Source: Actinomycetota bacterium
GTDB taxonomy: Bacteria; Actinomycetota; Humimicrobiia; Hakubellales; JAMDDV01
Reading direction: 5' to 3'
DNA length: 64,000 bases
Assembly: GCA_023488455.1 (NCBI GenBank)
Contig: JAMDDV010000040.1
Coordinates: 1-64,000, forward strand
Part shown: in pieces, positions 1 to 64,000 of the stretch
Numbering within the stretch: the stretch's first letter is position 1
Layout: each line of letters begins with the position of its first letter
The notes under the pieces: generated by a model
The model's input: the letters and a program-made list of their open reading frames with translations, nothing else
Databases searched by the model: none
Told to the model about the DNA's origin: nothing
Position numbers and translations under genes: made by a program

Positions 1-2
1 GT

Positions 3-124
3 GGCAACCCTGGGTTTGGGTCTGGTGGATTTTCCCCTGGGCATTTTGGTTACCTTGGTGGATTATTATTTTTAAGGAAAAAGAAATCTGGCTTTGGCGC
101 AAAATATAGAGGCCTCCACCCCGT
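3..124 (+). other. Possible 3' end of a truncated surface-protein gene
   Basis: A frame is open from base 3 to the stop at 195-197. Its start is Gly/Pro rich, then come a short hydrophobic stretch and the basic run LRKKK, which is loosely like a C-terminal cell-wall sorting tail. From about base 125 the frame runs into a sequence copied from the DUF4143 ATPase locus, so the reading past that point has no meaning. The upstream part lies outside the window. No function can be assigned. Confidence 0.2.
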
Positions 125-215
125 GAAAACAAGCTGTTGGATAATGCAAAATGGAATTGACAATTTCAAATATGTATGTAATATGGAATTATATTAGAAT
201 CTCGCCTTTAGTCAT
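125..215 (+). pseudogene. Decayed copy of the DUF4143 ATPase 5' region
   Basis: About 70 bases here (125-195) match 5239-5310, the upstream region and start of the DUF4143 ATPase gene, with only a few differences. After the ATG-equivalent the similarity jumps to the segment around 5424-5440 (TTAGAATCTCGCCTTT), so more than 100 bases of coding sequence were deleted. The simplest reading is a second copy of that ATPase locus reduced to its 5' edge. Nothing else is recognisable up to the flavoprotein gene. Confidence 0.6.
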
Positions 216-272
216 CTTTTAACATATGTGTCCAAAAAAGTTAATAGGAACGTGTTTGTCCTTTGACTATCT

Positions 273-1082
273 TCAGCACATCTCACTATAGGTAAGGCTG
301 TTAAAAATAGCCATGCTCTCTTCTTGCGCATCCACTGCTTTCTCCAGCCCTTCGTCTATTCGACCGGCTCTGATAAGTACCTGGGCCTGCTCAAGTTTGG
401 CTCTCGGTTCAAATGCCAAATCCGCCCTGCCCCTATTGCAAATCGCATTGATAGCAGCATAAGCAAGGTGAAGTATTTCTTCAGCAACACCCCATCTTAT
501 AAATGGCAACGATTCATACCACGCCAGCTTCTCAGCCAAATTAGCAAAGGGATCTATCTGCCCGATTTGCTCTACCAACCTCTTTCCCCTCTGCCTAGCC
601 TCAGCTAAGCTGATCTCGAAATCATAACGGCTGACTGGAAGAGGCATTATTGGATGGAAACCGAGCATCACCAGCCACCGGCAGATCTCTTGAAGGGCAA
701 AGACACATCCCTTGCCGGTTCCACCAGCAACCGATATGGGCAGAGCAGGTTTACCACCCCCACCGTAATAGCGCATACGGTCAATAAAATCTTTGGTTAA
801 TCCGTTAACCGAAAGAAAATAAACAGGGGCGCATACGATCAGGGCTTTGCACTCGTTCATTCTTTGTCGCAACTCTAAACCATCATCATCGCGAATGTTG
901 CACTCCATCTCCTCCCAGCAAACAGCATTGGAACAATCACGACACGGTTTTACCCTGTGCTGGGTAAGAAGGACTATTTCTACATTTGCCCCAGCCTCCT
1001 CGGCTCCTTTTGCTGCTTCTCGGGTCAATTGGGCTGTCAACCCATCACGATGGGGCGAACCACAAACAGCCAGTATATCCAT
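273..1082 (-). CDS. NADPH-dependent FMN reductase / iron-sulfur flavoprotein
   Basis: The 269-residue product begins with a flavodoxin-like fold. GSPHRDGLT near residue 9 is the FMN phosphate-binding loop of the FMN reductase family. A cysteine cluster C-x2-C-x4-C-x5-C (residues about 47-61) resembles the compact iron-sulfur site of Isf-type flavoproteins, so electron transfer between a Fe4S4 cluster and FMN is likely. APVYF around residue 85 contributes to flavin binding. The C-terminal 90 residues are helical and not typical of the family core. A strong GGGAGG ribosome site lies 8 bases before the ATG. It stands alone, divergent from the MFS gene. The physiological partner is unknown. Confidence 0.8.
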   Translation of the reverse strand: MDILAVCGSPHRDGLTAQLTREAAKGAEEAGANVEIVLLTQHRVKPCRDCSNAVCWEEMECNIRDDDGLELRQRMNECKALIVCAPVYFLSVNGLTKDFIDRMRYYGGGGKPALPISVAGGTGKGCVFALQEICRWLVMLGFHPIMPLPVSRYDFEISLAEARQRGKRLVEQIGQIDPFANLAEKLAWYESLPFIRWGVAEEILHLAYAAINAICNRGRADLAFEPRAKLEQAQVLIRAGRIDEGLEKAVDAQEESMAIFNSLTYSEMC

Positions 1083-1314
1083 CTATAAACACCTCCCACT
1101 CTTCCCATGTATAGCTCACTCGGCATGTGATGATGTAAGTTTAATAAGTTCTTCCATTCTTTAATTATCTCACTTTATAATTATTTGAATTTGCTTTAAT
1201 TTAACCAAAGCGAATAAAAATTAATATATTGTAAACTAATATTTTTGATATATAGAAAATATTGAACTTAACTCCATTAAGAAGAGTAAAAAGATTTTTA
1301 ATGAAGGTATTTTT

Positions 1315-2529
1315 ATGGATTTCAGCAAAAAATTAATTACAACAAGTTTTTTCTTTGGATTCTTTATAATTGGAATGACAATTTCTATTGCCAGTCCTAT
1401 TCTTATTGAAATTAGCAGGACTTTAAATAAACCAATATATATCGTTACTATAATTTTTACAGCTTTTTTTGCAGGTTATGCAGCTGGACCTATAGTAGGC
1501 AATTTATTTCTTAGAATATTCAGCAGAAAAATTTTAATTGGAATTATGTTCTTCTCCCAAACATTATTTCTGTATATATTCTCATTTTCACAAAATATTT
1601 TTATAAGCATTGGTGTCTTTTTTATAATTGGTTTGTGTGGTGGTTTTTTTGATATGATTTTAACCGCCATATTAGCTGAAATATACCTGGGGAGGGAAGG
1701 GTTTCTTATTAATGTTTCCCATGTTTTTTTAAGTTTAGGAGCGTTTGCTGGCCCTTATATTTCTTCCTTCTCAATTAAATTAGGCTACAATTGGCAAATA
1801 TCATTTTATGCTGCTTCAATAATTTCTTTTATAAATTTTATTTTTTTTATTTTTATAAAAATTCCAGTTAACGTAAACAACAAATCAAGGAATAAAATTA
1901 CAAAACAAAATATTACTGATAGATTATCAATAATTAGAGATTATAAATATCTAATATTATTACTGATATTTGCAGCTCTATTTTATACATTTTCTGAGAG
2001 TGGATTGAATTCCTGGATCCCTACTTTTTTAAGGTTATTTAAAAACTTTAACCAGATTAATTCCAGCCAAGTACTTTCTTTTTTCTGGCTCGCTATAGCA
2101 ATTGGAAGAATCATAATAGGATTAATTTCTTTTAAAATAGATATAATCAAAATTACAATATTCATAAGTATTATGGGTGCTATTTTTATAATACTTGGTA
2201 TTTTAGTAGAAAATAAATTATTTTCTGGTATTTATTTTTCAATTGCTGGGCTGTTCTATTCAGGAATCTTCCCAAACATCCTTACAATAGGTTCGATCTA
2301 CTTTAAAAAGTTAAATAATATTGTTTTGTCTTTAATAGTTACTTTTGCAGCTATTGGTGCACTTATTGCACCACAAGTCCTGGGAACAATCTATAAATTT
2401 TTTGACCTAAAAAAAGCATTTGTTATTTTAAGTATCGCAGTCTTTATAGAAGCAATATTAATATTTTTTGTTAATTACGGTTTAAAATCTAGCAAGTTTT
2501 CCACTCTAAATTTCAGCGAAATCAAATAG
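1315..2529 (+). CDS. MFS transporter
   Basis: This is a 404-residue, very hydrophobic protein with about 12 predicted membrane segments in two halves joined by a basic, Asn/Lys-rich cytoplasmic loop near residues 183-203 (NNKSRNKITKQN). That is the classic layout of the major facilitator superfamily. The N-terminal half has small-residue-rich helices (FFAGYAAGPIVGN). The conserved loop 2-3 motif is present only in degenerate form. Size and topology fit sugar or drug/H+ transporters, but no motif gives the substrate. Codon use is extremely A/T rich compared with the flavoprotein gene upstream. It is monocistronic; a hairpin at 2734-2768 may end its transcript. Confidence 0.8.
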   Translation: MDFSKKLITTSFFFGFFIIGMTISIASPILIEISRTLNKPIYIVTIIFTAFFAGYAAGPIVGNLFLRIFSRKILIGIMFFSQTLFLYIFSFSQNIFISIGVFFIIGLCGGFFDMILTAILAEIYLGREGFLINVSHVFLSLGAFAGPYISSFSIKLGYNWQISFYAASIISFINFIFFIFIKIPVNVNNKSRNKITKQNITDRLSIIRDYKYLILLLIFAALFYTFSESGLNSWIPTFLRLFKNFNQINSSQVLSFFWLAIAIGRIIIGLISFKIDIIKITIFISIMGAIFIILGILVENKLFSGIYFSIAGLFYSGIFPNILTIGSIYFKKLNNIVLSLIVTFAAIGALIAPQVLGTIYKFFDLKKAFVILSIAVFIEAILIFFVNYGLKSSKFSTLNFSEIK

Positions 2530-2607
2530 CAGCGTTACTTGTTTTTGCCAATATTTTCGAAACTGTTAAAAATAGCAATTTATCAAAAAAGTATAGATTA
2601 TATATAG

Positions 2608-2708
2608 TGCTGCTCCAAGCTTGCTCCAAGCTGGACAAATAGTAAAAGCTGTAAAGGGAGTTACAGTGGACGCAGCAACAGGTGAATTTGTAATTGAGTT
2701 GAAGTGAG
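2608..2708 (+). pseudogene. Short C-terminal gene remnant
   Basis: A frame of about 33 codons ends with AATGEFVIELK and a stop at 2706-2708. It is preceded by stop-containing sequence and has no plausible start or ribosome site. It looks like the last piece of a decayed gene, but the family cannot be named. Confidence 0.25.
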
Positions 2709-2733
2709 TAGAGTTTAGATTGTCTTTAAAATT

Positions 2734-2768
2734 AACCCTTGTTGCTATTACTTGACAACAAGGGTTTT
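2734..2768 (+). terminator. Hairpin terminator between convergent genes
   Basis: A perfect 11-base inverted repeat AACCCTTGTTG / CAACAAGGGTT with an 11-base loop is followed by a short T run. It lies between the + strand MFS gene and the - strand small membrane gene and could serve both directions, though the T tracts are short. Confidence 0.6.
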
Positions 2769-2801
2769 CAACTATACGTGAAATTATTTAATGAAAGTTA
2801 A

Positions 2802-3008
2802 TTAATCCACTGATTTTCTTATTTTTATTGCTACAACAGCAAGAAACAGGGAGAGAATTGTGATAACTCCCCAAAAAGCATCTGCAAAATTGTAGGCTTC
2901 TTCTGGAGCAACTATTAGATCAACTATGCTCCACACAACTGACCCTGCACCGTAAATGAAAAGAATCCAGATGCTTATTGATGCTAGAGTTTTGAATACT
3001 TTTGACAT
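2802..3008 (-). CDS. Small two-helix membrane protein
   Basis: The 68-residue protein has two hydrophobic segments, about residues 10-31 (ISIWILFIYGAGSVVWSIV) and 44-62 (FWGVITILSLFLAVVAIKI), joined by a short acidic loop (APEEAY) and ending in a basic tail. An excellent AGGAGG ribosome site sits just before the ATG, so it is probably expressed. No family is recognised. It is followed by the convergent hairpin at 2734-2768. Confidence 0.6.
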   Translation of the reverse strand: MSKVFKTLASISIWILFIYGAGSVVWSIVDLIVAPEEAYNFADAFWGVITILSLFLAVVAIKIRKSVD

Positions 3009-3260
3009 TTTCTGCCTCCTTTTAATTGTATATTAATTAAATCTACAACCATAAAGATCCAGAGTAACGCAATTCTTATTTCAGACTAGGAATACCCATA
3101 AATTGGCTACTTTTTTGTTTATATTTTGTTAATTTGATTTTTTTAATTTATTGATCTAAAAATGTAATGTTTTTATTAAATAAAAAGGAATGTTTAAAAT
3201 TTATTTGTAGCATTTATAACATACTTTGACGTTGATGCAACTTATTTAGAGAATATTTTA

Positions 3261-4133
3261 TTAACCCCTTTTCTTAACAGAAATCCTGATTACAGCCAGG
3301 GTATAAAATACAACACCCGTTGCAACTAAAACCAGTATATTCACAAGTGGAGAGAGCTCAATGCTGCCAACATAAAAAACAACACCCATAGCCTGTTTGA
3401 AGCTAATGACTGCCTGTAGTGGCGCATTTTTAAAAGCTATAGACATTGGTGCTGCCATCATAATCTGCCGGAACAATGCTCCTGCATGGCTTATGGGAAA
3501 AATCTTTATTGCGGCCTGCACAGCAGACGGCAGCGAGCCAATTGGAATATATATTCCGGTTAAAAAGCCGATGAGCGTTCCGATTATCGTACTTGCAGTG
3601 GCAAAAGCATTGTTGCTTTTGAAAAATGATACAATAAAAAATACCATTGACGAACCGGCAAAAACCGACAGCAGCATTACTCCGAATAACTTTAACAATG
3701 GTACTAATGTAATCAGCTTGCCACCGCCTGCAAGTATATAAATTTCAGCTACAACCAGCGCGGCAATGCTCATAATTACGCCGATTATAAAAGAACTAAC
3801 AATATATCCACCTGCAAGTTGCGAACGTTTAAGCGGAGCTGATGAAAAATCCTTTGAGATTTTCTTTGTCTTATCTTCAACCATGGTGCCAAATGCACCC
3901 ATCGTTGTGGTTATTGAAGTGACCGATAAAAGCCCCGCCATAACCCAGCTGTCGACAGTAAAGCGGGCATTGTCACCCAAAAGTTCTTTAAAATTATTGA
4001 CCATCATGTTTCCAAGAAAAAGCACATAAAGCCCAATTATTATAAAGACAGCAAGGAGTGAAAAAAATACCGAAGTTCTGTCACGGAAAAATAGTTTGAG
4101 GTTGCGTTTTATTAAATTAGTCATTACAGTCAT
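3261..4133 (-). CDS. ABC-2 type transporter permease
   Basis: The 290-residue membrane protein has one helix near the N-terminus (residues 20-42), a loop of about 50 residues, then five further helices. This is the ABC-2 exporter permease topology used for drugs, antibiotics or polysaccharides. The start overlaps the end of the ATPase gene region: its GAGAGAGGA ribosome site lies in the last codons of that gene and the ATG follows 5 bases after the ATPase stop, so the two are one operon and presumably form one exporter. The partner ATPase gene is frameshifted as sequenced, so the complex may be inactive or the break may be a sequencing artefact. Substrate unknown. Confidence 0.85.
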   Translation of the reverse strand: MTVMTNLIKRNLKLFFRDRTSVFFSLLAVFIIIGLYVLFLGNMMVNNFKELLGDNARFTVDSWVMAGLLSVTSITTTMGAFGTMVEDKTKKISKDFSSAPLKRSQLAGGYIVSSFIIGVIMSIAALVVAEIYILAGGGKLITLVPLLKLFGVMLLSVFAGSSMVFFIVSFFKSNNAFATASTIIGTLIGFLTGIYIPIGSLPSAVQAAIKIFPISHAGALFRQIMMAAPMSIAFKNAPLQAVISFKQAMGVVFYVGSIELSPLVNILVLVATGVVFYTLAVIRISVKKRG

Positions 4134-4138
4134 CTATA

Positions 4139-5055
4139 TCAGTCCTCTCTCATGGCATTGCCGGTTATATTAATAAAAGCATCATCCATGCTGCCGCTTA
4201 ACACTTCAAAGCCGGATATAAGACTCTCCACCTTGTTTACTATCGGCAGAGCATCAAGGGTATCTGAAACAGGAATAATAAAAGCTCCGCCGGACACAGT
4301 AAATTTGATACCTTGTTCATTTAAAAATGCTGCTAGTTTGCCATTATCTTTTGGAAACAGATGCAATGAGTCTATGCTGTATTTTGTCCGAAGCTCGGTA
4401 GGGGTGCCGCTTGCAGAAATCAGACCATTGTCTATAACCGCAACATAGTCAGCGTTAGCAGCTTCCTCCATATAGTGGGTTGTGAGGAACACAGTCATTC
4501 CGGTCCCTTTTTGCAGGTTGCGGATTGTATCCCAGACACTTTTTCGTGTCTGAGGGTCAAGCCCTATTGTAGGTTCATCTAAAAAAAGTATTTCGGGTGT
4601 ATGTATTAATGCTCTTGCAATATCGGATCTGCGCCTCTGGCCGCCGGAAAGTTTGCCGTAAGGACGATTAATAAAACTTACCACATCAGCTGCTTTTGAT
4701 GCTTTTCAACCGCTACTGTCAGTTCTCTGCTTGTCAGCCCATAAAAACTGCCCCTTGTATAAAGGTTCTCTCTGACAGTCAACAGATTATCAAGGATGCT
4801 ATCCTGGAACACAACGCCAATGCTTTTTCGAATTTTATCGTCCTGCTCACCAAGTTTATAGCCATTTACTGTTACAGCGCCGCTGTCCGGCTTGAGAAGA
4901 GTGCAGATAACATCAATGGTAGTGGTTTTTCCTGCGCCGTTGGGTCCCAAAAAGGCAAACAATTCGCCCTCATTGACATAAAAATCTATGCCTTTTACTG
5001 CTTTAACGTTTCCGTAATTCTTTGTTAAATTGTTAACATTTATTATGGTTGGCAA
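4139..5055 (-). pseudogene. ABC transporter ATP-binding protein, frameshifted
   Basis: The gene is split into two frames. The first part (5055 down to about 4700, TTG start with AAGGAG 6 bases upstream) carries the Walker A motif GPNGAGKT and the Q-loop region. The second part (about 4690 to 4139) carries the signature LSGGQ, Walker B ILFLDEP and H-loop THYMEE, then a C-terminal extension typical of DrrA/CcmA-like exporters. Adding one base near 4700, in the minus-strand string AAGCATC, restores a single frame of about 305 codons. All catalytic motifs are intact on both sides, so the lesion is recent or artefactual. It is the upstream gene of the exporter operon with the permease at 3261-4133. 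Confidence 0.85.
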
Positions 5056-5162
5056 AACTTGCTCCTTTCAAGTATTACCCGTTCCTTCCAAATATTATTA
5101 TTCGAAATTATGAAATTATACAGAATTATAAATTATAAGGAATTATAAAAAGATTGGATAAT

Positions 5163-5204
5163 GGCACTACGGTCACTTCATACATTTCACAAGGTGGCTG
5201 AGCA
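5163..5204 (+). repeat. Dispersed repeat, copy 1
   Basis: GGCACTACGGTCACTT...CACAAGGTGGCTGAGCA. It shares this string with copies at 40066-40107 and 46658-46695, and its 3' half with 28881-28909 and 41595-41655. It lies 100 bases upstream of the DUF4143 ATPase. Confidence 0.65.
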
Positions 5205-5305
5205 TTGAATGAAGTTCGCTATATATTAATTTTGTTGCTGAAAACAATCTGTTGGATGATGCAAAATGGAATTGACAATTCCAAATATATATGTAATATG
5301 GAATT

Positions 5306-6439
5306 ATGTATTCCAGACTTATTAAATCACCTGATAATAAAAGTTTTTTTTTATTTGGTCCCAGAGGAACTGGAAAAACAACATGGGTAAAACAGACTTT
5401 TCCAAATGCTGTCTATATTGACCTGTTAGAATCTCGCCTTTTTAATGACCTTCTTGCTGATCCTCAAAGATTGGAGAATTTTATTCCAAATAACTTTAAT
5501 GATTGGGTAATCATTGATGAGGTACAAAAAATTCCTGAGCTTTTAAATGAAGTACACAGACTGATAGAAAAATATAGATATAAATTTATTTTGACTGGCT
5601 CAAGTGCTAGAAAGTTAAAGAGAAAGGGACCAAATCTGTTAGCCGGTAGGGCATTAAATTACTTAATGCATCCGCTAACTGCAATAGAGCTTGGTAAAGA
5701 GTTTAATTTAAACCATTCTTTATTATATGGCAATCTCCCTTCAGTGTATGTTGAATCAAATCCAAAGGATTATCTTGAAAGTTATATCAAAACCTATCTT
5801 CAAGAAGAAATACTCCAGGAGGGACTTACAAGAAACCTCGGAGTATTTTCCAGGTTTTTGGAGGCAGCAAGCTTTTCACAGGCTTCTGTTTTAAATATTT
5901 CAGAAGTATCACGCGAATGTGCAGTTGAAAGAAAGGTTGTAGAAAATTACTTTGTAATTTTGGAAGATTTACTTTTAGCAACCAGGATTCCAATTTTTAC
6001 AAAGCGTGCAAAAAGAAGACTGGTTGCTCATCCCAAATTTTATTTCTTTGATGTAGGAGTTTATAGAACCTTAAGGCCAATGGGTCCACTGGATTTTCCT
6101 GAAGAGGTCGAGGGTATTTCTTATGAAAGTCTTTTTTTTCAGGAATTAAATGCTATTAATAATTATTTTGGTATGAGATACAAGATTTACTACTGGCGGA
6201 CAAGCAATAATTTAGAGGTAGATTTTGTATTATATGGAGAGCGTGGATTAAAAGCATTTGAAATTAAAAGAAGAGGTAAAATTTCATCTTCAGAACTAAG
6301 AAGTTTAAAAGCTTTCTTGAAAGACTATCCAACCTCTAAAGCTTACTTTATATATGGGGGAGAAAGAAGAATGTCTGAAGGTAGGATAGATATTATTCCC
6401 ATGGAATATGCTTTAAAAAATTTACCTGAAATTTTATAA
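5306..6439 (+). CDS. AAA-type ATPase with DUF4143 domain
   Basis: The 377-residue protein is a P-loop ATPase of the large prokaryotic family that pairs an AAA_14 domain with a DUF4143 domain. Walker A is GPRGTGKTTW (residues about 18-27) and Walker B is WVIIDEVQK (about 67-75). An arginine-rich sensor region ILTGSSARKLKRK follows. The second half ends in a PD-(D/E)XK-like fold, with VDFVL...AFEIKRRG near residues 308-330 that could be a nuclease site. The family is widespread, and its role is poorly known. The upstream 70 bases are duplicated at 125-195, where the gene itself has been deleted, so the locus has been mobile or recombined. No obvious ribosome site is seen before the ATG. Confidence 0.85.
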   Translation: MYSRLIKSPDNKSFFLFGPRGTGKTTWVKQTFPNAVYIDLLESRLFNDLLADPQRLENFIPNNFNDWVIIDEVQKIPELLNEVHRLIEKYRYKFILTGSSARKLKRKGPNLLAGRALNYLMHPLTAIELGKEFNLNHSLLYGNLPSVYVESNPKDYLESYIKTYLQEEILQEGLTRNLGVFSRFLEAASFSQASVLNISEVSRECAVERKVVENYFVILEDLLLATRIPIFTKRAKRRLVAHPKFYFFDVGVYRTLRPMGPLDFPEEVEGISYESLFFQELNAINNYFGMRYKIYYWRTSNNLEVDFVLYGERGLKAFEIKRRGKISSSELRSLKAFLKDYPTSKAYFIYGGERRMSEGRIDIIPMEYALKNLPEIL

Positions 6440-6484
6440 AAATATGGACGCATTATTATCAGCTTTCAATTAAGCACTATAGGA

Positions 6485-6664
6485 ATGTTAACAATTGCTT
6501 TTCTGTTGATTGGATGCTCTGGCGTCATTTTCTATCCATATGGACCGGCATGGTCACCAGATGGGAGCAAAATTGTATTTGGGTCTGGCTCAAAGAGTAA
6601 AGGCGAAATATGGGTGATGAATGCTGATGGCAGTAATAAGATAAATCTTACTGGTACAAAATAG
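6485..6664 (+). CDS. Short lipoprotein with one TolB-type repeat (truncated)
   Basis: This 59-codon frame starts with a signal peptide ending in the lipobox LIGC. A single TolB/PD40 beta-propeller repeat follows: AWSPDGSKIVF, then IWVMNADGSN. TolB-like propellers normally hold five or six such repeats, as in the 412-residue protein at 58741-59979, so this is either a gene cut off after its first repeat or a remnant. No good ribosome site is visible. It lies directly after the DUF4143 gene. Confidence 0.5.
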   Translation: MLTIAFLLIGCSGVIFYPYGPAWSPDGSKIVFGSGSKSKGEIWVMNADGSNKINLTGTK

Positions 6665-6791
6665 AAGAATTTAATTTTGAATTTTCTTCAAAATAGCTTT
6701 TAGTGTAGCTGCCCAAGGTGTGAAATTTCAAACCAAACTATTAAAGAATCAATAAAAATTAAGTGTTTGTTCGTGCACTTTTAAACAATCC

Positions 6792-7673
6792 TTATTGCTC
6801 TTTTGGTTCCCTTTTGAGCGGTAATACACCAGACATCTCACCGATAACATTGACCAGGTCACTATCAGAAGGAAGCACAATTTTCGAATTGTTTTTAAGT
6901 GCAGTTTCCATAGCTTGCAGTTTTCTCAATAATTGCGCATTGCCAATAAAATAACGCTCGGCTGCCTCGTTTACCAGTTTGATTGCCTGCGCTTCGCCTT
7001 CTGCTTCCAGAATCTTTGCCTGTCTGACTCCTTCCGCCTTCTTGATTTCTGCCCTTTTCACACCATCTGCATTTGTTTCCGCAGCCGTTGCAAAGTCAAT
7101 GGCAGCTATCTTCTCGTTTTCTGCTTTGACAACCTTGTTCATCGTCTCCTGGACATCTTTTGGCGGATCAATTTCTTTCAGTTCAGTTCGCAGGATCTCA
7201 ATACCCCAGTTTTTAGTCTCGACCTTGAGTGTCTGGTCAAGATCTGTATTAATCCTGCCCCTTTCACTATTTGCCGATTTGAGCGTAAGAGTGCCGATGA
7301 TATTTCTCAGGGTGGTTCTCGCAAGGTTAACTACCTGCAAACGGTAATTTGTTACATTATACATCGAGCTCTTCACACTTTCTTCGTCGGATTTAACCTT
7401 TAGATAAACCTGCGCATCCACTGTTGCATTCAAATTGTCATTGGTTATAATTACCTGTGGCTCAGCATTGACCAGCTGCTCCCTGATATCAACAAGATAC
7501 AGTCTTTGGATGATAACCATAATCCAATGAAACCCAGGTTGGGCAAAACCGGTATATTTACCGAGTGTTTCAATCAGGCCGCGATGTGTAGGTCTAACAA
7601 TTCTTATTCCAATTAAAAAAAAGATAAAGATAATTGCTGCAACTATTATTATTACTTTAATAATAATGCTCAT
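6792..7673 (-). CDS. SPFH/Band 7 (stomatin-like) membrane protein
   Basis: The 293-residue protein has one N-terminal membrane helix (residues 4-25), then the SPFH/Band 7 domain with the family's characteristic start (IVRPTHRGLIETLGKY) and core (TNDNLNATVDAQVYLKV). An Ala/Glu-rich coiled region (about 185-240) and a short C-terminal tail follow. Stomatin/QmcA proteins oligomerise on the inner side of the membrane and organise lipid domains or control proteases. The usual partner, an NfeD-like protease, is not next to it here. A GAGGGTG ribosome site lies close to the ATG. It stands alone on the minus strand. Confidence 0.9.
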   Translation of the reverse strand: MSIIIKVIIIVAAIIFIFFLIGIRIVRPTHRGLIETLGKYTGFAQPGFHWIMVIIQRLYLVDIREQLVNAEPQVIITNDNLNATVDAQVYLKVKSDEESVKSSMYNVTNYRLQVVNLARTTLRNIIGTLTLKSANSERGRINTDLDQTLKVETKNWGIEILRTELKEIDPPKDVQETMNKVVKAENEKIAAIDFATAAETNADGVKRAEIKKAEGVRQAKILEAEGEAQAIKLVNEAAERYFIGNAQLLRKLQAMETALKNNSKIVLPSDSDLVNVIGEMSGVLPLKREPKEQ

Positions 7674-7803
7674 AAAACACCCTCTTTTGACCTTTATAGA
7701 TTGAGATTATTCCCGTGTCTTGTGATTGTCAAGAAAATAGATTCTTTGGTTAGCATCTATTGTTTATGAATGGAAATTACTAAGTATTAGTGAGTAAAAT
7801 ATA

Positions 7804-8490
7804 ATGATGAAAAAGTATCATGCAAAGCTTTTTAGAAAATTCAGGATTGCAATTACAGGGGTAAAACCGAAAGCTATTTTTAAAATTCCGGCTGTCGTAC
7901 TGCTGATTTTAGCTACGGTATCAATTTTTCTGATTTCAATAATCTTTTTTTCAGGCTGCCGTAAGACTTCCGATACCGAAGTGTCTGCAAGCACTGCGTC
8001 TGTAAACAATACGTCTGTAACCTCGCAGAATCAAAATACCACGGAAGATTTCAGTACCACACTATATTGGGATACAGGTTCCCTGCCTCCTGAGTATCAT
8101 TACTATTATCTGATCACTATAGGTCCCGGACCGGAAGGCAGATTTGATTATCAACCCGGATACGGGAAGCCACCTGCCCCCGATATCTGGGTAATGGAAT
8201 TTTCCGTAAGTTTTGTCAAACTAAACGAACTGTATGAGTTTTTGAATGGTAATGGTCTTTTCAGGGATAGCTGGGAGAAAGTAGAACCCTCAATAGGGGG
8301 AAGCTTTTATAAAATCACCATAACTGCCAATGATAAGACTTACAAAGTACCTCCGGATTTCGAATTAAAGCCGAAAGATTCAAAAAAGATTTCTGAAGTT
8401 GCAGACTTTGTTAAAAACCTTGTTCCTGAAAATATCTGGACCGATATGGAAAAAAGACAGAAAGAGTTTGAAGAGTCATTTGAAAATTGA
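7804..8490 (+). CDS. Predicted secreted lipoprotein
   Basis: This 228-residue protein has a long basic N-terminus (about 30 residues), a hydrophobic helix and a lipobox-like FFSGC near residues 48-52, so export and lipid attachment are likely. A Ser/Thr/Asn-rich linker follows. The globular part has aromatic-rich beta structure (YYYLITIGPGPEG) but matches no family I recognise. The C-terminus is charged and helical. It is flanked by the divergent Band 7 gene and the aldo/keto reductase gene 115 bases downstream. Confidence 0.6.
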   Translation: MMKKYHAKLFRKFRIAITGVKPKAIFKIPAVVLLILATVSIFLISIIFFSGCRKTSDTEVSASTASVNNTSVTSQNQNTTEDFSTTLYWDTGSLPPEYHYYYLITIGPGPEGRFDYQPGYGKPPAPDIWVMEFSVSFVKLNELYEFLNGNGLFRDSWEKVEPSIGGSFYKITITANDKTYKVPPDFELKPKDSKKISEVADFVKNLVPENIWTDMEKRQKEFEESFEN

Positions 8491-8604
8491 ATTATTTAGA
8501 TGAATAAATATCTTGCTGGATGTCAAAAGATTTAACAGATATAAAATTTTCAGATGATGGAATAGGAATTATATCTAAGGACACCAGTTAAGCTGAGAGG
8601 AAAA

Positions 8605-9588
8605 ATGAAATACAGAATACTTGGGAAAACAGGCTTTAAGGTCTCAGAGGTATCACTTGGTACATGGCAGCTTGGAGGTAAGTGGGGGGAGAAATTCAAC
8701 CCCAAAATTGCCCGAAAAATACTTGAAAATGCAGTTGAAAACGGTATTAATTTTTTTGATACAGCAGATGTCTATAACAATGGTAAGAGTGAGATTGCTA
8801 TAGGAAAATTTTTAAAGGAAACCACACAAAAAGTATATGTTGCAACAAAATGCGGCAGGAAATTAAATCCCCATGTTTCTGAAGGTTATAACAAAAAAAA
8901 CATAACTAATTTTATAAATGAAAGTCTAACCAGAATGGAAATTGAAGCGATAGATTTAATCCAGCTTCACTGCCCTCCTGCAGAAGTTTATAACAGAGGA
9001 GAAGTTTTTAGTGTGCTGGATGACCTGGAAAAAGCAGGTAAAATCCTTCATTATGGGGTAAGCGTTGAAAAAGTCGAGGAAGCTTTAAAAGCAATAGAAT
9101 ACCCCGGGGTTGCAAGCATTCAGATTATTTATAATATATTCAGGTCGAAACCTCGAGAAAAGTTCTTTGAAGAGGCATTTAAAAAAAATGTGGGTACAAT
9201 TATAAGGGTTCCTCTTGCAAGTGGGCTTTTAACCGGAAAATTAAGAAAGGACACAAGGTACAGGCTCCACGATCACAGATTATTTAACAGGAACGGAAAG
9301 TTTTTTGACAAAGGAGAGACTTTTTCGGGAGTGCCCTATGAGGCCGGTCTTGAAGCGGTTGAGGAATTAAAGAAGATTTTTAATGATGAAGATTTGACAA
9401 AATATGCTATCAGATGGATTCTTGATAATAAATATATAAGCTGTGTAATTCCAGGAATGAGCAATGAGGTGCAGGTAAAGTCAAATGTTGCAGCTTCCGA
9501 AATGCACTCTCTTTCAGATTCACAGTCAGAGGCAGTAAATCTAATTTATGATAGATATATAAGGAAATTTGTGCATCACCTGTGGTAA
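8605..9588 (+). CDS. Aldo/keto reductase
   Basis: The 327-residue protein has the family's barrel features in order: an N-terminal hairpin and LGTWQLGG, the catalytic aspartate and tyrosine in FDTADVYNNG (residues about 52-61), the catalytic lysine in YVATKCGRK (about 79-87) and histidine in IQLHCPP. The phosphate-binding serine/Arg region near the C-terminus is IPGMSNEVQV. It should reduce aldehydes or ketones with NADPH; closest in look to the YajO/general stress group. A GAGAGGA ribosome site is ideally placed. It is probably monocistronic. Confidence 0.9.
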   Translation: MKYRILGKTGFKVSEVSLGTWQLGGKWGEKFNPKIARKILENAVENGINFFDTADVYNNGKSEIAIGKFLKETTQKVYVATKCGRKLNPHVSEGYNKKNITNFINESLTRMEIEAIDLIQLHCPPAEVYNRGEVFSVLDDLEKAGKILHYGVSVEKVEEALKAIEYPGVASIQIIYNIFRSKPREKFFEEAFKKNVGTIIRVPLASGLLTGKLRKDTRYRLHDHRLFNRNGKFFDKGETFSGVPYEAGLEAVEELKKIFNDEDLTKYAIRWILDNKYISCVIPGMSNEVQVKSNVAASEMHSLSDSQSEAVNLIYDRYIRKFVHHLW

Positions 9589-9668
9589 AAAATTAACAAT
9601 TTCAAATTTAGTGTTCTAAATTTTAAAAAAACCTTTGGTATTTAGCAAAGTGACCCAAATATAAAAAT

Positions 9669-10022
9669 ATGAAATGGATAAAAGCCTCAGAAAAAATTAT
9701 AGAAACATTTGAAAAAATTATTCCAATTTTACCAGGAGTGGAAAAAAGGAAAATGTTTGGATATCCTGTTACCTTTATAAATGGCAATATGTTCATGGGG
9801 GTTCATGGTAACTCTATAATTTTAAGACTGCCAGATAATGACAGAAAAGAATTTTTAAAACTAAAATCTGCTAAGCAATTTGAACCAATGCCAGGAAGAC
9901 CCATGAAAGAATATGTTGTTATCCCGGAATGGATGTTTGATGATAAATTTATCATAAGTAACTGGATAGAAAAGTCTTTTGAATATACTTCAGGCTTGCC
10001 TCTTAAATTAAAAGGTAAATGA
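9669..10022 (+). CDS. TfoX N-terminal domain protein
   Basis: A 117-residue protein that consists of a single TfoX/Sxy N-terminal domain. The recognisable features are the early RKMFGYPVTFINGNMFMG segment with its conserved Gly and Phe, an arginine/leucine-rich strand, and the later MPGRPMKEYVVIP motif. Stand-alone TfoX-N proteins are common and their role is mostly untested, and a competence role should not be assumed. There is no strong ribosome site. Confidence 0.75.
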   Translation: MKWIKASEKIIETFEKIIPILPGVEKRKMFGYPVTFINGNMFMGVHGNSIILRLPDNDRKEFLKLKSAKQFEPMPGRPMKEYVVIPEWMFDDKFIISNWIEKSFEYTSGLPLKLKGK

Positions 10023-10054
10023 AAAAAGTTAGTTTTAGATAATAAACGGTAAAA

Positions 10055-10370
10055 TTTTTTAGCAATATCCAGTAACGCAAATATAGTTGGGCAAGAAGGT
10101 TGTTCAAAGATTCTGATACTAGGGTTTATTAGAACTGATAATCCCGAACCATTACGAAAATCTGTTATCAATTTAATGAAAAATATAGAAAATGATTTGT
10201 ATCTAACAGACATACCATCAATCACAAAAACTGTAACCAAAGGTTTCCATGCTAAGAATGATGCGCCTGAAGTGAGGGAGAAAATTAATTATCTCGTTGA
10301 TATTTATGATCTTAAAAAATATCCTAATAATTTCTACAACAAAGACAATACTTTTTCTATTGAAAAATAA
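10055..10370 (+). pseudogene. Unrecognised open frame, probably a remnant
   Basis: A frame is open from a stop at 10052 to a TAA at 10368-10370. The only ATG is at 10176 and has no ribosome site, while similarity of composition suggests that coding extended upstream (ILILGFIRTDNPEPLRK). The product would be about 64 to 104 residues. I do not recognise the family. It could be the tail of a lost gene downstream of the TfoX-N gene. Confidence 0.25.
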
Positions 10371-10540
10371 GCCCCTTGTAGCTAGGTTGAAATTAATCAA
10401 CGCACGGCTTGAAGCCGACTTTCGCATACAGAGGACTAACTATTATATAAAATAACACAAATTACTTTTCTTTTAAACAGAAGGTTGTGTGGAATTATAG
10501 ATTTTTCAGATTTAACATGAATTATTTTTTATTAATTGAT

Positions 10541-10564
10541 AAATAAACTGATAAATATTTATCA
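10541..10564. other. AT-rich palindrome
   Basis: TGATAAATATTTATCA is a perfect 16-base palindrome, flanked by further copies of GATAAAT. It lies just upstream of the MqsR-like remnant and the MqsA-Panacea gene. Antitoxins of this type bind palindromes upstream of their operon, so it may be an operator. This is inferred from position only. Confidence 0.4.
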
Positions 10565-10607
10565 ATTGATATATAATTAAAATAATTGATGCAATAAGGC
10601 GGCATTA

Positions 10608-10985
10608 TTGGGCAGTATTCATGACAAATCAGCGGTTAAGAATTTATTGCAGGAGATAAAAGAAACAATAACAAAACCATGAGTTAGCTATCAGGGTTGG
10701 GTATTAGTTCAAAGGTCGGAGAATTTAAGCTGCATGACCGAACTTGGATTTAAATTTCAAGATGTGCGAGATGTAATTTTAGGTTTATCGGTTTAGGATT
10801 ATTCCGATGGACCTCTTAGGGACAAAGGCGAAACAGGTGAATTATGGATCTTTGGAAAAATTCTAGAAGACAAAGAAGTATATATAAAATTGAAACTAGC
10901 TTCTTTGGGTCCGTTAAGAATGGTGAGAGTGGTTTCATTTCACTTTGCTAATACACCTATGCTCTATCCTTTAAAAAATAAATAG
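10608..10985 (+). pseudogene. MqsR-family toxin, inactivated by two stop codons
   Basis: One frame from a possible TTG start (AAGG 8 bases upstream) to TAG at 10983-10985 reads as an MqsR-like mRNA interferase: ELGFKFQDVRDVILGLSV, then DYSDGP, GELWIFGK, EVYIKLKLA and a final SFH...YPLKN. It is broken by TGA at 10680-10682 and TAG at 10794-10796, both substitutions in an otherwise continuous frame. The stop overlaps the reading region of the downstream MqsA-like gene, the usual toxin-antitoxin order. The toxin is therefore probably dead while its antitoxin gene is intact. Confidence 0.7.
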
Positions 10986-11002
10986 TGAAGGAGGCATACA
11001 AA

Positions 11003-12016
11003 ATGATGAGTAGCGAAGTTGTTCGCGGCCTATGTACAAATTGTGAGAGGGAAACCCAATTTGAGTGCAATGTAAAAGAAGAAATAATAGAAGTGAGGGG
11101 AGAATCGATAAAGGTAGAGATAGAGTATAGTAAGTGTAAGAATTGCGGTGATGAGATATTAGATCCACACTCATGCCCAGATCCGCTTGATGCTGTATAT
11201 AGAGAATATCGTAAACGGCACGGGTTGCTTCAGCCTGAAGAAATAAGAAATTGGAGAAGAGTAAACAGCTTGACTCAAGGTGAATTAGCTAAGCTTCTTG
11301 GTATAGGGATCGCTACTATTAATCGATATGAAAATGGTGCGCTGCAAGATGAATCACATGATAGGATGCTCAGGCTGGTTATGAATGCGGATAATCTATT
11401 AAAGCTTATTCAAAATTCTAATGGTGTATTTAATGATACTAGGAAAAAGCAATTATTAGAGACTCTAAGGGGGAAGGATAGAATCTCATATTCTCTAGAT
11501 AGCACGATCATGATCAATTTCGGAGATTATGAGCCCGGTGAGTATAACGGATATAAGAAGCTTGATCTATTAAAGCTATATAACGCCATCTTGTTTTTCT
11601 CAAAAGGTGGTATGATAAAAAGTAAGCTTAATAAACTGCTATTCTATGCTGACTTTAAACATTTTAAGGAGTACACTCTTTCAATTACCGGTGTAGAATA
11701 TGCCCATCTACCATATGGTCCTGTACCTGATAATTATGAGATATATTACGCTTCTCTCCTTGCAAGCAAAGCTGTCGAATTTATGGAAGAGACTTATCCA
11801 AACGGCTATATAGGTGAAATAATCGGGGCAGTAAATGAACCTGATTTGAATTTATTTACTTCCAGCGAACTGCGTATTTTGGCAAGCGTTAAAGAACACT
11901 TCGAAAAATATAGCGCAAAGCAGATAATGGATTTCTCACATAAAGAGGTAGGCTATCAGGAAACAAAAGATGGTGAACGTATCTCATATAAGTATGCTAA
12001 CCAATTGAATTATTAA
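11003..12016 (+). CDS. MqsA-type zinc finger/HTH antitoxin with Panacea domain
   Basis: Three parts are visible in about 338 residues. An N-terminal zinc-binding region has CTNC and CKNC pairs. An MqsA/Xre helix-turn-helix follows (LTQGELAKLLGIGIATINRYENG). The C-terminal 170 residues are a Panacea (SocA-like, DUF4065) domain, with KLNKLLFYADF and the GPVPDNYE segment. Panacea domains neutralise many unrelated toxins, and this fusion to MqsA is a known antitoxin layout. I prefer the ATG at 11003, because AAGGAGG lies 8 bases upstream; the GTG at 10985 lacks this. The toxin gene directly before it carries two stops, so the antitoxin is now an orphan or acts on another toxin. A structured terminator lies downstream. 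Confidence 0.85.
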   Translation: MMSSEVVRGLCTNCERETQFECNVKEEIIEVRGESIKVEIEYSKCKNCGDEILDPHSCPDPLDAVYREYRKRHGLLQPEEIRNWRRVNSLTQGELAKLLGIGIATINRYENGALQDESHDRMLRLVMNADNLLKLIQNSNGVFNDTRKKQLLETLRGKDRISYSLDSTIMINFGDYEPGEYNGYKKLDLLKLYNAILFFSKGGMIKSKLNKLLFYADFKHFKEYTLSITGVEYAHLPYGPVPDNYEIYYASLLASKAVEFMEETYPNGYIGEIIGAVNEPDLNLFTSSELRILASVKEHFEKYSAKQIMDFSHKEVGYQETKDGERISYKYANQLNY

Positions 12017-12029
12017 TGTAGAAAACATC

Positions 12030-12113
12030 CGTGTTTTCGTAATTGCTTTTCTAATTTTGGAAAGAATACCTATATCAGGGTAATGATGATATTCAATACC
12101 ATTTTCTTCGCAT
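12030..12113 (-). pseudogene. DUF488 gene fragment
   Basis: On the minus strand about 28 codons read CEENGIEYHHYPDIG followed by ILSKIRKAI, which matches the conserved stretch of DUF488 proteins (a Cys/Glu-rich helix, then YxHxPxLG). There is no start, and the frame is cut on both sides. It is a short relic of a lost gene. Confidence 0.4.
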
Positions 12114-12193
12114 TTTTTTCCTTAGAAGTGGTTAATCTATAGAAATCGTAAATTTGACAATTGTATATGTTTTGATATTATTGACTCAAAGGT

Positions 12194-12255
12194 ACCCACC
12201 TGATGAAAGAGCCCAGGGGGCTCTGCGCAAGCTAGTCAGGTGGGTCATTTTTTTT
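12194..12255 (+). terminator. Two-tier hairpin terminator or structured RNA
   Basis: The outer stem ACCCACCTGA / TCAGGTGGGT encloses an inner hairpin AGAGCCC-AGG-GGGCTCT and an unpaired segment, and is followed by TCATTTTTTTTT. It is much more GC-rich than its surroundings. It would end transcripts coming from the Panacea antitoxin gene. The inner hairpin is more than a plain terminator needs, so a small structured RNA is possible. Confidence 0.65.
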
Positions 12256-12913
12256 AATAATAATTTGTGTTTCCTGATTTAAAAATATCGAATTCGCTGG
12301 AAATTTTGTCACTTATTAAATTGTAGGATCTAAAATCGTTATTATTCCATTTTCTATATACTGCCCAACAACAATAATCAACAATCTGCAAATAATAATG
12401 AGACTTTGCATCATGATGTAGTATGCAATAAGATTGCACTTCCTTGGGAATACAAATTTTCAAGTTTGTCTTCAAAACTTTCTCAATAATTTCTCTGTTT
12501 CTCTTAATGGGGAATCTATCAGTGAAGATAATTATGTTTTTAATATCTGATTTCTTATAACGCTGACAGATATATTTCACCAGATATTCATAGATCATCG
12601 GATAAATTTTATCCATTGATCTTATGAATGGATTAACTTTTCGTTTTTCAACAACTATAGAATCTATAATAAAATTGTTGCATTTTTGAATGATTCCAAA
12701 AATTTCATCTCTTACTTTTTGTTTATCCTCGGAAGCGTGAAAATATTCTATCGGCAGACCCTTTTTAATAAAGTCATGTTTCTTTTCATAAAGTTCCATA
12801 ATGGAGAAATTAGGATCTACGGTTGTTAAGCAGGCAAAAACAAGATATTTTGTGCCTCTGACCGAAAAGTCATAATTGCCTGATTCATCTAGAAATAGAA
12901 AAAGATCATCCAT
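12254..12913 (-). CDS. DUF3800 domain protein
   Basis: The 219-residue protein begins with LFLDESGNYDF, the hallmark acidic DES motif of DUF3800. Further conserved acidic and aromatic positions follow: IIFTDRF in the middle and YYLQIVDYCCWAVYRK near the C-terminus, where the D binds metal in the RNase H-like fold. DUF3800 proteins are predicted nucleases common in defence islands and on phages, and their substrate is not established. The ATG is preceded by weak GAAG. It is monocistronic and convergent with the antitoxin gene across the hairpin. Confidence 0.75.
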   Translation of the reverse strand: MDDLFLFLDESGNYDFSVRGTKYLVFACLTTVDPNFSIMELYEKKHDFIKKGLPIEYFHASEDKQKVRDEIFGIIQKCNNFIIDSIVVEKRKVNPFIRSMDKIYPMIYEYLVKYICQRYKKSDIKNIIIFTDRFPIKRNREIIEKVLKTNLKICIPKEVQSYCILHHDAKSHYYLQIVDYCCWAVYRKWNNNDFRSYNLISDKISSEFDIFKSGNTNYY

Positions 12914-13231
12914 GCTTCTACAGTAGTTATATTGAGATAGAGAATATTAATATTTTATTGCTTCAATTGTAATATTAATATTACTTTTTACATTTTTACC
13001 AAAATAATAAAGTATAAGTAGGAAGGAGATGATTAGTATTTTAGGTCATCGGGTAAATTATCTATGAACAGGATAAGGTTGTGCAGGTTTTAATTGACAG
13101 AGGAAATCAACTATTTCTCAGCCGTTTTGAACAATTTTTGGGGTTTCCTCTATAAAATGGCCGAGTGGGACGACAGATATTAAGATTCCATTTAATGAGC
13201 AGTAGTACAATTACTCTGATTGTATGATATC
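12914..13231. other. Intergenic region, AT-rich with small palindrome
   Basis: TAATATTAATATTA is palindromic (about 12970-12983) and lies upstream of the DUF3800 gene, where it may be part of its promoter. A short frame ending RFEQFLGFPL at about 13155 has no start. No gene can be supported. Confidence 0.3.
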
Positions 13232-14038
13232 TTATGTCTCTTGAAACACGAGGCACAATACTGAATTGTGGAATCGTTTACAGTGAATAAATCTATCGCC
13301 ATGAATATTTCCGAGATCCAAATTTTCGATACCTTCTTCTGTTTGTCTGGAGAGAAAGGCTTTTTCTATTAAAGAATCTTTCTTCACCGAATCATAGCGT
13401 GGCAAATGAACTCGTTTCTGATTAGGGAACACACCCCAATCGATACGCATTTTGACATCAGCTGGGTTGTCTAGCTTACCCATCCTCTTAAACCATATAA
13501 TACCTACATCTTTATTGGCTAGCTCAGATAATCGCCAGGATGCTGCAGATAAAGAGACGCCGAACGCTGAAGAAATTCGTTGGACACACTGCACAGAAAT
13601 TCCATACTGCTGTAGTAATGTGTGTACTAATTCTCTTGGCATGAGAAGTTCAGCAGCAAATATGTTACAGAGATATTCTTCCTCCTTATCCTGCTGGGTG
13701 AATTCAATGTAGCAACCGCTACGATTTTTGTTTTCCATGCTCACATTGAAATTGCTAATCATACGGTTTGCAAGATATGTGTGGCCTATTTCATGTGCGC
13801 AAGTGAAACGTCGTCGGGCTGCTCCAATTTGGCTATTAACATATATAACCAATTCGTTATTCTCCTGAGCGAGAAAACCGTCTGACTGAAGCGGAATCTC
13901 AATAATACGACTTATACCCCGTGCCTGTGCCAGCATCCCTATAGGAGCGTAGCTATCCAGAACTCCCAAGTCTGCCCTCAGCTGTTGAGCATAAGTTCTT
14001 GTTTGTAATTCTTTTTGACCGATATCGGGAAAGACCAC
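13232..14038 (-). CDS. ImmA/IrrE family metallopeptidase
   Basis: The 268-residue protein contains the zinc peptidase motif HEIGHTYLAN (HExxH) near residue 85, with a downstream Glu in CNIFAAELLMPRE acting as the third ligand. This is the ImmA/IrrE family, whose members cleave repressors of mobile elements or stress regulons. The region after the peptidase domain (residues 145-180) is a helical substrate-binding part. No Xre repressor is adjacent, which is unusual; the neighbour instead is the nucleoside deoxyribosyltransferase-like gene, 34 bases upstream on the same strand. The start is uncertain, with GTG at 14038 being the longest option and the ribosome site weak. Confidence 0.85.
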   Translation of the reverse strand: MVFPDIGQKELQTRTYAQQLRADLGVLDSYAPIGMLAQARGISRIIEIPLQSDGFLAQENNELVIYVNSQIGAARRRFTCAHEIGHTYLANRMISNFNVSMENKNRSGCYIEFTQQDKEEEYLCNIFAAELLMPRELVHTLLQQYGISVQCVQRISSAFGVSLSAASWRLSELANKDVGIIWFKRMGKLDNPADVKMRIDWGVFPNQKRVHLPRYDSVKKDSLIEKAFLSRQTEEGIENLDLGNIHGDRFIHCKRFHNSVLCLVFQET

Positions 14039-14072
14039 TCTTCAGATTCCCAATCTAGACTTGAGCATTTAT

Positions 14073-14696
14073 TTAGAAGAGGTGGGGCTTGAGCTTTTGT
14101 TCGCGATATATTTCTTTCCATTCTTCAGAAGAGATTGGTGTCTTGCGATTTCGGGCTGAAACTATGGTAGATTTTAGATCTTTTACTTCAGCATATGGCC
14201 AAGATTCCTCATAAGCAGCTTGCTCTAAGTTGATCAAGCTAATTACATCTGCAAGAGCCAAACGAAGCTTCTCCTCCATCTCATCTAAATTCTTGAATGG
14301 TACGATGTCTATAACCGCTGGGTTGCCCAGAACAAGTCGTGATACTCTATCTTGGCATTCCTCTTCACAAAGCAGGACTACATGTACATTCGCAGTTCTT
14401 GCCATTTCTATCTCACACCCAACTCCTATCGAAGGTAATCCAACATAAGCAATCACAAGGCATGAATTAACCACCTTTTCATAGTCTATTTTCCATACTT
14501 TATGATGAGGAATGCCTTTGGAAGGTGTGGTAACCGATCTACCCGGCAAATAGCAAACAATATCTAATAACTTGCATACCTTCTCTACTCGATCATATAG
14601 TTCAGTAACGTGTCGTTCCTGATCTGGAGTCAATCCCGTTAGCGCCCCAGACATATAAGCATATCTTTGTGTTTTTCTGTCATAAGTTTTATTCAT
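14073..14696 (-). CDS. Nucleoside 2-deoxyribosyltransferase-like protein
   Basis: About 207 residues. The N-terminal strand-loop YMSGALTG and the later GVGCEIEMA are the nucleotide-binding loop and catalytic glutamate motif of the nucleoside 2-deoxyribosyltransferase/DUF4406 Rossmann-like fold, which cleaves N-glycosidic bonds in nucleosides or related molecules such as NAD. The C-terminal 60 residues are helical. A GGAAGA ribosome site lies before the ATG. It is the first gene of a two-gene unit with the ImmA/IrrE peptidase. Hydrolase domains of this fold are used as toxins or effectors in bacterial immunity, so a protease-controlled effector is a plausible reading, but nothing in the sequence proves it. 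Confidence 0.65.
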   Translation of the reverse strand: MNKTYDRKTQRYAYMSGALTGLTPDQERHVTELYDRVEKVCKLLDIVCYLPGRSVTTPSKGIPHHKVWKIDYEKVVNSCLVIAYVGLPSIGVGCEIEMARTANVHVVLLCEEECQDRVSRLVLGNPAVIDIVPFKNLDEMEEKLRLALADVISLINLEQAAYEESWPYAEVKDLKSTIVSARNRKTPISSEEWKEIYREQKLKPHLF

Positions 14697-14900
14697 CGGT
14701 TCTTCCGTTTATCTATTTTTGCATAATGACATTTTATTAATATTACCAGGTTCTGTGATTTCTGTACAAGGTATCCTTAAAAAGATTTATATAAAATCTT
14801 TCAAATAAAATAACTTATTTGGTAAGGGAGATTAGAAATTAAGTTATTTACAAAAGTCATCTTTTTTAAAGCAATTAGTGATAAAATATTTAAGAATCAG

Positions 14901-15179
14901 GTGCATTATTTAGCTATGTTTGATACAGAAGAATTTAAAAGTAGACTGGAAAAGATTGGGGAAGAAAAAGTTCGAGAATATTTAGCAAATAACGTTTATA
15001 GACCTGAGGAAAAACAAATTGTTGAAGAATGGCTGTCTTCTAAAAAAGAAAAAAGAATTAATAAAAATAAAGATATAAATATCAATATAGCTAAGAGTGC
15101 AAAAAATGCTGCTTGGATAGCGGCTATTGCTGCTATTATTAGTGCAATCGCTGCAATTACTTCATGGATTTGGAGATAG
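14901..15179 (+). CDS. Small protein with coiled region and C-terminal membrane helix
   Basis: A 92-residue product (from GTG 14901) or 87 (from ATG 14916). The N-terminal 45 residues form a charged helix pair (EEFKSRLEKIGEEKVREYL), then a basic linker (KKEKRINKNKD), then an Ala/Ile-rich membrane helix (WIAAIAAIISAIAAITSW). Eleven bases separate it from the dCTP-deaminase-like gene, so the two are probably co-transcribed. The charged front resembles SLATT-like or sensor subunits only in general character. No family is recognised. Confidence 0.55.
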   Translation: MHYLAMFDTEEFKSRLEKIGEEKVREYLANNVYRPEEKQIVEEWLSSKKEKRINKNKDININIAKSAKNAAWIAAIAAIISAIAAITSWIWR

Positions 15180-15190
15180 GGGGTACATGA

Positions 15191-15721
15191 ATGTTTCTTC
15201 TTAATGATATTATGATCTTACAATATATGAAGGAAGGTTTATTAGAGATCGAAGGTTTCGATCAAAAACTTTTGCATCCTACTTATTATTATTTTCGACT
15301 AGGTAAATGGATTAAGATTTGGAATGGACAGATCAAAGATTATCATTCCGATGAATTAGGAGAACCTGGGAAAGAGGTATTGAGCATACCTCCCCAAGGT
15401 TATGCACTTATACAATCTCTAGAATTTTTTTCGTGTTCAAAAAAGGTTCTTGCAATTTTTGGTCAAATTTCAGCTTTACCAAGAAGAGGATTGAGGTTAA
15501 ATCATTCTCCAAGCATTGATCCAAATTTTAAAGGTTATTTGGAGATGGGGTTAGAGAATCTTCTAGATACCCCAAAGGAAATAAAATATGGTGATTATAT
15601 TGGGAAAATACTATTTTTTGATATTTCCGATACATACCCGCTAGGCCAAATTAAAGGTACTATTAGTGAAGAGGATTATAAACGTCGAGAAACACTAAGA
15701 GGTGCAGAACCTTTGGATTAA
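15191..15721 (+). CDS. dCTP deaminase / dUTPase-fold protein
   Basis: The 176-residue protein shows the trimeric dUTPase/dCTP deaminase fold: an early DIMILQYMKEG helix, the strand with IPPQGYALIQSLEFF, and the signature SIDPNFKGYLEMGLENL, where the Asp-Pro-x-Phe-x-Gly loop and Glu are the nucleotide site. The RxG(L)RxxHS stretch (PRRGLRLNHS) replaces the usual SS-x-R motif. It might act on dCTP or dUTP, or be a catalytically altered member. dCTP deaminases are known phage-defence enzymes, and this copy sits in a defence island behind a small membrane protein. A GGGGGT ribosome site precedes the ATG. Confidence 0.75.
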   Translation: MFLLNDIMILQYMKEGLLEIEGFDQKLLHPTYYYFRLGKWIKIWNGQIKDYHSDELGEPGKEVLSIPPQGYALIQSLEFFSCSKKVLAIFGQISALPRRGLRLNHSPSIDPNFKGYLEMGLENLLDTPKEIKYGDYIGKILFFDISDTYPLGQIKGTISEEDYKRRETLRGAEPLD

Positions 15722-15754
15722 ATACTAGATGATAAATCAATAGTGTTAATTACT

Positions 15755-16115
15755 GGGCCTGTTGCCAAAGTTTATCAAAATAAACATCTCAAAAAACAAA
15801 TATAGTTTTTATCGTGAAAAAGTGAGATTTTGAAATTAGATAATTATTTCCTCAGTCTTTATAGCACCCGATTTCTCAAACAACCTCTTTAAATTAATTG
15901 TTATGGCTGTTAAAGCATTTGCTCTTTAAGGCACAGTTTACGCAATATTCATTAATCACTCAGTATTAAACATGGTTTATAGTATAGTTATTGTGCTTCA
16001 TTCTCAATGTCCGTCATGCTGAGCATGAGATAATAATTATGGGCATCGCATTTAAAGTTTCCTCTGGAAGGAAACCTGGCCTATTGTTGGTGGAAGCTGG
16101 TTTTATTAATACGGG
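15755..16115 (-). pseudogene. Decayed IS1182-like element
   Basis: The sequence begins GGGCCTGTTGCCAAA, very like the left terminus of the intact-ended element at 29157. Around 15870-15900 it resembles the C-terminal coding segment of that transposase, and around 16063-16085 the minus strand reads STNNRPGF, matching the transposase segment near 29700. In between, most of the element is missing. It is an old, internally deleted copy. Confidence 0.55.
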
Positions 16116-16119
16116 GGAG

Positions 16120-16205
16120 GTTAATTCTGATTTAAAATCCAGCAGTTTTCCCCTATAAAACCCAGCTAAATCATCTAGCAGTATCATTTGATGTTAATCA
16201 AAAAA
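16120..16205. repeat. IS21-like element end, copy 1
   Basis: TTAAAATCCAGCAGTTTT...AAATCATCTAGCAGT aligns with 35240-35315, where it directly follows the end of an IstB coding fragment. It is therefore the non-coding end of an IS21-like element. Similarity is roughly three in four positions. No coding part remains here. Confidence 0.55.
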
Positions 16206-16243
16206 GTCATATTACCTGACATGAGGGGGGAACCAAATCTCTG

Positions 16244-17040
16244 TTATTTCATTAGTCCATTGAGGATATTAGCCAACTTTATGAGTGCCTGGGTTAGGTT
16301 CCTACGGCTGAAGCTTATATACTCTTTATTACCGAAGATTGCGGTCTTGTAATTCAGTCCATTTTCAACCAACAGAATAATTGTTTTTTCCCTGCCCAGC
16401 GCAAAAGCCATTTCATCACAAACCCATTTTGAAGGAGACCAACCTTGATCTGTTTTCGTATCTTTAGAACGGCTAAAATATAATCAGAATCGTCAATCAA
16501 CCTCTTCACTTTTTCGGAAATGGAACCTGTGCTTGGCTTTTCCCCAGTAACAATAGAAATATAGAAAGCAGCTAATAATTCTTGGATAGTATTTATCAAT
16601 TTTTCATTCTTTTTTCTAAAGGAGTATGAAATAAAAAATATTGGTGTTTTCCGAAAGAGCTTTCGTAATTCTGTATCAGTACATGCACCCAGTAATCCAA
16701 TCGCTTTAGTTGCTGATTGGATCGCAAGTTCCAAGCACTCATATTTGCGTGGGTTGTCGTGGATTTCACCAGAGAGTGCCTCATCAAAAACCAGTTCATT
16801 ATATCCTACAGCAGGTGTTACAGCTATCATTGGGGCACCCAATCTGCTAAAGATTTTTTCTAATCCGCCCCATTCCTCTACTAACTGTTCTCTTAACTCC
16901 TCTTCTTGCGTATAAAGAATTTCTTTATTTTGAGTACGCCTCCGTCCTTCTCCTAAGATTTCGTAGCAAAGCCTCTGATAATCTTTGAGCTTGTCCCTGA
17001 AATTACGTATCCGATTTTTTAATTCTTCTTTATCTTCCAC
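16244..17040 (-). pseudogene. TIR-like domain protein, frameshifted
   Basis: The first 190 residues start with a helical region, then PIFFISYSFRKKNEKL near residue 130 opens a TIR/SEFIR-type fold, followed by GEKPSTGS and IDDSDYILAVL. There the frame breaks near 16459-16465. In the next frame the fold goes on: GWSPSKWVCDEMAFALGR, EKTIILLVENG, and a final helix, ending at 16244. One added base reunites them into about 265 codons. TIR-like domains often cleave NAD or bind nucleotides in anti-phage systems. As sequenced, the product ends at 16354 and lacks the last half of the domain. It lies just downstream of the GIY-YIG/PD-(D/E)XK operon on the same strand. Confidence 0.6.
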
Positions 17041-17141
17041 AGATATAGACCTACTTCTTACATTTTGTAAGGTTTCCTTTCCTGCATTTTCCCTGTTATC
17101 ATAACTCCCAATATTTTGAAATTATCTTTAATCAGCAATTT

Positions 17142-17732
17142 TCATTTTCTATACAACTCGAGCAATGGTTCAATAATTTTGCTTCTTACTTTATCGCTAT
17201 TGCTAATGGAATATAATGGTACTAGCTTTAACTCACCTTTAAACGAGTAAGACTTATCATCATGGTCAATATTAGGTGATTTGCTTAATACGTTTTTTAA
17301 ATTATATGTAAACTCCCACAGAGCATGCTCAAACTTTTTAATATCCTTATTTTTACTTACTATATCCCTGATGCAACCGAAAATTATCATTGGTTGATTG
17401 CGCTCTTTGTCATATAAAGATATATGAACAACTATTATCTTTAAGTCATCTTGAAATTTTGTTATGGTCTGACCCTTAAAGTATTCAGTCATATTTTCTG
17501 GAGTAAAGAAAACGGTAAAGTTTTTCATCAGCCACATTTCGACATTAATTGGTTCAAGACCAGTTGATGACCTTGTGGAGATAGAATACCCGGCAGGCTT
17601 GAGAATCATAAATCTTTCTTCCTCTTCCTGTAGTAGCCCCTCTATCTCCTTTATCAAATATGATGTTTCGAAATATAGCTTTTGTACAAAATCAAATGCA
17701 TTCTTTGTTTGTTGAGATAATTCATCACTCAT
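17142..17732 (-). CDS. Hypothetical protein, last gene of nuclease operon
   Basis: A product of 196 residues from the ATG at 17732. This start overlaps the stop of the preceding gene by 8 bases (ATGAGTGA) and has AAAGGA upstream, so translation is coupled. The N-terminal 50 residues are helical (FVQKLYFETSYLIKEIEGLLQEEEERF), followed by a mixed alpha/beta region. I recognise no family and see no catalytic motif. Coupling to the PD-(D/E)XK gene suggests a partner or immunity role. Confidence 0.65.
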   Translation of the reverse strand: MSDELSQQTKNAFDFVQKLYFETSYLIKEIEGLLQEEEERFMILKPAGYSISTRSSTGLEPINVEMWLMKNFTVFFTPENMTEYFKGQTITKFQDDLKIIVVHISLYDKERNQPMIIFGCIRDIVSKNKDIKKFEHALWEFTYNLKNVLSKSPNIDHDDKSYSFKGELKLVPLYSISNSDKVRSKIIEPLLELYRK

Positions 17733-18543
17733 TTTGTGTCCTTTCAAAAAATATTTTACTTAGTGGAACAAATTTGTCGCAACTCAAATTATTGAAATAA
17801 ATCCTTGAATAAAAAATGCTATTACCGAACTTCATTATCTTATTTATTTTAGATAGAACATTACTAAAACCAACAAAATCTCCCCTGTAATTAGCGGTAT
17901 AAAATGAAAAGAATATGTTCTCTTTAGCTTCTTTTAAATCATAATCAGCCAACCTATTGAAAGTTTGAAAGCACCTTAAGTTCTTTTTCTCAAATAAGCT
18001 GTAAAGATCTTGTGCAAATAGCAGATCTGGTAGTCTGTTACCGCATTTATCCAATAAAGACATGATAACTTCACAAATTGTCTGCCAGTTAAGCCACTTA
18101 AGAAATTGTCTGTATTTTGGAGGAATATCCTTGAATTTACTCTCTCTATAATAGTAATCAGCGGTAACCGCTATTAATACAAACTCCTTACCAAGATTTG
18201 TAGCCTCCCCTAAACCACCTTTAATCTCGCGCTTAAGTTGATCTTCACTCTCAGACGATCCTTTCCCAAAATTAGAATAATATTTGACCTCAAATAAAAG
18301 ATAATACTTTCCAATAATTAGAATTAAATCAGGCTCAGTTTTATCTCCAAAGCTAGGCCAAAAGATAAACTCGGCATTTTGTAATTCATCATTATTAACA
18401 GAAATGTTCAGTCTTTCTAAAAGCGCTTTTAGGAATATTTTTCTATCAGAATATTTGAAGAATGAAAAAACATTCGAGGTCAGGATATCCTCATAGTTTT
18501 CAACCTTTGAAGATAGCTTGCCTTTTAGTTCAGCTATATACAT
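17725..18543 (-). CDS. PD-(D/E)XK nuclease-like protein
   Basis: The 272-residue protein contains EPDLILIIGKYYLLFEVKYYS at about residues 72-92. The acidic D-x(12)-E-V-K spacing is the PD-(D/E)XK nuclease core, so DNA or RNA cleavage is likely. The N-terminus (FFKYSDRKIFLKALLERL) and C-terminal half are unlike named restriction enzymes. Its start overlaps the end of the upstream GIY-YIG gene by 14 bases, and its end overlaps the next gene, so it is the middle of a tightly coupled operon. There is no methyltransferase alongside, which argues against a classical restriction-modification pair. Confidence 0.7.
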   Translation of the reverse strand: MYIAELKGKLSSKVENYEDILTSNVFSFFKYSDRKIFLKALLERLNISVNNDELQNAEFIFWPSFGDKTEPDLILIIGKYYLLFEVKYYSNFGKGSSESEDQLKREIKGGLGEATNLGKEFVLIAVTADYYYRESKFKDIPPKYRQFLKWLNWQTICEVIMSLLDKCGNRLPDLLFAQDLYSLFEKKNLRCFQTFNRLADYDLKEAKENIFFSFYTANYRGDFVGFSNVLSKINKIMKFGNSIFYSRIYFNNLSCDKFVPLSKIFFERTQNE

Positions 18544-19234
18544 TTTTTGTCTTTTTTATGGATTTGATCAAAAATTCCATCTCTTCATCAGTTATATTAC
18601 TGGCTCTAAGGTGCTGTACTTGCCATAGACCGCTTTCTCTAATTTTGTCTACGGGGGAATATTTACCCAGCCAATTCTCAGAAGGCTTACAATATGTACA
18701 ACTTGCTATTGTCCCAATTAAGCAGCTCTCAAGTCCAGCAGATCCCATTCTATTTTGTTGATTTTCAATGATAATAAATCTAAATGAGAAATTCTCTCTT
18801 AATATTCGTGAGACTTCTGATTCGATTTTCTTTTCCTTGTCAATGTCTCTTAAATGGGCATTTTTTATTCTATCTGTTTTTTTTATGAAATCCATATCCC
18901 AAATTTTCAGATATTCATCTCCAGCCATGTTCAGTAAAACTCTTCCAATATTCTTTCTAAAAATGCTTGTATCATGAGGTGGAGGCACAAGAGAATTAAA
19001 ATTCATTCTTGTTTCATTTAACAAGTAATGTCCTTTAATTCGACTTTTAAAATTTCCATCTTTATGGGTGCCAACTCTGACTATTCTTGGTTTATTGCCA
19101 CCATGCCCCCATATTTCACCATTTTCATAAAAGAAATATATCCCGTTATCGGGAAGTTTATTAATGTCAAACGGATATTTAATTAATGGTAATTGTTCCA
19201 GTTGCTGGTGTATCCACTTACATTTTTCTATCAT
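18530..19234 (-). CDS. GIY-YIG nuclease-like protein (long form)
   Basis: The 234-residue protein shows a GIY-YIG fold: NGIYFFYENG (GIY strand) near residue 29, RIVRVGTHKDG (YIG-like strand) near residue 50, and FKSRIKGHY with the catalytic Arg. Later, GSAGLESCLIGTIA contains the catalytic Glu helix. A cysteine at each of several positions (CLIGTIASCTYC) might bind metal. The gene lies 5 bases from the DUF6884 gene and overlaps the PD-(D/E)XK gene. It is one of two GIY-YIG proteins in the operon. Confidence 0.7.
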   Translation of the reverse strand: MIEKCKWIHQQLEQLPLIKYPFDINKLPDNGIYFFYENGEIWGHGGNKPRIVRVGTHKDGNFKSRIKGHYLLNETRMNFNSLVPPPHDTSIFRKNIGRVLLNMAGDEYLKIWDMDFIKKTDRIKNAHLRDIDKEKKIESEVSRILRENFSFRFIIIENQQNRMGSAGLESCLIGTIASCTYCKPSENWLGKYSPVDKIRESGLWQVQHLRASNITDEEMEFLIKSIKKTKNVYS

Positions 19235-19239
19235 TTTTT

Positions 19240-19632
19240 TCAGTCAATATCTTCTATATGAGTGAATTTGATAATTTTTAGTTTTGGCTCGCTTATTAGT
19301 CTTTTATACAAAGAATGAAAGCGTCCCGGATTATGATAAAACCGAATTTCATCGTAATCTTGAAGCTTCTGATCAAAATCGTTTAATAGATTCTTGTATT
19401 CTTTTTCTGTTACTCTGTTTGGGTCTTTTTCATACCACTCATGTTCTATATAGGGGAACCAAATACCATATAGATCTGAAAATATTGCCCAATTCACTTT
19501 CTTCTCTTTGCATCTATTCATAAAACGCTGAGTTGGTGTTGCAGTGTAAAGATTATCTGGTGTGGTTTTTTGATGATTGAGTTTATAGACTTCATTCTTT
19601 TTATCTGAACAGTGAGTGATATAAATTCTCAA
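19240..19632 (-). CDS. DUF6884-like protein
   Basis: This 130-residue protein begins with IYITHCSDKKN, a strand followed by a Cys-Ser-x-Lys-Lys loop. NLYTATPTQRFMNRC and IFSDLYGIWFP follow. This pattern is typical of the DUF6884 / YaaA-like group, which is often found near DNA-modifying or nucleic-acid-binding proteins. Its biochemical role is not settled. It sits between two GIY-YIG genes on the minus strand, with short spacing on both sides. Confidence 0.6.
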   Translation of the reverse strand: MRIYITHCSDKKNEVYKLNHQKTTPDNLYTATPTQRFMNRCKEKKVNWAIFSDLYGIWFPYIEHEWYEKDPNRVTEKEYKNLLNDFDQKLQDYDEIRFYHNPGRFHSLYKRLISEPKLKIIKFTHIEDID

Positions 19633-19689
19633 TTAAAATCTTCCCTCTCGTTAAGGTACTGTATTAAAGAATCATTTATTATAAATAGT

Positions 19690-20247
19690 CTATTGACTTC
19701 TCAATCTTTTAAGCTTTTCTCTAAATTCAATGTTAATTGGATTATTATTCTTATTTATATTCAGTGGCGGATTAAACATGTCTATCAATTTCTCATAGTA
19801 AACCCACGGATTTTCAACTTCAGCAAAATAAATGATTAAAGACTGCTTCATCCAATTTGTGAGTTCTTTTTCATCTATTTCAGAAAATTTAATCTTGCGA
19901 GTATCGCTTTTTCTGGATATTAGTTTAAAACCTAAAAGTACACCTAAACTTGTTCTTAAAGTGGATCCGCTTGAATCATTGCTTGCAAAATGATCTCTGT
20001 AACATCTTTTTCTCAAGCTATTTCTTTGAGTGTTTTCCCTTCCAGCAATACCGGTATAAAGTACTCTATAGCCTTCAAATTCTTTAAAGGTAACTTCATC
20101 AAAAATTTTTGGCAGTTCTACTTTATTTTTTATGCATATTAAACTTATTCCAGCCGAATCCGGTAAAACGGATTTATCATCTACAGATGGGTCAAATGTG
20201 TTTATTGATAATTTTTTTAGGATTTCGGATAGATTGTAATTTGGCAT
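19690..20247 (-). CDS. GIY-YIG nuclease-like protein, first gene of operon
   Basis: I place the start at the ATG at 20247 (185 residues), because GGGAG lies 7 bases upstream; the longer frame to 20313 lacks a ribosome site. The early SAGISLICI strand and YRVLYTGIAGRE are the GIY and YIG strands, followed by LRKRCYRDHF (catalytic Arg/His helix) and SSGSTLRTSLGVLLG, a stretch typical of a GIY-YIG subfamily found near restriction genes. NPWVYYEKLID includes a possible catalytic Glu. It heads the five-gene minus-strand operon. Confidence 0.7.
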   Translation of the reverse strand: MPNYNLSEILKKLSINTFDPSVDDKSVLPDSAGISLICIKNKVELPKIFDEVTFKEFEGYRVLYTGIAGRENTQRNSLRKRCYRDHFASNDSSGSTLRTSLGVLLGFKLISRKSDTRKIKFSEIDEKELTNWMKQSLIIYFAEVENPWVYYEKLIDMFNPPLNINKNNNPINIEFREKLKRLRSQ

Positions 20248-20539
20248 TCTAACACTCCCCATAAAGGACATTACGTTTATTATTACTTTAGTTATATTGG
20301 TAAAATTATACATCGGAAAATGGGATTAAAATTTTATTTGGTTAACTATCAGATTTAAGACATAAAGGGAATTTTGAAAATTATAAGATATAGAATTTGA
20401 TTAGAGACGGTGGAAATATTTCTGACTTTTTATTATGATGAAACAATCTTCTTGATAACGGTTAATCCTTAACAAGGTATATCATAAAATTTGAATAAAT
20501 ATAACTTTTATGAGGGATTACAATTTTTTTTCTTTACAT

Positions 20540-20741
20540 CTATTTTATATACTCTGCAAGAAATCCGTATTTTACTGCATTATTAATAATTAAACTCATG
20601 TAATATCTTAAAGGTGGTTGGTAATTCCGTTCTCTCTCTTTTTTACTGTTTTATAAGTTAAAACATCTTTTATAAGTTCACTATCAAAAGTTTCAACCTT
20701 TCCCGTTATTTCAGAATAGTAATTTGAAAAAAATATTTATT
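20540..20741 (-). pseudogene. Unidentified gene remnant with frameshift
   Basis: The minus strand reads EITGKVETFDSELIKD, then after one frame change NYQPPLRYYMSLIINNAVKYG and a stop at 20540. The two parts adjoin naturally, which suggests a once-continuous protein. No start codon or family is recognised. Confidence 0.25.
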
Positions 20742-20874
20742 AATTTATATATGTAGTAATATTATTCAGATTCAGCAAATGCAATAAGATTATCTTCAAA
20801 ATATATAAGACTGGTGTAATTAAAACTAATTCTATCTTGTTATTTCTGTAAAAGTAATAATGTGACTGAATAGT

Positions 20875-20903
20875 TTGATTTTAAATATGTTTATTTTTAT
20901 AAC
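20875..20903 (+). promoter_or_regulatory. Putative sigma-70-type promoter of HTH cluster
   Basis: TTGATT and TATAAC are separated by 17 bases, at the spacing of a housekeeping promoter, with transcription predicted to start about 85 bases before the first HTH gene. In such AT-rich sequence a chance match is possible. Confidence 0.35.
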
Positions 20904-20993
20904 TATTTATGATAATATATATGCAGGTAGAATATCTATCTTGAGATTAATAATAAACATTTGAATAACTGATGATAATAGAGAGCAGAGATT

Positions 20994-21374
20994 ATGTCTG
21001 AAGAATTGAGGGTATTAAAGAGTATTGAGTTTAAGCTAGACCATCTTCTAAAGTGGTTACGATTTGCTGGTCTGCAGCAACTTAGAAATATTTTAACTCA
21101 GAATCTAACAACTGATAAGGAGCTATTGATATACGAGTTATCAGATGGTGAACGCACAACTAGGGGAATTGCTAAACTTGTAAACGTGGGAAGCAATGCC
21201 ACAATTTCTGCTTACTGGAAAAAATGGAGTAAGCTTGGAATTGTAGAACCATACCAGAATCGTCAAGGACGTTTCCGGCGGTTTTGCTCATTAGAAGAGG
21301 TTGGTCTTACTATTCCGCCGATATTAGGATATGGGGCTGAATCAGTATCTATAAAGATTAAGGAGGAAACTTAA
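20994..21374 (+). CDS. HTH protein, first paralogue
   Basis: A 126-residue protein. A helical N-terminus (VLKSIEFKLDHLLKWLRFAGLQQLR) precedes a winged-helix region: LIYELSDGERTTRGIAKLV, NATISAYWKKW and KLGIVEP, as in MarR/ArsR-like DNA-binding proteins. It is closely related in plan to the next gene (LKW...FTGVKE, LIYHLSDGKHGTIEIGK). It opens a run of small DNA-binding proteins that ends with an Mrr-like protein. The last codons contain the AGGAGG that serves the next gene. Confidence 0.7.
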   Translation: MSEELRVLKSIEFKLDHLLKWLRFAGLQQLRNILTQNLTTDKELLIYELSDGERTTRGIAKLVNVGSNATISAYWKKWSKLGIVEPYQNRQGRFRRFCSLEEVGLTIPPILGYGAESVSIKIKEET

Positions 21375-21375
21375 A

Positions 21376-21696
21376 ATTAGCGACAAAAATATTGAGGAAT
21401 TAATTACAATAGTCAAAGAAATGCTAAAATGGATAAAATTTACTGGGGTTAAGGAAGTAAGAACTGTATTAATGAACGTTTTGGATACTGAACAAAAGCG
21501 CTTGATATATCATTTGAGTGATGGAAAACATGGCACTATCGAAATCGGGAAGTCGGTAAACATAAGCGATAGTACTATTAGGCGATACTGGGAAGCATGG
21601 GCTCGTCTGGGCATTATGGAACCCATTGCAGTACGAGGTGGAATTAGGTACAAGAAATCCTTTGAGATAGAGGATTTTGGATTTAATGTTCCTTAA
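21376..21696 (+). CDS. HTH protein, second paralogue with probable ATT start
   Basis: The first ATG is at 21421, giving 91 residues and no ribosome site. Similarity to the first paralogue continues upstream of that ATG, through SDKNIEELITIVKE, to an ATT at 21376-21378. A perfect AGGAGG (21361-21366) lies 9 bases before the ATT. No ATG, GTG or TTG exists in frame between the previous stop and 21421. An ATT start, as used by infC, would give 106 residues and align the two paralogues end to end. The winged-helix core is LIYHLSDGKHGTIEIG, DSTIRRYWEAW. Confidence 0.65.
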   Translation: MSDKNIEELITIVKEMLKWIKFTGVKEVRTVLMNVLDTEQKRLIYHLSDGKHGTIEIGKSVNISDSTIRRYWEAWARLGIMEPIAVRGGIRYKKSFEIEDFGFNVP

Positions 21697-21764
21697 ATAA
21701 CAACTAATAACTCAAAAGAAGACAACGTTTAAAATGAAGTTTAAAGCGAAAAGGGTGAAGCTCA

Positions 21765-22004
21765 ATGAGTACCGAAGATTTGCTTAAAGAAATTTCAAAA
21801 AAAATGGATAAAATACTAAATTTACTCGCTGCTGATGCTATAAAAGGATATAAAGTAGAACAAGAAAAGATAGAACTGCTGGATGCACTGGGATTCAGAC
21901 CTATAGAAATTGCTAAGCTCTTGAATAAGAGTCCGGAAAATGTAAGTGTTCAATTGGGTATTATCCGGAAAAAGAAAGATAAGGTTATAAAAACTGGTGC
22001 ATAA
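21765..22004 (+). CDS. Small HTH protein (sigma region 4-like)
   Basis: The 79-residue protein starts with a helix (TEDLLKEISKKMDKILNLLA) like the N-termini of the two paralogues upstream. A compact helix-turn-helix follows, LLDALGFRPIEIAKLLNKSPENVSVQL, of the sigma region 4/Xre type. It probably binds DNA. It lies 68 bases after the second paralogue. Confidence 0.65.
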   Translation: MSTEDLLKEISKKMDKILNLLAADAIKGYKVEQEKIELLDALGFRPIEIAKLLNKSPENVSVQLGIIRKKKDKVIKTGA

Positions 22005-22030
22005 CTAAAGACAGAGAAGGCATCGAAAGT

Positions 22031-22108
22031 GTGATTACTCTAGAGGATGGAATTCAATTGAATACTATCGAAAAAAATGGTAAACAAGTTCATGAACAAA
22101 TCTTTTAA
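22031..22108 (+). CDS. Possible 25-residue small protein
   Basis: A GTG start with GAGAAGG 10 bases upstream opens a 25-codon frame (ITLEDGIQLNTIEKNGKQVHEQIF). It lies between the sigma-4-like and winged-helix genes on the same strand. It is too short to test by composition, and could instead be a leader or a relic. Confidence 0.25.
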   Translation: MITLEDGIQLNTIEKNGKQVHEQIF

Positions 22109-22119
22109 ATGGTGATTTA

Positions 22120-22515
22120 ATGCCAGAAACAATTGAAACGGCGAATGAAATCGTTAAGATAAAGCACGATATAGCAGAAATTAAACAGTCGCAAGAAGCA
22201 GACATGCACATAGAAAGAGAAAAATATGAAAAATTGGTATTGGACACTATTGCACGTAATCCAATCAGAATTAAAGTTTTTCTTGAAGTTGATGGATTGA
22301 AGAGCCGAAAGGAAATTCAAGATATTGCAGGTGGTAAACAAGCTACAGTGTGGAGAGCAATAGATAAGCTTGAAGAAAATGGTTTGATAATCAAACTTGA
22401 GCAAACAAAAAGCGGCAGCCCTATCTATACCAAACCAAAATGGGTGAAAACCCTTAGGATTGATGATTGTGTCAGGAAAAACTTCTCAAATCAAACATCT
22501 GTCCCGAAAATTTAA
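22120..22515 (+). CDS. Winged-helix HTH protein
   Basis: This 131-residue protein has an N-terminal coiled helix (ANEIVKIKHDIAEIKQSQEADMHIEREKYEKLV) followed by a winged helix: SRKEIQDIAGGKQATVWRAIDKLEENGLI, then the wing TKSGSPIYTKPKW. The layout (coiled helix plus DNA-binding domain) is shared with the other small proteins of this cluster, which suggests that they hetero-oligomerise. Its 3' end overlaps the start of the Mrr-like gene by about 50 bases in another frame, which indicates tight coupling. Confidence 0.7.
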   Translation: MPETIETANEIVKIKHDIAEIKQSQEADMHIEREKYEKLVLDTIARNPIRIKVFLEVDGLKSRKEIQDIAGGKQATVWRAIDKLEENGLIIKLEQTKSGSPIYTKPKWVKTLRIDDCVRKNFSNQTSVPKI

Positions 22516-23260
22516 TCCCAACCTAGAAATTGCAGTAGCAAACCGCGTAATTAATTTGATTCTATCGCACGGGTGGACTGATTACGATAATTTTAGCTCT
22601 GAACTGTCGGGTTGTATTGTTGATGCTGAACCACAATCCGAAGCTGATTTAATATGTATAATAAAATCATTTAAAAGCCCTTTTTTCAGCTTGAATAATA
22701 TTGGAGTAGGTAATTTTATCGAAATTTTCCCTATTCATGAGATACTTAATTCATTTAACAAATATGTCCAAATAGGACCATTGACATTTATTGATATTTT
22801 CCCAGAAACAAAGACAGTTAGTATTAACGAAGGAAAGAAATCTGTCGAAATTTTGGCTGGGTTTTCAGAGTCTAAAATTCAAGAAACTTTGGTAGATTCG
22901 CTGAGAGAGAAGAACGCTTCAAATTGTAGAGGGCGCACAAAGGATACTGTACTTGAAGTGGCCGATCTTGAACATTTCTCGCTAAACGTGCAGGGGGTTT
23001 GGAGAACTTTTACTGTCGTTGTCAAAGGTTACAAGAGCGTACACAGTAAAACAATTACTTGGGAAAGTATTGCGCATCAAATCATTAAAGCTTACAGAAC
23101 AAATCCAGACCATATTCTGGTTGTTTTGGCTAAAAATTTAGCTGATTCGGTAACATCTGATATAGTCAAATACAGTAAAGATGTTGGAAATGAAAACTTG
23201 GTCATAATGGTTGATCCGGAAACTTTAGTTAGGTTTTTGATGGCAAAAAATGTAATTTAA
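22463..23260 (+). CDS. Mrr-like PD-(D/E)XK fold protein, catalytic motif partly lost
   Basis: About 265 residues. The C-terminal part (from about residue 175) has the strand order of the Mrr/PD-(D/E)XK fold: TFTVVVKGYKS, a helix with WESIAHQIIKA, then HILVVLAKNLADSV and NLVIMVDPETLVRFL. A lysine sits at the expected QxK/ExK place (VVVKGYKS), but the acidic partner is not obvious, so it may bind rather than cut DNA. The N-terminal half is unlike known families. It starts inside the preceding winged-helix gene (ATG at 22463, or GTG at 22469). It ends the HTH cluster. Confidence 0.5.
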   Translation: MIVSGKTSQIKHLSRKFNPNLEIAVANRVINLILSHGWTDYDNFSSELSGCIVDAEPQSEADLICIIKSFKSPFFSLNNIGVGNFIEIFPIHEILNSFNKYVQIGPLTFIDIFPETKTVSINEGKKSVEILAGFSESKIQETLVDSLREKNASNCRGRTKDTVLEVADLEHFSLNVQGVWRTFTVVVKGYKSVHSKTITWESIAHQIIKAYRTNPDHILVVLAKNLADSVTSDIVKYSKDVGNENLVIMVDPETLVRFLMAKNVI

Positions 23261-23333
23261 GGAAGGATACATTAAATAAAAATACTGTTTTCTCTTGTCA
23301 TTAATCCTTTCTTTTTAAAGCATTCTAAAAATA

Positions 23334-25835
23334 TTATTCTTCTAACTGTGCTTCAAGTTTTGACTTAAAATTTTTATAAGTTCTTTCTTTTAGGGCTTTA
23401 TAAAACAGGTCATAACTCTCAGGAGAAAGGAATTTGAAATAATACTTTTGGTCTTTCTGTAAATTATTAACCCTTGCAAAATGTTCCTTTGCATATCGTA
23501 ATTTGGCTATGTTCTCATCAGAAATATCATTATCTGCTTTTATTTCAATAACAATAATCTCATCACCAATCTTTATAAAGAAGTCTGGATTAAAACCCCC
23601 TTGTTTTGGATGCTCACCCTTTCGCCAAGAATATTCAATGCTATAGAAACCAATATCAGGAGATTTTACCCAGGCATTAATAGCTTTCGCTATTTCTTCG
23701 GAAATCAAACCGCGAATAAATTTTCGTTCTGGTTTATAAGATGCTAATACAATGTTTAACGGTGTTTTAAAATTGTATTCATTCTCAACTTTTATCATAG
23801 CTGATTTTGGAAGGCTCTCATCATCGTCCAGCTCTCTTAATAATTTAATATCTCCATCTTCGCTTACGCTCATAGAGTAATCATCCCAAAAGATTGTGCT
23901 ATCTCTGCGTAGTAATCCCACACCCAAGCTGCTTTTATTAATCTTTGTTGTATTCTTTTTATCAAGACCTGCCACTTCTATCTTAAATCTTAGGCTTTTT
24001 GAGCTTTTTCGATATACAACTCCAAAGGCTCGTAGTGTAGTCTGAAGGTTGGTCTCACTTATTACATCATCCTTTTCATCAATTCTTTTTAATGATTCGA
24101 TGATGATTTCTTTAATTCTTTTTCTATCAAACTCCACTGAATAATTTGTACCCAAATCCATATCAATTGCTTTTAATCTGTTGTAAACATCATTGGCAGC
24201 CTCATTAACAGAATACATATTAAACTCGATAAGAGTGTGTTTTACATCCTGCTCTCCTGATATTACCCTTGCATAGGTAGTGGGTTTTTCTAACACTGCA
24301 GCCTGGCTTGAATAAGTTATATATCCTTTTTGAAGGAGGTCATAGGGTTCTTTTTGAGGATATTCTGTTTCTTCCTCTACTCTTCTATAATTAATATTAT
24401 ATAAATCGAAATTATAGTCCTCTTTCTTTTTAATAGGGTATGAATGGATTTGTTTTTCAATCTCCATTACCTCATCGACCAAATGCTTTATGCTGCTTGA
24501 CCATTTATCATGATTAAAAACAGTTACTACAGGTTGGCTACCTCTATAGACATCAGGGATTCTTAAACCTCTTCCTAATACCTGAGCTATCAAAAGTTTT
24601 GAATTAAATGCTCTTTCCTCATGCGGGACAACCTGAAAGACATTTTTCACATCCCATCCCTCGGATAGCATGCTAACTGATGTGATCCATTCAATTGGAT
24701 TATACTCAGCATCAACTCGTCGAAGGATCGGTATATTGTATTTATGTTCATTTGCAGAGGTAACGATTAAGACCTTATTTGATGCATGCTCTCTACTAAT
24801 TCCTTCTTTTTCTGCAAGGAATAAAATCAATTTCTCTGTAAGGCGCTTACAAGCAGCGATATTTTTCGTAACTATAATCGTTATGGGTTTAACTTTTCTG
24901 TATTTAATAGTTTTATTCTCTATGTGGTTATCATAAATTTTCTGGAATTTCTCATCCTCGTCACCGGATGAATCCTCAGCTACATATCGAATTAATTTGA
25001 TGAACTTTGCCTCAATTGAATCTCTAAGTGAAAACCGATGGATCACATCACTGAAATAATCATTTCCTATGTAGCATGTTCCTGAAAGATTAACTATGTA
25101 CTTAAATCCATATTTTGGATCCAGTAAAAATTCCTTCCATTTTTTTAGAGCTGTATCGGATGGACTCATTAAATGGTGGGCTTCATCATTTAATACAAGA
25201 GTTCGCTCACCCTTACCAACAAGACTGTCTTCAATAGCAGATTTAGTATTTGTATAAGTAGCATGTATGTTCTCAATACAGACATCACCTTTTTGAATTG
25301 TATTTGAAGCGTTAATTATTCTTGGGTTTAATATTTTAGAATCTGGCGGCAGAAGATCTTTTAGTGTTTTATTGGCGGAAAGACTTCTAAACTTCTCTGT
25401 TAATCCAGCTTCTATGGTGTTTGAGGGACATAAAACAAGTATTTGTTCTACCGCTCCTTCTGCTAACATAATGCGAGCTATTCCATACATAACATAACTC
25501 TTACCAGTTGCTGTTGCATGATCAATTGAACAAGAAAGCTTATCTGGCAGTTGTAGATTGCTAACTAAATCTTCGACTGAAGAGTATTTCTCTTGTAACT
25601 TCTGATTATTATGGTAATTTTCCTTTGAAAGTTCTATGATGCTTTTATATTCTCCACCCAAGAAATAACGAAGGGCTTCTCTAATAGCTTGTTTTTGATA
25701 TTCTCTATCCTCACACAAAACATCCAGGAATTCTTCATATTTATTAGGATTAAAAATCTTAGAATCATAATTAGAGGAAACATTTAATACTAGATCTCTG
25801 TTTTGAAATGTCTGAAGCTCAAGCATTAACATCAC
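23334..25835 (-). CDS. Type III restriction enzyme, Res (helicase-nuclease) subunit
   Basis: The 833-residue protein has superfamily 2 helicase motifs: ATATGKSYV (Walker A, about residue 106), LVLNDEAHHL (DEAH-like, about 213) and, later, SMLSEGWDVKNV and AQVLGRGLRIP (motifs V and VI). At the C-terminus GFNPDFFIKIGDEIIVIEIKAD (about 745-768) is a PD-(D/E)XK nuclease site. This is the Res subunit of a type III restriction system, which needs Mod for recognition. Start is at or just after 25835 (GTG, ATG 25832 or ATG 25826, the last with AGGTG well placed). It directly abuts the glutamine amidotransferase gene. It is more A/T-rich than mod. Confidence 0.9.
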   Translation of the reverse strand: MMLMLELQTFQNRDLVLNVSSNYDSKIFNPNKYEEFLDVLCEDREYQKQAIREALRYFLGGEYKSIIELSKENYHNNQKLQEKYSSVEDLVSNLQLPDKLSCSIDHATATGKSYVMYGIARIMLAEGAVEQILVLCPSNTIEAGLTEKFRSLSANKTLKDLLPPDSKILNPRIINASNTIQKGDVCIENIHATYTNTKSAIEDSLVGKGERTLVLNDEAHHLMSPSDTALKKWKEFLLDPKYGFKYIVNLSGTCYIGNDYFSDVIHRFSLRDSIEAKFIKLIRYVAEDSSGDEDEKFQKIYDNHIENKTIKYRKVKPITIIVTKNIAACKRLTEKLILFLAEKEGISREHASNKVLIVTSANEHKYNIPILRRVDAEYNPIEWITSVSMLSEGWDVKNVFQVVPHEERAFNSKLLIAQVLGRGLRIPDVYRGSQPVVTVFNHDKWSSSIKHLVDEVMEIEKQIHSYPIKKKEDYNFDLYNINYRRVEEETEYPQKEPYDLLQKGYITYSSQAAVLEKPTTYARVISGEQDVKHTLIEFNMYSVNEAANDVYNRLKAIDMDLGTNYSVEFDRKRIKEIIIESLKRIDEKDDVISETNLQTTLRAFGVVYRKSSKSLRFKIEVAGLDKKNTTKINKSSLGVGLLRRDSTIFWDDYSMSVSEDGDIKLLRELDDDESLPKSAMIKVENEYNFKTPLNIVLASYKPERKFIRGLISEEIAKAINAWVKSPDIGFYSIEYSWRKGEHPKQGGFNPDFFIKIGDEIIVIEIKADNDISDENIAKLRYAKEHFARVNNLQKDQKYYFKFLSPESYDLFYKALKERTYKNFKSKLEAQLEE

Positions 25836-26630
25836 CTAATCTAATATCTTTTCAAGACAATAAGTTAGATCATTTCTAACAACAAGGAGATCACCAATTG
25901 GTATTTCTTGCCAATCTTCTTTCTTTTTGGTCAATTCTTCTGAACAAACCAATATAGCCTTTTCTTTATTTAACGACTTTGAGCGTAAGAACGTCCCTGT
26001 CTTGTCCGAAGAATAATAAAAACTCTCGCCATATTTTGGATCCCTTGAAAGATAATAAAGAGAATAGTAATTATGATTTTCAATGGAATATCTAAATGCG
26101 TAAAGAGTATTACCGTCTGATAATAGGAAATTCAGTCCAGTGTGATTGTATTTCCTTACCTCAAGCAACGCAGAACTGATCCCATCGACAACATCACCTG
26201 TTTTTCTTATATTCTGGACAAGCCAGTAGAAGTAGACCTCTGAATCGGTTTCTCCTTTTATTTGACATTTAAATTCATCTTTAAGAAGTCTTAGCAAACT
26301 ATCTCTATCTACTGTCCCATTATGTGCAAACATATAACTACCAATTGCGTAGGGGTGGCTGTTTATTTCCGATGGTTCACCACGCGATGCTTTTCTTACA
26401 TGACAAATAATAATATGCGATCTCACCTCTTTGGCTTTTGGGACGAGTTGTTCAGATTTAACCGCTGAGACGCATTCTTTATAGATCGAAGGCTTACCAT
26501 TTTCATACCATCCAATTCCCCACCCATCTGGGTTAGAATTTCCCTTACTCCTAAAAGGGGTATCAGCTTCTAAAAGAGAGAATTTCAAATCAATAGGCTT
26601 GTTTGCAATTACCCCTAATAATCTACACAT
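25836..26630 (-). CDS. Class II glutamine amidotransferase
   Basis: The 264-residue protein begins MCRLLG, so removal of Met exposes the nucleophile Cys of an N-terminal nucleophile amidotransferase. The glutamine and oxyanion residues are seen in PDGWGIGWY, HVRKASRG and FAHNGTVD, as in YafJ/EgtC/DUG3-like proteins. It may hydrolyse glutamine or gamma-glutamyl compounds. What is odd is its place: 11 bases after mod and directly before res, in one operon. It is an unexpected third member of a type III system. Confidence 0.85.
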   Translation of the reverse strand: MCRLLGVIANKPIDLKFSLLEADTPFRSKGNSNPDGWGIGWYENGKPSIYKECVSAVKSEQLVPKAKEVRSHIIICHVRKASRGEPSEINSHPYAIGSYMFAHNGTVDRDSLLRLLKDEFKCQIKGETDSEVYFYWLVQNIRKTGDVVDGISSALLEVRKYNHTGLNFLLSDGNTLYAFRYSIENHNYYSLYYLSRDPKYGESFYYSSDKTGTFLRSKSLNKEKAILVCSEELTKKKEDWQEIPIGDLLVVRNDLTYCLEKILD

Positions 26631-26641
26631 ATTCGCGATAC

Positions 26642-28663
26642 TTATAAGTTTTTGAAATCAGCAAGAGTTTTGACTTCTCGTTTTTCATTACCGAAGATAT
26701 CAATGTAAATGATCATGATTTGCTCCTTGACTTTATACTCGACAAAGCGCATCTGGTAGCCGTTCTTCTTCAACTCCTCGGCATAGAAGACCTCATCTAA
26801 GTCAAAGACTTCTCCATCAAAGTCGAAGTCCAGCATGACCATGGAAAGGGTCTCAAGGTTGGTAAACACAAGAGGCTTGCGGGAGATGATCTTACTCTCA
26901 AACCTCTCAATCTTGATGACACATTCTTTTGTTCCTTCCCCTAATCCCAATTGCCCCTTCTTGTCATCAATGAAGTATTTGCACTCTACCGTAGGCACCT
27001 GAATAAAATCGAAACCTACTGCATCCACCGTGTCATTGACATCCATCTCGCTGACAGGCTGTTTGATTTTAGTGAAACCACGGTTGTGAATTTCTTCAAT
27101 AATTGAGTAAGGAATTCGGAGAATAAAATATTTTGTATTGCCCTTTTCAAAGTAGTCCTCAAGGAATTGCACCGATGCTGCCGGGGCGATGATGAAGAAA
27201 CGCCTTCCGATCCTGTCTTCCAAGTACCTATGGAGATCATCGATGAAATCCCTGCCCATCATGGCGTTTTCATGTTTTTGGTAGTTAAAGACAAGCACGT
27301 GATCGGCTCCCAGATAACCGTCCAGTTCAATCTTTGAAATCTCATGCTTCTCATCCCGGCACTGAAAGAGCTTGAGAGCAAAGTCCCGATACTGCTCCCA
27401 AGGGAGTTCCTTGATCATCTTGTAATCATAAAGTCCAGCATTATAAAGGGTGAAAGGTTTACAAGGCTTACTGTATTTCTTCTTTGGGTTTTCTAAATCC
27501 TTGCTCTCAGCAATGTTCAAAAGGCGCTTCTGCATTGTGTAGATGGCTAACTTCCCACAGTCCACACCGATCCACCGCCTGCCAAATTTCTCAGCCACGG
27601 CAAGTGTGGTGCCTGATCCAGCAAAGCAATCTAAGACAAGATCTCCGGGGTTGGAGGAGGCTTCAACGATGATGCGGAGTAGGTCTTCAGGTTTTTCGGT
27701 TGGGTAATTGGTTGCTTTACTCTGCTTGATAAGTTCATTATTCCATACGTCACCAACGGTAACGTATTTTGCGCTTGGGCTCGTTAATCTCTGAATAACC
27801 TCTTCTTTAGTTTCTTTAGGGTTATCACTTACATAACTCTTCAAAGCCACACCAGCTTCAATCTCCCAAGGAGCTGGAGTTCGGCCCATTCTCCCTCGTT
27901 TATAAAACCAACCCTTCGTGTCCTTCTCGATACTTTGTAACGTTGATTCTTTGTAAGGGCCAAGAGGCGGATTCCACAAACGTTGATCACGCCTCTTTGC
28001 ATAGATAAGGATATTTTGGTATTCAGTGGGCATGGCAGAAGAGGGGCTGTGGATGCGTGATGCACCGCCCTCACGCCCCTTGTGCCACACAATTTCATTT
28101 ACAAAGTTTGTTTCCCCTAAAATCTCATCCATCATGAGCTTGATGTAATGAACTCGCCTATTATCCAAGTGCACAAAAAAATTCCCATCCTCACTCAACA
28201 ACTCCTGCAAGAAAACCAGCCTCTTCCTCAGAAACTCCAGAAACCCTGCCCCCGCTATCTTGTCCTGATACGCTTTTTGATCCTGGCTTCCCCTGAACTC
28301 CTGCCTTGTTGCAAACGGCGGATCAATATAGACCAACCTCACCCCTGGCGTTCCATCAGCGTTCTTGAGTTTCCCCTCCTGCTTTATCTGCAAGAGGGTT
28401 TTTAACACCTGAAGATTATCGCCGAAGATGAGCATATTCACCCAGCCGTTGTCGTTCTTGCCATTTCGGAAAGTCTTGACCTTCTGCAAAGGTACAGCCA
28501 TAGTATCTGCAAGTATGTCCTCTTCTCTCTCTTTATCTGCATAAATAAGCTCATACTCCTTTTTGGCATCAAAAAGAATTGATTTATATTCTTCGGGTAG
28601 CGGCTTACTTCCTTTTAGAAAGTAGAGTATTTTTTCAATTTCCTGGTCTGAAAGCTGTCTCAT
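26642..28663 (-). CDS. Type III restriction system DNA methyltransferase (Mod)
   Basis: The 673-residue protein is a beta-class N6-adenine methyltransferase. The catalytic motif IV VYIDPPF (about residue 110) comes before the SAM-binding motif I CFAGSGTT (about 346), the order seen in type III Mod. The region between contains the target recognition domain (about 190-330). The C-terminal 250 residues are a helicase-binding part. It methylates one strand of an asymmetric site and gives specificity to Res. It is richer in G+C than res, which suggests that the two halves have different histories. It heads the mod-GATase-res operon. Confidence 0.9.
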   Translation of the reverse strand: MRQLSDQEIEKILYFLKGSKPLPEEYKSILFDAKKEYELIYADKEREEDILADTMAVPLQKVKTFRNGKNDNGWVNMLIFGDNLQVLKTLLQIKQEGKLKNADGTPGVRLVYIDPPFATRQEFRGSQDQKAYQDKIAGAGFLEFLRKRLVFLQELLSEDGNFFVHLDNRRVHYIKLMMDEILGETNFVNEIVWHKGREGGASRIHSPSSAMPTEYQNILIYAKRRDQRLWNPPLGPYKESTLQSIEKDTKGWFYKRGRMGRTPAPWEIEAGVALKSYVSDNPKETKEEVIQRLTSPSAKYVTVGDVWNNELIKQSKATNYPTEKPEDLLRIIVEASSNPGDLVLDCFAGSGTTLAVAEKFGRRWIGVDCGKLAIYTMQKRLLNIAESKDLENPKKKYSKPCKPFTLYNAGLYDYKMIKELPWEQYRDFALKLFQCRDEKHEISKIELDGYLGADHVLVFNYQKHENAMMGRDFIDDLHRYLEDRIGRRFFIIAPAASVQFLEDYFEKGNTKYFILRIPYSIIEEIHNRGFTKIKQPVSEMDVNDTVDAVGFDFIQVPTVECKYFIDDKKGQLGLGEGTKECVIKIERFESKIISRKPLVFTNLETLSMVMLDFDFDGEVFDLDEVFYAEELKKNGYQMRFVEYKVKEQIMIIYIDIFGNEKREVKTLADFKNL

Positions 28664-28880
28664 CTCTAATGGCTTCCAATTATATTTGATTTACTTTCTT
28701 ATGTTGAAAAACGCCATTTTGAAATTGAATTTCATTTTGGCAATGATATTATCTAAGATAATTCGATTAATTACTAATGGTTATGGTACACATGAATGTA
28801 ACCACCTCAACTGCTAATAATAAACTTATAGCTACCAAACCACACTATTAGCAATTTATTAAAAATAGCTATATTAAATT

Positions 28881-28909
28881 CCAAGTGGCTGAGCATTTCG
28901 GTCTAGATT
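28881..28909 (+). repeat. Dispersed repeat, copy 2 (3' half)
   Basis: CCAAGTGGCTGAGCATTTCGGTCTAGATT, followed by CTGAATGAGACAAATGAGAC. Shares GTGGCTGAGCA and the following GGT-t-AGATT with the copies at 40066 and 41595. The 5' half present in other copies is missing or diverged. Confidence 0.6.
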
Positions 28910-28929
28910 CTCTTGGGCTGAATGAGACA

Positions 28930-28972
28930 AATGAGACAGTCTAAAAAAGGCGTCTCATTTTTATTTCTTTAA
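28930..28972 (+). terminator. Hairpin with T tract next to dispersed repeat
   Basis: ATGAGAC pairs with GTCTCAT across a 14-base loop and is followed by TTTTTATTTCTTT, the form of an intrinsic terminator. No plus-strand gene precedes it, so it may belong to the repeat itself. Confidence 0.45.
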
Positions 28973-29179
28973 AAGTGATAATTTGGTTTTATGCAATTGG
29001 TCAAATGCTTATATGGTTTAGTTTTTAATTAGATTATCAGTTTAAATTTTAGTTAAAAGTCAAAGTTTCCTAAGGACATTGTTAATCTATCTCGTATACT
29101 ACGTCATATGTATTTTCTGGTTTGTCAATATCTCAAATCAGTGGTGTCCTGAAAGGGGTCTGTTGCCAAACCACCAAAA

Positions 29180-30573
29180 TTATACTAAACATACGTTAGG
29201 TCTAATCATAAATCGAAAGTAATAGCCAAAAAATAAGTATTGAAGTCGATTTTCCAATTTTTGCATCGCGCTTCCTATTATTTCCCTGTTTAATTTCTTA
29301 ATTAACCTTTTTAGGTTTAGTATTGTAGCTGTTAGAAGTAATAGAATTTCAACAATATCTAACCTTCTAAGCTTTGCTCTTGAAAGTCCATGGTGTGCTT
29401 TTGCATCGCCAAATAGTCCTTCTATTACTGTTTTTCTTAAAATGTAGAGCCTCCTACCCCTAGATGAGCTGCACCAAAACCTCGCTTTCTCGAAATAGTC
29501 ATTATCAAATCGAGTTATCATCCTTGGGCCTGTTTTCTCTGGCCCTATGCATTTACCTCTAATTAAGCAGATCTTCCTTAACTGCTTTGTAATAGATTTG
29601 ATTTGTGGAGTGGTTTTTGGATTTTCTTTTAAGTATCTTGCCAGCAGGACACAGAAAATAGTCATGTTTCACATTGTAGTTAAATAACTCTTTTGAAAAA
29701 TATCCTGGCCTGTTGTTAGTGGATGCTGGCTCAATGACCGTCTTAATACCTTTTGCCTGTAGATAACCAAGGCATCCCTGGTTGCCATATTTCATGTCTG
29801 CTGCTATCCATGCTGGAGTCCCAAGCAGTTTTTCATGTTGCTCAACTAAATCTGATGCTTTTGCACTATAACTTAAAGCGCTTGGACTTACGCAAACTGT
29901 AGTGATTACTCCGCCTGCATCTGCAGCAATGTGCACTTTGTAGGATAGCATGCATCCTACGCGTGGGCAATATTGCAGTTTTGCGTCAGGATCGGTTGTT
30001 GAGCGTTTCTTTAAATATGAAACCTCTCTGTCTCTCCTCCTTTTACCGATCTTATGCTTTCAAATTTTCTTACCATCAAAATGTGAACCAACTTGAGAGG
30101 AGAGGCTACCTTTAGGTTTTCTTCCTCTTGGACTATCTGGTATCTCGGATTCATCCAATTTTCTCCAGTACTCCTCTGGGGAAATATTAACCTCAACAAT
30201 AAGAATTTATGGATGCTTCTGCTCTGAGGATGGTGCTATCGATTAAGATTTCCTTAGTTGATACAAGTCCAGCCTGCACGCAGCTTTTAAGCACCTCTTC
30301 AAATATCTTAATAAATAACTTTTTAGAAAACCTCTTTCTAGCCTTGGTGAAGATGCTATGATCTGGAATCTTTTCATCTAGGTCATAGCCAACATACCAC
30401 CTGTATGCCAGATTTAGTGAAATATCTTCGACTAGCTTTCGCTCTGATCTGATGTCGTAAAAATATCCGATGATCATCATCTTCACCAAAACAGACGGAT
30501 CAATTGATGGTTTTCCGGTGTGAGAATAATACTTTTTAGCTCTATCTTGGTATGCACCCCTGTAACCGTACAA
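29180..30573 (-). pseudogene. IS1182-family transposase, C-terminal 85%, frameshifted
   Basis: Reading down the minus strand: GKPSIDPSVLVKMM, LIDSTIL (first catalytic Asp), then frame changes near 30200, an internal stop near 30058, GTPAWIAADMKYG (second Asp), another frame change near 29600, then VIEGLFGDAKAHHGLSRA (catalytic Glu). All three DDE residues survive but the frame is broken at three or more places. The N-terminal piece is displaced to 31796-31924 by the IS3 insertion. Confidence 0.8.
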
Positions 30574-30583
30574 AAAGTTAAGA

Positions 30584-31438
30584 CTAATTGATAGTTACCA
30601 GATCTCTCTCGAACTCTGCCGGTGGCAGATATCCAAGAGATGAATGAAGCCTTTTCGTATTGTACACATCTTCAATGAAATGACCAATACGAAGCAGTGC
30701 TTCAGATACGTCATCATACTGCGATAGATACACCTCCTCTCGCTTTAAAGTTGCAATAAAGCTCTCCACCTGTGCGTTTTCATATGGATTCCCGGCTGCT
30801 GCCATTGATATAAGTATGCCATGCTTTTCTAAGAGATCGGTGTAACCTTTGCAGGCATATTGAACACCCCTGTTAGAATGATGGATTAGCCCAGGTGCAA
30901 TATCCCGGCGGACCAGTGCCATGCGAAGTGCTGAAAGCGTTAGTTCGTGATCCAGATACTCCTTTAGCGACCAGCCGACCACCTTACGCGAGTAAGCGTC
31001 AAGTATTGCTGCCATGTATGCGAACTCATAGCGAAGCCGGATGTATGTGATATCAGCTACCCAGAGCTGATTGATATGAGAGGGAATGAGCTCCTTAGCC
31101 AAGTTTGGATACATGAAGAAGCAGTGACTTGAATTGGTGGTGCTAAATCTGCTGCGCCTCTTCTTTATGGTTAGATTAGCTTGCCTCATTATGCGAAGTA
31201 TCCTCTTGTGATTTACCACATACCCTCTTCTTTTCGTCTCTACTGTTACCCTGCGATAGCCATAACCAGCGAACTCCAGCACTATCTCCTTTATCTCTTT
31301 TAATATGGTAACATCACCAGAATTTACATTCCGCATATCCCTTGATAAGCACCAGGAATAATATGCACTCCTGGATACGCTACAAAGCTCGCACATCCTA
31401 TTTATTGGAAGTTGATCCCTGTACTCATCAATTAGCAT
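30584..31438 (-). CDS. IS3-family transposase OrfB
   Basis: 284 residues with the HTH_21 region at the N-terminus (INRMCELCSVSRSAYYSW) and an rve integrase core: WVADITYIRL (first Asp), LIHHSNRGVQYA (second catalytic position: the usual HSDxGxQY reads HSNRGVQY, so the Asp is replaced by Asn), and NAQVESFIATLKREEVY (Glu). Expression would come from a -1 frameshift at AAAAAAC (31477-31483) that joins it to OrfA. The D-to-N change probably makes this copy inactive. Confidence 0.85.
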   Translation of the reverse strand: MLIDEYRDQLPINRMCELCSVSRSAYYSWCLSRDMRNVNSGDVTILKEIKEIVLEFAGYGYRRVTVETKRRGYVVNHKRILRIMRQANLTIKKRRSRFSTTNSSHCFFMYPNLAKELIPSHINQLWVADITYIRLRYEFAYMAAILDAYSRKVVGWSLKEYLDHELTLSALRMALVRRDIAPGLIHHSNRGVQYACKGYTDLLEKHGILISMAAAGNPYENAQVESFIATLKREEVYLSQYDDVSEALLRIGHFIEDVYNTKRLHSSLGYLPPAEFERDLVTIN

Positions 31439-31443
31439 GTAGG

Positions 31444-31736
31444 CTACCTTTCTGCTTCTTTTAGGCGCTTTAGCAAGTTTTTTAAAAAGTCAATCTCAAG
31501 GGCTTGTCTGCCTATCAGCCTTTCCATCTCTGCTATTCTGGCTTTCTCGGTGTCTCTTGAACCTTTACCTGGGAAGGGATTTGCTTGAGTTTGTTAAACT
31601 GACGTCGCCATTTTGCTATCATCCCGCCTGATAGTTCATAGCGCCTGTTTAACTCTGGAATTGATATCCCTTGATCTGCCTCAGATAACACCTGCAATTT
31701 AAATTCGTTACTGAAAACCCTTCGCTTCATAGACAT
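31444..31736 (-). pseudogene. IS3-family OrfA, one-base frameshift
   Basis: The N-terminal 50 residues are a helix-turn-helix (FSNEFKLQVLSEADQGISIPELNRRY). After KLKQ the frame is lost at an A run (plus-strand TTT at 31580-31582); adding one base restores NPFPGKGS, ARIAEMERLIGRQALEIDFL and a leucine zipper to the stop at 31444. The slippery AAAAAAC lies near its end, as is standard for IS3 OrfA-OrfB fusion. Confidence 0.75.
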
Positions 31737-31795
31737 TTACTACCTCCATATCAAGTAGTTTGTCTTAACTATTTGTACTACGCAAGGGGTTCAGT

Positions 31796-31924
31796 CCACC
31801 TCTCTCTTACCCAGTCAAAGGAAATCAGCTTATCTTATTTCTTCAAAAGATGGCCATCGGGCACTAATTCATCTAAATTTATTCCATAGTATATGCGGCT
31901 TGAAAATCTCTTTTCACCCTGCAT
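31796..31924 (-). pseudogene. IS1182-family transposase, N-terminal fragment
   Basis: From ATG at 31924 the minus strand reads FSSRIYYGINLDELVPDGHLLKK, a stop, then LISFDWVRER, the normal start of IS1182 transposases. It is cut by the IS3 element at 31793. Its ATG overlaps the end of the AbrB-like gene by 11 bases. Confidence 0.75.
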
Positions 31925-32105
31925 CTCTTGCTCCTTTGCTGCCTTCTTTCCTTCTTAAGATTAGCGTATCCCTATCTACTATCTCCCATTCAAATACCTC
32001 ACCCTTCTTAAAGTTCATCGCCTTAATTATTACCCGTGGGAAGTTTATAAAGTATTGAGTGTAATCTGGCCTCCTTATCTCCTGAACCTTAGTCTCATAC
32101 CCCAT
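31914..32105 (-). CDS. AbrB-like small protein encoded by the IS1182-like element
   Basis: 63 residues of swapped-hairpin AbrB type: QYFINFPRVIIKAMNFKKGEVFEWEIV, with a final basic DTLILRRK. Such small proteins sit just before the transposase in relatives of this element and may regulate it. The stop overlaps the transposase start, which suggests coupled translation. A GGAGATC ribosome site precedes the ATG. Confidence 0.65.
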   Translation of the reverse strand: MGYETKVQEIRRPDYTQYFINFPRVIIKAMNFKKGEVFEWEIVDRDTLILRRKEGSKGARDAG

Positions 32106-32193
32106 GTGATCTCCATTGTTAGTTAATTAACTAACATTATATCGAAAAAATAATAAATGCAACAAAATTAATTGAGTTCGGCAACAGACCCAA

Positions 32194-32495
32194 TTAAGGG
32201 CAAAACCGGTGGTAGCATTAATTATCCAAATTTTATATTAAATGTATATAGAAAATCAGAATATAAATTTTATTTTAAAAAAGATTATCAGCTATATAAA
32301 ATCACTAGAAAATATTTCCTTTAGCAATAATCTTACTTTTTAATGTTCTGGGGTGTAGTATTTTTTTTTGCATTGTCCCTTCCTCCTGTTTTTTTATTTT
32401 ACTGGCCAGTTTTCTAACTTTCAAACTGGACTAGTTTTTGGGGGGAAGGCCAGTTTTATTGACTTGAAAATTTATTGGATAATAAGAATAATTTA
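32194..32495. other. Intergenic region with inverted repeat and mini-frame
   Basis: GGCCAGTTTT occurs twice (32404 and 32448), and CCAGTTT...AAACTGG forms a hairpin between them. On the minus strand a perfect AGGAGG precedes an ATG at 32373 that opens only 22 codons (to 32305), which could be a leader peptide or a gene cut off after its start. Confidence 0.3.
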
Positions 32496-33086
32496 TTATA
32501 AATTTCCACTTTTAAAGATTAGCCTGAAAGGTTCATAGAATCCTTGCAAATTATGACGACTTGCTATATAAGTATTAAAATTTTTTATATAATTAACCCA
32601 TGATTTTGTAGGTGTTAATCGATTAATTTCATCTTTGTAAGAACAACTACTTAAAATCTTGAATTTATCCTCGGATACCTCAAATATTGCATTATATTCA
32701 GTATAATCATATGTGAGGTAGGGATATTCATAAACTTCTTTAAACTTATTAGCAAGAGGTCTGGTTAATATTCGCATAATTTTATTTACGGTTATATGAT
32801 CCTGATGATGTGAAGTAGCTGTATATAATAATCTATCATACGTATTATTAAGTATTATAGATTCTAAATATAAATGAATTTCATCAAAATGTTCTGGAAA
32901 TTGAAGATCGGGATATAAGCAATCCTCAACTAGCTTATAACCAATTTTATTTGAAACCTCTCTACTTATTGGACTTCGGATTTCATTTTCAGATAGTATA
33001 ACAACTGTTGAATTTTTATTTAAATGACTAAAGCACCAATTTATTTCATCATCCGGATGTGGGCAAATAATTAAAGTTTTAATCAT
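32496..33086 (-). CDS. PIG-L family deacetylase
   Basis: The zinc-binding PHPDDE motif (ICPHPDDEI) stands near the N-terminus and a later HHQDH supplies the other ligand, as in LmbE/PIG-L deacetylases that act on N-acetylglucosamine derivatives. I start at the ATG at 33086 (196 residues) because GGGAGG lies 9 bases upstream. It has no related glycosyl gene nearby and lies amid mobile elements, so it was likely brought in by transfer. Confidence 0.85.
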   Translation of the reverse strand: MIKTLIICPHPDDEINWCFSHLNKNSTVVILSENEIRSPISREVSNKIGYKLVEDCLYPDLQFPEHFDEIHLYLESIILNNTYDRLLYTATSHHQDHITVNKIMRILTRPLANKFKEVYEYPYLTYDYTEYNAIFEVSEDKFKILSSCSYKDEINRLTPTKSWVNYIKNFNTYIASRHNLQGFYEPFRLIFKSGNL

Positions 33087-33245
33087 TTGATTTTGTTCGC
33101 CTCCCACTAATTTTTTTAATAATTACTACCCATTTTTAATTATTACTATTATAATACAATATCTGTTTTTTTATAATTATTCTTTGGATTGAATTTTTAT
33201 AAATAAAAATATAATATTGTTACGTTAATATTGAAGATTTTTTAA

Positions 33246-33899
33246 ATGCTTGGAATTACATCAATTATAACCTCAGTTATCTCTGTAATAGTTGGATTAC
33301 TAGCAATCTGGCTATCTCTTCATTTTTATAGAATGACAAATCAAATATCTGTTGATATTGCAAAAACAACAGATAAAGTCAGTAATGATATTGATAATAT
33401 GGGCCAAAAATTGCTTGAATTATTACGTGAAAGCTTAGAGTATGAAAGGGGAATAAGTATTAAAGATGTTAAAACTGAACAACGTCTTACTCAAGAATTT
33501 AAGAATATAGCTAATGAAAAAATTGAAAAATTAAAGGAAGAAATAAAAGAAAAGATTGAAAACCAAAAACTTGATAGTAAATTAATGATTAAACTCATAA
33601 ATGATACTATAAATAAATCTAGAGAAATTGAATCAGAATCTAGCTTATCTATCGTTGATAAAAACATAATAGAATTTATAAGAACACATTATGTTAAAGC
33701 AAATAAAAAAATATTTTCATATAAAAATTTTATCAATATTGTTCCATCATTTTATTCTACTCAAGACTTAATAAATAGTTTCTTAAAATTAAGAAAATAC
33801 GACTATATTAAACTTAACATAAGAGGAAGCCCAGATTCTTTATCGGAAAATACTGAGATAAGTATTACTAATGAATTTATAGATAAATTTTTAAAATAA
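33246..33899 (+). CDS. Membrane-anchored coiled-coil protein with possible winged helix
   Basis: A 217-residue protein. Residues 5-28 are a membrane helix (ITSVISVIVGLLAIWLSLHF), residues about 35-125 are a strongly charged coiled coil (NIANEKIEKLKEEIKEKIENQ), and the C-terminal 75 residues (IIEFIRTHYVKANKK, TQDLINSFLKLRKYDYI) look like a small winged-helix domain. I know no such family by name. It might sense or scaffold at the membrane. It is very A/T-rich. Confidence 0.6.
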   Translation: MLGITSIITSVISVIVGLLAIWLSLHFYRMTNQISVDIAKTTDKVSNDIDNMGQKLLELLRESLEYERGISIKDVKTEQRLTQEFKNIANEKIEKLKEEIKEKIENQKLDSKLMIKLINDTINKSREIESESSLSIVDKNIIEFIRTHYVKANKKIFSYKNFINIVPSFYSTQDLINSFLKLRKYDYIKLNIRGSPDSLSENTEISITNEFIDKFLK

Positions 33900-34437
33900 A
33901 ATAATAAAGAGTTAATATTCCAGGGGTTATAAAAAAACATTAATTTGTTTAAAATCTAAAATGTATTAAGTGTAAAAAAATTCAATACCTGTAGCCCCAA
34001 AAATTCTATTGCTAATAATTAGGATCTGTTAATTACTTTGTAAAATCTTTCCCAGATTTTACAAAAAAAATTTAACCATTACCCTAAAAAAATCAAGATA
34101 AAATCAATAAGAAGAGAAAAACGTGAATGAGAAATTTTTAAACCTACTTTAAAGGATAATTGCCTCAGCAATTCTTGATGGGCTTTCTCTTCATTATTCT
34201 GCAACAGTTAATATCAAAGATTATCATAAAAATTGAAATAAAAGCTTAAAGCAATACTTCAGGACACAAAGAAAGCTTAATATTAATCAAAGTAGACCTG
34301 GCGGTGGTTCAACTTATATCAGTGAGAGTAAATTAAAATATATTCGTTATTGATAAAAAAGCTATACAATACTGAATAGTTTAAAATTTTTAAGATAATT
34401 AAATTTTAATTTTTTTAATTTTATAATCTTATTAGTT
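33900..34437. other. Intergenic region with hairpin
   Basis: A perfect stem TTGTAAAATCT / AGATTTTACAA (34037-34063) with a 5-base loop precedes an A run, so it is no plus-strand terminator. The rest is AT-rich with no supported gene; weak codon-like patterns near 34160-34350 suggest a relic, not identified. Confidence 0.35.
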
Positions 34438-35193
34438 ATGGAAATAGGCGAAGATTTTCTTTTAAAAGAATATGGTGAGTTGTGGTCAGATTTAAGACAT
34501 AATGAAAATTTGAGTAAAAGTTATTTTAATTTTTTTATTATACTGTTTACTTCTATTTTAGGACTAATTTCTGGTTTTATAAGTTATAGAAAAGTTGCCG
34601 AACCATCAAGTACAATAGTTTCGACTAATAACCAAAATTTATTTTATATTTTAGTTTTATTTTTAATAGTGTCTACCATATTTTATGGCACTTTATTGTT
34701 GTTTATACATTTGAAAAATAGAAGGACAATGATACAAGACATTTGGCAGATAAATTCCATTAGAAAATTTTACTTATTAAAAAATAATAAGTTAAAAGAT
34801 TTTTTACATTTTTCTATTGAAAATTATCCTAAAGTATATAAAAAAAATTCTGTGGCATTTTTAACATTAAATGTAATTGTTATTTTGGATGCAATTTTGT
34901 ATTCATTAATGGGAGTTTTTATATTGGAAATTGAAAATATAAAAAGGATAATTGAAGAATCTAAAATTATATTATTCAAAAATATTCAAACAGAAAATTA
35001 TATTTTTTTGCAATTGTCAATTTTTTTTCTCATTTTTATCATTATTTATTTTATATATCTTTTTGCTATTGTTAAAAGAATGTTAATAAAAGCAGGTGTT
35101 GAACTTGAAGAAAGAGTAAAAAATATGCCACAAAAATATTTAAAAACAATCAAAGATTATAAAAATAATCCAGAGTATAATTTAAAAGAATAA
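34438..35193 (+). CDS. Four-helix membrane protein
   Basis: The 251-residue protein has an acidic amphipathic N-terminus (GEDFLLKEYGELWSDLRHNE) and four membrane helices at about residues 27-48, 68-92, 140-163 and 188-212, with a charged C-terminal tail. It lacks known transporter motifs. Its helical N-terminus plus helix pairs faintly recalls SLATT-type effectors, but that is not established. No clear ribosome site precedes the ATG. Confidence 0.6.
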   Translation: MEIGEDFLLKEYGELWSDLRHNENLSKSYFNFFIILFTSILGLISGFISYRKVAEPSSTIVSTNNQNLFYILVLFLIVSTIFYGTLLLFIHLKNRRTMIQDIWQINSIRKFYLLKNNKLKDFLHFSIENYPKVYKKNSVAFLTLNVIVILDAILYSLMGVFILEIENIKRIIEESKIILFKNIQTENYIFLQLSIFFLIFIIIYFIYLFAIVKRMLIKAGVELEERVKNMPQKYLKTIKDYKNNPEYNLKE

Positions 35194-35239
35194 TTTTTTA
35201 CTTTCAATAGGTCTGAAACAGATTCTATGTTAACCTTGT

Positions 35240-35315
35240 AAATTCCGACCTAAAATCCAGCAGTTTTTCGCTCTAAAATCCAACCAAATCATATAGCAGT
35301 TTCGTCTGTTTTATC
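35240..35315. repeat. IS21-like element end, copy 2
   Basis: CTAAAATCCAGCAGTTTTTCG and AAATCATATAGCAGT match the copy at 16120-16205. Here the repeat touches the stop codon of the IstB fragment, which fixes its identity as an element end. Confidence 0.55.
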
Positions 35316-35492
35316 AATATTATCACCGTTTTTGTATTGCCCATGAGGCATTGAAATTTGAAACCTCTTCTTATCTTTTAGCCTGTAACTCTCTCCTTTT
35401 AGGTAGTATATCTCGCCATGATGAAGAAGCCTGTCTGGGATTGATGAAGCAGGCGAGTTGTCGTATAGTACATCTCTCCAGGTAGAAAATAT
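35289..35492 (-). pseudogene. IstB-like ATPase, C-terminal fragment
   Basis: The minus strand reads STWRDVLYDNSPASSIPDRLLHH then KGESYRLKDKKRF and a stop, the C-terminal end of IstB, the helper ATPase of IS21 elements. The rest of istB and all of istA are gone. Confidence 0.7.
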
Positions 35493-35789
35493 TTTTTGGT
35501 TTTATAAAATTATATTTAACAGGCTAGCCTGGTTTGATTGATTTGCACAACGTTTGCCACTTTTAGCAGATCTGCCTTTTCAACACACGTCGTGACCACT
35601 GTGATGCACAGAAGGGCAGATACACATCATACTTCTTAGCGGTTTGTTAACTGCTATAGATGAGGGAATCTTTCAGTTCTTAGTTTGATTGATCTGAGCA
35701 ATAATATTTGATACTCTACTGGACGGGTATTACAATCCTATAACCAGAGTACTTTAATAGTAAGGCTAAGGACAATTAGAGGTGCCGCA

Positions 35790-35942
35790 ATGACTGGTGT
35801 AGTGGAATATTTAAGGCAATTTCCTGAGCTTTGCACAAAAGAAGTAATAAAACTCCTAGAAGATTTTACAGACCGTGATCCTAACAACATACTCGAAGCA
35901 CTTGATGCCGCTTATGAGAATGAGGACATGCCTCCGGGGTAG
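35790..35942 (+). CDS. N-terminal segment of the STAND-PRTase gene in another frame
   Basis: A 50-codon frame from ATG (GAGGTG 5 bases upstream) ends at TAG right after CCTCCGGGG. Without the stop the sense continues as GVVAVLAYDCAERF in the frame of the large gene that follows. Adding one G to the GGGG run at 35936-35939 fuses the two. It is therefore probably the true start of the downstream protein, split by a one-base loss or a slippage site. Confidence 0.6.
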   Translation: MTGVVEYLRQFPELCTKEVIKLLEDFTDRDPNNILEALDAAYENEDMPPG

Positions 35943-36016
35943 TTGCTGTTCTCGCTTATGACTGCGCAGAAAGGTTTACCGACACGGGTTTACAGCAGAT
36001 AGCGATCGAAAGATAT

Positions 36017-39000
36017 TTGGTAATGAAATGCGTCGAGTTAATGGAGTTGGACCGTACATCTGTTCACACATTTGACGACGTTTTGGACACTGTGAGAGAT
36101 TGTAGAGTACCTGACCAGTGTCGTGATGTATCCCTAGCGATGGCAAGGGTGCTCCTAATTGATGATCACTGGTACTGGACATTTAAGCTAACTGACAAAA
36201 TGCTAGAATGGCTTCAGAATCATTGGCTCATGATTAGATCGGCTAGGTTGGGTGCAATTAAGGGACGTTCTATAGGGAAAGTTGCTAACACTGTGAAAGC
36301 ACTACTACATGACGTTCAGAGTCAATGTAGAACAAGGGCAAGGGAGACGATCGGCCATCTGGAGGAACGGCGCTTCCAACAGTTGGATGAATCGCTTGGT
36401 CAAGCTAGCAAGTATCTAGGTAATATCTTTGCATTTTTAACTCGCCCTGAGATAAGGTTAGCTAAGCAACTATTGAGCCTATGGGATGAAATACGACAAA
36501 GAATGGGCAGTGAGATAGATAAAGCTCGGGTGGTATCCACTCCAGACGATGCTAGAGTAATCTTGAACGAGTTTAAGGGAAATCTCTCCCAACTGTTGGA
36601 GTTTGGTGAATTTGCTTTACTGGACATGTGTATCCCGATTCAAGCTCAGTTTCTTAGTCACATTAAGGGTGAAATGGAACGATGGGGTATATCAGCACCA
36701 GCTGTAGAGATATCTGCTGAGAGAATCGTTTATCCCTTTCACGGTGATACAGAACAAATTCTTTTGTCAATTCAAAACAACGGCGCTGTGTCTATTGATA
36801 GCGTTGTAGTATTAGCTGTGGCCAACACTGGTATCAGCCTGTCGCCCGAATGTTTTGAAGTACGTTATCTTGGTCCCAGCGATAAGGTGACGCAGGCGGT
36901 TGAAGTAAGTATTCCACCGGAATGCCTGCGGCTACAGATAAATTGGTTTGCTGAAGTTGTTGACGGGTTTGGTGTTGAGAATAGAGGTGAAGGAAACATG
37001 CAACTAGAAGTAGACCGAGGAACCCCTTGGCATGAGATATCAAATTGGCCAAATCCATATCCCACTGACCCTATTGAGAGTCCAGACCGGCTATACGGTA
37101 GACAAGACACGCTTCGAAACCTTATGAGGGTGGTAAAGTCGGGAGAAAGTCGTTATCTCACAGGGCAGCGTAGGGTAGGCAAAACATCTGTTGCCCGTGT
37201 ATTACTGGAGAGTTTAAACAAGCAGGACTTTATCCCAGTTTACGCACCCTGGGGTGAAATAGGAGGCAAGATTTTCGAAGTAGTTTGCTGGCAGCTTTGC
37301 AACCGACTACGTGAGGAGGCTGTAAGAACTCAACCGGACCTTGAAGCAATTAATCTGCCAACAGCAGAAGAGTTTGAAAGAGGCTTCAATCAGGCGACCG
37401 TAGGATTTATACGCCGTATTCGTGCCACCTCAGGTCGAAACATTGTAATCGTTCTGGATGATTTCGACGATGTACCTGAATGGGTTTATTCTGAAGAAAC
37501 TGGTGACCTCTTTTTCTCTATGTTGAAGACTTTGACAGGGAGTCGTGGTATATCCCTGATATTTGTAGGAGGCCAGCGACTTAGGTCAATAATGCAGAGC
37601 CCTGTGGCTGGAAAGTTAAATCAAGTGACACCAGTTGACCTTGGATATCTTCCTCGCGAGGCAATGCCTCAACTGGTCAGAGAACCAACAAGAGGCATGT
37701 TGCTGTTTTCAGAGGACTCGATCGACCGCATCATTTATTTGTCTGCTTGCAATCCTTTCTATGCAAACCGCATTTGCAACCGGCTCTGGGACTTTATGAT
37801 TGAAAGGAAGTGGAAGTACGTCATCGCTGAGGATGTGGAGCGAATAGCGAACGAGACAGTATCCCACGATGACTCACCTCTCTTCTCCCACTTCTGGATG
37901 GACGGTATCTGGGGGCAAGGAGAAATCCAAGAAGCATTTGTGAATATTAACCGTGCAATCCTGTACGCCCTTGGCCGACTGGGTACACTTGAACCCAATT
38001 CTCTGTACTTTCACTTCAATGACATCAAGCGAGAGTGCCGCTGCCTGAATGAACAGCAGTTACAGAAATGGTTGGCAGACCTTGTAGCACGAGAAGTAGT
38101 GGAAATGCACCAAGAACTTCCATCGCAATATGCCATCCGCACTCCATACTTTCGGTTGTGGCTCGAAAAAAGAGGGCAATCTGAGCTTTACTCCAAGTTA
38201 GACACGAGCACCATCTTATTACTGCAAAAACCTGAAAAGGAGGTAGTCACTGACGAGGAATTAGAAGACCTAGTCGGGCAAGGTATCAAGTATAGATCTG
38301 GTGTGGTTGGAGTCTACGAAGTCCGTAAGTTTCTGAAGCAATTTGGAAGTGCGAACAACCAACGACTAGCATACAAACTTGTTGAAAAGCTTGTCAGAGA
38401 GGGTTTTTTCAATCGGGAGGATGTCCAGCTTGCCGCCACTGCAGCGGTTAAGGCTCTTTCGCAATACGCCACGGCCACCATAACGGGGTTTGTGAAAAGT
38501 CTAACCGATTCAGGTGTCTGGAAGAATATCTTCGTGGTAGTTCCAAGTGGTTCTTCCGTCACATCGTTTCATGCATTGGCAGACTTCATCCGGCAGGAGG
38601 AGAACCTAGCTAAGAACCAGAGCGGTACTTCTAGGGATCTCATAGGCTTCATACGCCAGCAGAGAACCCATGTCGCCGTGTTACTATTCGACGATGTAAT
38701 TGGAACCGGTGTCACAGCGCTTGCCGCTATCCAAGAAGTGCTGGACGCACTTGATACTGAGAATTTGTTTGGGAATGTTGCATGTATTATGTTCTATGCT
38801 GTGGTCGGATTCCGAGATGTTGTCGAAGAATTGAATCTGCGACTTGAGGGTAGAGCCATAGTGAAGGCATACCGACGGCTTGCTGAAGTGAACAAAGCGT
38901 TTAACCCTGACGCAGGCATATTTGACACAGACGAGGAAAGAGAGCGAGCCCAGAAATTGATCGAGAGCATCGGAGCAAAGCTCGAACCAAGATGTCCACT

Positions 39001-39127
39001 TGGGTATGGAGGGCTCCAAGCACTGATATCGTTCTACCGAAACACACCAAACATTACGCTGCCTATCTTTTACAAGGCTAGCCGCAAAAAAGATTTCCCT
39101 TGGTGGCCTCTTTTCCGGCGAATGTAA
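36017..39127 (+). CDS. STAND NTPase fused to a PRTase-CE-type effector domain
   Basis: The 1036-residue protein has, in order: a helical N-terminal part (to about 240); a beta-sandwich segment (about 240-330); a STAND/AAA NTPase with Walker A GQRRVGKTSV (about 381) and Walker B IVIVLDDFDD (about 475); helical and winged-helix regions; and a C-terminal phosphoribosyltransferase-like domain. The latter has a PRPP-loop-like LLFDDVIGTGVTAL (about 887) and the closing NTPNITLPIFY and WWPLFRR, which are the hallmarks of the PRTase-CE family of conflict effectors. A sensor-ATPase-effector layout fits anti-phage STAND systems. Base composition is clearly GC-richer than its neighbours. The first 76 residues appear to lie upstream in another frame, so the TTG or ATG at 36017-36023 may not be the real start. 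Confidence 0.8.
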   Translation: MVMKCVELMELDRTSVHTFDDVLDTVRDCRVPDQCRDVSLAMARVLLIDDHWYWTFKLTDKMLEWLQNHWLMIRSARLGAIKGRSIGKVANTVKALLHDVQSQCRTRARETIGHLEERRFQQLDESLGQASKYLGNIFAFLTRPEIRLAKQLLSLWDEIRQRMGSEIDKARVVSTPDDARVILNEFKGNLSQLLEFGEFALLDMCIPIQAQFLSHIKGEMERWGISAPAVEISAERIVYPFHGDTEQILLSIQNNGAVSIDSVVVLAVANTGISLSPECFEVRYLGPSDKVTQAVEVSIPPECLRLQINWFAEVVDGFGVENRGEGNMQLEVDRGTPWHEISNWPNPYPTDPIESPDRLYGRQDTLRNLMRVVKSGESRYLTGQRRVGKTSVARVLLESLNKQDFIPVYAPWGEIGGKIFEVVCWQLCNRLREEAVRTQPDLEAINLPTAEEFERGFNQATVGFIRRIRATSGRNIVIVLDDFDDVPEWVYSEETGDLFFSMLKTLTGSRGISLIFVGGQRLRSIMQSPVAGKLNQVTPVDLGYLPREAMPQLVREPTRGMLLFSEDSIDRIIYLSACNPFYANRICNRLWDFMIERKWKYVIAEDVERIANETVSHDDSPLFSHFWMDGIWGQGEIQEAFVNINRAILYALGRLGTLEPNSLYFHFNDIKRECRCLNEQQLQKWLADLVAREVVEMHQELPSQYAIRTPYFRLWLEKRGQSELYSKLDTSTILLLQKPEKEVVTDEELEDLVGQGIKYRSGVVGVYEVRKFLKQFGSANNQRLAYKLVEKLVREGFFNREDVQLAATAAVKALSQYATATITGFVKSLTDSGVWKNIFVVVPSGSSVTSFHALADFIRQEENLAKNQSGTSRDLIGFIRQQRTHVAVLLFDDVIGTGVTALAAIQEVLDALDTENLFGNVACIMFYAVVGFRDVVEELNLRLEGRAIVKAYRRLAEVNKAFNPDAGIFDTDEERERAQKLIESIGAKLEPRCPLGYGGLQALISFYRNTPNITLPIFYKASRKKDFPWWPLFRRM

Positions 39128-39604
39128 ACAAATGATTTTGACTGTCTCATAATTAAATACTAAAGATTTAGTCTAGTTTCTAGAAAGGATGCTAGTACGA
39201 CTCACTGTATTCTACTTTTTCTATATTGAGTGTCTCAGTCGATTCAGCAGCCAAATTCTTGGGCAGGCATAACAATCGTCCAAAAAGTTTAAAGAGACAC
39301 TCTTTATAATAAAGAAGCTATTGGCGCGACGGTTAATTCCTATGTTAACTGACCTGTCCCAATCTATAATTTTTATAGAAGATGTTAAATAAGCGAAGAG
39401 GCTCTAGTGATAATTCAGGAATTTAAAATAGAACTAGGTGATATTGCAATTATTGAATGTACATAACCAATAATGAGATCAACGTAAAGGAATATGGCAA
39501 ATGCTTGAATATACATCTTATCTTTAGAAGATAGATAATGAAGATGTAATTGGAGAGTTATATTTTCTATTTCACTTTAATTTAAAACAAAGGATATATT
39601 CATT
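39128..39604. other. Intergenic region, no gene seen
   Basis: GTGTCTC (39229) and GAGACAC (39294) form a long-range inverted pair. ACTGTCTCAT near 39141 echoes, in reverse, a string found by the repeat at 28881. No gene or RNA can be supported. Confidence 0.35.
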
Positions 39605-39942
39605 ATGATAAATTCATACAGCTTTGGCAGCATAACAATTGATGATAAAAGATTCACAAAAGACCTTATCATTTTCCCAGAGGGATAAATTCAAGTTGGA
39701 GAAGAAAAATCGGTCATTTGTTGACTGAATATGATATTAAAGAAGTATTGGATTATAGACCTGAAGTATTAATCATTGGTACAGGTGCTAACGGGCTTAT
39801 GAAAGTTGATAATGATCTGAAAGATAAATTAATATCTTTTGGAATAGATTTAATAATTAAAAAAACTTCTGAGGCGGTAACTGAATATAACAGAGTCTAT
39901 AAAGATAAAAAAGTTGTGTGTGCTTTACATTTAACATGTTAA
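39605..39942 (+). pseudogene. Mth938-like domain protein, frameshifted
   Basis: From ATG at 39605 the frame reads YSFGSITIDDKRFTKDLIIFPEG and stops at 39686. Adding one base in the GGG run (39682-39684) continues as INSSWRRKIGHLLTEYDI and then VLIIGTGANGLMKV, SFGIDLIIKKT and VCALHLTC, the complete Mth938/DUF498 fold (about 112 residues). This small domain is related to NDUFAF3; its role in bacteria is unclear. The sequence is otherwise well preserved, so the lesion is recent or an artefact. Confidence 0.75.
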
Positions 39943-40065
39943 TTCGCTTGCCAGAATTTTTATATAAATATATTCAAAAATTATATCTAAAATCACAAAC
40001 ATAGAAATTATTTATATCCCTAGTTTTATTTAAGATATGTTTGATAAATGTGTCTTAAGTAGTTG

Positions 40066-40122
40066 GGCACTACTGTCACTTTGCAATTTTCACGAGGTGG
40101 CTGAGCAGTATGGTCAAGATTA
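40066..40122 (+). repeat. Dispersed repeat, copy 3
   Basis: GGCACTACTGTCACTTTGCA...CACGAGGTGGCTGAGCA, followed by GGTCAAGATTAAAATGAGA. It joins the 5' half seen at 5163 and 46658 to the 3' half seen at 28881 and 41595, so it shows the full consensus. Confidence 0.7.
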
Positions 40123-40170
40123 AAATGAGATAAATAGGTTCTTAAATGAAGGCTTTCTTGAGGTAGTTGT

Positions 40171-41010
40171 TCAGTCAGATTTTGTTAATACTTTCAATAA
40201 ATTATTTATACTGTTTTTATAAATTTGCCTTGAAATCATAAAACTTGTATTATGGTCTCCTTTGGTTTCCACAAGCTCTTTTTCACCATCAATAGTATTG
40301 AATAACTTTTCTGCATGAGAAAATGGTATATAGCTATCATCAACGCTGTGAATAATAAGAGTTGGACAATCTACACCTTTAAGATACTTGATAGTATCAT
40401 ACTCAAATTTTAAGAATTTTTTTACGGGAAGAAAGGGGTAAAGTTTTACTGCAATATCCTTCATGGAAGTAAAAGTTGAATCCAGAGTAAGAGCTGCTGG
40501 GTTGTTCTTTTCTGCTAGCCTTGCAGCAATTGGACCACCAAGAGAATTTCCATAAATAACTATACTTGAAGGATAAATATTTTTCTCGTTTACAAGATAA
40601 TCCCATGCAGCTTCTGAATCAAGATATGTCCCTTCCTCTGTTGGGGTCCCTTCACTTTTCCCGTAGCCACGGTAATCAATTAAAAAGGTTGAGATGTTAA
40701 GACTGGAAAACATTTCAATAAACTCGATTTGATAGGATATGTTTCCTCCATTTCCATGAAAAAAAAGAAACGTTGCTTTTGGATTTTTTACAGGGATGTA
40801 CCATGTGGATATTTTTATTCCATCAGAGGTTTCTAACATTAAGTCTTCATAAAAAAGGCCCAAGTCAGAGGGTGTAGCAACAATATCAGCAGTTGGAAAA
40901 TATACATATCTTGATTGATTAAAATAAAGATAAAGTGCATAAACTATAAATAAAAAAAACAGGAAGATTATTACATATATAATTATAAATATTGGTTTTT
41001 GATAAATCAT
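40171..41010 (-). CDS. Membrane-anchored alpha/beta hydrolase
   Basis: The 279-residue protein has an N-terminal membrane helix (residues 7-30), then an alpha/beta hydrolase fold: FFHGNGGN (oxyanion loop), DYRGYGKSEG, the nucleophile elbow YGNSLGG (Ser), then HSVDDSYIP (Asp) and KGDHN (His). It fits the BEM46/YfhR group of serine hydrolases, for which no substrate is agreed. It is divergent from a short doubtful frame. No close neighbours suggest a pathway. Confidence 0.85.
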   Translation of the reverse strand: MIYQKPIFIIIYVIIFLFFLFIVYALYLYFNQSRYVYFPTADIVATPSDLGLFYEDLMLETSDGIKISTWYIPVKNPKATFLFFHGNGGNISYQIEFIEMFSSLNISTFLIDYRGYGKSEGTPTEEGTYLDSEAAWDYLVNEKNIYPSSIVIYGNSLGGPIAARLAEKNNPAALTLDSTFTSMKDIAVKLYPFLPVKKFLKFEYDTIKYLKGVDCPTLIIHSVDDSYIPFSHAEKLFNTIDGEKELVETKGDHNTSFMISRQIYKNSINNLLKVLTKSD

Positions 41011-41068
41011 TTCAGTAAAGAATTTTAGATACTACTTTAATAGAAGAAAAAGAACTTTTTTAAATCAG

Positions 41069-41284
41069 TTGAGTGTTTTAAAAGAAGAGGTTAACCTAAA
41101 TATAAAAACCATTACTGATATTGAAGAGGGATTGGAAACAGGTTTTACTTTAGACAGGCTTAGCCAAGAAGCAATTAGAGCTGTTTTATTAAATCCTGAT
41201 CTATTTATATTTTGCAGGACTCATGGAGGTATTAAGGTCTTTTTAGCTTATGACAAATCAATATTCATAGCAAAAGGCTATTGA
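41069..41284 (+). CDS. Doubtful short reading frame
   Basis: A 71-codon frame from TTG without a ribosome site (EEVNLNIKTITDIEEGLETGF). It could be a small protein, but the lack of an initiation signal and the decayed surroundings make a relic more likely. No family is recognised. Confidence 0.2.
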   Translation: MSVLKEEVNLNIKTITDIEEGLETGFTLDRLSQEAIRAVLLNPDLFIFCRTHGGIKVFLAYDKSIFIAKGY

Positions 41285-41678
41285 TTTTTGTTATAAAAAT
41301 TGGATTAATGGTTATTGGACAACAGATGAAAAAGTTAGGAGTGCTAACCAAAAAAATGTTAAAAGAGAAGTTCCAAAGTGTTAAAAATCTATCTGAGTAT
41401 CTTTTCCCAATTTTAAATTCATTATTATCCAAAGGTAAATTACATTAAAAAATTCATCGGAAGAAGTTTAACTGGATCTATATAGAAACAATGAGATATT
41501 CTAAACGCTAAAGTCAAAATAAATTCCATAGCTTCGGGTCTTGAAAATTCCAGACTCACATTAGCAGTTATTAATAATCACACTCTTCGTTTTTAAAAGT
41601 GGCTGAGCATGCCGGTTTAGATTTATTGAGGTAAAATGAATATAAAAGAGACAATATGCTTTGCTTTTGTATCTTAAA
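41285..41678. other. Intergenic region with repeat copy
   Basis: It contains the dispersed repeat at 41595-41655. A 41-codon frame from ATG near 41326 (KKLGVLTKKMLKEKF) has no ribosome site and is not supported. Confidence 0.3.
41595..41655 (+). repeat. Dispersed repeat, copy 4 (3' half)
   Basis: AAGTGGCTGAGCATGCCGGTTTAGATT, followed by AAAATGAATATAAAAGAGAC. It matches copies at 28881 and 40066 in their 3' halves. Confidence 0.6.
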
Positions 41679-41706
41679 TTAAGGTATATTGCTAATCCTT
41701 AAATTA

Positions 41707-42576
41707 TCAAACCGCACAGTCAAATGGGCACTGTAACCCAACACCACTTTTGCCATAGCTATATGTGCTATCTTCAACTTGTAAGATTCGCGCGCCATTT
41801 AGAAACATTGAATACTGACTACCTGTAGCTTCAATTTGAACATGAGAGGTTGTCCAATTATCTGTACCACATTCATAAGGTATCCCTTTATCAATCTCTG
41901 CAATAACAGTACCAGTTCCATTTTTATAGAGTAGCCATCTTGTATAACAACAATCGATATGCATTTGCATCCCATTGCCGGGATCAAGACTGCGTATTAA
42001 CAAAATAATTGGGTACCCACCCTGACAAAGGACCGAGATATCGACATCTACTTTGTAATCTCGCCATCCTAAATTACCAACCATACTATAGGCTGTTAAT
42101 TGTTCGCCAGTAGGATCAGCAGTATACGCATCATTTATAACACGCCAAGTACCTGAAAGCGGTTCCCAAGCAGAGCTTGCATTACCGTTAAAGTTATCTG
42201 AGAAGCTAGCATTTACTATTAATGGAATCGATGTCTTTTCGGTAAGAGTACTTTCAGTAGAAGTTATTTCATTAGAGGCACTTTCATAAGTAGTGCTTTC
42301 GGTATGAGTTGTTTCAGTAGCGGTACTTTCAACAGTAGTCTCTTCTACCTTAGTAGTTATTGGGATACTAGTTTGAGATATAGTTTGAGCTTGTTCTAAT
42401 TTAGTATGATTACTAAACATGGTTTCTATAGTATTTGGTTGGAATATATCCCATAAATAGACACTCAACCAAGTGGAAATCAGTAGAAATATCCCACCAA
42501 TGATTGCAGCAATTATTCTAGCATCATGCCAGATACTTTTTTTATTTTGAGGTTGTTGTTTTAAGTTTTTATTCAA
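41707..42576 (-). CDS. Membrane-anchored Thr/Ser-stalk protein with LamG-like domain
   Basis: The 289-residue protein has a short basic cytoplasmic start, a membrane helix (about residues 20-42, IIAAIIGGIFLLISTWLSVYL), a Thr/Ser/Glu-rich stalk with repeated TEST/TESA units (about 65-115), and an extracellular concanavalin-like (LamG/DUF1080-type) sandwich: SDNFNG, WEPLSGTWRV and VGLQCPFDCAV. The stop follows at TTT GAT; adding one base would extend the protein by about a dozen residues (FDNLRISNIP to 41679), the usual end of that fold. It may bind carbohydrate at the cell surface. It is next to the large STAND gene by chance or by linkage. Confidence 0.7.
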   Translation of the reverse strand: MNKNLKQQPQNKKSIWHDARIIAAIIGGIFLLISTWLSVYLWDIFQPNTIETMFSNHTKLEQAQTISQTSIPITTKVEETTVESTATETTHTESTTYESASNEITSTESTLTEKTSIPLIVNASFSDNFNGNASSAWEPLSGTWRVINDAYTADPTGEQLTAYSMVGNLGWRDYKVDVDISVLCQGGYPIILLIRSLDPGNGMQMHIDCCYTRWLLYKNGTGTVIAEIDKGIPYECGTDNWTTSHVQIEATGSQYSMFLNGARILQVEDSTYSYGKSGVGLQCPFDCAV

Positions 42577-42693
42577 AATACTCTATTCATCTTCCTATTG
42601 ATTTCACTAGTTTTTAGAATATACCCAATGTCGAATTGAATAAGACAAAGATTAATGTTTTTAAAAAGAGCAAATCTTTCAAAAAGCTTTTAT

Positions 42694-45600
42694 CTAAAAT
42701 CCTCTTCTCTCCTCCTCAATTTTTTCTCTTTTGATATCTTCATCTATTGATTTGACATATTCATCAATCCAATGCTTTACATTTTCATCATCTTCGTTTT
42801 CTTTAAACTTCAACAAATCTTCTTTCTTTTTTTGGTAGTGTAAACTTCCTGGACCACTCCAACCTTCTGTCGAGAAATTTGCCATCAACTCATTTCGAAC
42901 ATCTTTACGGTCACCATATCTAATCAATACATCTCTTGCCCAGCAGATTTTACCTTCTTCTCTGAAAAGTGTGTTAGGGACAATGCTAGTTAAATACCAA
43001 GCTCTTTTTTCTTCATTTTCCTTAACCCACTGCCAAATTATGTTTGATGGGAATACTGGTAAAATACCTTCTTCTCCACTTGGAGTATGCTCACCTCCAT
43101 GTAGCCATTCTTTTATATAAAATGCTCTTGAATCGATAGGTGGGCCAAGATATTTTGTTATAGCTTCCCAAATCTTTTCTGGATATAGCTTGGTAATTTC
43201 ATTGATGACCTTTTGCGTTTGGGAGAAAAAGCCTTCAACTATGGTTCCATCCTCACCAAAGTGTTCTAAGCTTTTATAAGCAATCTTAAAGCTTTCATCG
43301 GGGAATAGCTCGGTAAATTTCATAGCAATCTTTGTCCAGTGGTAATCATCCATTTGTCCACGCGTTCCTGACTCACGCTTTTTAAATAATGAAGGGTGTA
43401 AAAGGAGTTTTAAGGTCAGTTGTAAAGGCAGCTTTCGTTCTGGCTTATTAAAAAGATAATAGAAATAATACAAGTCAAGAGCAATGGAAATTGAATCGAT
43501 ATCGATTAGACTTATTAAAAACTCAATCCATTTCTTAAAGATAGGTTCTGATAACTTAGTAACCACGCTTCCATAGCGAAAGATTCCAAACTCGTTTGGC
43601 TTAATGACACCTTGCTTTAATAGATTTAAGATATGTAGAGCCGCTTTGTCAGATATTCCAGATCTCCAAACAAGTTTTGGAACCAGCTTTGCTAATCTTT
43701 CATCAAAAACTATGTTATTTAAGATATCCTCCCATTTCTTCTTATCTTTTTCGAACACCGCCCTTAAATATCCACCTAGGAAATATTCACTTGATTTAAT
43801 ATTCGCATTTCTCTGTGCATCAAGTAAACGAGGTAATAAAGAGAAACCATCATCTTTTTTACCTAATTCATAGCCAAATGCATATCCATTTTGTGCTTCC
43901 TCTGTTACTAACCAACACAATTCGGATTCTAACAACTCTGGGCTCGCGATAACCTCACCAGCAAGTCTTTCTATTTGTGCCTTAACAGCATCAATTTTTT
44001 TGCCTTTTTCATCATACTCATCTTCCCAAAGCTGCATACCGACGTATCTCTTCATAAGAGAACTAAAGTCAGTACCAGTTAGCTCATCTCTAAGTTGCTC
44101 TAATCTAGATTTGATATTTTCAGGTAATTTTTTGCCATCATAGTGAATAGTTTTTATTATATGGGACAGTATTTCTCTTTTGTTACCATAGGGTTTTTGG
44201 GATATGTTTATTAATGTATCAATCACCATATTAGATAAGTTGGATATTTGAGCTAATCCGCTTGCATGGTGAAAGAGTATCTCTATATCTTTATCTCTCT
44301 CATCATCTGGTAGATCATCTAGTCTTTCGTATAATAATCTCCACACTCTGTGATGATAGTCTTCACATAATTCATTATAAGTTTTTGGAATCCATATCTT
44401 TGGTGCTATTTGTATTCCTTGATATTCTGCACCAATCATTCTAATGAAGTTTCCTGTTTTTAATGCAGCATCACAAGCGTCTAATGCGAGTATCCTTCTT
44501 TCCTTTGAATTTGAATATATTGCCTCTTTTAGAACAGGGAAACGAACTATAGGAGAGGCTTCGGTCGTCGTTATAAGTTGAAATAAATCTTTAAATATTC
44601 CACTAGCGTTATTTCCATAAGGTTCATTCTCAGCTTCACCGAGAGCTAATAATAAATTTGCAGCCCTAACAAAAAGATGCTCCCAAACAGCAATTTTTTG
44701 TAGTGCCCAAACAACATCTCTGCGACCAGTAGTAAAATTTAATAACTCCTCCTTTGCCCATTTGCCTACAGTGTTTTCTAGAAAATCCATTGCTGATTCT
44801 GGCTTAGCTTTAGATAGCGCCAAAAAAAAATTTGCTCCAAGTTCTGTTCTCAAATAATTATGTTTCTTGAATGGACCATTTGCCCCAAGTAAATTATCGA
44901 CGGTTTTGGTAGCAACCTGAGATTGCTTAGCATATTCAAACATTTCAAAAAACCATTCAAGAAGTGATTGGGGTATGCTTTCAGAAATTTTTTGAAAATC
45001 AAAATTTCTTCCATAATCTTCCCACCATTCTTTCCATAACCATATATGTAAAGCCTTGGGAGTTATATAAAGTGTGGTTTCTCCTTGTAGAATTTTTCTT
45101 TTCCTTAGCTTATTTACAATTTCTTGAAATTTAGCCCAAGTTATTTGAGGATCGGCTTGAGTTATTAGGTTAGAAATAGCCTTTGCTTCATGTAGGAAAC
45201 TGTCACTATAGCCAAATTTTTTGAATAAAGAGATATATCTAAGTACCAATTTTCTTTGTTTAACCTCTATATCATTTGGATTATCATATCCTTCAATATA
45301 TCTATCCCATATATTAACTGTATCTAGTGGCTTCAATATGTCTTCTGGATTATTTTTTAAATTCCAACCTATAACATGAGCTACTCTGGGAGAACCTCCG
45401 CATAATTCAACAAATCTCTCAACCTGATCTCTCGGGACACCATAATCCTGAATAATTGAGCAAATTTGCTCTGGTTCCAACGAAGGCATCTCAATATAGA
45501 GAATGTTCCCAGATGTAGGATCATAATCGTTATCTATTGATACTAGTTTTATTCTTCTGCCTCTACTTTTAAGAGGATTCCAAATATACGATCTACTATC

Positions 45601-46488
45601 AGGATCACATTCATCAACTACTAAGATGACAGTGAACAGATTATCTGTCATTAAAATTTTGTTCATCAATTCACTATCCCTAAATTTGGTTGCAGAGTTA
45701 CAATAAATTACAAGCGGATATAAATCTTTATCAAGGGTAGCTTCTAATACAAGCCTAGTTTTACCAATTCCTGGCTCTCCACATATTCGGATATGTAATG
45801 CATCTTTGTTCTTGCGTAATTCACTTCTTATTGTAGCAATGATTTCATCTAATGCCGCACTAGCCTTAAATGAGCTTTTCATGTCATCTTGCATTAACCA
45901 ACTTTGATGCGATTGAAAATTTGGCTGACTGAATCCTTTTAATTTTAAAGATAATGAGGGATATATTTTTGAAAAACCAATTAATTGTGTTAACCCCCAA
46001 ATTTCAATTTTTACATTCCTATAACCACAAAGTTTAAAGTATTCATTTAGGTTGTTTTTTGTCTTTATATACTGCCTATCATTAATTTCTTTTCCAAAAC
46101 ATACTAAAACATATGTCCCATTATTATCTAAACAATTTCTTATGCTAATTCCTAGATGTTCTTTTAAGGGAACAGTATTTCTAAAAAGCAGTCTCTTTAT
46201 ATCTGATTTTTGCCAGGGTTTAAAATTAGAACCAGATTTTATTTGATAACCAGTGTAACCTTCGAATATTAATCCACTTTTCGATGATAATTCATTGCGC
46301 TCAATATGAACATCTATACCACCGTCTGGTACATTTACCCAGCTTGATATTATAATTTTGCCTAATGATATGCCTTCACTTCTTGCCTCTGCCCATAATA
46401 ATTCTTTAAAAAAATCTACAGATTCCTGTGGGTTCAATCGAAGTAGATCTTCGTTTTCAACAGTGAATATATTTGGCAAATTATTCAT
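42694..46488 (-). CDS. Large PD-(D/E)XK-STAND protein (Avs-like architecture)
   Basis: 1264 residues. The N-terminal 130 residues hold a restriction-endonuclease-like fold, with PDGGIDVHI (about 55-62) and GYQIKSGS (about 82-88) matching the D...QxK core. A P-loop NTPase follows: Walker A GEPGIGKTRL (about 236) and Walker B TVILVVDECDP (about 288), then a winged-helix region and some 700 residues of helical repeats. A nuclease effector, STAND switch and helical-repeat sensor is the layout of antiviral STAND (Avs) proteins, which recognise phage proteins. I cannot assign it to a named Avs type. There is no clear ribosome site. It stands alone. Confidence 0.75.
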   Translation of the reverse strand: MNNLPNIFTVENEDLLRLNPQESVDFFKELLWAEARSEGISLGKIIISSWVNVPDGGIDVHIERNELSSKSGLIFEGYTGYQIKSGSNFKPWQKSDIKRLLFRNTVPLKEHLGISIRNCLDNNGTYVLVCFGKEINDRQYIKTKNNLNEYFKLCGYRNVKIEIWGLTQLIGFSKIYPSLSLKLKGFSQPNFQSHQSWLMQDDMKSSFKASAALDEIIATIRSELRKNKDALHIRICGEPGIGKTRLVLEATLDKDLYPLVIYCNSATKFRDSELMNKILMTDNLFTVILVVDECDPDSRSYIWNPLKSRGRRIKLVSIDNDYDPTSGNILYIEMPSLEPEQICSIIQDYGVPRDQVERFVELCGGSPRVAHVIGWNLKNNPEDILKPLDTVNIWDRYIEGYDNPNDIEVKQRKLVLRYISLFKKFGYSDSFLHEAKAISNLITQADPQITWAKFQEIVNKLRKRKILQGETTLYITPKALHIWLWKEWWEDYGRNFDFQKISESIPQSLLEWFFEMFEYAKQSQVATKTVDNLLGANGPFKKHNYLRTELGANFFLALSKAKPESAMDFLENTVGKWAKEELLNFTTGRRDVVWALQKIAVWEHLFVRAANLLLALGEAENEPYGNNASGIFKDLFQLITTTEASPIVRFPVLKEAIYSNSKERRILALDACDAALKTGNFIRMIGAEYQGIQIAPKIWIPKTYNELCEDYHHRVWRLLYERLDDLPDDERDKDIEILFHHASGLAQISNLSNMVIDTLINISQKPYGNKREILSHIIKTIHYDGKKLPENIKSRLEQLRDELTGTDFSSLMKRYVGMQLWEDEYDEKGKKIDAVKAQIERLAGEVIASPELLESELCWLVTEEAQNGYAFGYELGKKDDGFSLLPRLLDAQRNANIKSSEYFLGGYLRAVFEKDKKKWEDILNNIVFDERLAKLVPKLVWRSGISDKAALHILNLLKQGVIKPNEFGIFRYGSVVTKLSEPIFKKWIEFLISLIDIDSISIALDLYYFYYLFNKPERKLPLQLTLKLLLHPSLFKKRESGTRGQMDDYHWTKIAMKFTELFPDESFKIAYKSLEHFGEDGTIVEGFFSQTQKVINEITKLYPEKIWEAITKYLGPPIDSRAFYIKEWLHGGEHTPSGEEGILPVFPSNIIWQWVKENEEKRAWYLTSIVPNTLFREEGKICWARDVLIRYGDRKDVRNELMANFSTEGWSGPGSLHYQKKKEDLLKFKENEDDENVKHWIDEYVKSIDEDIKREKIEEERRGF

Positions 46489-46657
46489 ATTAAATAACCA
46501 ACAATATAGTAAATGTAATGATTATTTATAACATCAGATTTAGCGAAAGACAATTATTCACTATTAGATAAGATTTCCGTATGATTTCAAAATTAAATGA
46601 TTATTCCTTATTAAAAATCATAGAAATTGATCAGAGCATAAATCTAACAGAGTATGA

Positions 46658-46695
46658 GGCACTACGGTCACTTTGCAGTTTTCACAAGGTGGCTG
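46658..46695 (+). repeat. Dispersed repeat, copy 5 (5' half)
   Basis: GGCACTACGGTCACTTTGCA...CACAAGGTGGCTG. Almost identical to the 5' half of the copy at 40066, after which it diverges. Confidence 0.7.
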
Positions 46696-46854
46696 GGGAT
46701 AGTGGACGTATTTCGAACTTTTTATTTTGATGATATAACCACTTTTGATGATAAGATTAATTTGATTTGAGAGAATTTTAGTTTAAGTTAAATTAATAGT
46801 CTGAGTCTAAATTTCACTATTGAACACTTTTGGAATACATAATATTAAATACCA

Positions 46855-47040
46855 TATTTTTCTCTTCTCTTATTAAAAGCCTCTTCCCTGCCTTCAAGAA
46901 TCTCTTTAATACCGTTACAAATTTTTGGATTATCAATAGATCCCGATGATCTTATTTTACACTAGTCTTTTTCAGTATCTAATACTATTACAAGTTCTGA
47001 ATCACCCAATACAAGGATATTAGATATTTTTATTTTTCAC
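46855..47040 (-). pseudogene. Unidentified relic with one stop
   Basis: The minus strand reads NILVLGDSELVIVLDTEKD, a stop, then IRSSGSIDNPKICNGIKEILEGREEAFNKRREKYGI. It looks like one small protein with an internal stop. I cannot name the family. Confidence 0.3.
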
Positions 47041-47128
47041 TCTATAAAAATAATTCAAATATTTTTGCTTTTAATATAATTTTGCTAAAATCGATATTCT
47101 TGATAAAAAATATTAGGAGGAGAGGACT

Positions 47129-47875
47129 ATGGATATCTGGAAATATTTTGATATTACGCATGAGAAACATATACTCTTAAATCCTATAAGCAGAGCTAAA
47201 TTTGATGGATTGCTTTTATTATTGAATTTAAAACCCAATTGGAAAGCCCTGGATATTGCCTGTGGCAAGGGAGAACTCCTAATCAGATTGGCTGAATTAT
47301 TCAACATCTCCGGCATAGGAGTAGATATTTCACCATATTTTATTAAGGATTGCAAAGAAAGAAAAAATGAGAGAATCCCAAATTCTGATATTAAATTCTT
47401 AGAAATGGATGGTTCAGAATATAGACCTAAAAAAGATGAATTATTTGATCTAACTGTATGTATGGGTGCTAGTTTTGTTTATAAGGGATTTTTAGGAACA
47501 ATAGATGCATTAAAGAAAATGACAAAACCGTATGGATTGATTATTATAGGAGAGCCTTACTGGTTAAAAGAACCAAATGATGAATATCTTAAAATGAGTG
47601 GAATGAAAAAAGATGAATTTAATTCTCATTATAAAAATATAGATGTTGGTGAAAAAGAAGGACTAAATTGTATATACACTCTTGTAAGCAATCATGATGA
47701 TTGGGACCATTATGAAACCTTGCAATGGTGGTCAGCAAATGAATATGTAATCAATAATCCTAGTGACCCGGATAATGCTGAATTATTGGATAAAATAAAT
47801 AAAACAAAAATGGAATATTTATTAAATGGCAGAGACACTCTTGGCTGGGCAATTTATGTTTTTAAGAAACAATAA
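47129..47875 (+). CDS. Class I SAM-dependent methyltransferase
   Basis: The 248-residue protein has the Rossmann-type SAM motif ALDIACGKGELLIRL near residue 36, GVDISPYF (acidic loop), and the post-I region FDLTVCMGAS. This is the small-molecule methyltransferase type (Methyltransf_11/25), with substrate unknown. A very strong AGGAGG site precedes the ATG. Its 3' end is 17 bases from the tRNA-Gln gene on the opposite strand. Confidence 0.85.
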   Translation: MDIWKYFDITHEKHILLNPISRAKFDGLLLLLNLKPNWKALDIACGKGELLIRLAELFNISGIGVDISPYFIKDCKERKNERIPNSDIKFLEMDGSEYRPKKDELFDLTVCMGASFVYKGFLGTIDALKKMTKPYGLIIIGEPYWLKEPNDEYLKMSGMKKDEFNSHYKNIDVGEKEGLNCIYTLVSNHDDWDHYETLQWWSANEYVINNPSDPDNAELLDKINKTKMEYLLNGRDTLGWAIYVFKKQ

Positions 47876-47892
47876 AGACAGAGTTAGTTTGG

Positions 47893-47963
47893 CTGGGGAG
47901 GAAGGATTCGAACCTCCGCACTCAGATCCAGAGTCTGATGTCCTACCACTAGACGACTCCCCA
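47893..47963 (-). tRNA. tRNA-Gln (anticodon CTG)
   Basis: The minus strand folds as a standard tRNA: acceptor TGGGGAG / CTCCCCA, D arm with TAGTGGTAGGA, anticodon stem TCAGA / TCTGA with loop CTCTGGA (anticodon CTG), and T arm with GGTTCGAATCC. The gene has no encoded CCA beyond CC. It may act as an integration point for the accessory region, but I see no repeat of its 3' end elsewhere in the window. Confidence 0.9.
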
Positions 47964-48006
47964 GAGGGCAGAAAGATATTATCACAGCAGTATTTTCAAT
48001 TCAAAC

Positions 48007-48990
48007 TTATGAATATGCTCCGCAACACTTTTTGTATTTCTTGCCGCTTCCGCAGGGACATGGGTCATTGCGGCCAACGTTAGGAATAATTCCTATCCCC
48101 GATTTTTCTTTTAACCAGTCAATGGCACCGGGCACTTTTCCCCATGCTTTTTCAAATCTCCAGGCATAACAGAATCCTTCATCCTCTCCGCCCATTGTAA
48201 TTCTATCCGGTAATACCTTTGGGATAGCCTTTTTGCCTGTAATATATTCGGGTACATATTTATTACCATTTAGTGCGATTTTTAATTCTTTTCGTGCTCC
48301 TTCTGAATCTCCCTCTTTAACAAAAATTAATAAAGCTTTAGTGTATAACCATTCTGCTGCGCAATCATTTTTGTAGTCGCTCTTGTTCATGAATTTTTCC
48401 AATTCATCATAGCGGCCAAGTTCTGATAGATAAGCAATAAGAACATATCTTATGCCCTGATTGTCGCTTGTGTTAAGTTTTAGCATTTTCCTTGCGTGAC
48501 TTATTGCTTCATCGTGCGTGCCAAGTTCCCATAGACATTCCATAAGTCCAGCCAGAGAACGCATATAAGGCCTTGTTGGCAGATACCCCCAGAAATAGCC
48601 GACTTCTTCTTTAAATATTTTTTCTCCCAGGGCACGTCTGCCTGCCTCAACACCTTTTTGATAATAGTCCATTGCCTCTTCAAGAGTTTTGGCTTCTTCT
48701 TCGGCCAAAAGATTGTAGGCATCAGCGCAGTCAGGTGAAATTGACAGAGCTTCTTTGGCAAGCTTAATGCGATCCTTTCTGCTCTCAGCCTCCCACGCTT
48801 CATACATAATATCCTGCGCAAACTCAATAGCACTTTTAGGTGGTGCATCTGGAATTTTTTTGCCTTTAACCATATCGTCTAAATAAACCTTTAGCTCTTC
48901 TTCGGATTCGAAGTTTTTTTCCTGAAGTAACCTCGACAAGTCCGAAGTCATTTTCTCCATTGCTCTTTTATCGGGTATTTTGTCGCTCAT
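48007..48990 (-). CDS. TPR and SEC-C motif protein
   Basis: The 327-residue protein has helical, TPR-like repeats in the middle ([26 protein letters not shown]) and ends in the SEC-C zinc-binding motif [23 protein letters not shown] domains occur at the C-terminus of SecA and in many small proteins thought to bind ribosomes or partner proteins. AAAGGATG precedes the ATG. It is monocistronic. Confidence 0.85.
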
Positions 48991-49038
48991 GAATTTAACA
49001 TCCTTTCATTGGTTATGTTGGTTATAACTCTGTCTTTT

Positions 49039-49263
49039 TCAGGATGTCTTTTCAAGACGCTCTGCTACCCAGACTTTGATTATAGCCTGCCGAGGCACGC
49101 CTAATCGTTTTGCTTCTTTATCCAATAAATGGATCATCCACAAAGGGAAATCTACATTGACTCTTTTTTGTTCCTGTTTTGGTCTTCTCGCCTTTGATAG
49201 ATAAAGGTATTTTGAAATATCCTTGTTTTCATCAAATTTCTCGTCAAATTCACGAGCTTTCAT
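49039..49263 (-). CDS. brnA: BrnA-type antitoxin
   Basis: 74 residues from the ATG at 49263, which has GGAGGAGG 9 bases upstream. The C-terminal half, VNVDFPLWMIHLLDKEAKRLG then RQAIIKVWVAERL, is a ribbon-helix-helix DNA-binding domain of the BrnA family. It overlaps the end of the toxin gene by 14 bases, and would both neutralise BrnT and repress the operon. Confidence 0.8.
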   Translation of the reverse strand: MKAREFDEKFDENKDISKYLYLSKARRPKQEQKRVNVDFPLWMIHLLDKEAKRLGVPRQAIIKVWVAERLEKTS

Positions 49264-49513
49264 ATATATCAACCTCCTCCTTTCTGGATCGCCGTACTGA
49301 AATAATTCTTATCTTTTCAGAACGATATGTAATAACTCCTGACCAATGCTTCCCCGAAATCTTTCCGATTACCAGGAATCTTGGTTCATCACTGGTTTTT
49401 ACTGGAATCTCGATAAAGTCTATATCATTCCATAACCCCTGGGCTTCATAAAAATCAATACCATGTTTCTGCTTGTTGCTCTTACTTTTATTAGGATCGA
49501 ACTCATATTCCAT
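49250..49513 (-). CDS. brnT: BrnT-type ribonuclease toxin
   Basis: 87 residues: EFDPNKSKSNKQKHGIDFYEA is the diagnostic N-terminus of BrnT, followed by RFLVIGKISGKHWSGVITYR and IRIISVRRSRKEE. The RelE-like fold cleaves RNA. It is the first gene of a two-gene unit with BrnA. All the expected catalytic Arg/Lys/His positions look present, so the system may be active. Confidence 0.85.
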   Translation of the reverse strand: MEYEFDPNKSKSNKQKHGIDFYEAQGLWNDIDFIEIPVKTSDEPRFLVIGKISGKHWSGVITYRSEKIRIISVRRSRKEEVDIYESS

Positions 49514-49581
49514 GGTATAAATATTATACCTAATGTATACATTTATTCAATAAATATTTTGAATATTAATGATTGGAAATG

Positions 49582-50466
49582 TTATAGTTGCGGTGCATTC
49601 TTCATTGCTTTATTAATCCGTTCAAGCGCAACATATAAATCAAAGTTCTTCCGTTCATCTGAGGTTAATACATCTAATAGTTCGGTTTCAATACGTGAGT
49701 GTATATTTTTTATTTCTTCATCAGACCGGCCAAGATTAATGCGATATTTTCTTAGATCCGTATCCGCTCTATCTTCTTCAAGCTTCTTCTTAAAAAGTTT
49801 TATAATTTTTTTATTTGTCAAATCAAAATCGTTGCGCAGAATAAAATCGATGTCATAGAAATCTCGTGGTGCTATAGGTTTGCGTATAGCAGCTGCGCGT
49901 AATTTCTCAGATACTAATTCATTCAAAGATAGACAATTAATCTTGCCTCCATCAAAAAGCGGTTCGCCTGTAAACGGATGCAGGAAGGTATGTTGAACCT
50001 GACGCTTTTCTACTGAATCAAGCGGATTAAATCTTAAACCAATTTCAAATTTGATCCTTGATTTGATTGGCCGCAAAGCTGATTGATAAATAAAATAATA
50101 CACATACTGCTTGGATTCATTCCGGCCTGGATTACCAGGATCATCTATGCTCATCCCAAATTGTTTGACGAATTTCTCAATTCTATCCTTAACTGGTTGA
50201 ATACATTTGCGACGCTGCCCGCGCGTTGCTTCATACTTAGGAAGTATCATGCTGAAATCAAGGTCCTCGCTCAAGCGGTAATACATATAATAGACCTTGC
50301 TAAGGCAAGTGCCACCTTTAAGAATAAGATCTTCAGAAAGTTCATGTGCACGGGAAAGAATGAGAGTTAAATAGTAGTCTTTTTCAATTAAAGGTAGTAA
50401 AAACCCCTTTTTTCTTGATGCCCGCTCCAAAGATTTTATGAACTCTTCTTTATTTTCGTTAATCAT
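49582..50466 (-). CDS. AbiEii/AbiGii-type nucleotidyltransferase toxin
   Basis: The 294-residue protein has the nucleotidyltransferase core of AbiEii: LILKGGTCLSK (GGTxLxK) and LSEDLDFSM (the DxD metal site). RDFYDIDFIL later completes the acidic set. AbiE toxins transfer nucleotides and stop growth, giving phage resistance. Its ATG overlaps the stop of the AbiEi gene by 8 bases, as expected for a co-expressed pair. Confidence 0.9.
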   Translation of the reverse strand: MINENKEEFIKSLERASRKKGFLLPLIEKDYYLTLILSRAHELSEDLILKGGTCLSKVYYMYYRLSEDLDFSMILPKYEATRGQRRKCIQPVKDRIEKFVKQFGMSIDDPGNPGRNESKQYVYYFIYQSALRPIKSRIKFEIGLRFNPLDSVEKRQVQHTFLHPFTGEPLFDGGKINCLSLNELVSEKLRAAAIRKPIAPRDFYDIDFILRNDFDLTNKKIIKLFKKKLEEDRADTDLRKYRINLGRSDEEIKNIHSRIETELLDVLTSDERKNFDLYVALERINKAMKNAPQL

Positions 50467-51250
50467 TGACGATTACTCTCCATTTTTTGTTTAGTGTGCC
50501 TTTGCGTGATCCGTTAAGTGAGCTGATAGCTGTTTTTTTGACGCTATTAATAAGTGGCTCTAAATCTTTATCAGAGATCCCCAAATCTTCAAGGATCACT
50601 CCTATGCGTTTTCTGGTTGTAATATTTGGAAAGCGAGCAGCGTATTCAATAAGCTTTTTTATATCACATTTGTTATTTCTTACAATTTCTCTGAATATAC
50701 CAGTAGCACTCGTTATACCGCCGACGGGTTTATTAAAATAAAGAAGATCTATAAGCGTCCGCTCTTTTGTGCTGATGTTTACATCCACGTCCTTTACTTT
50801 TATAGTTTCCAGTCCATACATACGATTTTCGGGAATTCTTATAAGTTTATACGATAATCCGCATATTACCCTTTCAATCCTGATAGATGTGTTTAAAACA
50901 TAAATAGTCTGGAAAAGTTGTTCAGTAAAACCGTAATAATTAAACATAGTTGAGTACCCAACATAATAATTTTTTTTCGGAAAGAAAAGCGGCGGGATAA
51001 GCAGTTCATCTAATCCGGTTCCTTCAGGACCTGCTTCAAGTGGGGAAAACAGGTAGACTCCCCGTTTTATTGGTGATAATATATTTTTCTTTTTAAGACG
51101 GAACACTATCTGTTGCCTATCTTCAGGAGAGAGATTAAATAACTGATCAAGGTCCCTTACCGTAACAATAGATTTCTTTTCATATGTTAGGCGAGCTATG
51201 ATATTTGTTTCTATAGGCCCCAAAATCTTAAATGTATTATTAAATGTCAT
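50459..51250 (-). CDS. AbiEi-type antitoxin
   Basis: The 263-residue protein has an N-terminal winged helix (VTVRDLDQLFNLSPEDRQQIVFRLKKKNIL), the short PIKRGVYLF hinge and a C-terminal domain (YYVGYSTMFNYYGF, ERTLIDLL) typical of AbiEi. It represses the operon and blocks the AbiEii toxin. It lies about 105 bases from gltX. Together they form a type IV toxin-antitoxin pair. Confidence 0.85.
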   Translation of the reverse strand: MTFNNTFKILGPIETNIIARLTYEKKSIVTVRDLDQLFNLSPEDRQQIVFRLKKKNILSPIKRGVYLFSPLEAGPEGTGLDELLIPPLFFPKKNYYVGYSTMFNYYGFTEQLFQTIYVLNTSIRIERVICGLSYKLIRIPENRMYGLETIKVKDVDVNISTKERTLIDLLYFNKPVGGITSATGIFREIVRNNKCDIKKLIEYAARFPNITTRKRIGVILEDLGISDKDLEPLINSVKKTAISSLNGSRKGTLNKKWRVIVND

Positions 51251-51356
51251 AGATTATCCGCTAAATAATATTTAATATCTTTTTTTACATTTTTAATTTA
51301 TCACAATCTCTCTTATTGTCAACAGGGAATAAACTTATTTTCAATTCAAACTTGAT

Positions 51357-52787
51357 TCAAGACTTGCTTAATCTGAAGATGCATTCCTCTTTGCCGAGTA
51401 TTTCCATTGACTCGAATAGTGGGGGGCTTACAGTTTTACCTGTAATTGCAGCTCTTATTGTCTGAAACAGCTTCTTGGGAGGGATTCCGCTTGCCTCAAA
51501 GGCTGAGCGAAGTGCTTTTTCAATTTCATCTGAATTAAACTCTTTTATCTTGCTCAGGACTTCGGCTGCTTTAGGCAGTATCGCTGATGTTTCTGGAGCA
51601 TCGAGAAATTTTAGTTTGGCGTCGTGAGTTATTTCGAAGTTTCTTGTGAAGTAGAAATCGGCGATGCTGATGACTTCAGATAGTTTTTTAATCCTCTCTT
51701 TTATAAGGGGGATTACTTTTAAGAGAATGTTTTTTTGATCGTTGTTTAAGTTCGTTCCGATTCTTAATTCTATGAAAGGTAAAATAAGATCCGCCAGTTC
51801 CACGTCGCTTTTCTGCCTGATGTATGCTCCGTTCATCCAGTCAAGTTTTACTAAGTCGGAGATTGCGGGGTTCCTTGAGACTTTAGCAAGTGAGAACTTC
51901 TCGATAAGCTCGTCTTTTGAGAAGAATGTAGTTTTGTCATCATAAGACCATCCCAAAAGTGAGAGGTAATTGAGCATCGCTTCTGCGAGGTAGCCGTCCT
52001 GCTGGTAGCTTTCCACCGAGGTTGCGCCGTGCCTTTTGCTGAGACGCTTTCCATCCGATCCCAGTATCATGGGGATGTGGCCAAATTGTGGAGGGGTTGC
52101 ATCAAGAGCATAATATATCATTATTTGCTTGGGTGTGTTTGAGAGGTGATCGTCCCCGCGGATGACGTGGGTTATCTGCATTGACCAGTCATCGATTGCA
52201 GCAGTGAAGTTATAGGTTGGGCTGCCGTCAGAGCGCAGGATTATGAAATCAGAGTAAGATTCTTTTGTGAATGTGATCTTACCGTGGATAAGGTCATCGA
52301 CCACCAGTTTGCCGGCACCGCATTTTAGCCTGATGGTAAATGGAATTCCGCCGTTTACTCTATGCGAGACCTCGGCGCTGGATAGGGTTAAGCATCTACC
52401 GTCATAGCCCTGTGTTGCTCCCTTTGTCTTCTGCTCCTCTCGCATTGCTTCCAGTTCCTGTGGCATGCAGAAACATCGATAGGCGTTCCTGTTCTCAAGC
52501 AGAATTGAGGCATATTTTTTGTATATTTCCGTTCTCTGGCTCTGATAATAGGGTCCAAATTGACCACCAACCTCAGGGCCTTCATCCCAGTGCAGGCCAA
52601 GCCATTTGAGCGACTGCAGAATTGAGGAGAGCGACTCCTCGACATGCCGCTCGATATCGGTGTCCTCAATTCTTAAGATGAACTTGCCCTTGTTTTGCTT
52701 TGCGAAAAGCCAGTTATATATCGCCGTCCGTGCTCCACCTATATGAAGATATCCGGTGGGACTCGGTGCAAATCTTACCCTTACCAA
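51357..52787 (-). CDS. gltX: Glutamate--tRNA ligase
   Basis: The 476-residue class I synthetase charges tRNA-Glu. The HIGH-type motif is SPTGYLHIGGART and the KMSKS-type motif is DGKRLSKRHG. The anticodon-binding helical domain ends the protein. Start is TTG with AAGGAG 6 bases upstream. A core gene with G+C higher than the island, it marks one edge of the accessory region. It is followed by the AbiE operon in the same direction. Confidence 0.95.
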   Translation of the reverse strand: MVRVRFAPSPTGYLHIGGARTAIYNWLFAKQNKGKFILRIEDTDIERHVEESLSSILQSLKWLGLHWDEGPEVGGQFGPYYQSQRTEIYKKYASILLENRNAYRCFCMPQELEAMREEQKTKGATQGYDGRCLTLSSAEVSHRVNGGIPFTIRLKCGAGKLVVDDLIHGKITFTKESYSDFIILRSDGSPTYNFTAAIDDWSMQITHVIRGDDHLSNTPKQIMIYYALDATPPQFGHIPMILGSDGKRLSKRHGATSVESYQQDGYLAEAMLNYLSLLGWSYDDKTTFFSKDELIEKFSLAKVSRNPAISDLVKLDWMNGAYIRQKSDVELADLILPFIELRIGTNLNNDQKNILLKVIPLIKERIKKLSEVISIADFYFTRNFEITHDAKLKFLDAPETSAILPKAAEVLSKIKEFNSDEIEKALRSAFEASGIPPKKLFQTIRAAITGKTVSPPLFESMEILGKEECIFRLSKS

Positions 52788-53024
52788 ACGTGCTCCTTAT
52801 TCAATTTTATATTTTATCAATTAACCTGGTACTGTAGGCAAGCAATATATCAACAAAAGGATATTATTAGTATCAGTCTATCATCATTTCATAATCAATA
52901 TAATAACCGTAAGAGAAGACCAGATTTACTAAAAGGATTTATTTAAGATGTAGCAAATATCTATTATAAGTATTAATATTTACATTTGTGGTGTTTAGAA
53001 AAATTTATACTAATAGGATAAGAA

Positions 53025-53510
53025 ATGTTCCTCACACAGATTGAAGCAGATAAATTGATTGAGATGCCCAAAAAAGCACTTGATAATGATCAATATGAAT
53101 TCCCTCTCTATGGGGAGAGTTTGAGCATACCCATTGTTTCCTTAGATAGTAGAGAACATTTCTTAGTTGATATAAATAGGAAGGGCAGCATAAGACTCAA
53201 CAAATGCACATACCAGAAGCGATACATAGATGTGATAATACTTATAAGACTGGAAATTGATGGTCCACCACATACAAATCCAGATGTAACCGAAGTGCCA
53301 CATACTAATCTAAAGCCATATAATGGTCTTACAATAACATGTCCTCATTTGCATCTTTATATGGAGGGATATATGGATAGGTGGGCTATTCCGGCACCAA
53401 TTGAACATTTTGCACAAACAGGCGATTTATATGATACCTTGTACGATTTCTTCCGCTATTGTAATATCATCGAGCCACCGAATTTGCCAAGAAGGTTATT
53501 TATTCAATGA
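53025..53510 (+). CDS. DUF6978 protein
   Basis: The 161-residue protein has the DUF6978 pattern: LTQIEADKLI at the start, FLVDINRKG in the middle, and LHLYMEGYMDRWAIPAP, FFRYCNI near the end. Its biochemical role is unknown. It overlaps the next gene by 4 bases (ATGA), so the two are coupled. Such pairs recur near mobile elements and suggest a toxin-antitoxin or defence module. Confidence 0.7.
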   Translation: MFLTQIEADKLIEMPKKALDNDQYEFPLYGESLSIPIVSLDSREHFLVDINRKGSIRLNKCTYQKRYIDVIILIRLEIDGPPHTNPDVTEVPHTNLKPYNGLTITCPHLHLYMEGYMDRWAIPAPIEHFAQTGDLYDTLYDFFRYCNIIEPPNLPRRLFIQ

Positions 53511-54274
53511 TGATAGATTATAAGGTTTTAATTAATGGTTATATTGAATGGTTGAGACAGAAAATCCATGTTGAGGATATTAACGGAATCTATGAAATTA
53601 CAACACCTTTTCTTGATCGCCATAACGATCATATTCAAATTTATGTGAAAAATAAGAATGGTGATGGGTATATTATTACTGATGATGGCTATACTATTGC
53701 CGATCTTAAATTGAGTGGGTGTGAGTTGAAAACAGAAAAAAGACGTAAACTGCTACAACCCATCCTCAATGGTTTCGGCGTTCACCTAAAAGATGACAAG
53801 CTTATTGTGGAGGCAAGACAGGATAATTTTCCACAGAAAAAACACAACCTTATTCAGGCAATATTATCTATAAATGATCTTTTTGCTATAGCAGCACCAA
53901 TTGTGGTTAGTATTTTTTTAGAAGAAGTAGAAAAATTTCTTCGACTTAATGAGATACGCTTTACCCCAAAAGTAAATTTTACTGGCAAAAGCGGGTTTGT
54001 TCATAATTTTGACTTTGTAATACCGGCTTCAAAGGCTAAACCTGAGAGAATATTAAAGACTTTAAACCAACCAGATCGTTCCAAAGTAACTTCTTTAATT
54101 TTTTCATGGACTGATACGAAAGAGGTCAGACTGGCTGATTCCAATGCCTATGCTATTTTGAATGACAGTGAACAAAAAATTAGCCCTGAATTACTCGGTG
54201 CACTAATGGAATATGGAATCACTCCAGTAAATTGGAGCAGTAGAGATCAGTATATCAAAGATCTTGCCGCCTAA
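53507..54274 (+). CDS. DUF1828-DUF1829 protein
   Basis: The 255-residue protein has an N-terminal DUF1828 domain (EITTPFLDRHNDHIQIYV, then GYIITDDGYTIADLKLSG) and a C-terminal DUF1829 domain (FVHNFDFVIPASKAKPERILK). The acidic DG motifs may bind metal. It is translationally coupled to the DUF6978 gene. A conflict-system role is likely by context, without direct evidence. Confidence 0.75.
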   Translation: MMIDYKVLINGYIEWLRQKIHVEDINGIYEITTPFLDRHNDHIQIYVKNKNGDGYIITDDGYTIADLKLSGCELKTEKRRKLLQPILNGFGVHLKDDKLIVEARQDNFPQKKHNLIQAILSINDLFAIAAPIVVSIFLEEVEKFLRLNEIRFTPKVNFTGKSGFVHNFDFVIPASKAKPERILKTLNQPDRSKVTSLIFSWTDTKEVRLADSNAYAILNDSEQKISPELLGALMEYGITPVNWSSRDQYIKDLAA

Positions 54275-54312
54275 TTTACCACCGAAATATTAAAATGACG
54301 GAAGTGAATAAT

Positions 54313-54558
54313 ATGACAACTAAGAGGATTAATATAAGCATATCTGATAAATTTTTGAGGGAGATTGAGGATTTCTGTAGGAGCGAAAAAATCTCAAAGA
54401 GTCTCCTAATTCGTGAGGCAACTGCTCAATATATCTCATCTGTTAAAGAGCAACAGCGAAAAGATCGGTTGGAAGCCATGCAAATTCAGAAGAGGCTCAG
54501 AGAGAAAGGCAAACCCTTCGATTTTCAAGCTGAGCTTAGAAAAGCTCGTAACAATTGA
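54313..54558 (+). CDS. Ribbon-helix-helix (CopG-like) protein
   Basis: From the ATG at 54313 (GGAAG 9 bases upstream) the 81 residues start with KRINISISDKFLREIEDFCRSEKISKSLLIREA, a ribbon-helix-helix DNA-binding domain. A charged helical tail (RKDRLEAMQIQKRLREKG) is typical of the toxin-binding part of antitoxins. The cognate toxin gene is not seen downstream; a HicB relic lies there on the other strand. Confidence 0.7.
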   Translation: MTTKRINISISDKFLREIEDFCRSEKISKSLLIREATAQYISSVKEQQRKDRLEAMQIQKRLREKGKPFDFQAELRKARNN

Positions 54559-54563
54559 ACTAT

Positions 54564-54710
54564 TTATCCTACTTCTACATAACGGGATTCTTTATTTTTG
54601 CTCAAATCTTCGATCGTCTTTAAATAGGACTCAATCGCATCTTTTATGTTTTCAAGTGCTTCTTCCTCTGTGAGCCCTTGTGACCAGCAGCCTGGCAATC
54701 CAGGACACCA
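54564..54710 (-). pseudogene. HicB-like antitoxin fragment
   Basis: The minus strand reads CPGLPGCWSQGLTEEEALENIKDAIESYL, the conserved core of HicB. The N-terminal strand lies in another frame and hicA is missing. About 48 codons remain. Confidence 0.65.
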
Positions 54711-54819
54711 TTATTTGTAACCGTTCCATCAAAAATCTAAGGGGGAATAAATATTAAATTGACAGTGATTTTTTATTATTATAACCTTACCGCTTAATTA
54801 GACAAATTTGGAGTGAGAA

Positions 54820-55671
54820 ATGGTTATGGATCCTGTTGCTTTTCATATTGGACAATTCGAGATCAGGTGGTATGGAATTCTTATCTCGGTCTCGATAGTG
54901 CTTGGCGTACTGCTTGCATGGCATATCACTAAGAGGAAGAATCAGAACACAGACCACCTGCTGAACCTGACTTTATTTGGGATAATAGCATCTATAATTG
55001 GGGCAAGACTCTATTACGTTTTGTTTCAATGGGATTACTATCGAGGACACCCGATCGATATCATCGCTACATGGAAGGGTGGGCTTGCCATACATGGCGG
55101 GATAATAGGGGGCGTTTTGGCAATTGTCATATATTCCGCGGTGAAAAAGTTAAAACCGTGGGTCTGGCTTGACATCCTGGCTCCAGCACTGGCGCTTGGG
55201 CAGGCCATCGGCAGGTGGGGGAACTTCTTCAACCAGGAGGCATTTGGTACTCCAACCGATCTGCCCTGGGGAATTTACATAAGTCCTGCGAACAGACCGC
55301 TTGGCTATGAAGCGTTCGAACGATTTCATCCGACCTTTCTTTATGAATCGCTTTTAAATCTTGTTCTTTTCGGATTGCTTTATTTCCTGATCACGCGGCA
55401 AATAAAGGGGTGGAAGTGGCTTAAAGACGGTACAATTTTCTTAATCTACGGGATCTTATATTCCACGTATAGATTTTTTATAGAAGGACTTCGCACCGAT
55501 TCACTGTGGCTTGGTACAGCACGTGCTGCGCAAGTTGTGAGCGTGATAGTATTTGTTCTGTTTATTTTGATACTGTTCTTTAAGGTTTCGAGTGTGCTTA
55601 AACCGAGAACTGATCAGGGAAAGGTTTCCGATAAGAAGGGAAAAGAGATAAAGCCCCCTGATAAGGAATAG
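54820..55671 (+). CDS. lgt: Prolipoprotein diacylglyceryl transferase
   Basis: The 283-residue membrane enzyme transfers diacylglycerol to the lipobox cysteine of prolipoproteins. The Lgt signature is GLAIHGGIIGGVLA, with GQAIGRWGNFFNQEAFG (catalytic Arg region) and HPTFLYES. Seven membrane segments fit the family. GGAG lies 6 bases upstream of the ATG. It precedes ccdA in the same direction with a 6-base gap. It fits the several lipoprotein genes nearby (lipoboxes at 57275, 58741 and 60015). Confidence 0.95.
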   Translation: MVMDPVAFHIGQFEIRWYGILISVSIVLGVLLAWHITKRKNQNTDHLLNLTLFGIIASIIGARLYYVLFQWDYYRGHPIDIIATWKGGLAIHGGIIGGVLAIVIYSAVKKLKPWVWLDILAPALALGQAIGRWGNFFNQEAFGTPTDLPWGIYISPANRPLGYEAFERFHPTFLYESLLNLVLFGLLYFLITRQIKGWKWLKDGTIFLIYGILYSTYRFFIEGLRTDSLWLGTARAAQVVSVIVFVLFILILFFKVSSVLKPRTDQGKVSDKKGKEIKPPDKE

Positions 55672-55677
55672 TTTTTA

Positions 55678-56409
55678 ATGCAGGCAGAACAGGTAAATAT
55701 AGCGATGGCTTTTCTGGCCGGGGTTATTTCCTTCGTCTCCCCCTGCGTATTACCAATAATCCCGAGTTACATAAGCATCATGTCTGGCTCCGTGCTCACA
55801 AACTCAAATTTGATCAGCGCGAAGGTTCGCCTGAGGACGTTTTTAAACTCCGTATTTTTTGTGTTTGGCTTCTCCCTGGTTTTTATTGTACTTGGTGTGA
55901 CGGCGTCTGCTATCGGATTTGCCCTCCGCTCATTTCTGCAGATTATGCAGTGGGTCGGCGGGGCAATAGTTATAATATTTGGTTTTTATTATCTTGGGCT
56001 CTTCAGGATAAGATTACTGGATAACAGCAGAACTTTTAATTACAGGGTGGGTAGAAATGTAGGATTTACCTCTGCTTTTGTGCTGGGAGTAGTTTTCGGG
56101 TTTTCATGGATACCGTGCGTCGGGGTGGTTTTGTCTGCCATCCTGATATTGGCAAGTACTTCAGAGACGATTCTGCTCGGCCTGCTTTACCTATGCATCT
56201 ATTCGCTTGGACTTGCCATTCCATTTCTGGTGCTTAGCCTTTTGCTTGGTAGCTTGAATAAGGTGGTTTCCAGGATAAACAATGCTGCAAGGATAATCAG
56301 GATCATATCCGGAATATTTCTTATCATGATGGGCATATTCATAATCAGTGGTTCCATGATCAGGCTGGTTGGCTGGATCAGCCATTTTGTTAACCTCGGT
56401 GGTTTCTAG
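55678..56409 (+). CDS. ccdA: CcdA-type thiol-disulfide transporter
   Basis: The 243-residue protein has six membrane helices. Two cysteines in FVSPCVLPIIPSY and FSWIPCVGVVLS form the redox pair that passes reducing equivalents across the membrane, as in CcdA and the DsbD core. It serves cytochrome c assembly or other extracytoplasmic thiols. It sits between lgt and the TrmO-FmdE gene in a run of closely packed genes, so they may be one operon. Confidence 0.9.
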   Translation: MQAEQVNIAMAFLAGVISFVSPCVLPIIPSYISIMSGSVLTNSNLISAKVRLRTFLNSVFFVFGFSLVFIVLGVTASAIGFALRSFLQIMQWVGGAIVIIFGFYYLGLFRIRLLDNSRTFNYRVGRNVGFTSAFVLGVVFGFSWIPCVGVVLSAILILASTSETILLGLLYLCIYSLGLAIPFLVLSLLLGSLNKVVSRINNAARIIRIISGIFLIMMGIFIISGSMIRLVGWISHFVNLGGF

Positions 56410-56414
56410 GACTG

Positions 56415-57257
56415 GTGAGTACTGAGGACGTGGGGTTGGTGAAAATGGAAGGCATGGAAATTTACCCTATAGGTAAAGTAAAGTCTGCGTATAGTTCAGC
56501 TAAAGAGATGCCGATGTCGGGAGCAGTGGCGTCGATTGTAATAGAGGATCGCTATCTTCCTGCACTGGACCAGCTTGATAAGAACAGTCATCTGATCATA
56601 ATCGGTTTTATGTCGGGAGCGGACAGGGATGTGCTTAAGGTTAGGCCGAGGCAGATGCGTGAAGATTATCCTGAGATTGGTGTATTCTCAACCCGGTCGC
56701 CTGCAAGGCCAAATCCGATCAGCGTGACAGTATGCAAACTGATTGATATCAGTGGCAATACTATAGTTGTTGACAACCTGGACTTAATTGATGGGACACC
56801 TGTGCTGGATATAAAGCCATATATCCCTAATGCTGACTGTTTTTTTTCTGCGCGCGATGGGATTTATGACGATATCCAGAAGTCAGTTAACGATGAGGTC
56901 CGCTACGAGATATTTGAGCGGGAAGCTGTAAAGTTCCACGGTGAGATGTGCACATATCTTGTGATTACCTGCAGGATGATGATCAGAGTTTACAGTGAAT
57001 TTGGGAGTCTGCGACGAGATGGCCTGGTGGTGATTTGTAATGCTCACCCCTGTATTGCCGATTGTGTTCAGGGAATGACGTATGCCAGAGCGGGTTTGAG
57101 GAGACTTGTGCTTGGTACCAATGTGGGCAGGCTCGAATTCATGGGTAAGGATAAAAGGCTCATCGCTGAGATTGGTAATTTGAAAGGTCTTACCGTAGAA
57201 GACGCAAAGAATGTAGAACTTGCTGAGCTGGTGAAGTTTGTATTGGTCAAGAATTAG
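56415..57257 (+). CDS. TrmO-like (TsaA) domain fused to FmdE-like domain
   Basis: The 280-residue protein has two parts. Residues about 10-145 are the TrmO/TsaA methyltransferase domain (IYPIGKVKSAY, and the hallmark STRSPARPNPISVT), which methylates the N6 of t6A37 in tRNA in known members. Residues about 155-280 are an FmdE-like domain (VKFHGEMCTYLVI...), with NAHPCIADCVQGMTYAR, where cysteines and histidines bind metal. FmdE is otherwise found near molybdenum or tungsten enzymes, which fits the tungstate transporter genes 3 kb downstream. The start is uncertain (GTG 56415 or ATG 56445/56454). Confidence 0.8.
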   Translation: MSTEDVGLVKMEGMEIYPIGKVKSAYSSAKEMPMSGAVASIVIEDRYLPALDQLDKNSHLIIIGFMSGADRDVLKVRPRQMREDYPEIGVFSTRSPARPNPISVTVCKLIDISGNTIVVDNLDLIDGTPVLDIKPYIPNADCFFSARDGIYDDIQKSVNDEVRYEIFEREAVKFHGEMCTYLVITCRMMIRVYSEFGSLRRDGLVVICNAHPCIADCVQGMTYARAGLRRLVLGTNVGRLEFMGKDKRLIAEIGNLKGLTVEDAKNVELAELVKFVLVKN

Positions 57258-57274
57258 ATATTGCAGGGGGTTGA

Positions 57275-58705
57275 ATGTTCAGGGCTATTGTTAAGTTTTT
57301 GGTCATTTCATTTTTAGTGTTATTGCTGTTATCACTAACTGCGTGCAGGAAACAAGAGGCGGTACCTTTATATGCTACAACTGATGAAGAGGCAAAGGAG
57401 ACCTCGCAGACTACCGAAACCAAACCGCCTGAGAATCCGAATAATATCTACTTTATGGATTTTGGCGGCACGAGTCTATCGTTTGAATATCCAAAGGAAA
57501 TGAGTCTTTTCGAGAACAGGTCAGGCAAATATATAACACTGACGCTTTCCGAGGAGAAGGTCAAAGAACTGAAGGCAATTTATTCTTTCACGCTTTTTTA
57601 CATCAATTCAGCTGAAGATGTGATCAAGAGTGCCGATGAATTGATAACCTCCTTTGAGTGGCTTTCAAGCAGGGTTGATGATTTTAAGAAGGTAAGCGAT
57701 GAGGAGAGGGAGGTTGCAGGTTTCAAGACAAGGGAACTCAGGTATTCATATAGGATGAGCCTGGCTGTTGATAAGGGCGGTGTTACGCCCACAAATGTGG
57801 TTGACTATTTTCTCATCCTTCAGGGTGAAGGTTTCACGGCAGCCCTGAAATATACCAGTGTAGGGGAAGACCCAACCAGCTATGATGCGATCTATGAAGG
57901 TCTGGTCGAGTCCATGAGGATGGGTCCAACCGGTACTGCGACAGGTGATATAAACAGGTTGCCGGATGAGGATTATTTCGATTTCCTGATCCTGGGCAGC
58001 GATACGCGGCCCGAATATCACGGTAAGGAGTGGGGCAGGACGGACGCCATGATGATCCTGCATTTGAATCCAGTTGATAGGAGCGGCTTCCTGGTCTCGA
58101 TTCCAAGGGATACCAAGGTGGTCCTGCCCGAACACGGCACAAATAAAATAAATGCAGCATACGCATTCGGGGGTGAGGTTCTTGCGATACAGGCTGTCGA
58201 GGAGCTGACCGGTATCGACATAGACAATTACGCTGTTGTCGATTTTTACGGGTTTGTTTCCCTGGTTGATGAGCTTGGTGGGATGGATTACACATTTGAT
58301 GCGCCCCTTGTGGATGGATACTCATATGCGAACTTCACGCAGGCAGGGACTTTTCATCTAAATGGTGAGCAAGCGCTATCGGTAGTCAGGAGCAGGCATG
58401 CTACCGCACGAGGTGATTTTGATAGGGTTGACCGGCAAAAGTACTTCCTCAAGCAGTTCGCACAGCAGAAGTTCAACATGAAGACGCTGATACAGCTTCC
58501 AGCGATACTTAATATTCTCAATAGATACGGCGAAACCGATATAGATTTGTTGACGCTTTCGAAGTATGCGATCCTTGCGCCGAGTTTTGTGCCGATTGAA
58601 TTTGAGGCATATACTATTCCAGTGCAGCCAGGGTCTGAAAACGGGGTAAGCTACCTGATAGCTGATCCCAACGCAGTGAGGGCATTTTTAGAGGAAAAAT
58701 TATAA
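57275..58705 (+). CDS. LytR-CpsA-Psr (LCP) family protein
   Basis: The 476-residue lipoprotein has signal peptide and lipobox LTAC. The C-terminal LCP domain (about residues 230-450) has FDFLILGSDTRP, WGRTDAMMIL (catalytic Asp and Arg), VSIPRDTKV and HLNGEQALSVVRSRH. LCP proteins transfer secondary polymers to peptidoglycan in Gram-positive bacteria. Residues 50-220 are an extra domain of unknown function. A GGGGG ribosome site lies just before the ATG. Confidence 0.9.
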   Translation: MFRAIVKFLVISFLVLLLLSLTACRKQEAVPLYATTDEEAKETSQTTETKPPENPNNIYFMDFGGTSLSFEYPKEMSLFENRSGKYITLTLSEEKVKELKAIYSFTLFYINSAEDVIKSADELITSFEWLSSRVDDFKKVSDEEREVAGFKTRELRYSYRMSLAVDKGGVTPTNVVDYFLILQGEGFTAALKYTSVGEDPTSYDAIYEGLVESMRMGPTGTATGDINRLPDEDYFDFLILGSDTRPEYHGKEWGRTDAMMILHLNPVDRSGFLVSIPRDTKVVLPEHGTNKINAAYAFGGEVLAIQAVEELTGIDIDNYAVVDFYGFVSLVDELGGMDYTFDAPLVDGYSYANFTQAGTFHLNGEQALSVVRSRHATARGDFDRVDRQKYFLKQFAQQKFNMKTLIQLPAILNILNRYGETDIDLLTLSKYAILAPSFVPIEFEAYTIPVQPGSENGVSYLIADPNAVRAFLEEKL

Positions 58706-58740
58706 GTATTTCTGAGTAAGCTTAACTTGAGGGAGTCCAA

Positions 58741-59979
58741 TTGCGAAGGTTAATAATATTTGCGGCGATTTTGTCCATAATTCTTGTTTCACTTTTTTCG
58801 TCCTGCAAGGCCGTCTCAAAATTCACAGATCTTATGAAAACTTCGCTTACAGGTGGGGAGAAGGGCACCGCGGAAGAAGAGACTTCTGCAGGTGGACTGG
58901 AGGAGAGTGCAGAGGAAAAAGAAAAGCCAGAGATGCATAAACTGTTTTTTATCATGAACTCTGACATTTATGCTATTGATGAAGATGGAGGAAACCTTGC
59001 CCGTATTACGGATTCGGTCGAGGAGGAGAACAATGTAGCGATATCACCCGATCTGGACCTCATCGCATTTTCGAGGTCAACAGATGAGCTGAGTCCTGCT
59101 GGTGAAAATTTTGGATACGGGAGAGATCTTTTCACATCGGCGACGGATGGCTCAGGAGCTGAACTGATCGCATCACAGGGCTTTAGAAATGATGAACCTG
59201 CTTTTTCGCCTGATGCAAGCAAAATTGCATTTTCCGTGAAAAAGTTCGCTGAGCCTGACTGGTCGGATACAGATATATATATGGTGGGCAGGGATGGGTC
59301 AGATCCTCACATGGTTACGATGGAGGATGAATGGTCTGAAAGCCATCCACAGTGGTTTTCAGATGGCGAGCGGTTGCTGTACCTGGGTAATGCAGAAGCA
59401 GCGCGCAGTGCTGTGTTCGTTCTCGATTTAAATTCGGGTAACAGAGTTAGCATAAGCGATTCGCTCCTATCGGGTAATGAGTTTTACTGGGTTGAGGCTC
59501 TTCGTCTATCTCCTGATAATAAGTACGTTTCTGTACATGCGGTGCTTGGTGGAGTTGATGCTCATTCGGATGTGATTCAGAGCGTTGCCATACTGGATAT
59601 GAACGGTGATGTTGTGAAGGTGCTCAACAAAGGACATTCCAACTATTTTGTATCATGGAGCCAGGATTCGAGTGCGCTTTACTTCATAAGTTCGGGCGAT
59701 AGCCACAGCAGCCATAATTTTACCTATAATCTATATAGATACGATTTGACCTCTGATAAGATAGTCAAGCTGATCGGTGGCTCTAAAATAAGAGATCTGA
59801 TATACCCATCGTCGTCACCTGATTACTTGAAGGTTGCTTATATCGAATGGGACCCCATTGACACGGGAAGCAATATCTTGCATGTGGGCAGAAGGGTGTG
59901 GATGCTGGACCTTACGAACTTCTCAATGACCATGATCTTCGAAGGCGACAACATTAAGGGGCCAATCATCTGGAAATAA
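58741..59979 (+). CDS. TolB-like beta-propeller lipoprotein
   Basis: The 412-residue protein starts at TTG with GGGAG upstream. The signal peptide ends with the lipobox FSSC. A linker rich in Glu (EEETSAGGLEESAEEKEK) leads to a WD40-like/PD40 propeller: IYAIDEDGGNLARI, ISPDLDLIAFS, FSPDASKIAFS, WFSDGERLLYLG and others. It probably binds a ligand or protein at the cell surface. The short frame at 6485-6664 resembles its first repeat. Confidence 0.85.
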   Translation: MRRLIIFAAILSIILVSLFSSCKAVSKFTDLMKTSLTGGEKGTAEEETSAGGLEESAEEKEKPEMHKLFFIMNSDIYAIDEDGGNLARITDSVEEENNVAISPDLDLIAFSRSTDELSPAGENFGYGRDLFTSATDGSGAELIASQGFRNDEPAFSPDASKIAFSVKKFAEPDWSDTDIYMVGRDGSDPHMVTMEDEWSESHPQWFSDGERLLYLGNAEAARSAVFVLDLNSGNRVSISDSLLSGNEFYWVEALRLSPDNKYVSVHAVLGGVDAHSDVIQSVAILDMNGDVVKVLNKGHSNYFVSWSQDSSALYFISSGDSHSSHNFTYNLYRYDLTSDKIVKLIGGSKIRDLIYPSSSPDYLKVAYIEWDPIDTGSNILHVGRRVWMLDLTNFSMTMIFEGDNIKGPIIWK

Positions 59980-60014
59980 TTTTGTAAAAGTCGCTTAAAT
60001 AGAAAAGGGAAGTT

Positions 60015-60836
60015 TTGAAGAAACTGGTAACTGTTCTCTATATTGTCATTTTAACCGTAATATTATTGATCTTTAGCTTTGGCTGTGCTGTGAAAAATAG
60101 GGAACTGATTATCGGAAGCACTACGAGCATAGTTGATTCGGGGTTGATGGATGTGCTCGCGGATGATTTTGGTGGGAAATCTGGATATCTGGTCAAGCCA
60201 ATATCCACGGGCTCAGGTGAGGCGCTTGAGATGGGAAGCAAAGGGGACTGCGATCTGGTAATTGTACATTCAAAAAAAGCAGAACTTGAGTTTGTTGACA
60301 ACGATTTTGGTATTAACCGCACTGAATTCATGTACAATCAGTTTGTTCTCGTTGGCCCTGCTGATGATCCGGCGGGTGTCGGACAGCTTGGCAGCATAGA
60401 AGATTGTTTTAAGAGGATTGCGGAAGCAGGAGCATTGTTTATTTCAAGAGGAGATGATTCAGGAACCCATAAAAAGGAGCTATCGATTTGGGAAGAAGCA
60501 GGAATAAAGCCGGAGGCGGACTGGTATATAGAGACCGGCCAGGGTATGGCGGATACATTAGTCATAGCAGGAGAAAAGAAGGCATACGCTTTGACGGATA
60601 AAGGGACATACCTGACGTTGAAAGACAAGATCGGGTTATCGGTGTTGAGGCAGGGGGATGAAATTCTGAAAAATGTGTACAGCGTAATTGCAATCAATCC
60701 AAAGAAGTTTAAGAATGTGAATTTTGAGGCTGCTGATAAATTTATAAAATATCTCGTCTCAAATGAGACGGGGGAGATAATAAACAATTTTGGTAAGGAA
60801 GAGTACGGCGAACAACTTTTTTACACTATGCCATAG
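60015..60836 (+). CDS. tupA: Tungstate ABC transporter, substrate-binding lipoprotein
   Basis: The 273-residue protein starts at TTG with GGGAAG upstream. A signal peptide with lipobox FGC leads to GSTTSIVDSGLMDVL, TGSGEALEMG and GDCDLVIVHS, the binding-protein pattern of TupA. SRGDDSGTHKKE is the oxyanion loop. TupA binds tungstate with high specificity for TupBC. It heads the tupABC operon. Confidence 0.9.
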   Translation: MKKLVTVLYIVILTVILLIFSFGCAVKNRELIIGSTTSIVDSGLMDVLADDFGGKSGYLVKPISTGSGEALEMGSKGDCDLVIVHSKKAELEFVDNDFGINRTEFMYNQFVLVGPADDPAGVGQLGSIEDCFKRIAEAGALFISRGDDSGTHKKELSIWEEAGIKPEADWYIETGQGMADTLVIAGEKKAYALTDKGTYLTLKDKIGLSVLRQGDEILKNVYSVIAINPKKFKNVNFEAADKFIKYLVSNETGEIINNFGKEEYGEQLFYTMP

Positions 60837-60847
60837 TATTTAGGGTT

Positions 60848-61561
60848 ATGGAACTGCTGTTCAACGGGATAAAATCAGCTATAGGTCTCATCCTCTCCCT
60901 GAAAAGAGAATTTCTTGATGTGCTTTCGCTTACCCTTATGCTGGTCGTGATCTCAACCTTTATTTCCACGCTTATCGGCATGCCAGTTGGTGTCCTTATT
61001 GCCATCAACCGTTTCAGGGCAAGAAATTTCCTGCTCGCCCTGGTTAACGCGGGAATGGGTCTTCCGCCTGTTGTGGTGGGCCTTTTTTATTCGATATTGC
61101 TCTGGCGAAGCGGTCCTCTCGGCTCTTTAAATATTCTTTATACTCCTTATGCAATCGTACTCGGTCAGGTGACGATATCACTTCCCATAATAACGGGTTT
61201 GACCTGTTCTGCTGTCCAGGGCATAGATCCAGGTTACAGGCTGCAGGCGCGTGCGCTTGGTGCAAACAGAATACAGGAGATAATAAAGGCAGTTGCTGAG
61301 GCAAGACTTGGGTATTTCGCTGCGCTGATCGCAGGTTTTGGGTCGATAATTTCGGAGGTTGGATCGGTTTTAATGCTTGGAGGCAACATTAAGGGACAGA
61401 CAAGAGTTTTAACCACTGCGATTGTACTTGAGACCAGGAAGGGGAACTTTGAGCTTGCCATTTCACTGGGAATAGTCTTGCTGCTGCTAACATTAGCTGC
61501 CAGTTACCTGGGCACCTGGTTTCAGCAGAGGAGAGCACAGGGAGTACCCAGATGGAGATAA
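60848..61561 (+). CDS. tupB: Tungstate ABC transporter, permease
   Basis: The 237-residue membrane permease has the five-helix pattern of TupB/ModB and the cytoplasmic EAA-like loop ALGANRIQEIIKAVAEA. AGFGSIISEVGSVLMLGGNI is characteristic of the tungstate-type permeases. TAGGGTT precedes the ATG. The gene overlaps the ATPase gene by 10 bases. Confidence 0.9.
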   Translation: MELLFNGIKSAIGLILSLKREFLDVLSLTLMLVVISTFISTLIGMPVGVLIAINRFRARNFLLALVNAGMGLPPVVVGLFYSILLWRSGPLGSLNILYTPYAIVLGQVTISLPIITGLTCSAVQGIDPGYRLQARALGANRIQEIIKAVAEARLGYFAALIAGFGSIISEVGSVLMLGGNIKGQTRVLTTAIVLETRKGNFELAISLGIVLLLLTLAASYLGTWFQQRRAQGVPRWR

Positions 61562-62631
61562 TTGTTAACAATCTACTGTTTGAATATGATCATAATTTTA
61601 TGCTGGATATAAGTAACTTCACCCTGAGAAATGGTGAGGTTGTTTCCTTAATGGGACCAAATGGTGCCGGTAAGACCACATTTCTGCTGCTTTTGAGTCT
61701 GCAGATAAAACCTGGAGCTGGGGAAATATTTTATGACAACAAGCTCCCTGCCTGTTCACGAGATATCCTTAGTTTGAGAAGAAGGATATCAGCAGTACTT
61801 CAAAAGGACTATTTATTTAATGACACAGTTTTTGACAATGTAGCGTATCCTCTTAAGATTCGCAGGTTTGGTAGTTCTGAGATTGAAAGAAAGGTCAGAA
61901 GTTATCTGGAGTTATTTGGGGTAGGTCATCTTGCTAATAAAAGAGTCAAGGAGCTTTCAAGCGGTCAATCTAAACGTGTATGTCTTGCACGATCGGTTGT
62001 ATATTCACCGGAGGTAATTTTTTTTGATGAGCCAACAAGCCTTATCGATTTTGGTACAAAGGAAGAGATTCTTTCTGACCTGAAAAAAGCTATCAGGCAC
62101 CTGAAGGCAAGTGCTGTTTTCGTGACTCAGGATAAGACAGAAGCATTTCTAATGTCCGACAGGCTTGTTTTTATGAACGGCGGCAGGGTTTTGGAAGATG
62201 GCACTCCTGAAGATATCAGTTTTCGACCCACAAGTGTTGAAGCTGCAACGTTTTTTGGTAAAGATAACCTGTTGAATGGAATGGTTGCTGAGAAGGAGAA
62301 GGATTTAATAAAGATCAGGGTCAAAAATCATACTATTTTAGGTGTCGGAGACGCTGATCCCGGCGATGAGGTCCTGTTCATGCTCAGTCCGGAGGGCATA
62401 GTACTCTCAAAAAGCATAGATGAGAACTTGCAGAGCGCAAGGAATGTAATTTATTGTGATGTCCTGGACGTTAACGATGTTGGGTCAGTAGTACAGGTGG
62501 AGCTGTTCTGTGGATTCAGACTTAGGGCAAGCATTACGCGTATTTCAGCTGAGATGCTTGATCTGAGGGCTGGTAGCAGGATCATAGCATCCTTTAAAGC
62601 ATCTGCAGTCCATGTTATAAAACGGGGATAG
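61552..62631 (+). CDS. tupC: Tungstate ABC transporter, ATP-binding protein
   Basis: The 359-residue ATPase has Walker A GPNGAGKTT (about residue 36), Q-loop LQKDYLF, signature LSSGQSKR (instead of LSGGQ), Walker B VIFFDEPT and a D-loop. The C-terminal 120 residues contain a TOBE-like oxyanion-binding region (GDADPGDEVLFMLSPEGIVL). The first Gly of the signature is Ser, seen in some active transporters. It completes the tupABC operon and is convergent with the penicillin-binding gene. Confidence 0.9.
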   Translation: MEIIVNNLLFEYDHNFMLDISNFTLRNGEVVSLMGPNGAGKTTFLLLLSLQIKPGAGEIFYDNKLPACSRDILSLRRRISAVLQKDYLFNDTVFDNVAYPLKIRRFGSSEIERKVRSYLELFGVGHLANKRVKELSSGQSKRVCLARSVVYSPEVIFFDEPTSLIDFGTKEEILSDLKKAIRHLKASAVFVTQDKTEAFLMSDRLVFMNGGRVLEDGTPEDISFRPTSVEAATFFGKDNLLNGMVAEKEKDLIKIRVKNHTILGVGDADPGDEVLFMLSPEGIVLSKSIDENLQSARNVIYCDVLDVNDVGSVVQVELFCGFRLRASITRISAEMLDLRAGSRIIASFKASAVHVIKRG

Positions 62632-62687
62632 AGACAGTCGGGCAAACAGAAATTATCGAGAGGTGCTGGTTTTGCTGATACGATGTA

Positions 62688-64000
62688 TCAGCCCTGGCTT
62701 ACCGCTATCTGGATAACCATTCCCCTTTGCATTATTTCGAAGGTTTCGGGTTTTGTTGGGTCGGGATTTTGCCCGAATACTATTCCAGGTGGTACGTTTG
62801 GATTGGGTTGTTCGAGTACCTGGACACCGTACCCCAGACCTTCGAGGGTCTGAACAGCCTGGTCGCGGGGCATTCCCGCAACGTTCGGGTATGCTGGTAC
62901 GGCGTGTATGTCGCAATATTCCTGGGGTTCGCCACCTGCTGATACGGTTATGGTTATTAATGACTCTTCGGGACATTCAGCCACTGGTGATTTCATGGAC
63001 TCCTGGCATATTATGACCTGCACTTTCATATCCTCTGGCTTTTCGAAGTTTGATGGTTCGACGTCTTCAAGCGCCTTTTCCATGAAGGCTTTCCATATCC
63101 TGGCGGGAAATGAACCGCCCTGGACTCGCACACCTCTGATGTTTTCCATTTTGATGTATGCTTCTGGATGTCCCATCCAGACGGCTGCAGCTAAATCGGG
63201 AGTGTAGCCCACAAACCATGCGTCCTGCCTGAACTCGGTGGTTCCCGTCTTTCCGGCGGCTGGTCTTCCAAAATATGCGTTTCCGCCAGTTCCACCGAGG
63301 ATAACCTGCTCAAGTATCTTGGTCGTCCTATACGCAGTTAGCTCTGATATGACCCGTCGTCCCTCTACGACATTGCTGAATAATATGTTGCCATCTTTAT
63401 CTATGATCTTCGTGATGCTAGTTGGGGGTATATGAACGCCTTTATTGGCTAACGTTGCAAATGCGCTTGCCATATCGAGCGTGGAGACGCCTGTGGTTAG
63501 TCCGCCGAGTCCTATTGCTGGCAGCGGCTCCAGTTTAGTGCTGATGCCCATGTCCATGGCGAGCCGCGCGACTTTTGCAGCCCCTATCCTTGCAATGAGT
63601 TGAGCAAAAACAATGTTTACCGAGTGCTTTGTTGCTTCGACTATGCTCATGTAGGGAACATCAAACTGTTCGCCGAAATAGTTCTCCACCTCCCAATCCG
63701 GGCCAGGAAGTGTAAGCAATATGGGCCCATTTGGCCTGAACGCCATGTAGGGCGAGTAGTTGTTTTCCAGTGCTGATATCAGCACAAATACCTTGAACGT
63801 CGAGCCTGGTTGTCTTTTTGCCTGAGTTGCCAGGTTGAACTTGTTTGCCGTGAAATCCTTTCCACCGACCATGGCTTTTATATAACCTGTTTTTGGATCA
63901 ACTGCCAGCAGTGCCGCAGATGGATCATTGGGATCAAAAAGGATCTTATCTATCGCCTCTTCGGCATATTTCTGAGTTTTAGGGTCAATTGTGGTGTAAA
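62688..64000 (-). CDS. Class A penicillin-binding protein with PASTA domain (5' part outside the window)
   Basis: The frame is open beyond the window's right end. The visible part is the transpeptidase domain: AKRQPGSTFKVFVL (SxxK), HSVNIVF (SxN) and PAAGKTGTTEF (KTG). The C-terminal 80 residues, with PNVAGMPRDQAVQTLEGLGY, are a PASTA domain. The glycosyltransferase domain is presumably upstream. Such proteins build peptidoglycan and are typical of Gram-positive lineages. The last gene of the window is convergent with tupC. Confidence 0.9.
   Translation of the reverse strand, partial: YTTIDPKTQKYAEEAIDKILFDPNDPSAALLAVDPKTGYIKAMVGGKDFTANKFNLATQAKRQPGSTFKVFVLISALENNYSPYMAFRPNGPILLTLPGPDWEVENYFGEQFDVPYMSIVEATKHSVNIVFAQLIARIGAAKVARLAMDMGISTKLEPLPAIGLGGLTTGVSTLDMASAFATLANKGVHIPPTSITKIIDKDGNILFSNVVEGRRVISELTAYRTTKILEQVILGGTGGNAYFGRPAAGKTGTTEFRQDAWFVGYTPDLAAAVWMGHPEAYIKMENIRGVRVQGGSFPARIWKAFMEKALEDVEPSNFEKPEDMKVQVIICQESMKSPVAECPEESLITITVSAGGEPQEYCDIHAVPAYPNVAGMPRDQAVQTLEGLGYGVQVLEQPNPNVPPGIVFGQNPDPTKPETFEIMQRGMVIQIAVSQG

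What the first reader, a model, noticed from the sequence alone, without database searches (positions are those of the whole stretch)
17142..20247. Five-gene operon: two GIY-YIG proteins, DUF6884, a PD-(D/E)XK protein and an unknown
Seen: tight minus-strand coupling (overlaps of 14 and 8 bases), two different GIY-YIG-like proteins, a DUF6884-type protein, a PD-(D/E)XK nuclease-like protein and an unrecognised partner. Known: GIY-YIG and PD-(D/E)XK are nuclease folds, and DUF6884-like proteins occur near nucleic-acid-modifying genes. Inferred: a three-nuclease unit without a methyltransferase, in a defence island and next to a TIR-like gene, may be an undescribed anti-mobile-element system.
Basis: partly seen in the sequence, partly recalled or inferred. 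Interest (0 to 1): 0.85.

Follow-up and report, generated by a model that had tools for sequence, protein, structure and literature searches.

The report
DUF6884 and GIY-YIG nuclease gene pair
The five neighbouring genes look like three separable units in a defence-rich stretch of genome, and the core unit is a widespread two-gene pair (a likely DNA-base-reading protein plus a GIY-YIG DNA-cutting enzyme) whose function has not been tested here.

Summary
In detail: five intact minus-strand genes lie at 17142-20247, with 14- and 8-base overlaps. The "one five-gene system" reading mostly does not. DUF6884 + GIY-YIG B is a conserved two-gene unit: of 83 loci, DUF6884 is adjacent upstream in 57, fused in 10, elsewhere in the locus in 6 and not found in 10; it is present in 8 of 9 later loci (2 of the 9 are close relatives of earlier ones). 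Two fusions have the reverse order with a YaaA domain. The family spans many bacterial and archaeal groups. PADLOC lists the sister clade as candidate PDC-M57; this window's DUF6884 is missed by that model. PD-(D/E)XK + unknown is a second pair, PDC-M15A-like. GIY-YIG A was not found with either unit elsewhere. The pairs seem joined only in a narrow lineage (junction signature in 3 of 120 homologues). Best mechanism, inferred: the YaaA-superfamily protein reads a modified or damaged DNA base and GIY-YIG B cuts, like a type IV-like restriction enzyme. Function, substrate and defence activity are untested.

The parts
19690..20247 (-). GIY-YIG A (185 aa; 207 aa if it starts at 20313): GIY-YIG nuclease-like protein, Pfam GIY_YIG_2; probably an independent neighbour, 57 bp upstream of the core pair
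   Evidence: Pfam PF20815 2.1e-33; no match in 44 genomes holding one of the other modules (weak negative); none of 5 GIY_YIG_2 loci (from 199 genomes) has DUF6884, PD-(D/E)XK or the unknown within its 3.2-3.4 kb
19240..19632 (-). DUF6884/YaaA-superfamily protein (130 aa, TTG start): first gene of the core pair; putative base or lesion reader
   Evidence: Weak PF21818 (0.0015); C8 and K12 in 74 of 74 aligned, S52 in 77 of 77; its homologues stand upstream of, or fused to, GIY-YIG B
18530..19234 (-). GIY-YIG B (234 aa): second gene of the core pair; putative endonuclease
   Evidence: PADLOC PDC-M57B 1.1e-59; Y33, R53, G55, R65, H69, E169 universal where aligned; profile link to GIY_YIG_2; precomputed PF26468 on the 120 listed homologues
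17725..18543 (-). PD-(D/E)XK nuclease-like protein (272 aa): first gene of the second pair
   Evidence: PADLOC PDC-M15A 2.7e-11; E18, D72, E85, K87, Q102 in 27 of 27
17142..17732 (-). Unknown partner (196 aa from ATG; TTG at 17747 possible): second gene of the second pair; predicted helix-sheet-helix protein, weakly like YbjN / type III secretion chaperones
18530..18543 (-). 14-base overlap joining the two pairs
   Evidence: the C-terminal signature that it forces (NVYS) is seen in P0001 (this window's own protein), P0002 and P0003 only, of 120 listed homologues

Best explanation
The locus is three modules strung together in a defence island. The core, DUF6884 + GIY-YIG B, is one two-component enzyme. 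The YaaA-superfamily (DUF6884) subunit binds DNA, samples or flips a base and engages an abnormal one (a phage hypermodification or a lesion). It may also process that base chemically through its invariant Cys and Lys. The GIY-YIG subunit then nicks or cuts the DNA, so it works like a modification-dependent (type IV-like) restriction enzyme and needs no partner methyltransferase. The PD-(D/E)XK + unknown pair is a second nuclease pair that has become translationally coupled to it in this lineage, and GIY-YIG A is a further orphan. Shown by computation: the genes, the pairing and fusions, the conserved catalytic-type residues, the wide distribution and defence genes around part of the loci. Inferred: physical complex, base sensing, cutting, and defence rather than repair.
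For: Pairing: DUF6884 adjacent upstream 57, fused 10, elsewhere in the locus 6, none found 10, of 83 loci. Later loci not used for the profile: 8 of 9, with both fusion orders; in two, the partner domain is YaaA above Pfam's cut-off. Conserved residues. High-confidence model of a natural fusion (pLDDT 94.3, pTM 0.76). DUF6884 biology from papers (passages only): PMC11701544 reports a YaaA-like fold, a member (YfjM) among interactors of abasic and RNA-base lesions, and a predicted flipped base. PMC11888242 gives DpdC as an example of DUF6884, and PMC12839542 says that DpdC hydrolyses dPreQ0 to dADG; PADLOC DpdC models weakly match sister-clade DUF6884s (best 8.6e-6). Defence setting: type III RM-like, AbiE, PDC-M24 and PD-Lambda-4_A-like genes in the window. 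Over 145 neighbours of the pair, 275 PADLOC models ring at 1e-10, against 7 over 145 control proteins. Further fusions of GIY-YIG B with HEPN or HEPN-TPR stretches (L066; L151).
Against: No experiment; substrate unknown. No GIY-YIG structure appears among the listed structural matches, where the first domain fills the list, so the nuclease fold rests on motifs and profile links. Pfam GIY-YIG (PF01541) reaches only 0.013 at best, in 13 of 53 members, and the model most members touch is DUF123 (37 of 53, best 0.00032). The high sequence conservation (57-71% identity to the window in 25 of the 26 homologues aligned, the other 85%, from both domains of life) is unusual for arms-race proteins and would also suit a repair enzyme. 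Only a minority of neighbours is shown to be defence-like (most frequent methyltransferase models hit 4 of 145). Distances of the two proteins correlate overall (r 0.76, best of 999 permutations 0.22), but that is mainly the split into two clades; within clades r is 0.375 (best permutation 0.374) and 0.47 (best permutation 0.58).
Confidence: 0.48

Rival explanations
1. The pair is a DNA-repair enzyme: DUF6884 recognises a lesion (abasic site, ribonucleotide, oxidised base) and GIY-YIG B incises beside it, as UvrC does; it sits in islands because it is mobile.
For: A DUF6884 member was reported among interactors of abasic and RNA-base lesions and YaaA is an oxidative-stress protein (passages); high conservation and spread over both domains of life; few neighbour families recur between loci.
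Against: Sporadic presence: 9 of 199 genomes of one phylum and 11 of 196 of another; phylum labels partly scattered on the tree (45 changes; least possible 29; shuffled mean 54.9, none of 200 shuffles as low); RM genes among neighbours and hardly any such genes in controls.
Confidence: 0.27
2. All five genes are one multi-nuclease anti-mobile-element system.
For: Same strand, two overlapping junctions; the GIY-YIG B / PD-(D/E)XK junction signature is kept in two further relatives at 85% and 71% identity.
Against: The modules were not seen to travel together: no other module in the 84 GIY-YIG B loci; 0 of 24 and 1 of 8 genomes for co-presence of GIY-YIG B and PD-(D/E)XK; 0 of 44 for GIY-YIG A.
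Confidence: 0.1
3. The two pairs form one four-gene system in this narrow lineage only, with the PD-(D/E)XK pair recruited as an extra effector.
For: 14-base overlap, and the NVYS terminus in 3 of 120 homologues, one of them the window's own protein.
Against: Each pair has its own wide set of homologues; DNA around P0002 and P0003 was not read.
Confidence: 0.15
4. The pair acts on RNA (for example tRNA) as a toxin-like abortive-infection nuclease.
For: One GIY-YIG B is fused to a Swt1-like HEPN domain (L066) and one to a HEPN-TPR stretch (L151).
Against: GIY-YIG enzymes are mostly DNA nucleases (recalled) and DUF6884/DpdC/YaaA are linked to DNA; only these two HEPN fusions were seen among the fused or longer proteins scanned.
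Confidence: 0.08

Closest known systems
PADLOC candidate PDC-M57 (M57A + M57B)
   Same: Same gene order (DUF6884 then GIY-YIG), same strand, close spacing; window GIY-YIG B matches PDC-M57B at 1.1e-59; sister-clade DUF6884s match PDC-M57A (8.9e-63 for L062, 1.5e-58 for L050).
   Different: Window DUF6884 has no match to PDC-M57A at E up to 1; the window falls in a separate 23-row clade (support 100/100). No paper naming PDC-M57 or PDC-M15 was found in the library searched.
Dpd system protein DpdC (DUF6884/DUF328) and YaaA/YfjM
   Same: Same superfamily; weak PADLOC DpdC matches to sister-clade DUF6884s; a YaaA domain itself fused to GIY-YIG B in L153 and L154.
   Different: No DpdA or DpdB match among the rows shown for the 16 window proteins scanned (for two of them only the best 25 rows are shown); the partner is a nuclease.
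PADLOC candidate PDC-M15A
   Same: PD-(D/E)XK gene matches at 2.7e-11; the four distant homologues scanned match too.
   Different: The partner (unknown gene) and the partners scanned beside the distant homologues match no PDC-M15 model.
Type IV (modification-dependent) restriction and base-excision restriction / Brig1
   Same: Proposed logic: sense or excise an abnormal base, then break the DNA (PMC10273834 and PMC11078745, passages).
   Different: Different protein families as far as seen; the Brig1 paper's text has no mention of YaaA, DUF or GIY-YIG (term counts).

Membership tests
PADLOC PDC-M57 two-gene candidate | GIY-YIG protein matching PDC-M57B | tested here: met
   1.1e-59
PADLOC PDC-M57 two-gene candidate | partner matching PDC-M57A | tested here: not met
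   No match at E up to 1; clade profiles related by hhalign E 3.5e-4 but probability only 37%. Not filed as a member; called a sister variant.
PADLOC PDC-M57 two-gene candidate | DUF6884-type gene directly upstream of the GIY-YIG gene | tested here: met
   5-base gap
DUF6884 (PF21818) | score over Pfam's curated cut-off | tested here: not met
   19.1 bits against 30
DUF6884 (PF21818) | CxxxK and LSAxxG motifs (as given in PMC11701544) | tested here: inconclusive
   C8/K12 present; window has FSDLYG: S52 and G56 kept, L and A replaced
GIY-YIG nucleases (GIY-YIG B) | GIY and YIG-like motifs, catalytic Arg and Glu (roles recalled) | tested here: met
   Y33, R53/G55, R65, H69, E169 conserved; the second motif reads VRVG, not YIG
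GIY-YIG nucleases (GIY-YIG B) | Pfam GIY-YIG model match | tested here: inconclusive
   PF01541 in 13 of 53 members, best 0.013; GIY_YIG_2 in 6 of 53, best 0.002; DUF123 in 37 of 53, best 0.00032; hhalign to the GIY_YIG_2 alignment 81.5%, E 1.1e-5
GIY-YIG nucleases (GIY-YIG B) | GIY-YIG fold in a structural comparison | tested here: inconclusive
   Model confident but the match list covers residues 3-141 only
PD-(D/E)XK superfamily | D...ExK with upstream Glu (motif recalled) | tested here: met
   27 of 27; fold not modelled
Type IV restriction | cuts modified DNA only | not testable with these tools
   needs biochemistry
Restriction-modification | cognate methyltransferase in the unit | tested here: not met
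   none among the five genes; a methyltransferase lies at 26642-28663 near a type III-like restriction gene

The most novel reading that the evidence does not exclude
A two-part 'base reader + GIY-YIG cutter', found across bacteria and archaea, in which the YaaA/DpdC superfamily supplies modified-base recognition (or base chemistry through an invariant Cys/Lys pair) for immunity against phages with hypermodified, for example 7-deazaguanine-type, DNA; the window carries a clade whose first subunit the present PADLOC model misses, coupled to a second nuclease pair.
Probability: 0.28. Interest if true: 0.78.

Novelty: new variant of a known kind. Interest (0 to 1): 0.52.

Why it matters
It replaces a broad five-gene guess with a testable two-protein enzyme. 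If right, a superfamily known from oxidative stress (YaaA), lesion binding (YfjM) and DNA 7-deazaguanine modification (DpdC) also supplies the sensor of a widespread nuclease. That would explain how it can work without a methyltransferase and why its sequence varies so little: it would read a chemical feature, not a sequence or a protein. It would also widen the PDC-M57 definition to a clade whose first subunit the present model misses.
Full report
What is there. The minus strand of 17142-20247 holds five intact genes: GIY-YIG A, a DUF6884-type gene with a TTG start, GIY-YIG B, a PD-(D/E)XK gene and an unknown. GC of the five genes is 0.31-0.33 against 0.37 for the window. The window is a defence island by model matches: type III-like restriction (23334-25835) and methyltransferase (26642-28663) genes, a PD-Lambda-4_A-like gene (42694-46488), AbiEi/AbiEii (49582-51250) and PDC-M24A/B (53025-54274).

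Names. GIY-YIG A is Pfam GIY_YIG_2 (2.1e-33). DUF6884 is sub-threshold (19.1 bits, cut-off 30). GIY-YIG B matches PADLOC PDC-M57B at 1.1e-59 and the PD-(D/E)XK matches PDC-M15A at 2.7e-11; the other three of the five proteins match no PADLOC model at E up to 1. No NCBIfam model comes near its cut-off.

The core pair. Searching with an alignment of 27 GIY-YIG B proteins gave 80 loci from species genomes (the best 80 of 210 that encode a relative) and 4 from viral contigs. A profile found GIY-YIG B as a usable ORF in 83 of these 84 (L074 missed). A DUF6884 profile, iterated on the same ORFs, placed DUF6884 directly upstream in 57, fused in 10, elsewhere in the locus in 6 and nowhere in 10 (in L049 and L068 of the 10 the gene lies at the contig start). 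The iteration on the same set is circular to a degree, so I tested loci fetched later. Of 9 later loci with strong GIY-YIG B matches (E < 1e-40, leaving out L127 and L149, which repeat L078 and L048), 8 have the partner: L128, L129, L130 fused; L131 just downstream, overlapping; L150, L151 upstream; L153, L154 fused in reverse order; L152 has none. Two of the nine, L150 and L151, are close relatives of earlier loci. Weaker matches: fused in L132/L136 (one place) and upstream in L133/L138 (one place); the remaining weak loci show no DUF6884. In L153 and L154 the partner domain is YaaA above Pfam's cut-off (53.7 and 40.3 bits, cut-off 29.6); in L128 and L130 DUF6884 is well above its cut-off; in L129 and L131 it is below it. 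Fusion in both orders, and with either relative of the same superfamily, is strong evidence of physical partnership.

Conservation. Over the window and 83 loci, GIY-YIG B keeps Y33 (83/83), R53, G55, R65, H69 (84/84) and E169 (83/83), plus a signature SIFR (S90-R93, 84/84). DUF6884 keeps C8 and K12 (74/74), S52 (77/77) and Y67 (76/77) over 77 rows. GIY-YIG A and B belong to one wider family: hhalign of their alignments (5 and 53 sequences) gives 81.5%, E 1.1e-5, aligning the GIY, YIG-like, H and SxxR regions. Against Pfam, 53 GIY-YIG B proteins give only weak matches: DUF123 in 37 (best 0.00032), GIY-YIG in 13 (best 0.013), GIY_YIG_2 in 6 (best 0.002), and also unrelated-looking DUF3490 in 14 (best 0.00041). 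The GIY-YIG B of the window is in a 23-row clade (support 100/100) with 15 named phylum-level groups of both domains and 4 rows without one. Over all rows the phylum labels need 45 changes, where 29 is the least possible and 54.9 the shuffled mean; no shuffle of 200 was as low, so labels are partly clustered. This suits a gene that moves between phyla now and then, though bins and paralogues can add changes. Frequency is low: 9 of 199 and 11 of 196 genomes of two phyla at E up to 1e-3, of which 5 and 6 below 1e-40.

Relation to PDC-M57. DUF6884s of the other clade match PDC-M57A strongly (8.9e-63 for L062; 1.4e-58 for the L042 fusion), and its GIY-YIG matches PDC-M57B. The window's DUF6884 and that of L003 do not match PDC-M57A, and hhalign between the two clades' DUF6884 gives E 3.5e-4 with only 37% probability. 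So I treat the window pair as a sister variant of a database candidate. A search for PDC-M57, PDC-M15 and the subunit names in the paper library found no paper; DUF6884 occurs in two papers there. The library lacks most subscription journals.

Linkage between the pairs. Only the window's GIY-YIG B (P0001) and its 85% and 71% relatives (P0002, P0003), of 120 listed, end in NVYS, the terminus that the 14-base overlap with the PD-(D/E)XK start imposes. So the coupling probably exists in a narrow lineage. Elsewhere the pairs were found apart: no PD-(D/E)XK match in 24 genomes with GIY-YIG B; no match of the unknown in 12 more; GIY-YIG B in 1 of 8 genomes with PD-(D/E)XK, distant on the contig. Searches held no genome in which the query was known to match, so each empty answer alone is weak.

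Defence or repair. For 21 genomes I took up to 7 nearest neighbours (145 proteins, 100-900 aa, the pair excluded) and, from arbitrary places in 19 of those genomes, up to 8 proteins each (145 in all). At E 1e-10, 275 PADLOC models ring in the first set (the 25 shown are methyltransferases, type I specificity subunits and mad3) and 7 in the second (mad3, mad2, mad8, two ZorB, DpdA, a nicking endonuclease). The tool does not give the number of proteins hit, many models are redundant, and the most frequent methyltransferase models hit only 4 of 145, so the enrichment is clear in direction but concerns a minority of neighbours. Literature (passages only): DUF6884 shares a fold with YaaA, and a member is a lesion interactor predicted to flip a base (PMC11701544); DpdC carries DUF6884 (PMC11888242) and hydrolyses dPreQ0 (PMC12839542).

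Verdict. A real, well-conserved DUF6884/YaaA + GIY-YIG gene pair, whose sister clade is listed as an untitled defence candidate, here in a variant clade and coupled to a second nuclease pair. The mechanism offered, abnormal-base sensing followed by cutting, is inference with the tests named.

Noticed in passing
window 16354-17040 (minus) and on to about 16200: TIR-like gene (motif FISYSF, recalled) appears frame-shifted: the first frame ends at 16354 while TIR-like sequence reads on in another frame. Pseudogene or sequencing error; not mended. No Pfam match for the ORF.
   Followed up: partly
window 29180-31438: Several adjacent transposase-looking ORFs, some overlapping in different frames, inside the island (named from the sequence by recall, not scanned).
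   Followed up: no
window 42694-46488: 1264-aa protein matching PADLOC PD-Lambda-4_A along nearly its whole length at 1.2e-34.
   Followed up: no
window 36017-39127: 1036-aa protein with a C-terminal stretch matching PADLOC PRTase_III-A models (2e-21) and, by eye, an ATPase-like middle (not scanned on its own).
   Followed up: no
L066:2324-3841 and L151:88-2133: GIY-YIG B fused to a Swt1-like HEPN domain (6.4e-19) and to a HEPN-TPR stretch (HEPN 5.8e-5).
   Followed up: partly
L029:5918-8833: A UvrD helicase - PD-(D/E)XK protein gene overlaps the end of GIY-YIG B, another nuclease gene coupled to this pair.
   Followed up: no
window 14901-15179: Small plus-strand ORF with a sub-threshold match to the BrxL N-terminal domain (0.0021), next to a dCTP-deaminase-like gene (15191-15721).
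   Followed up: no
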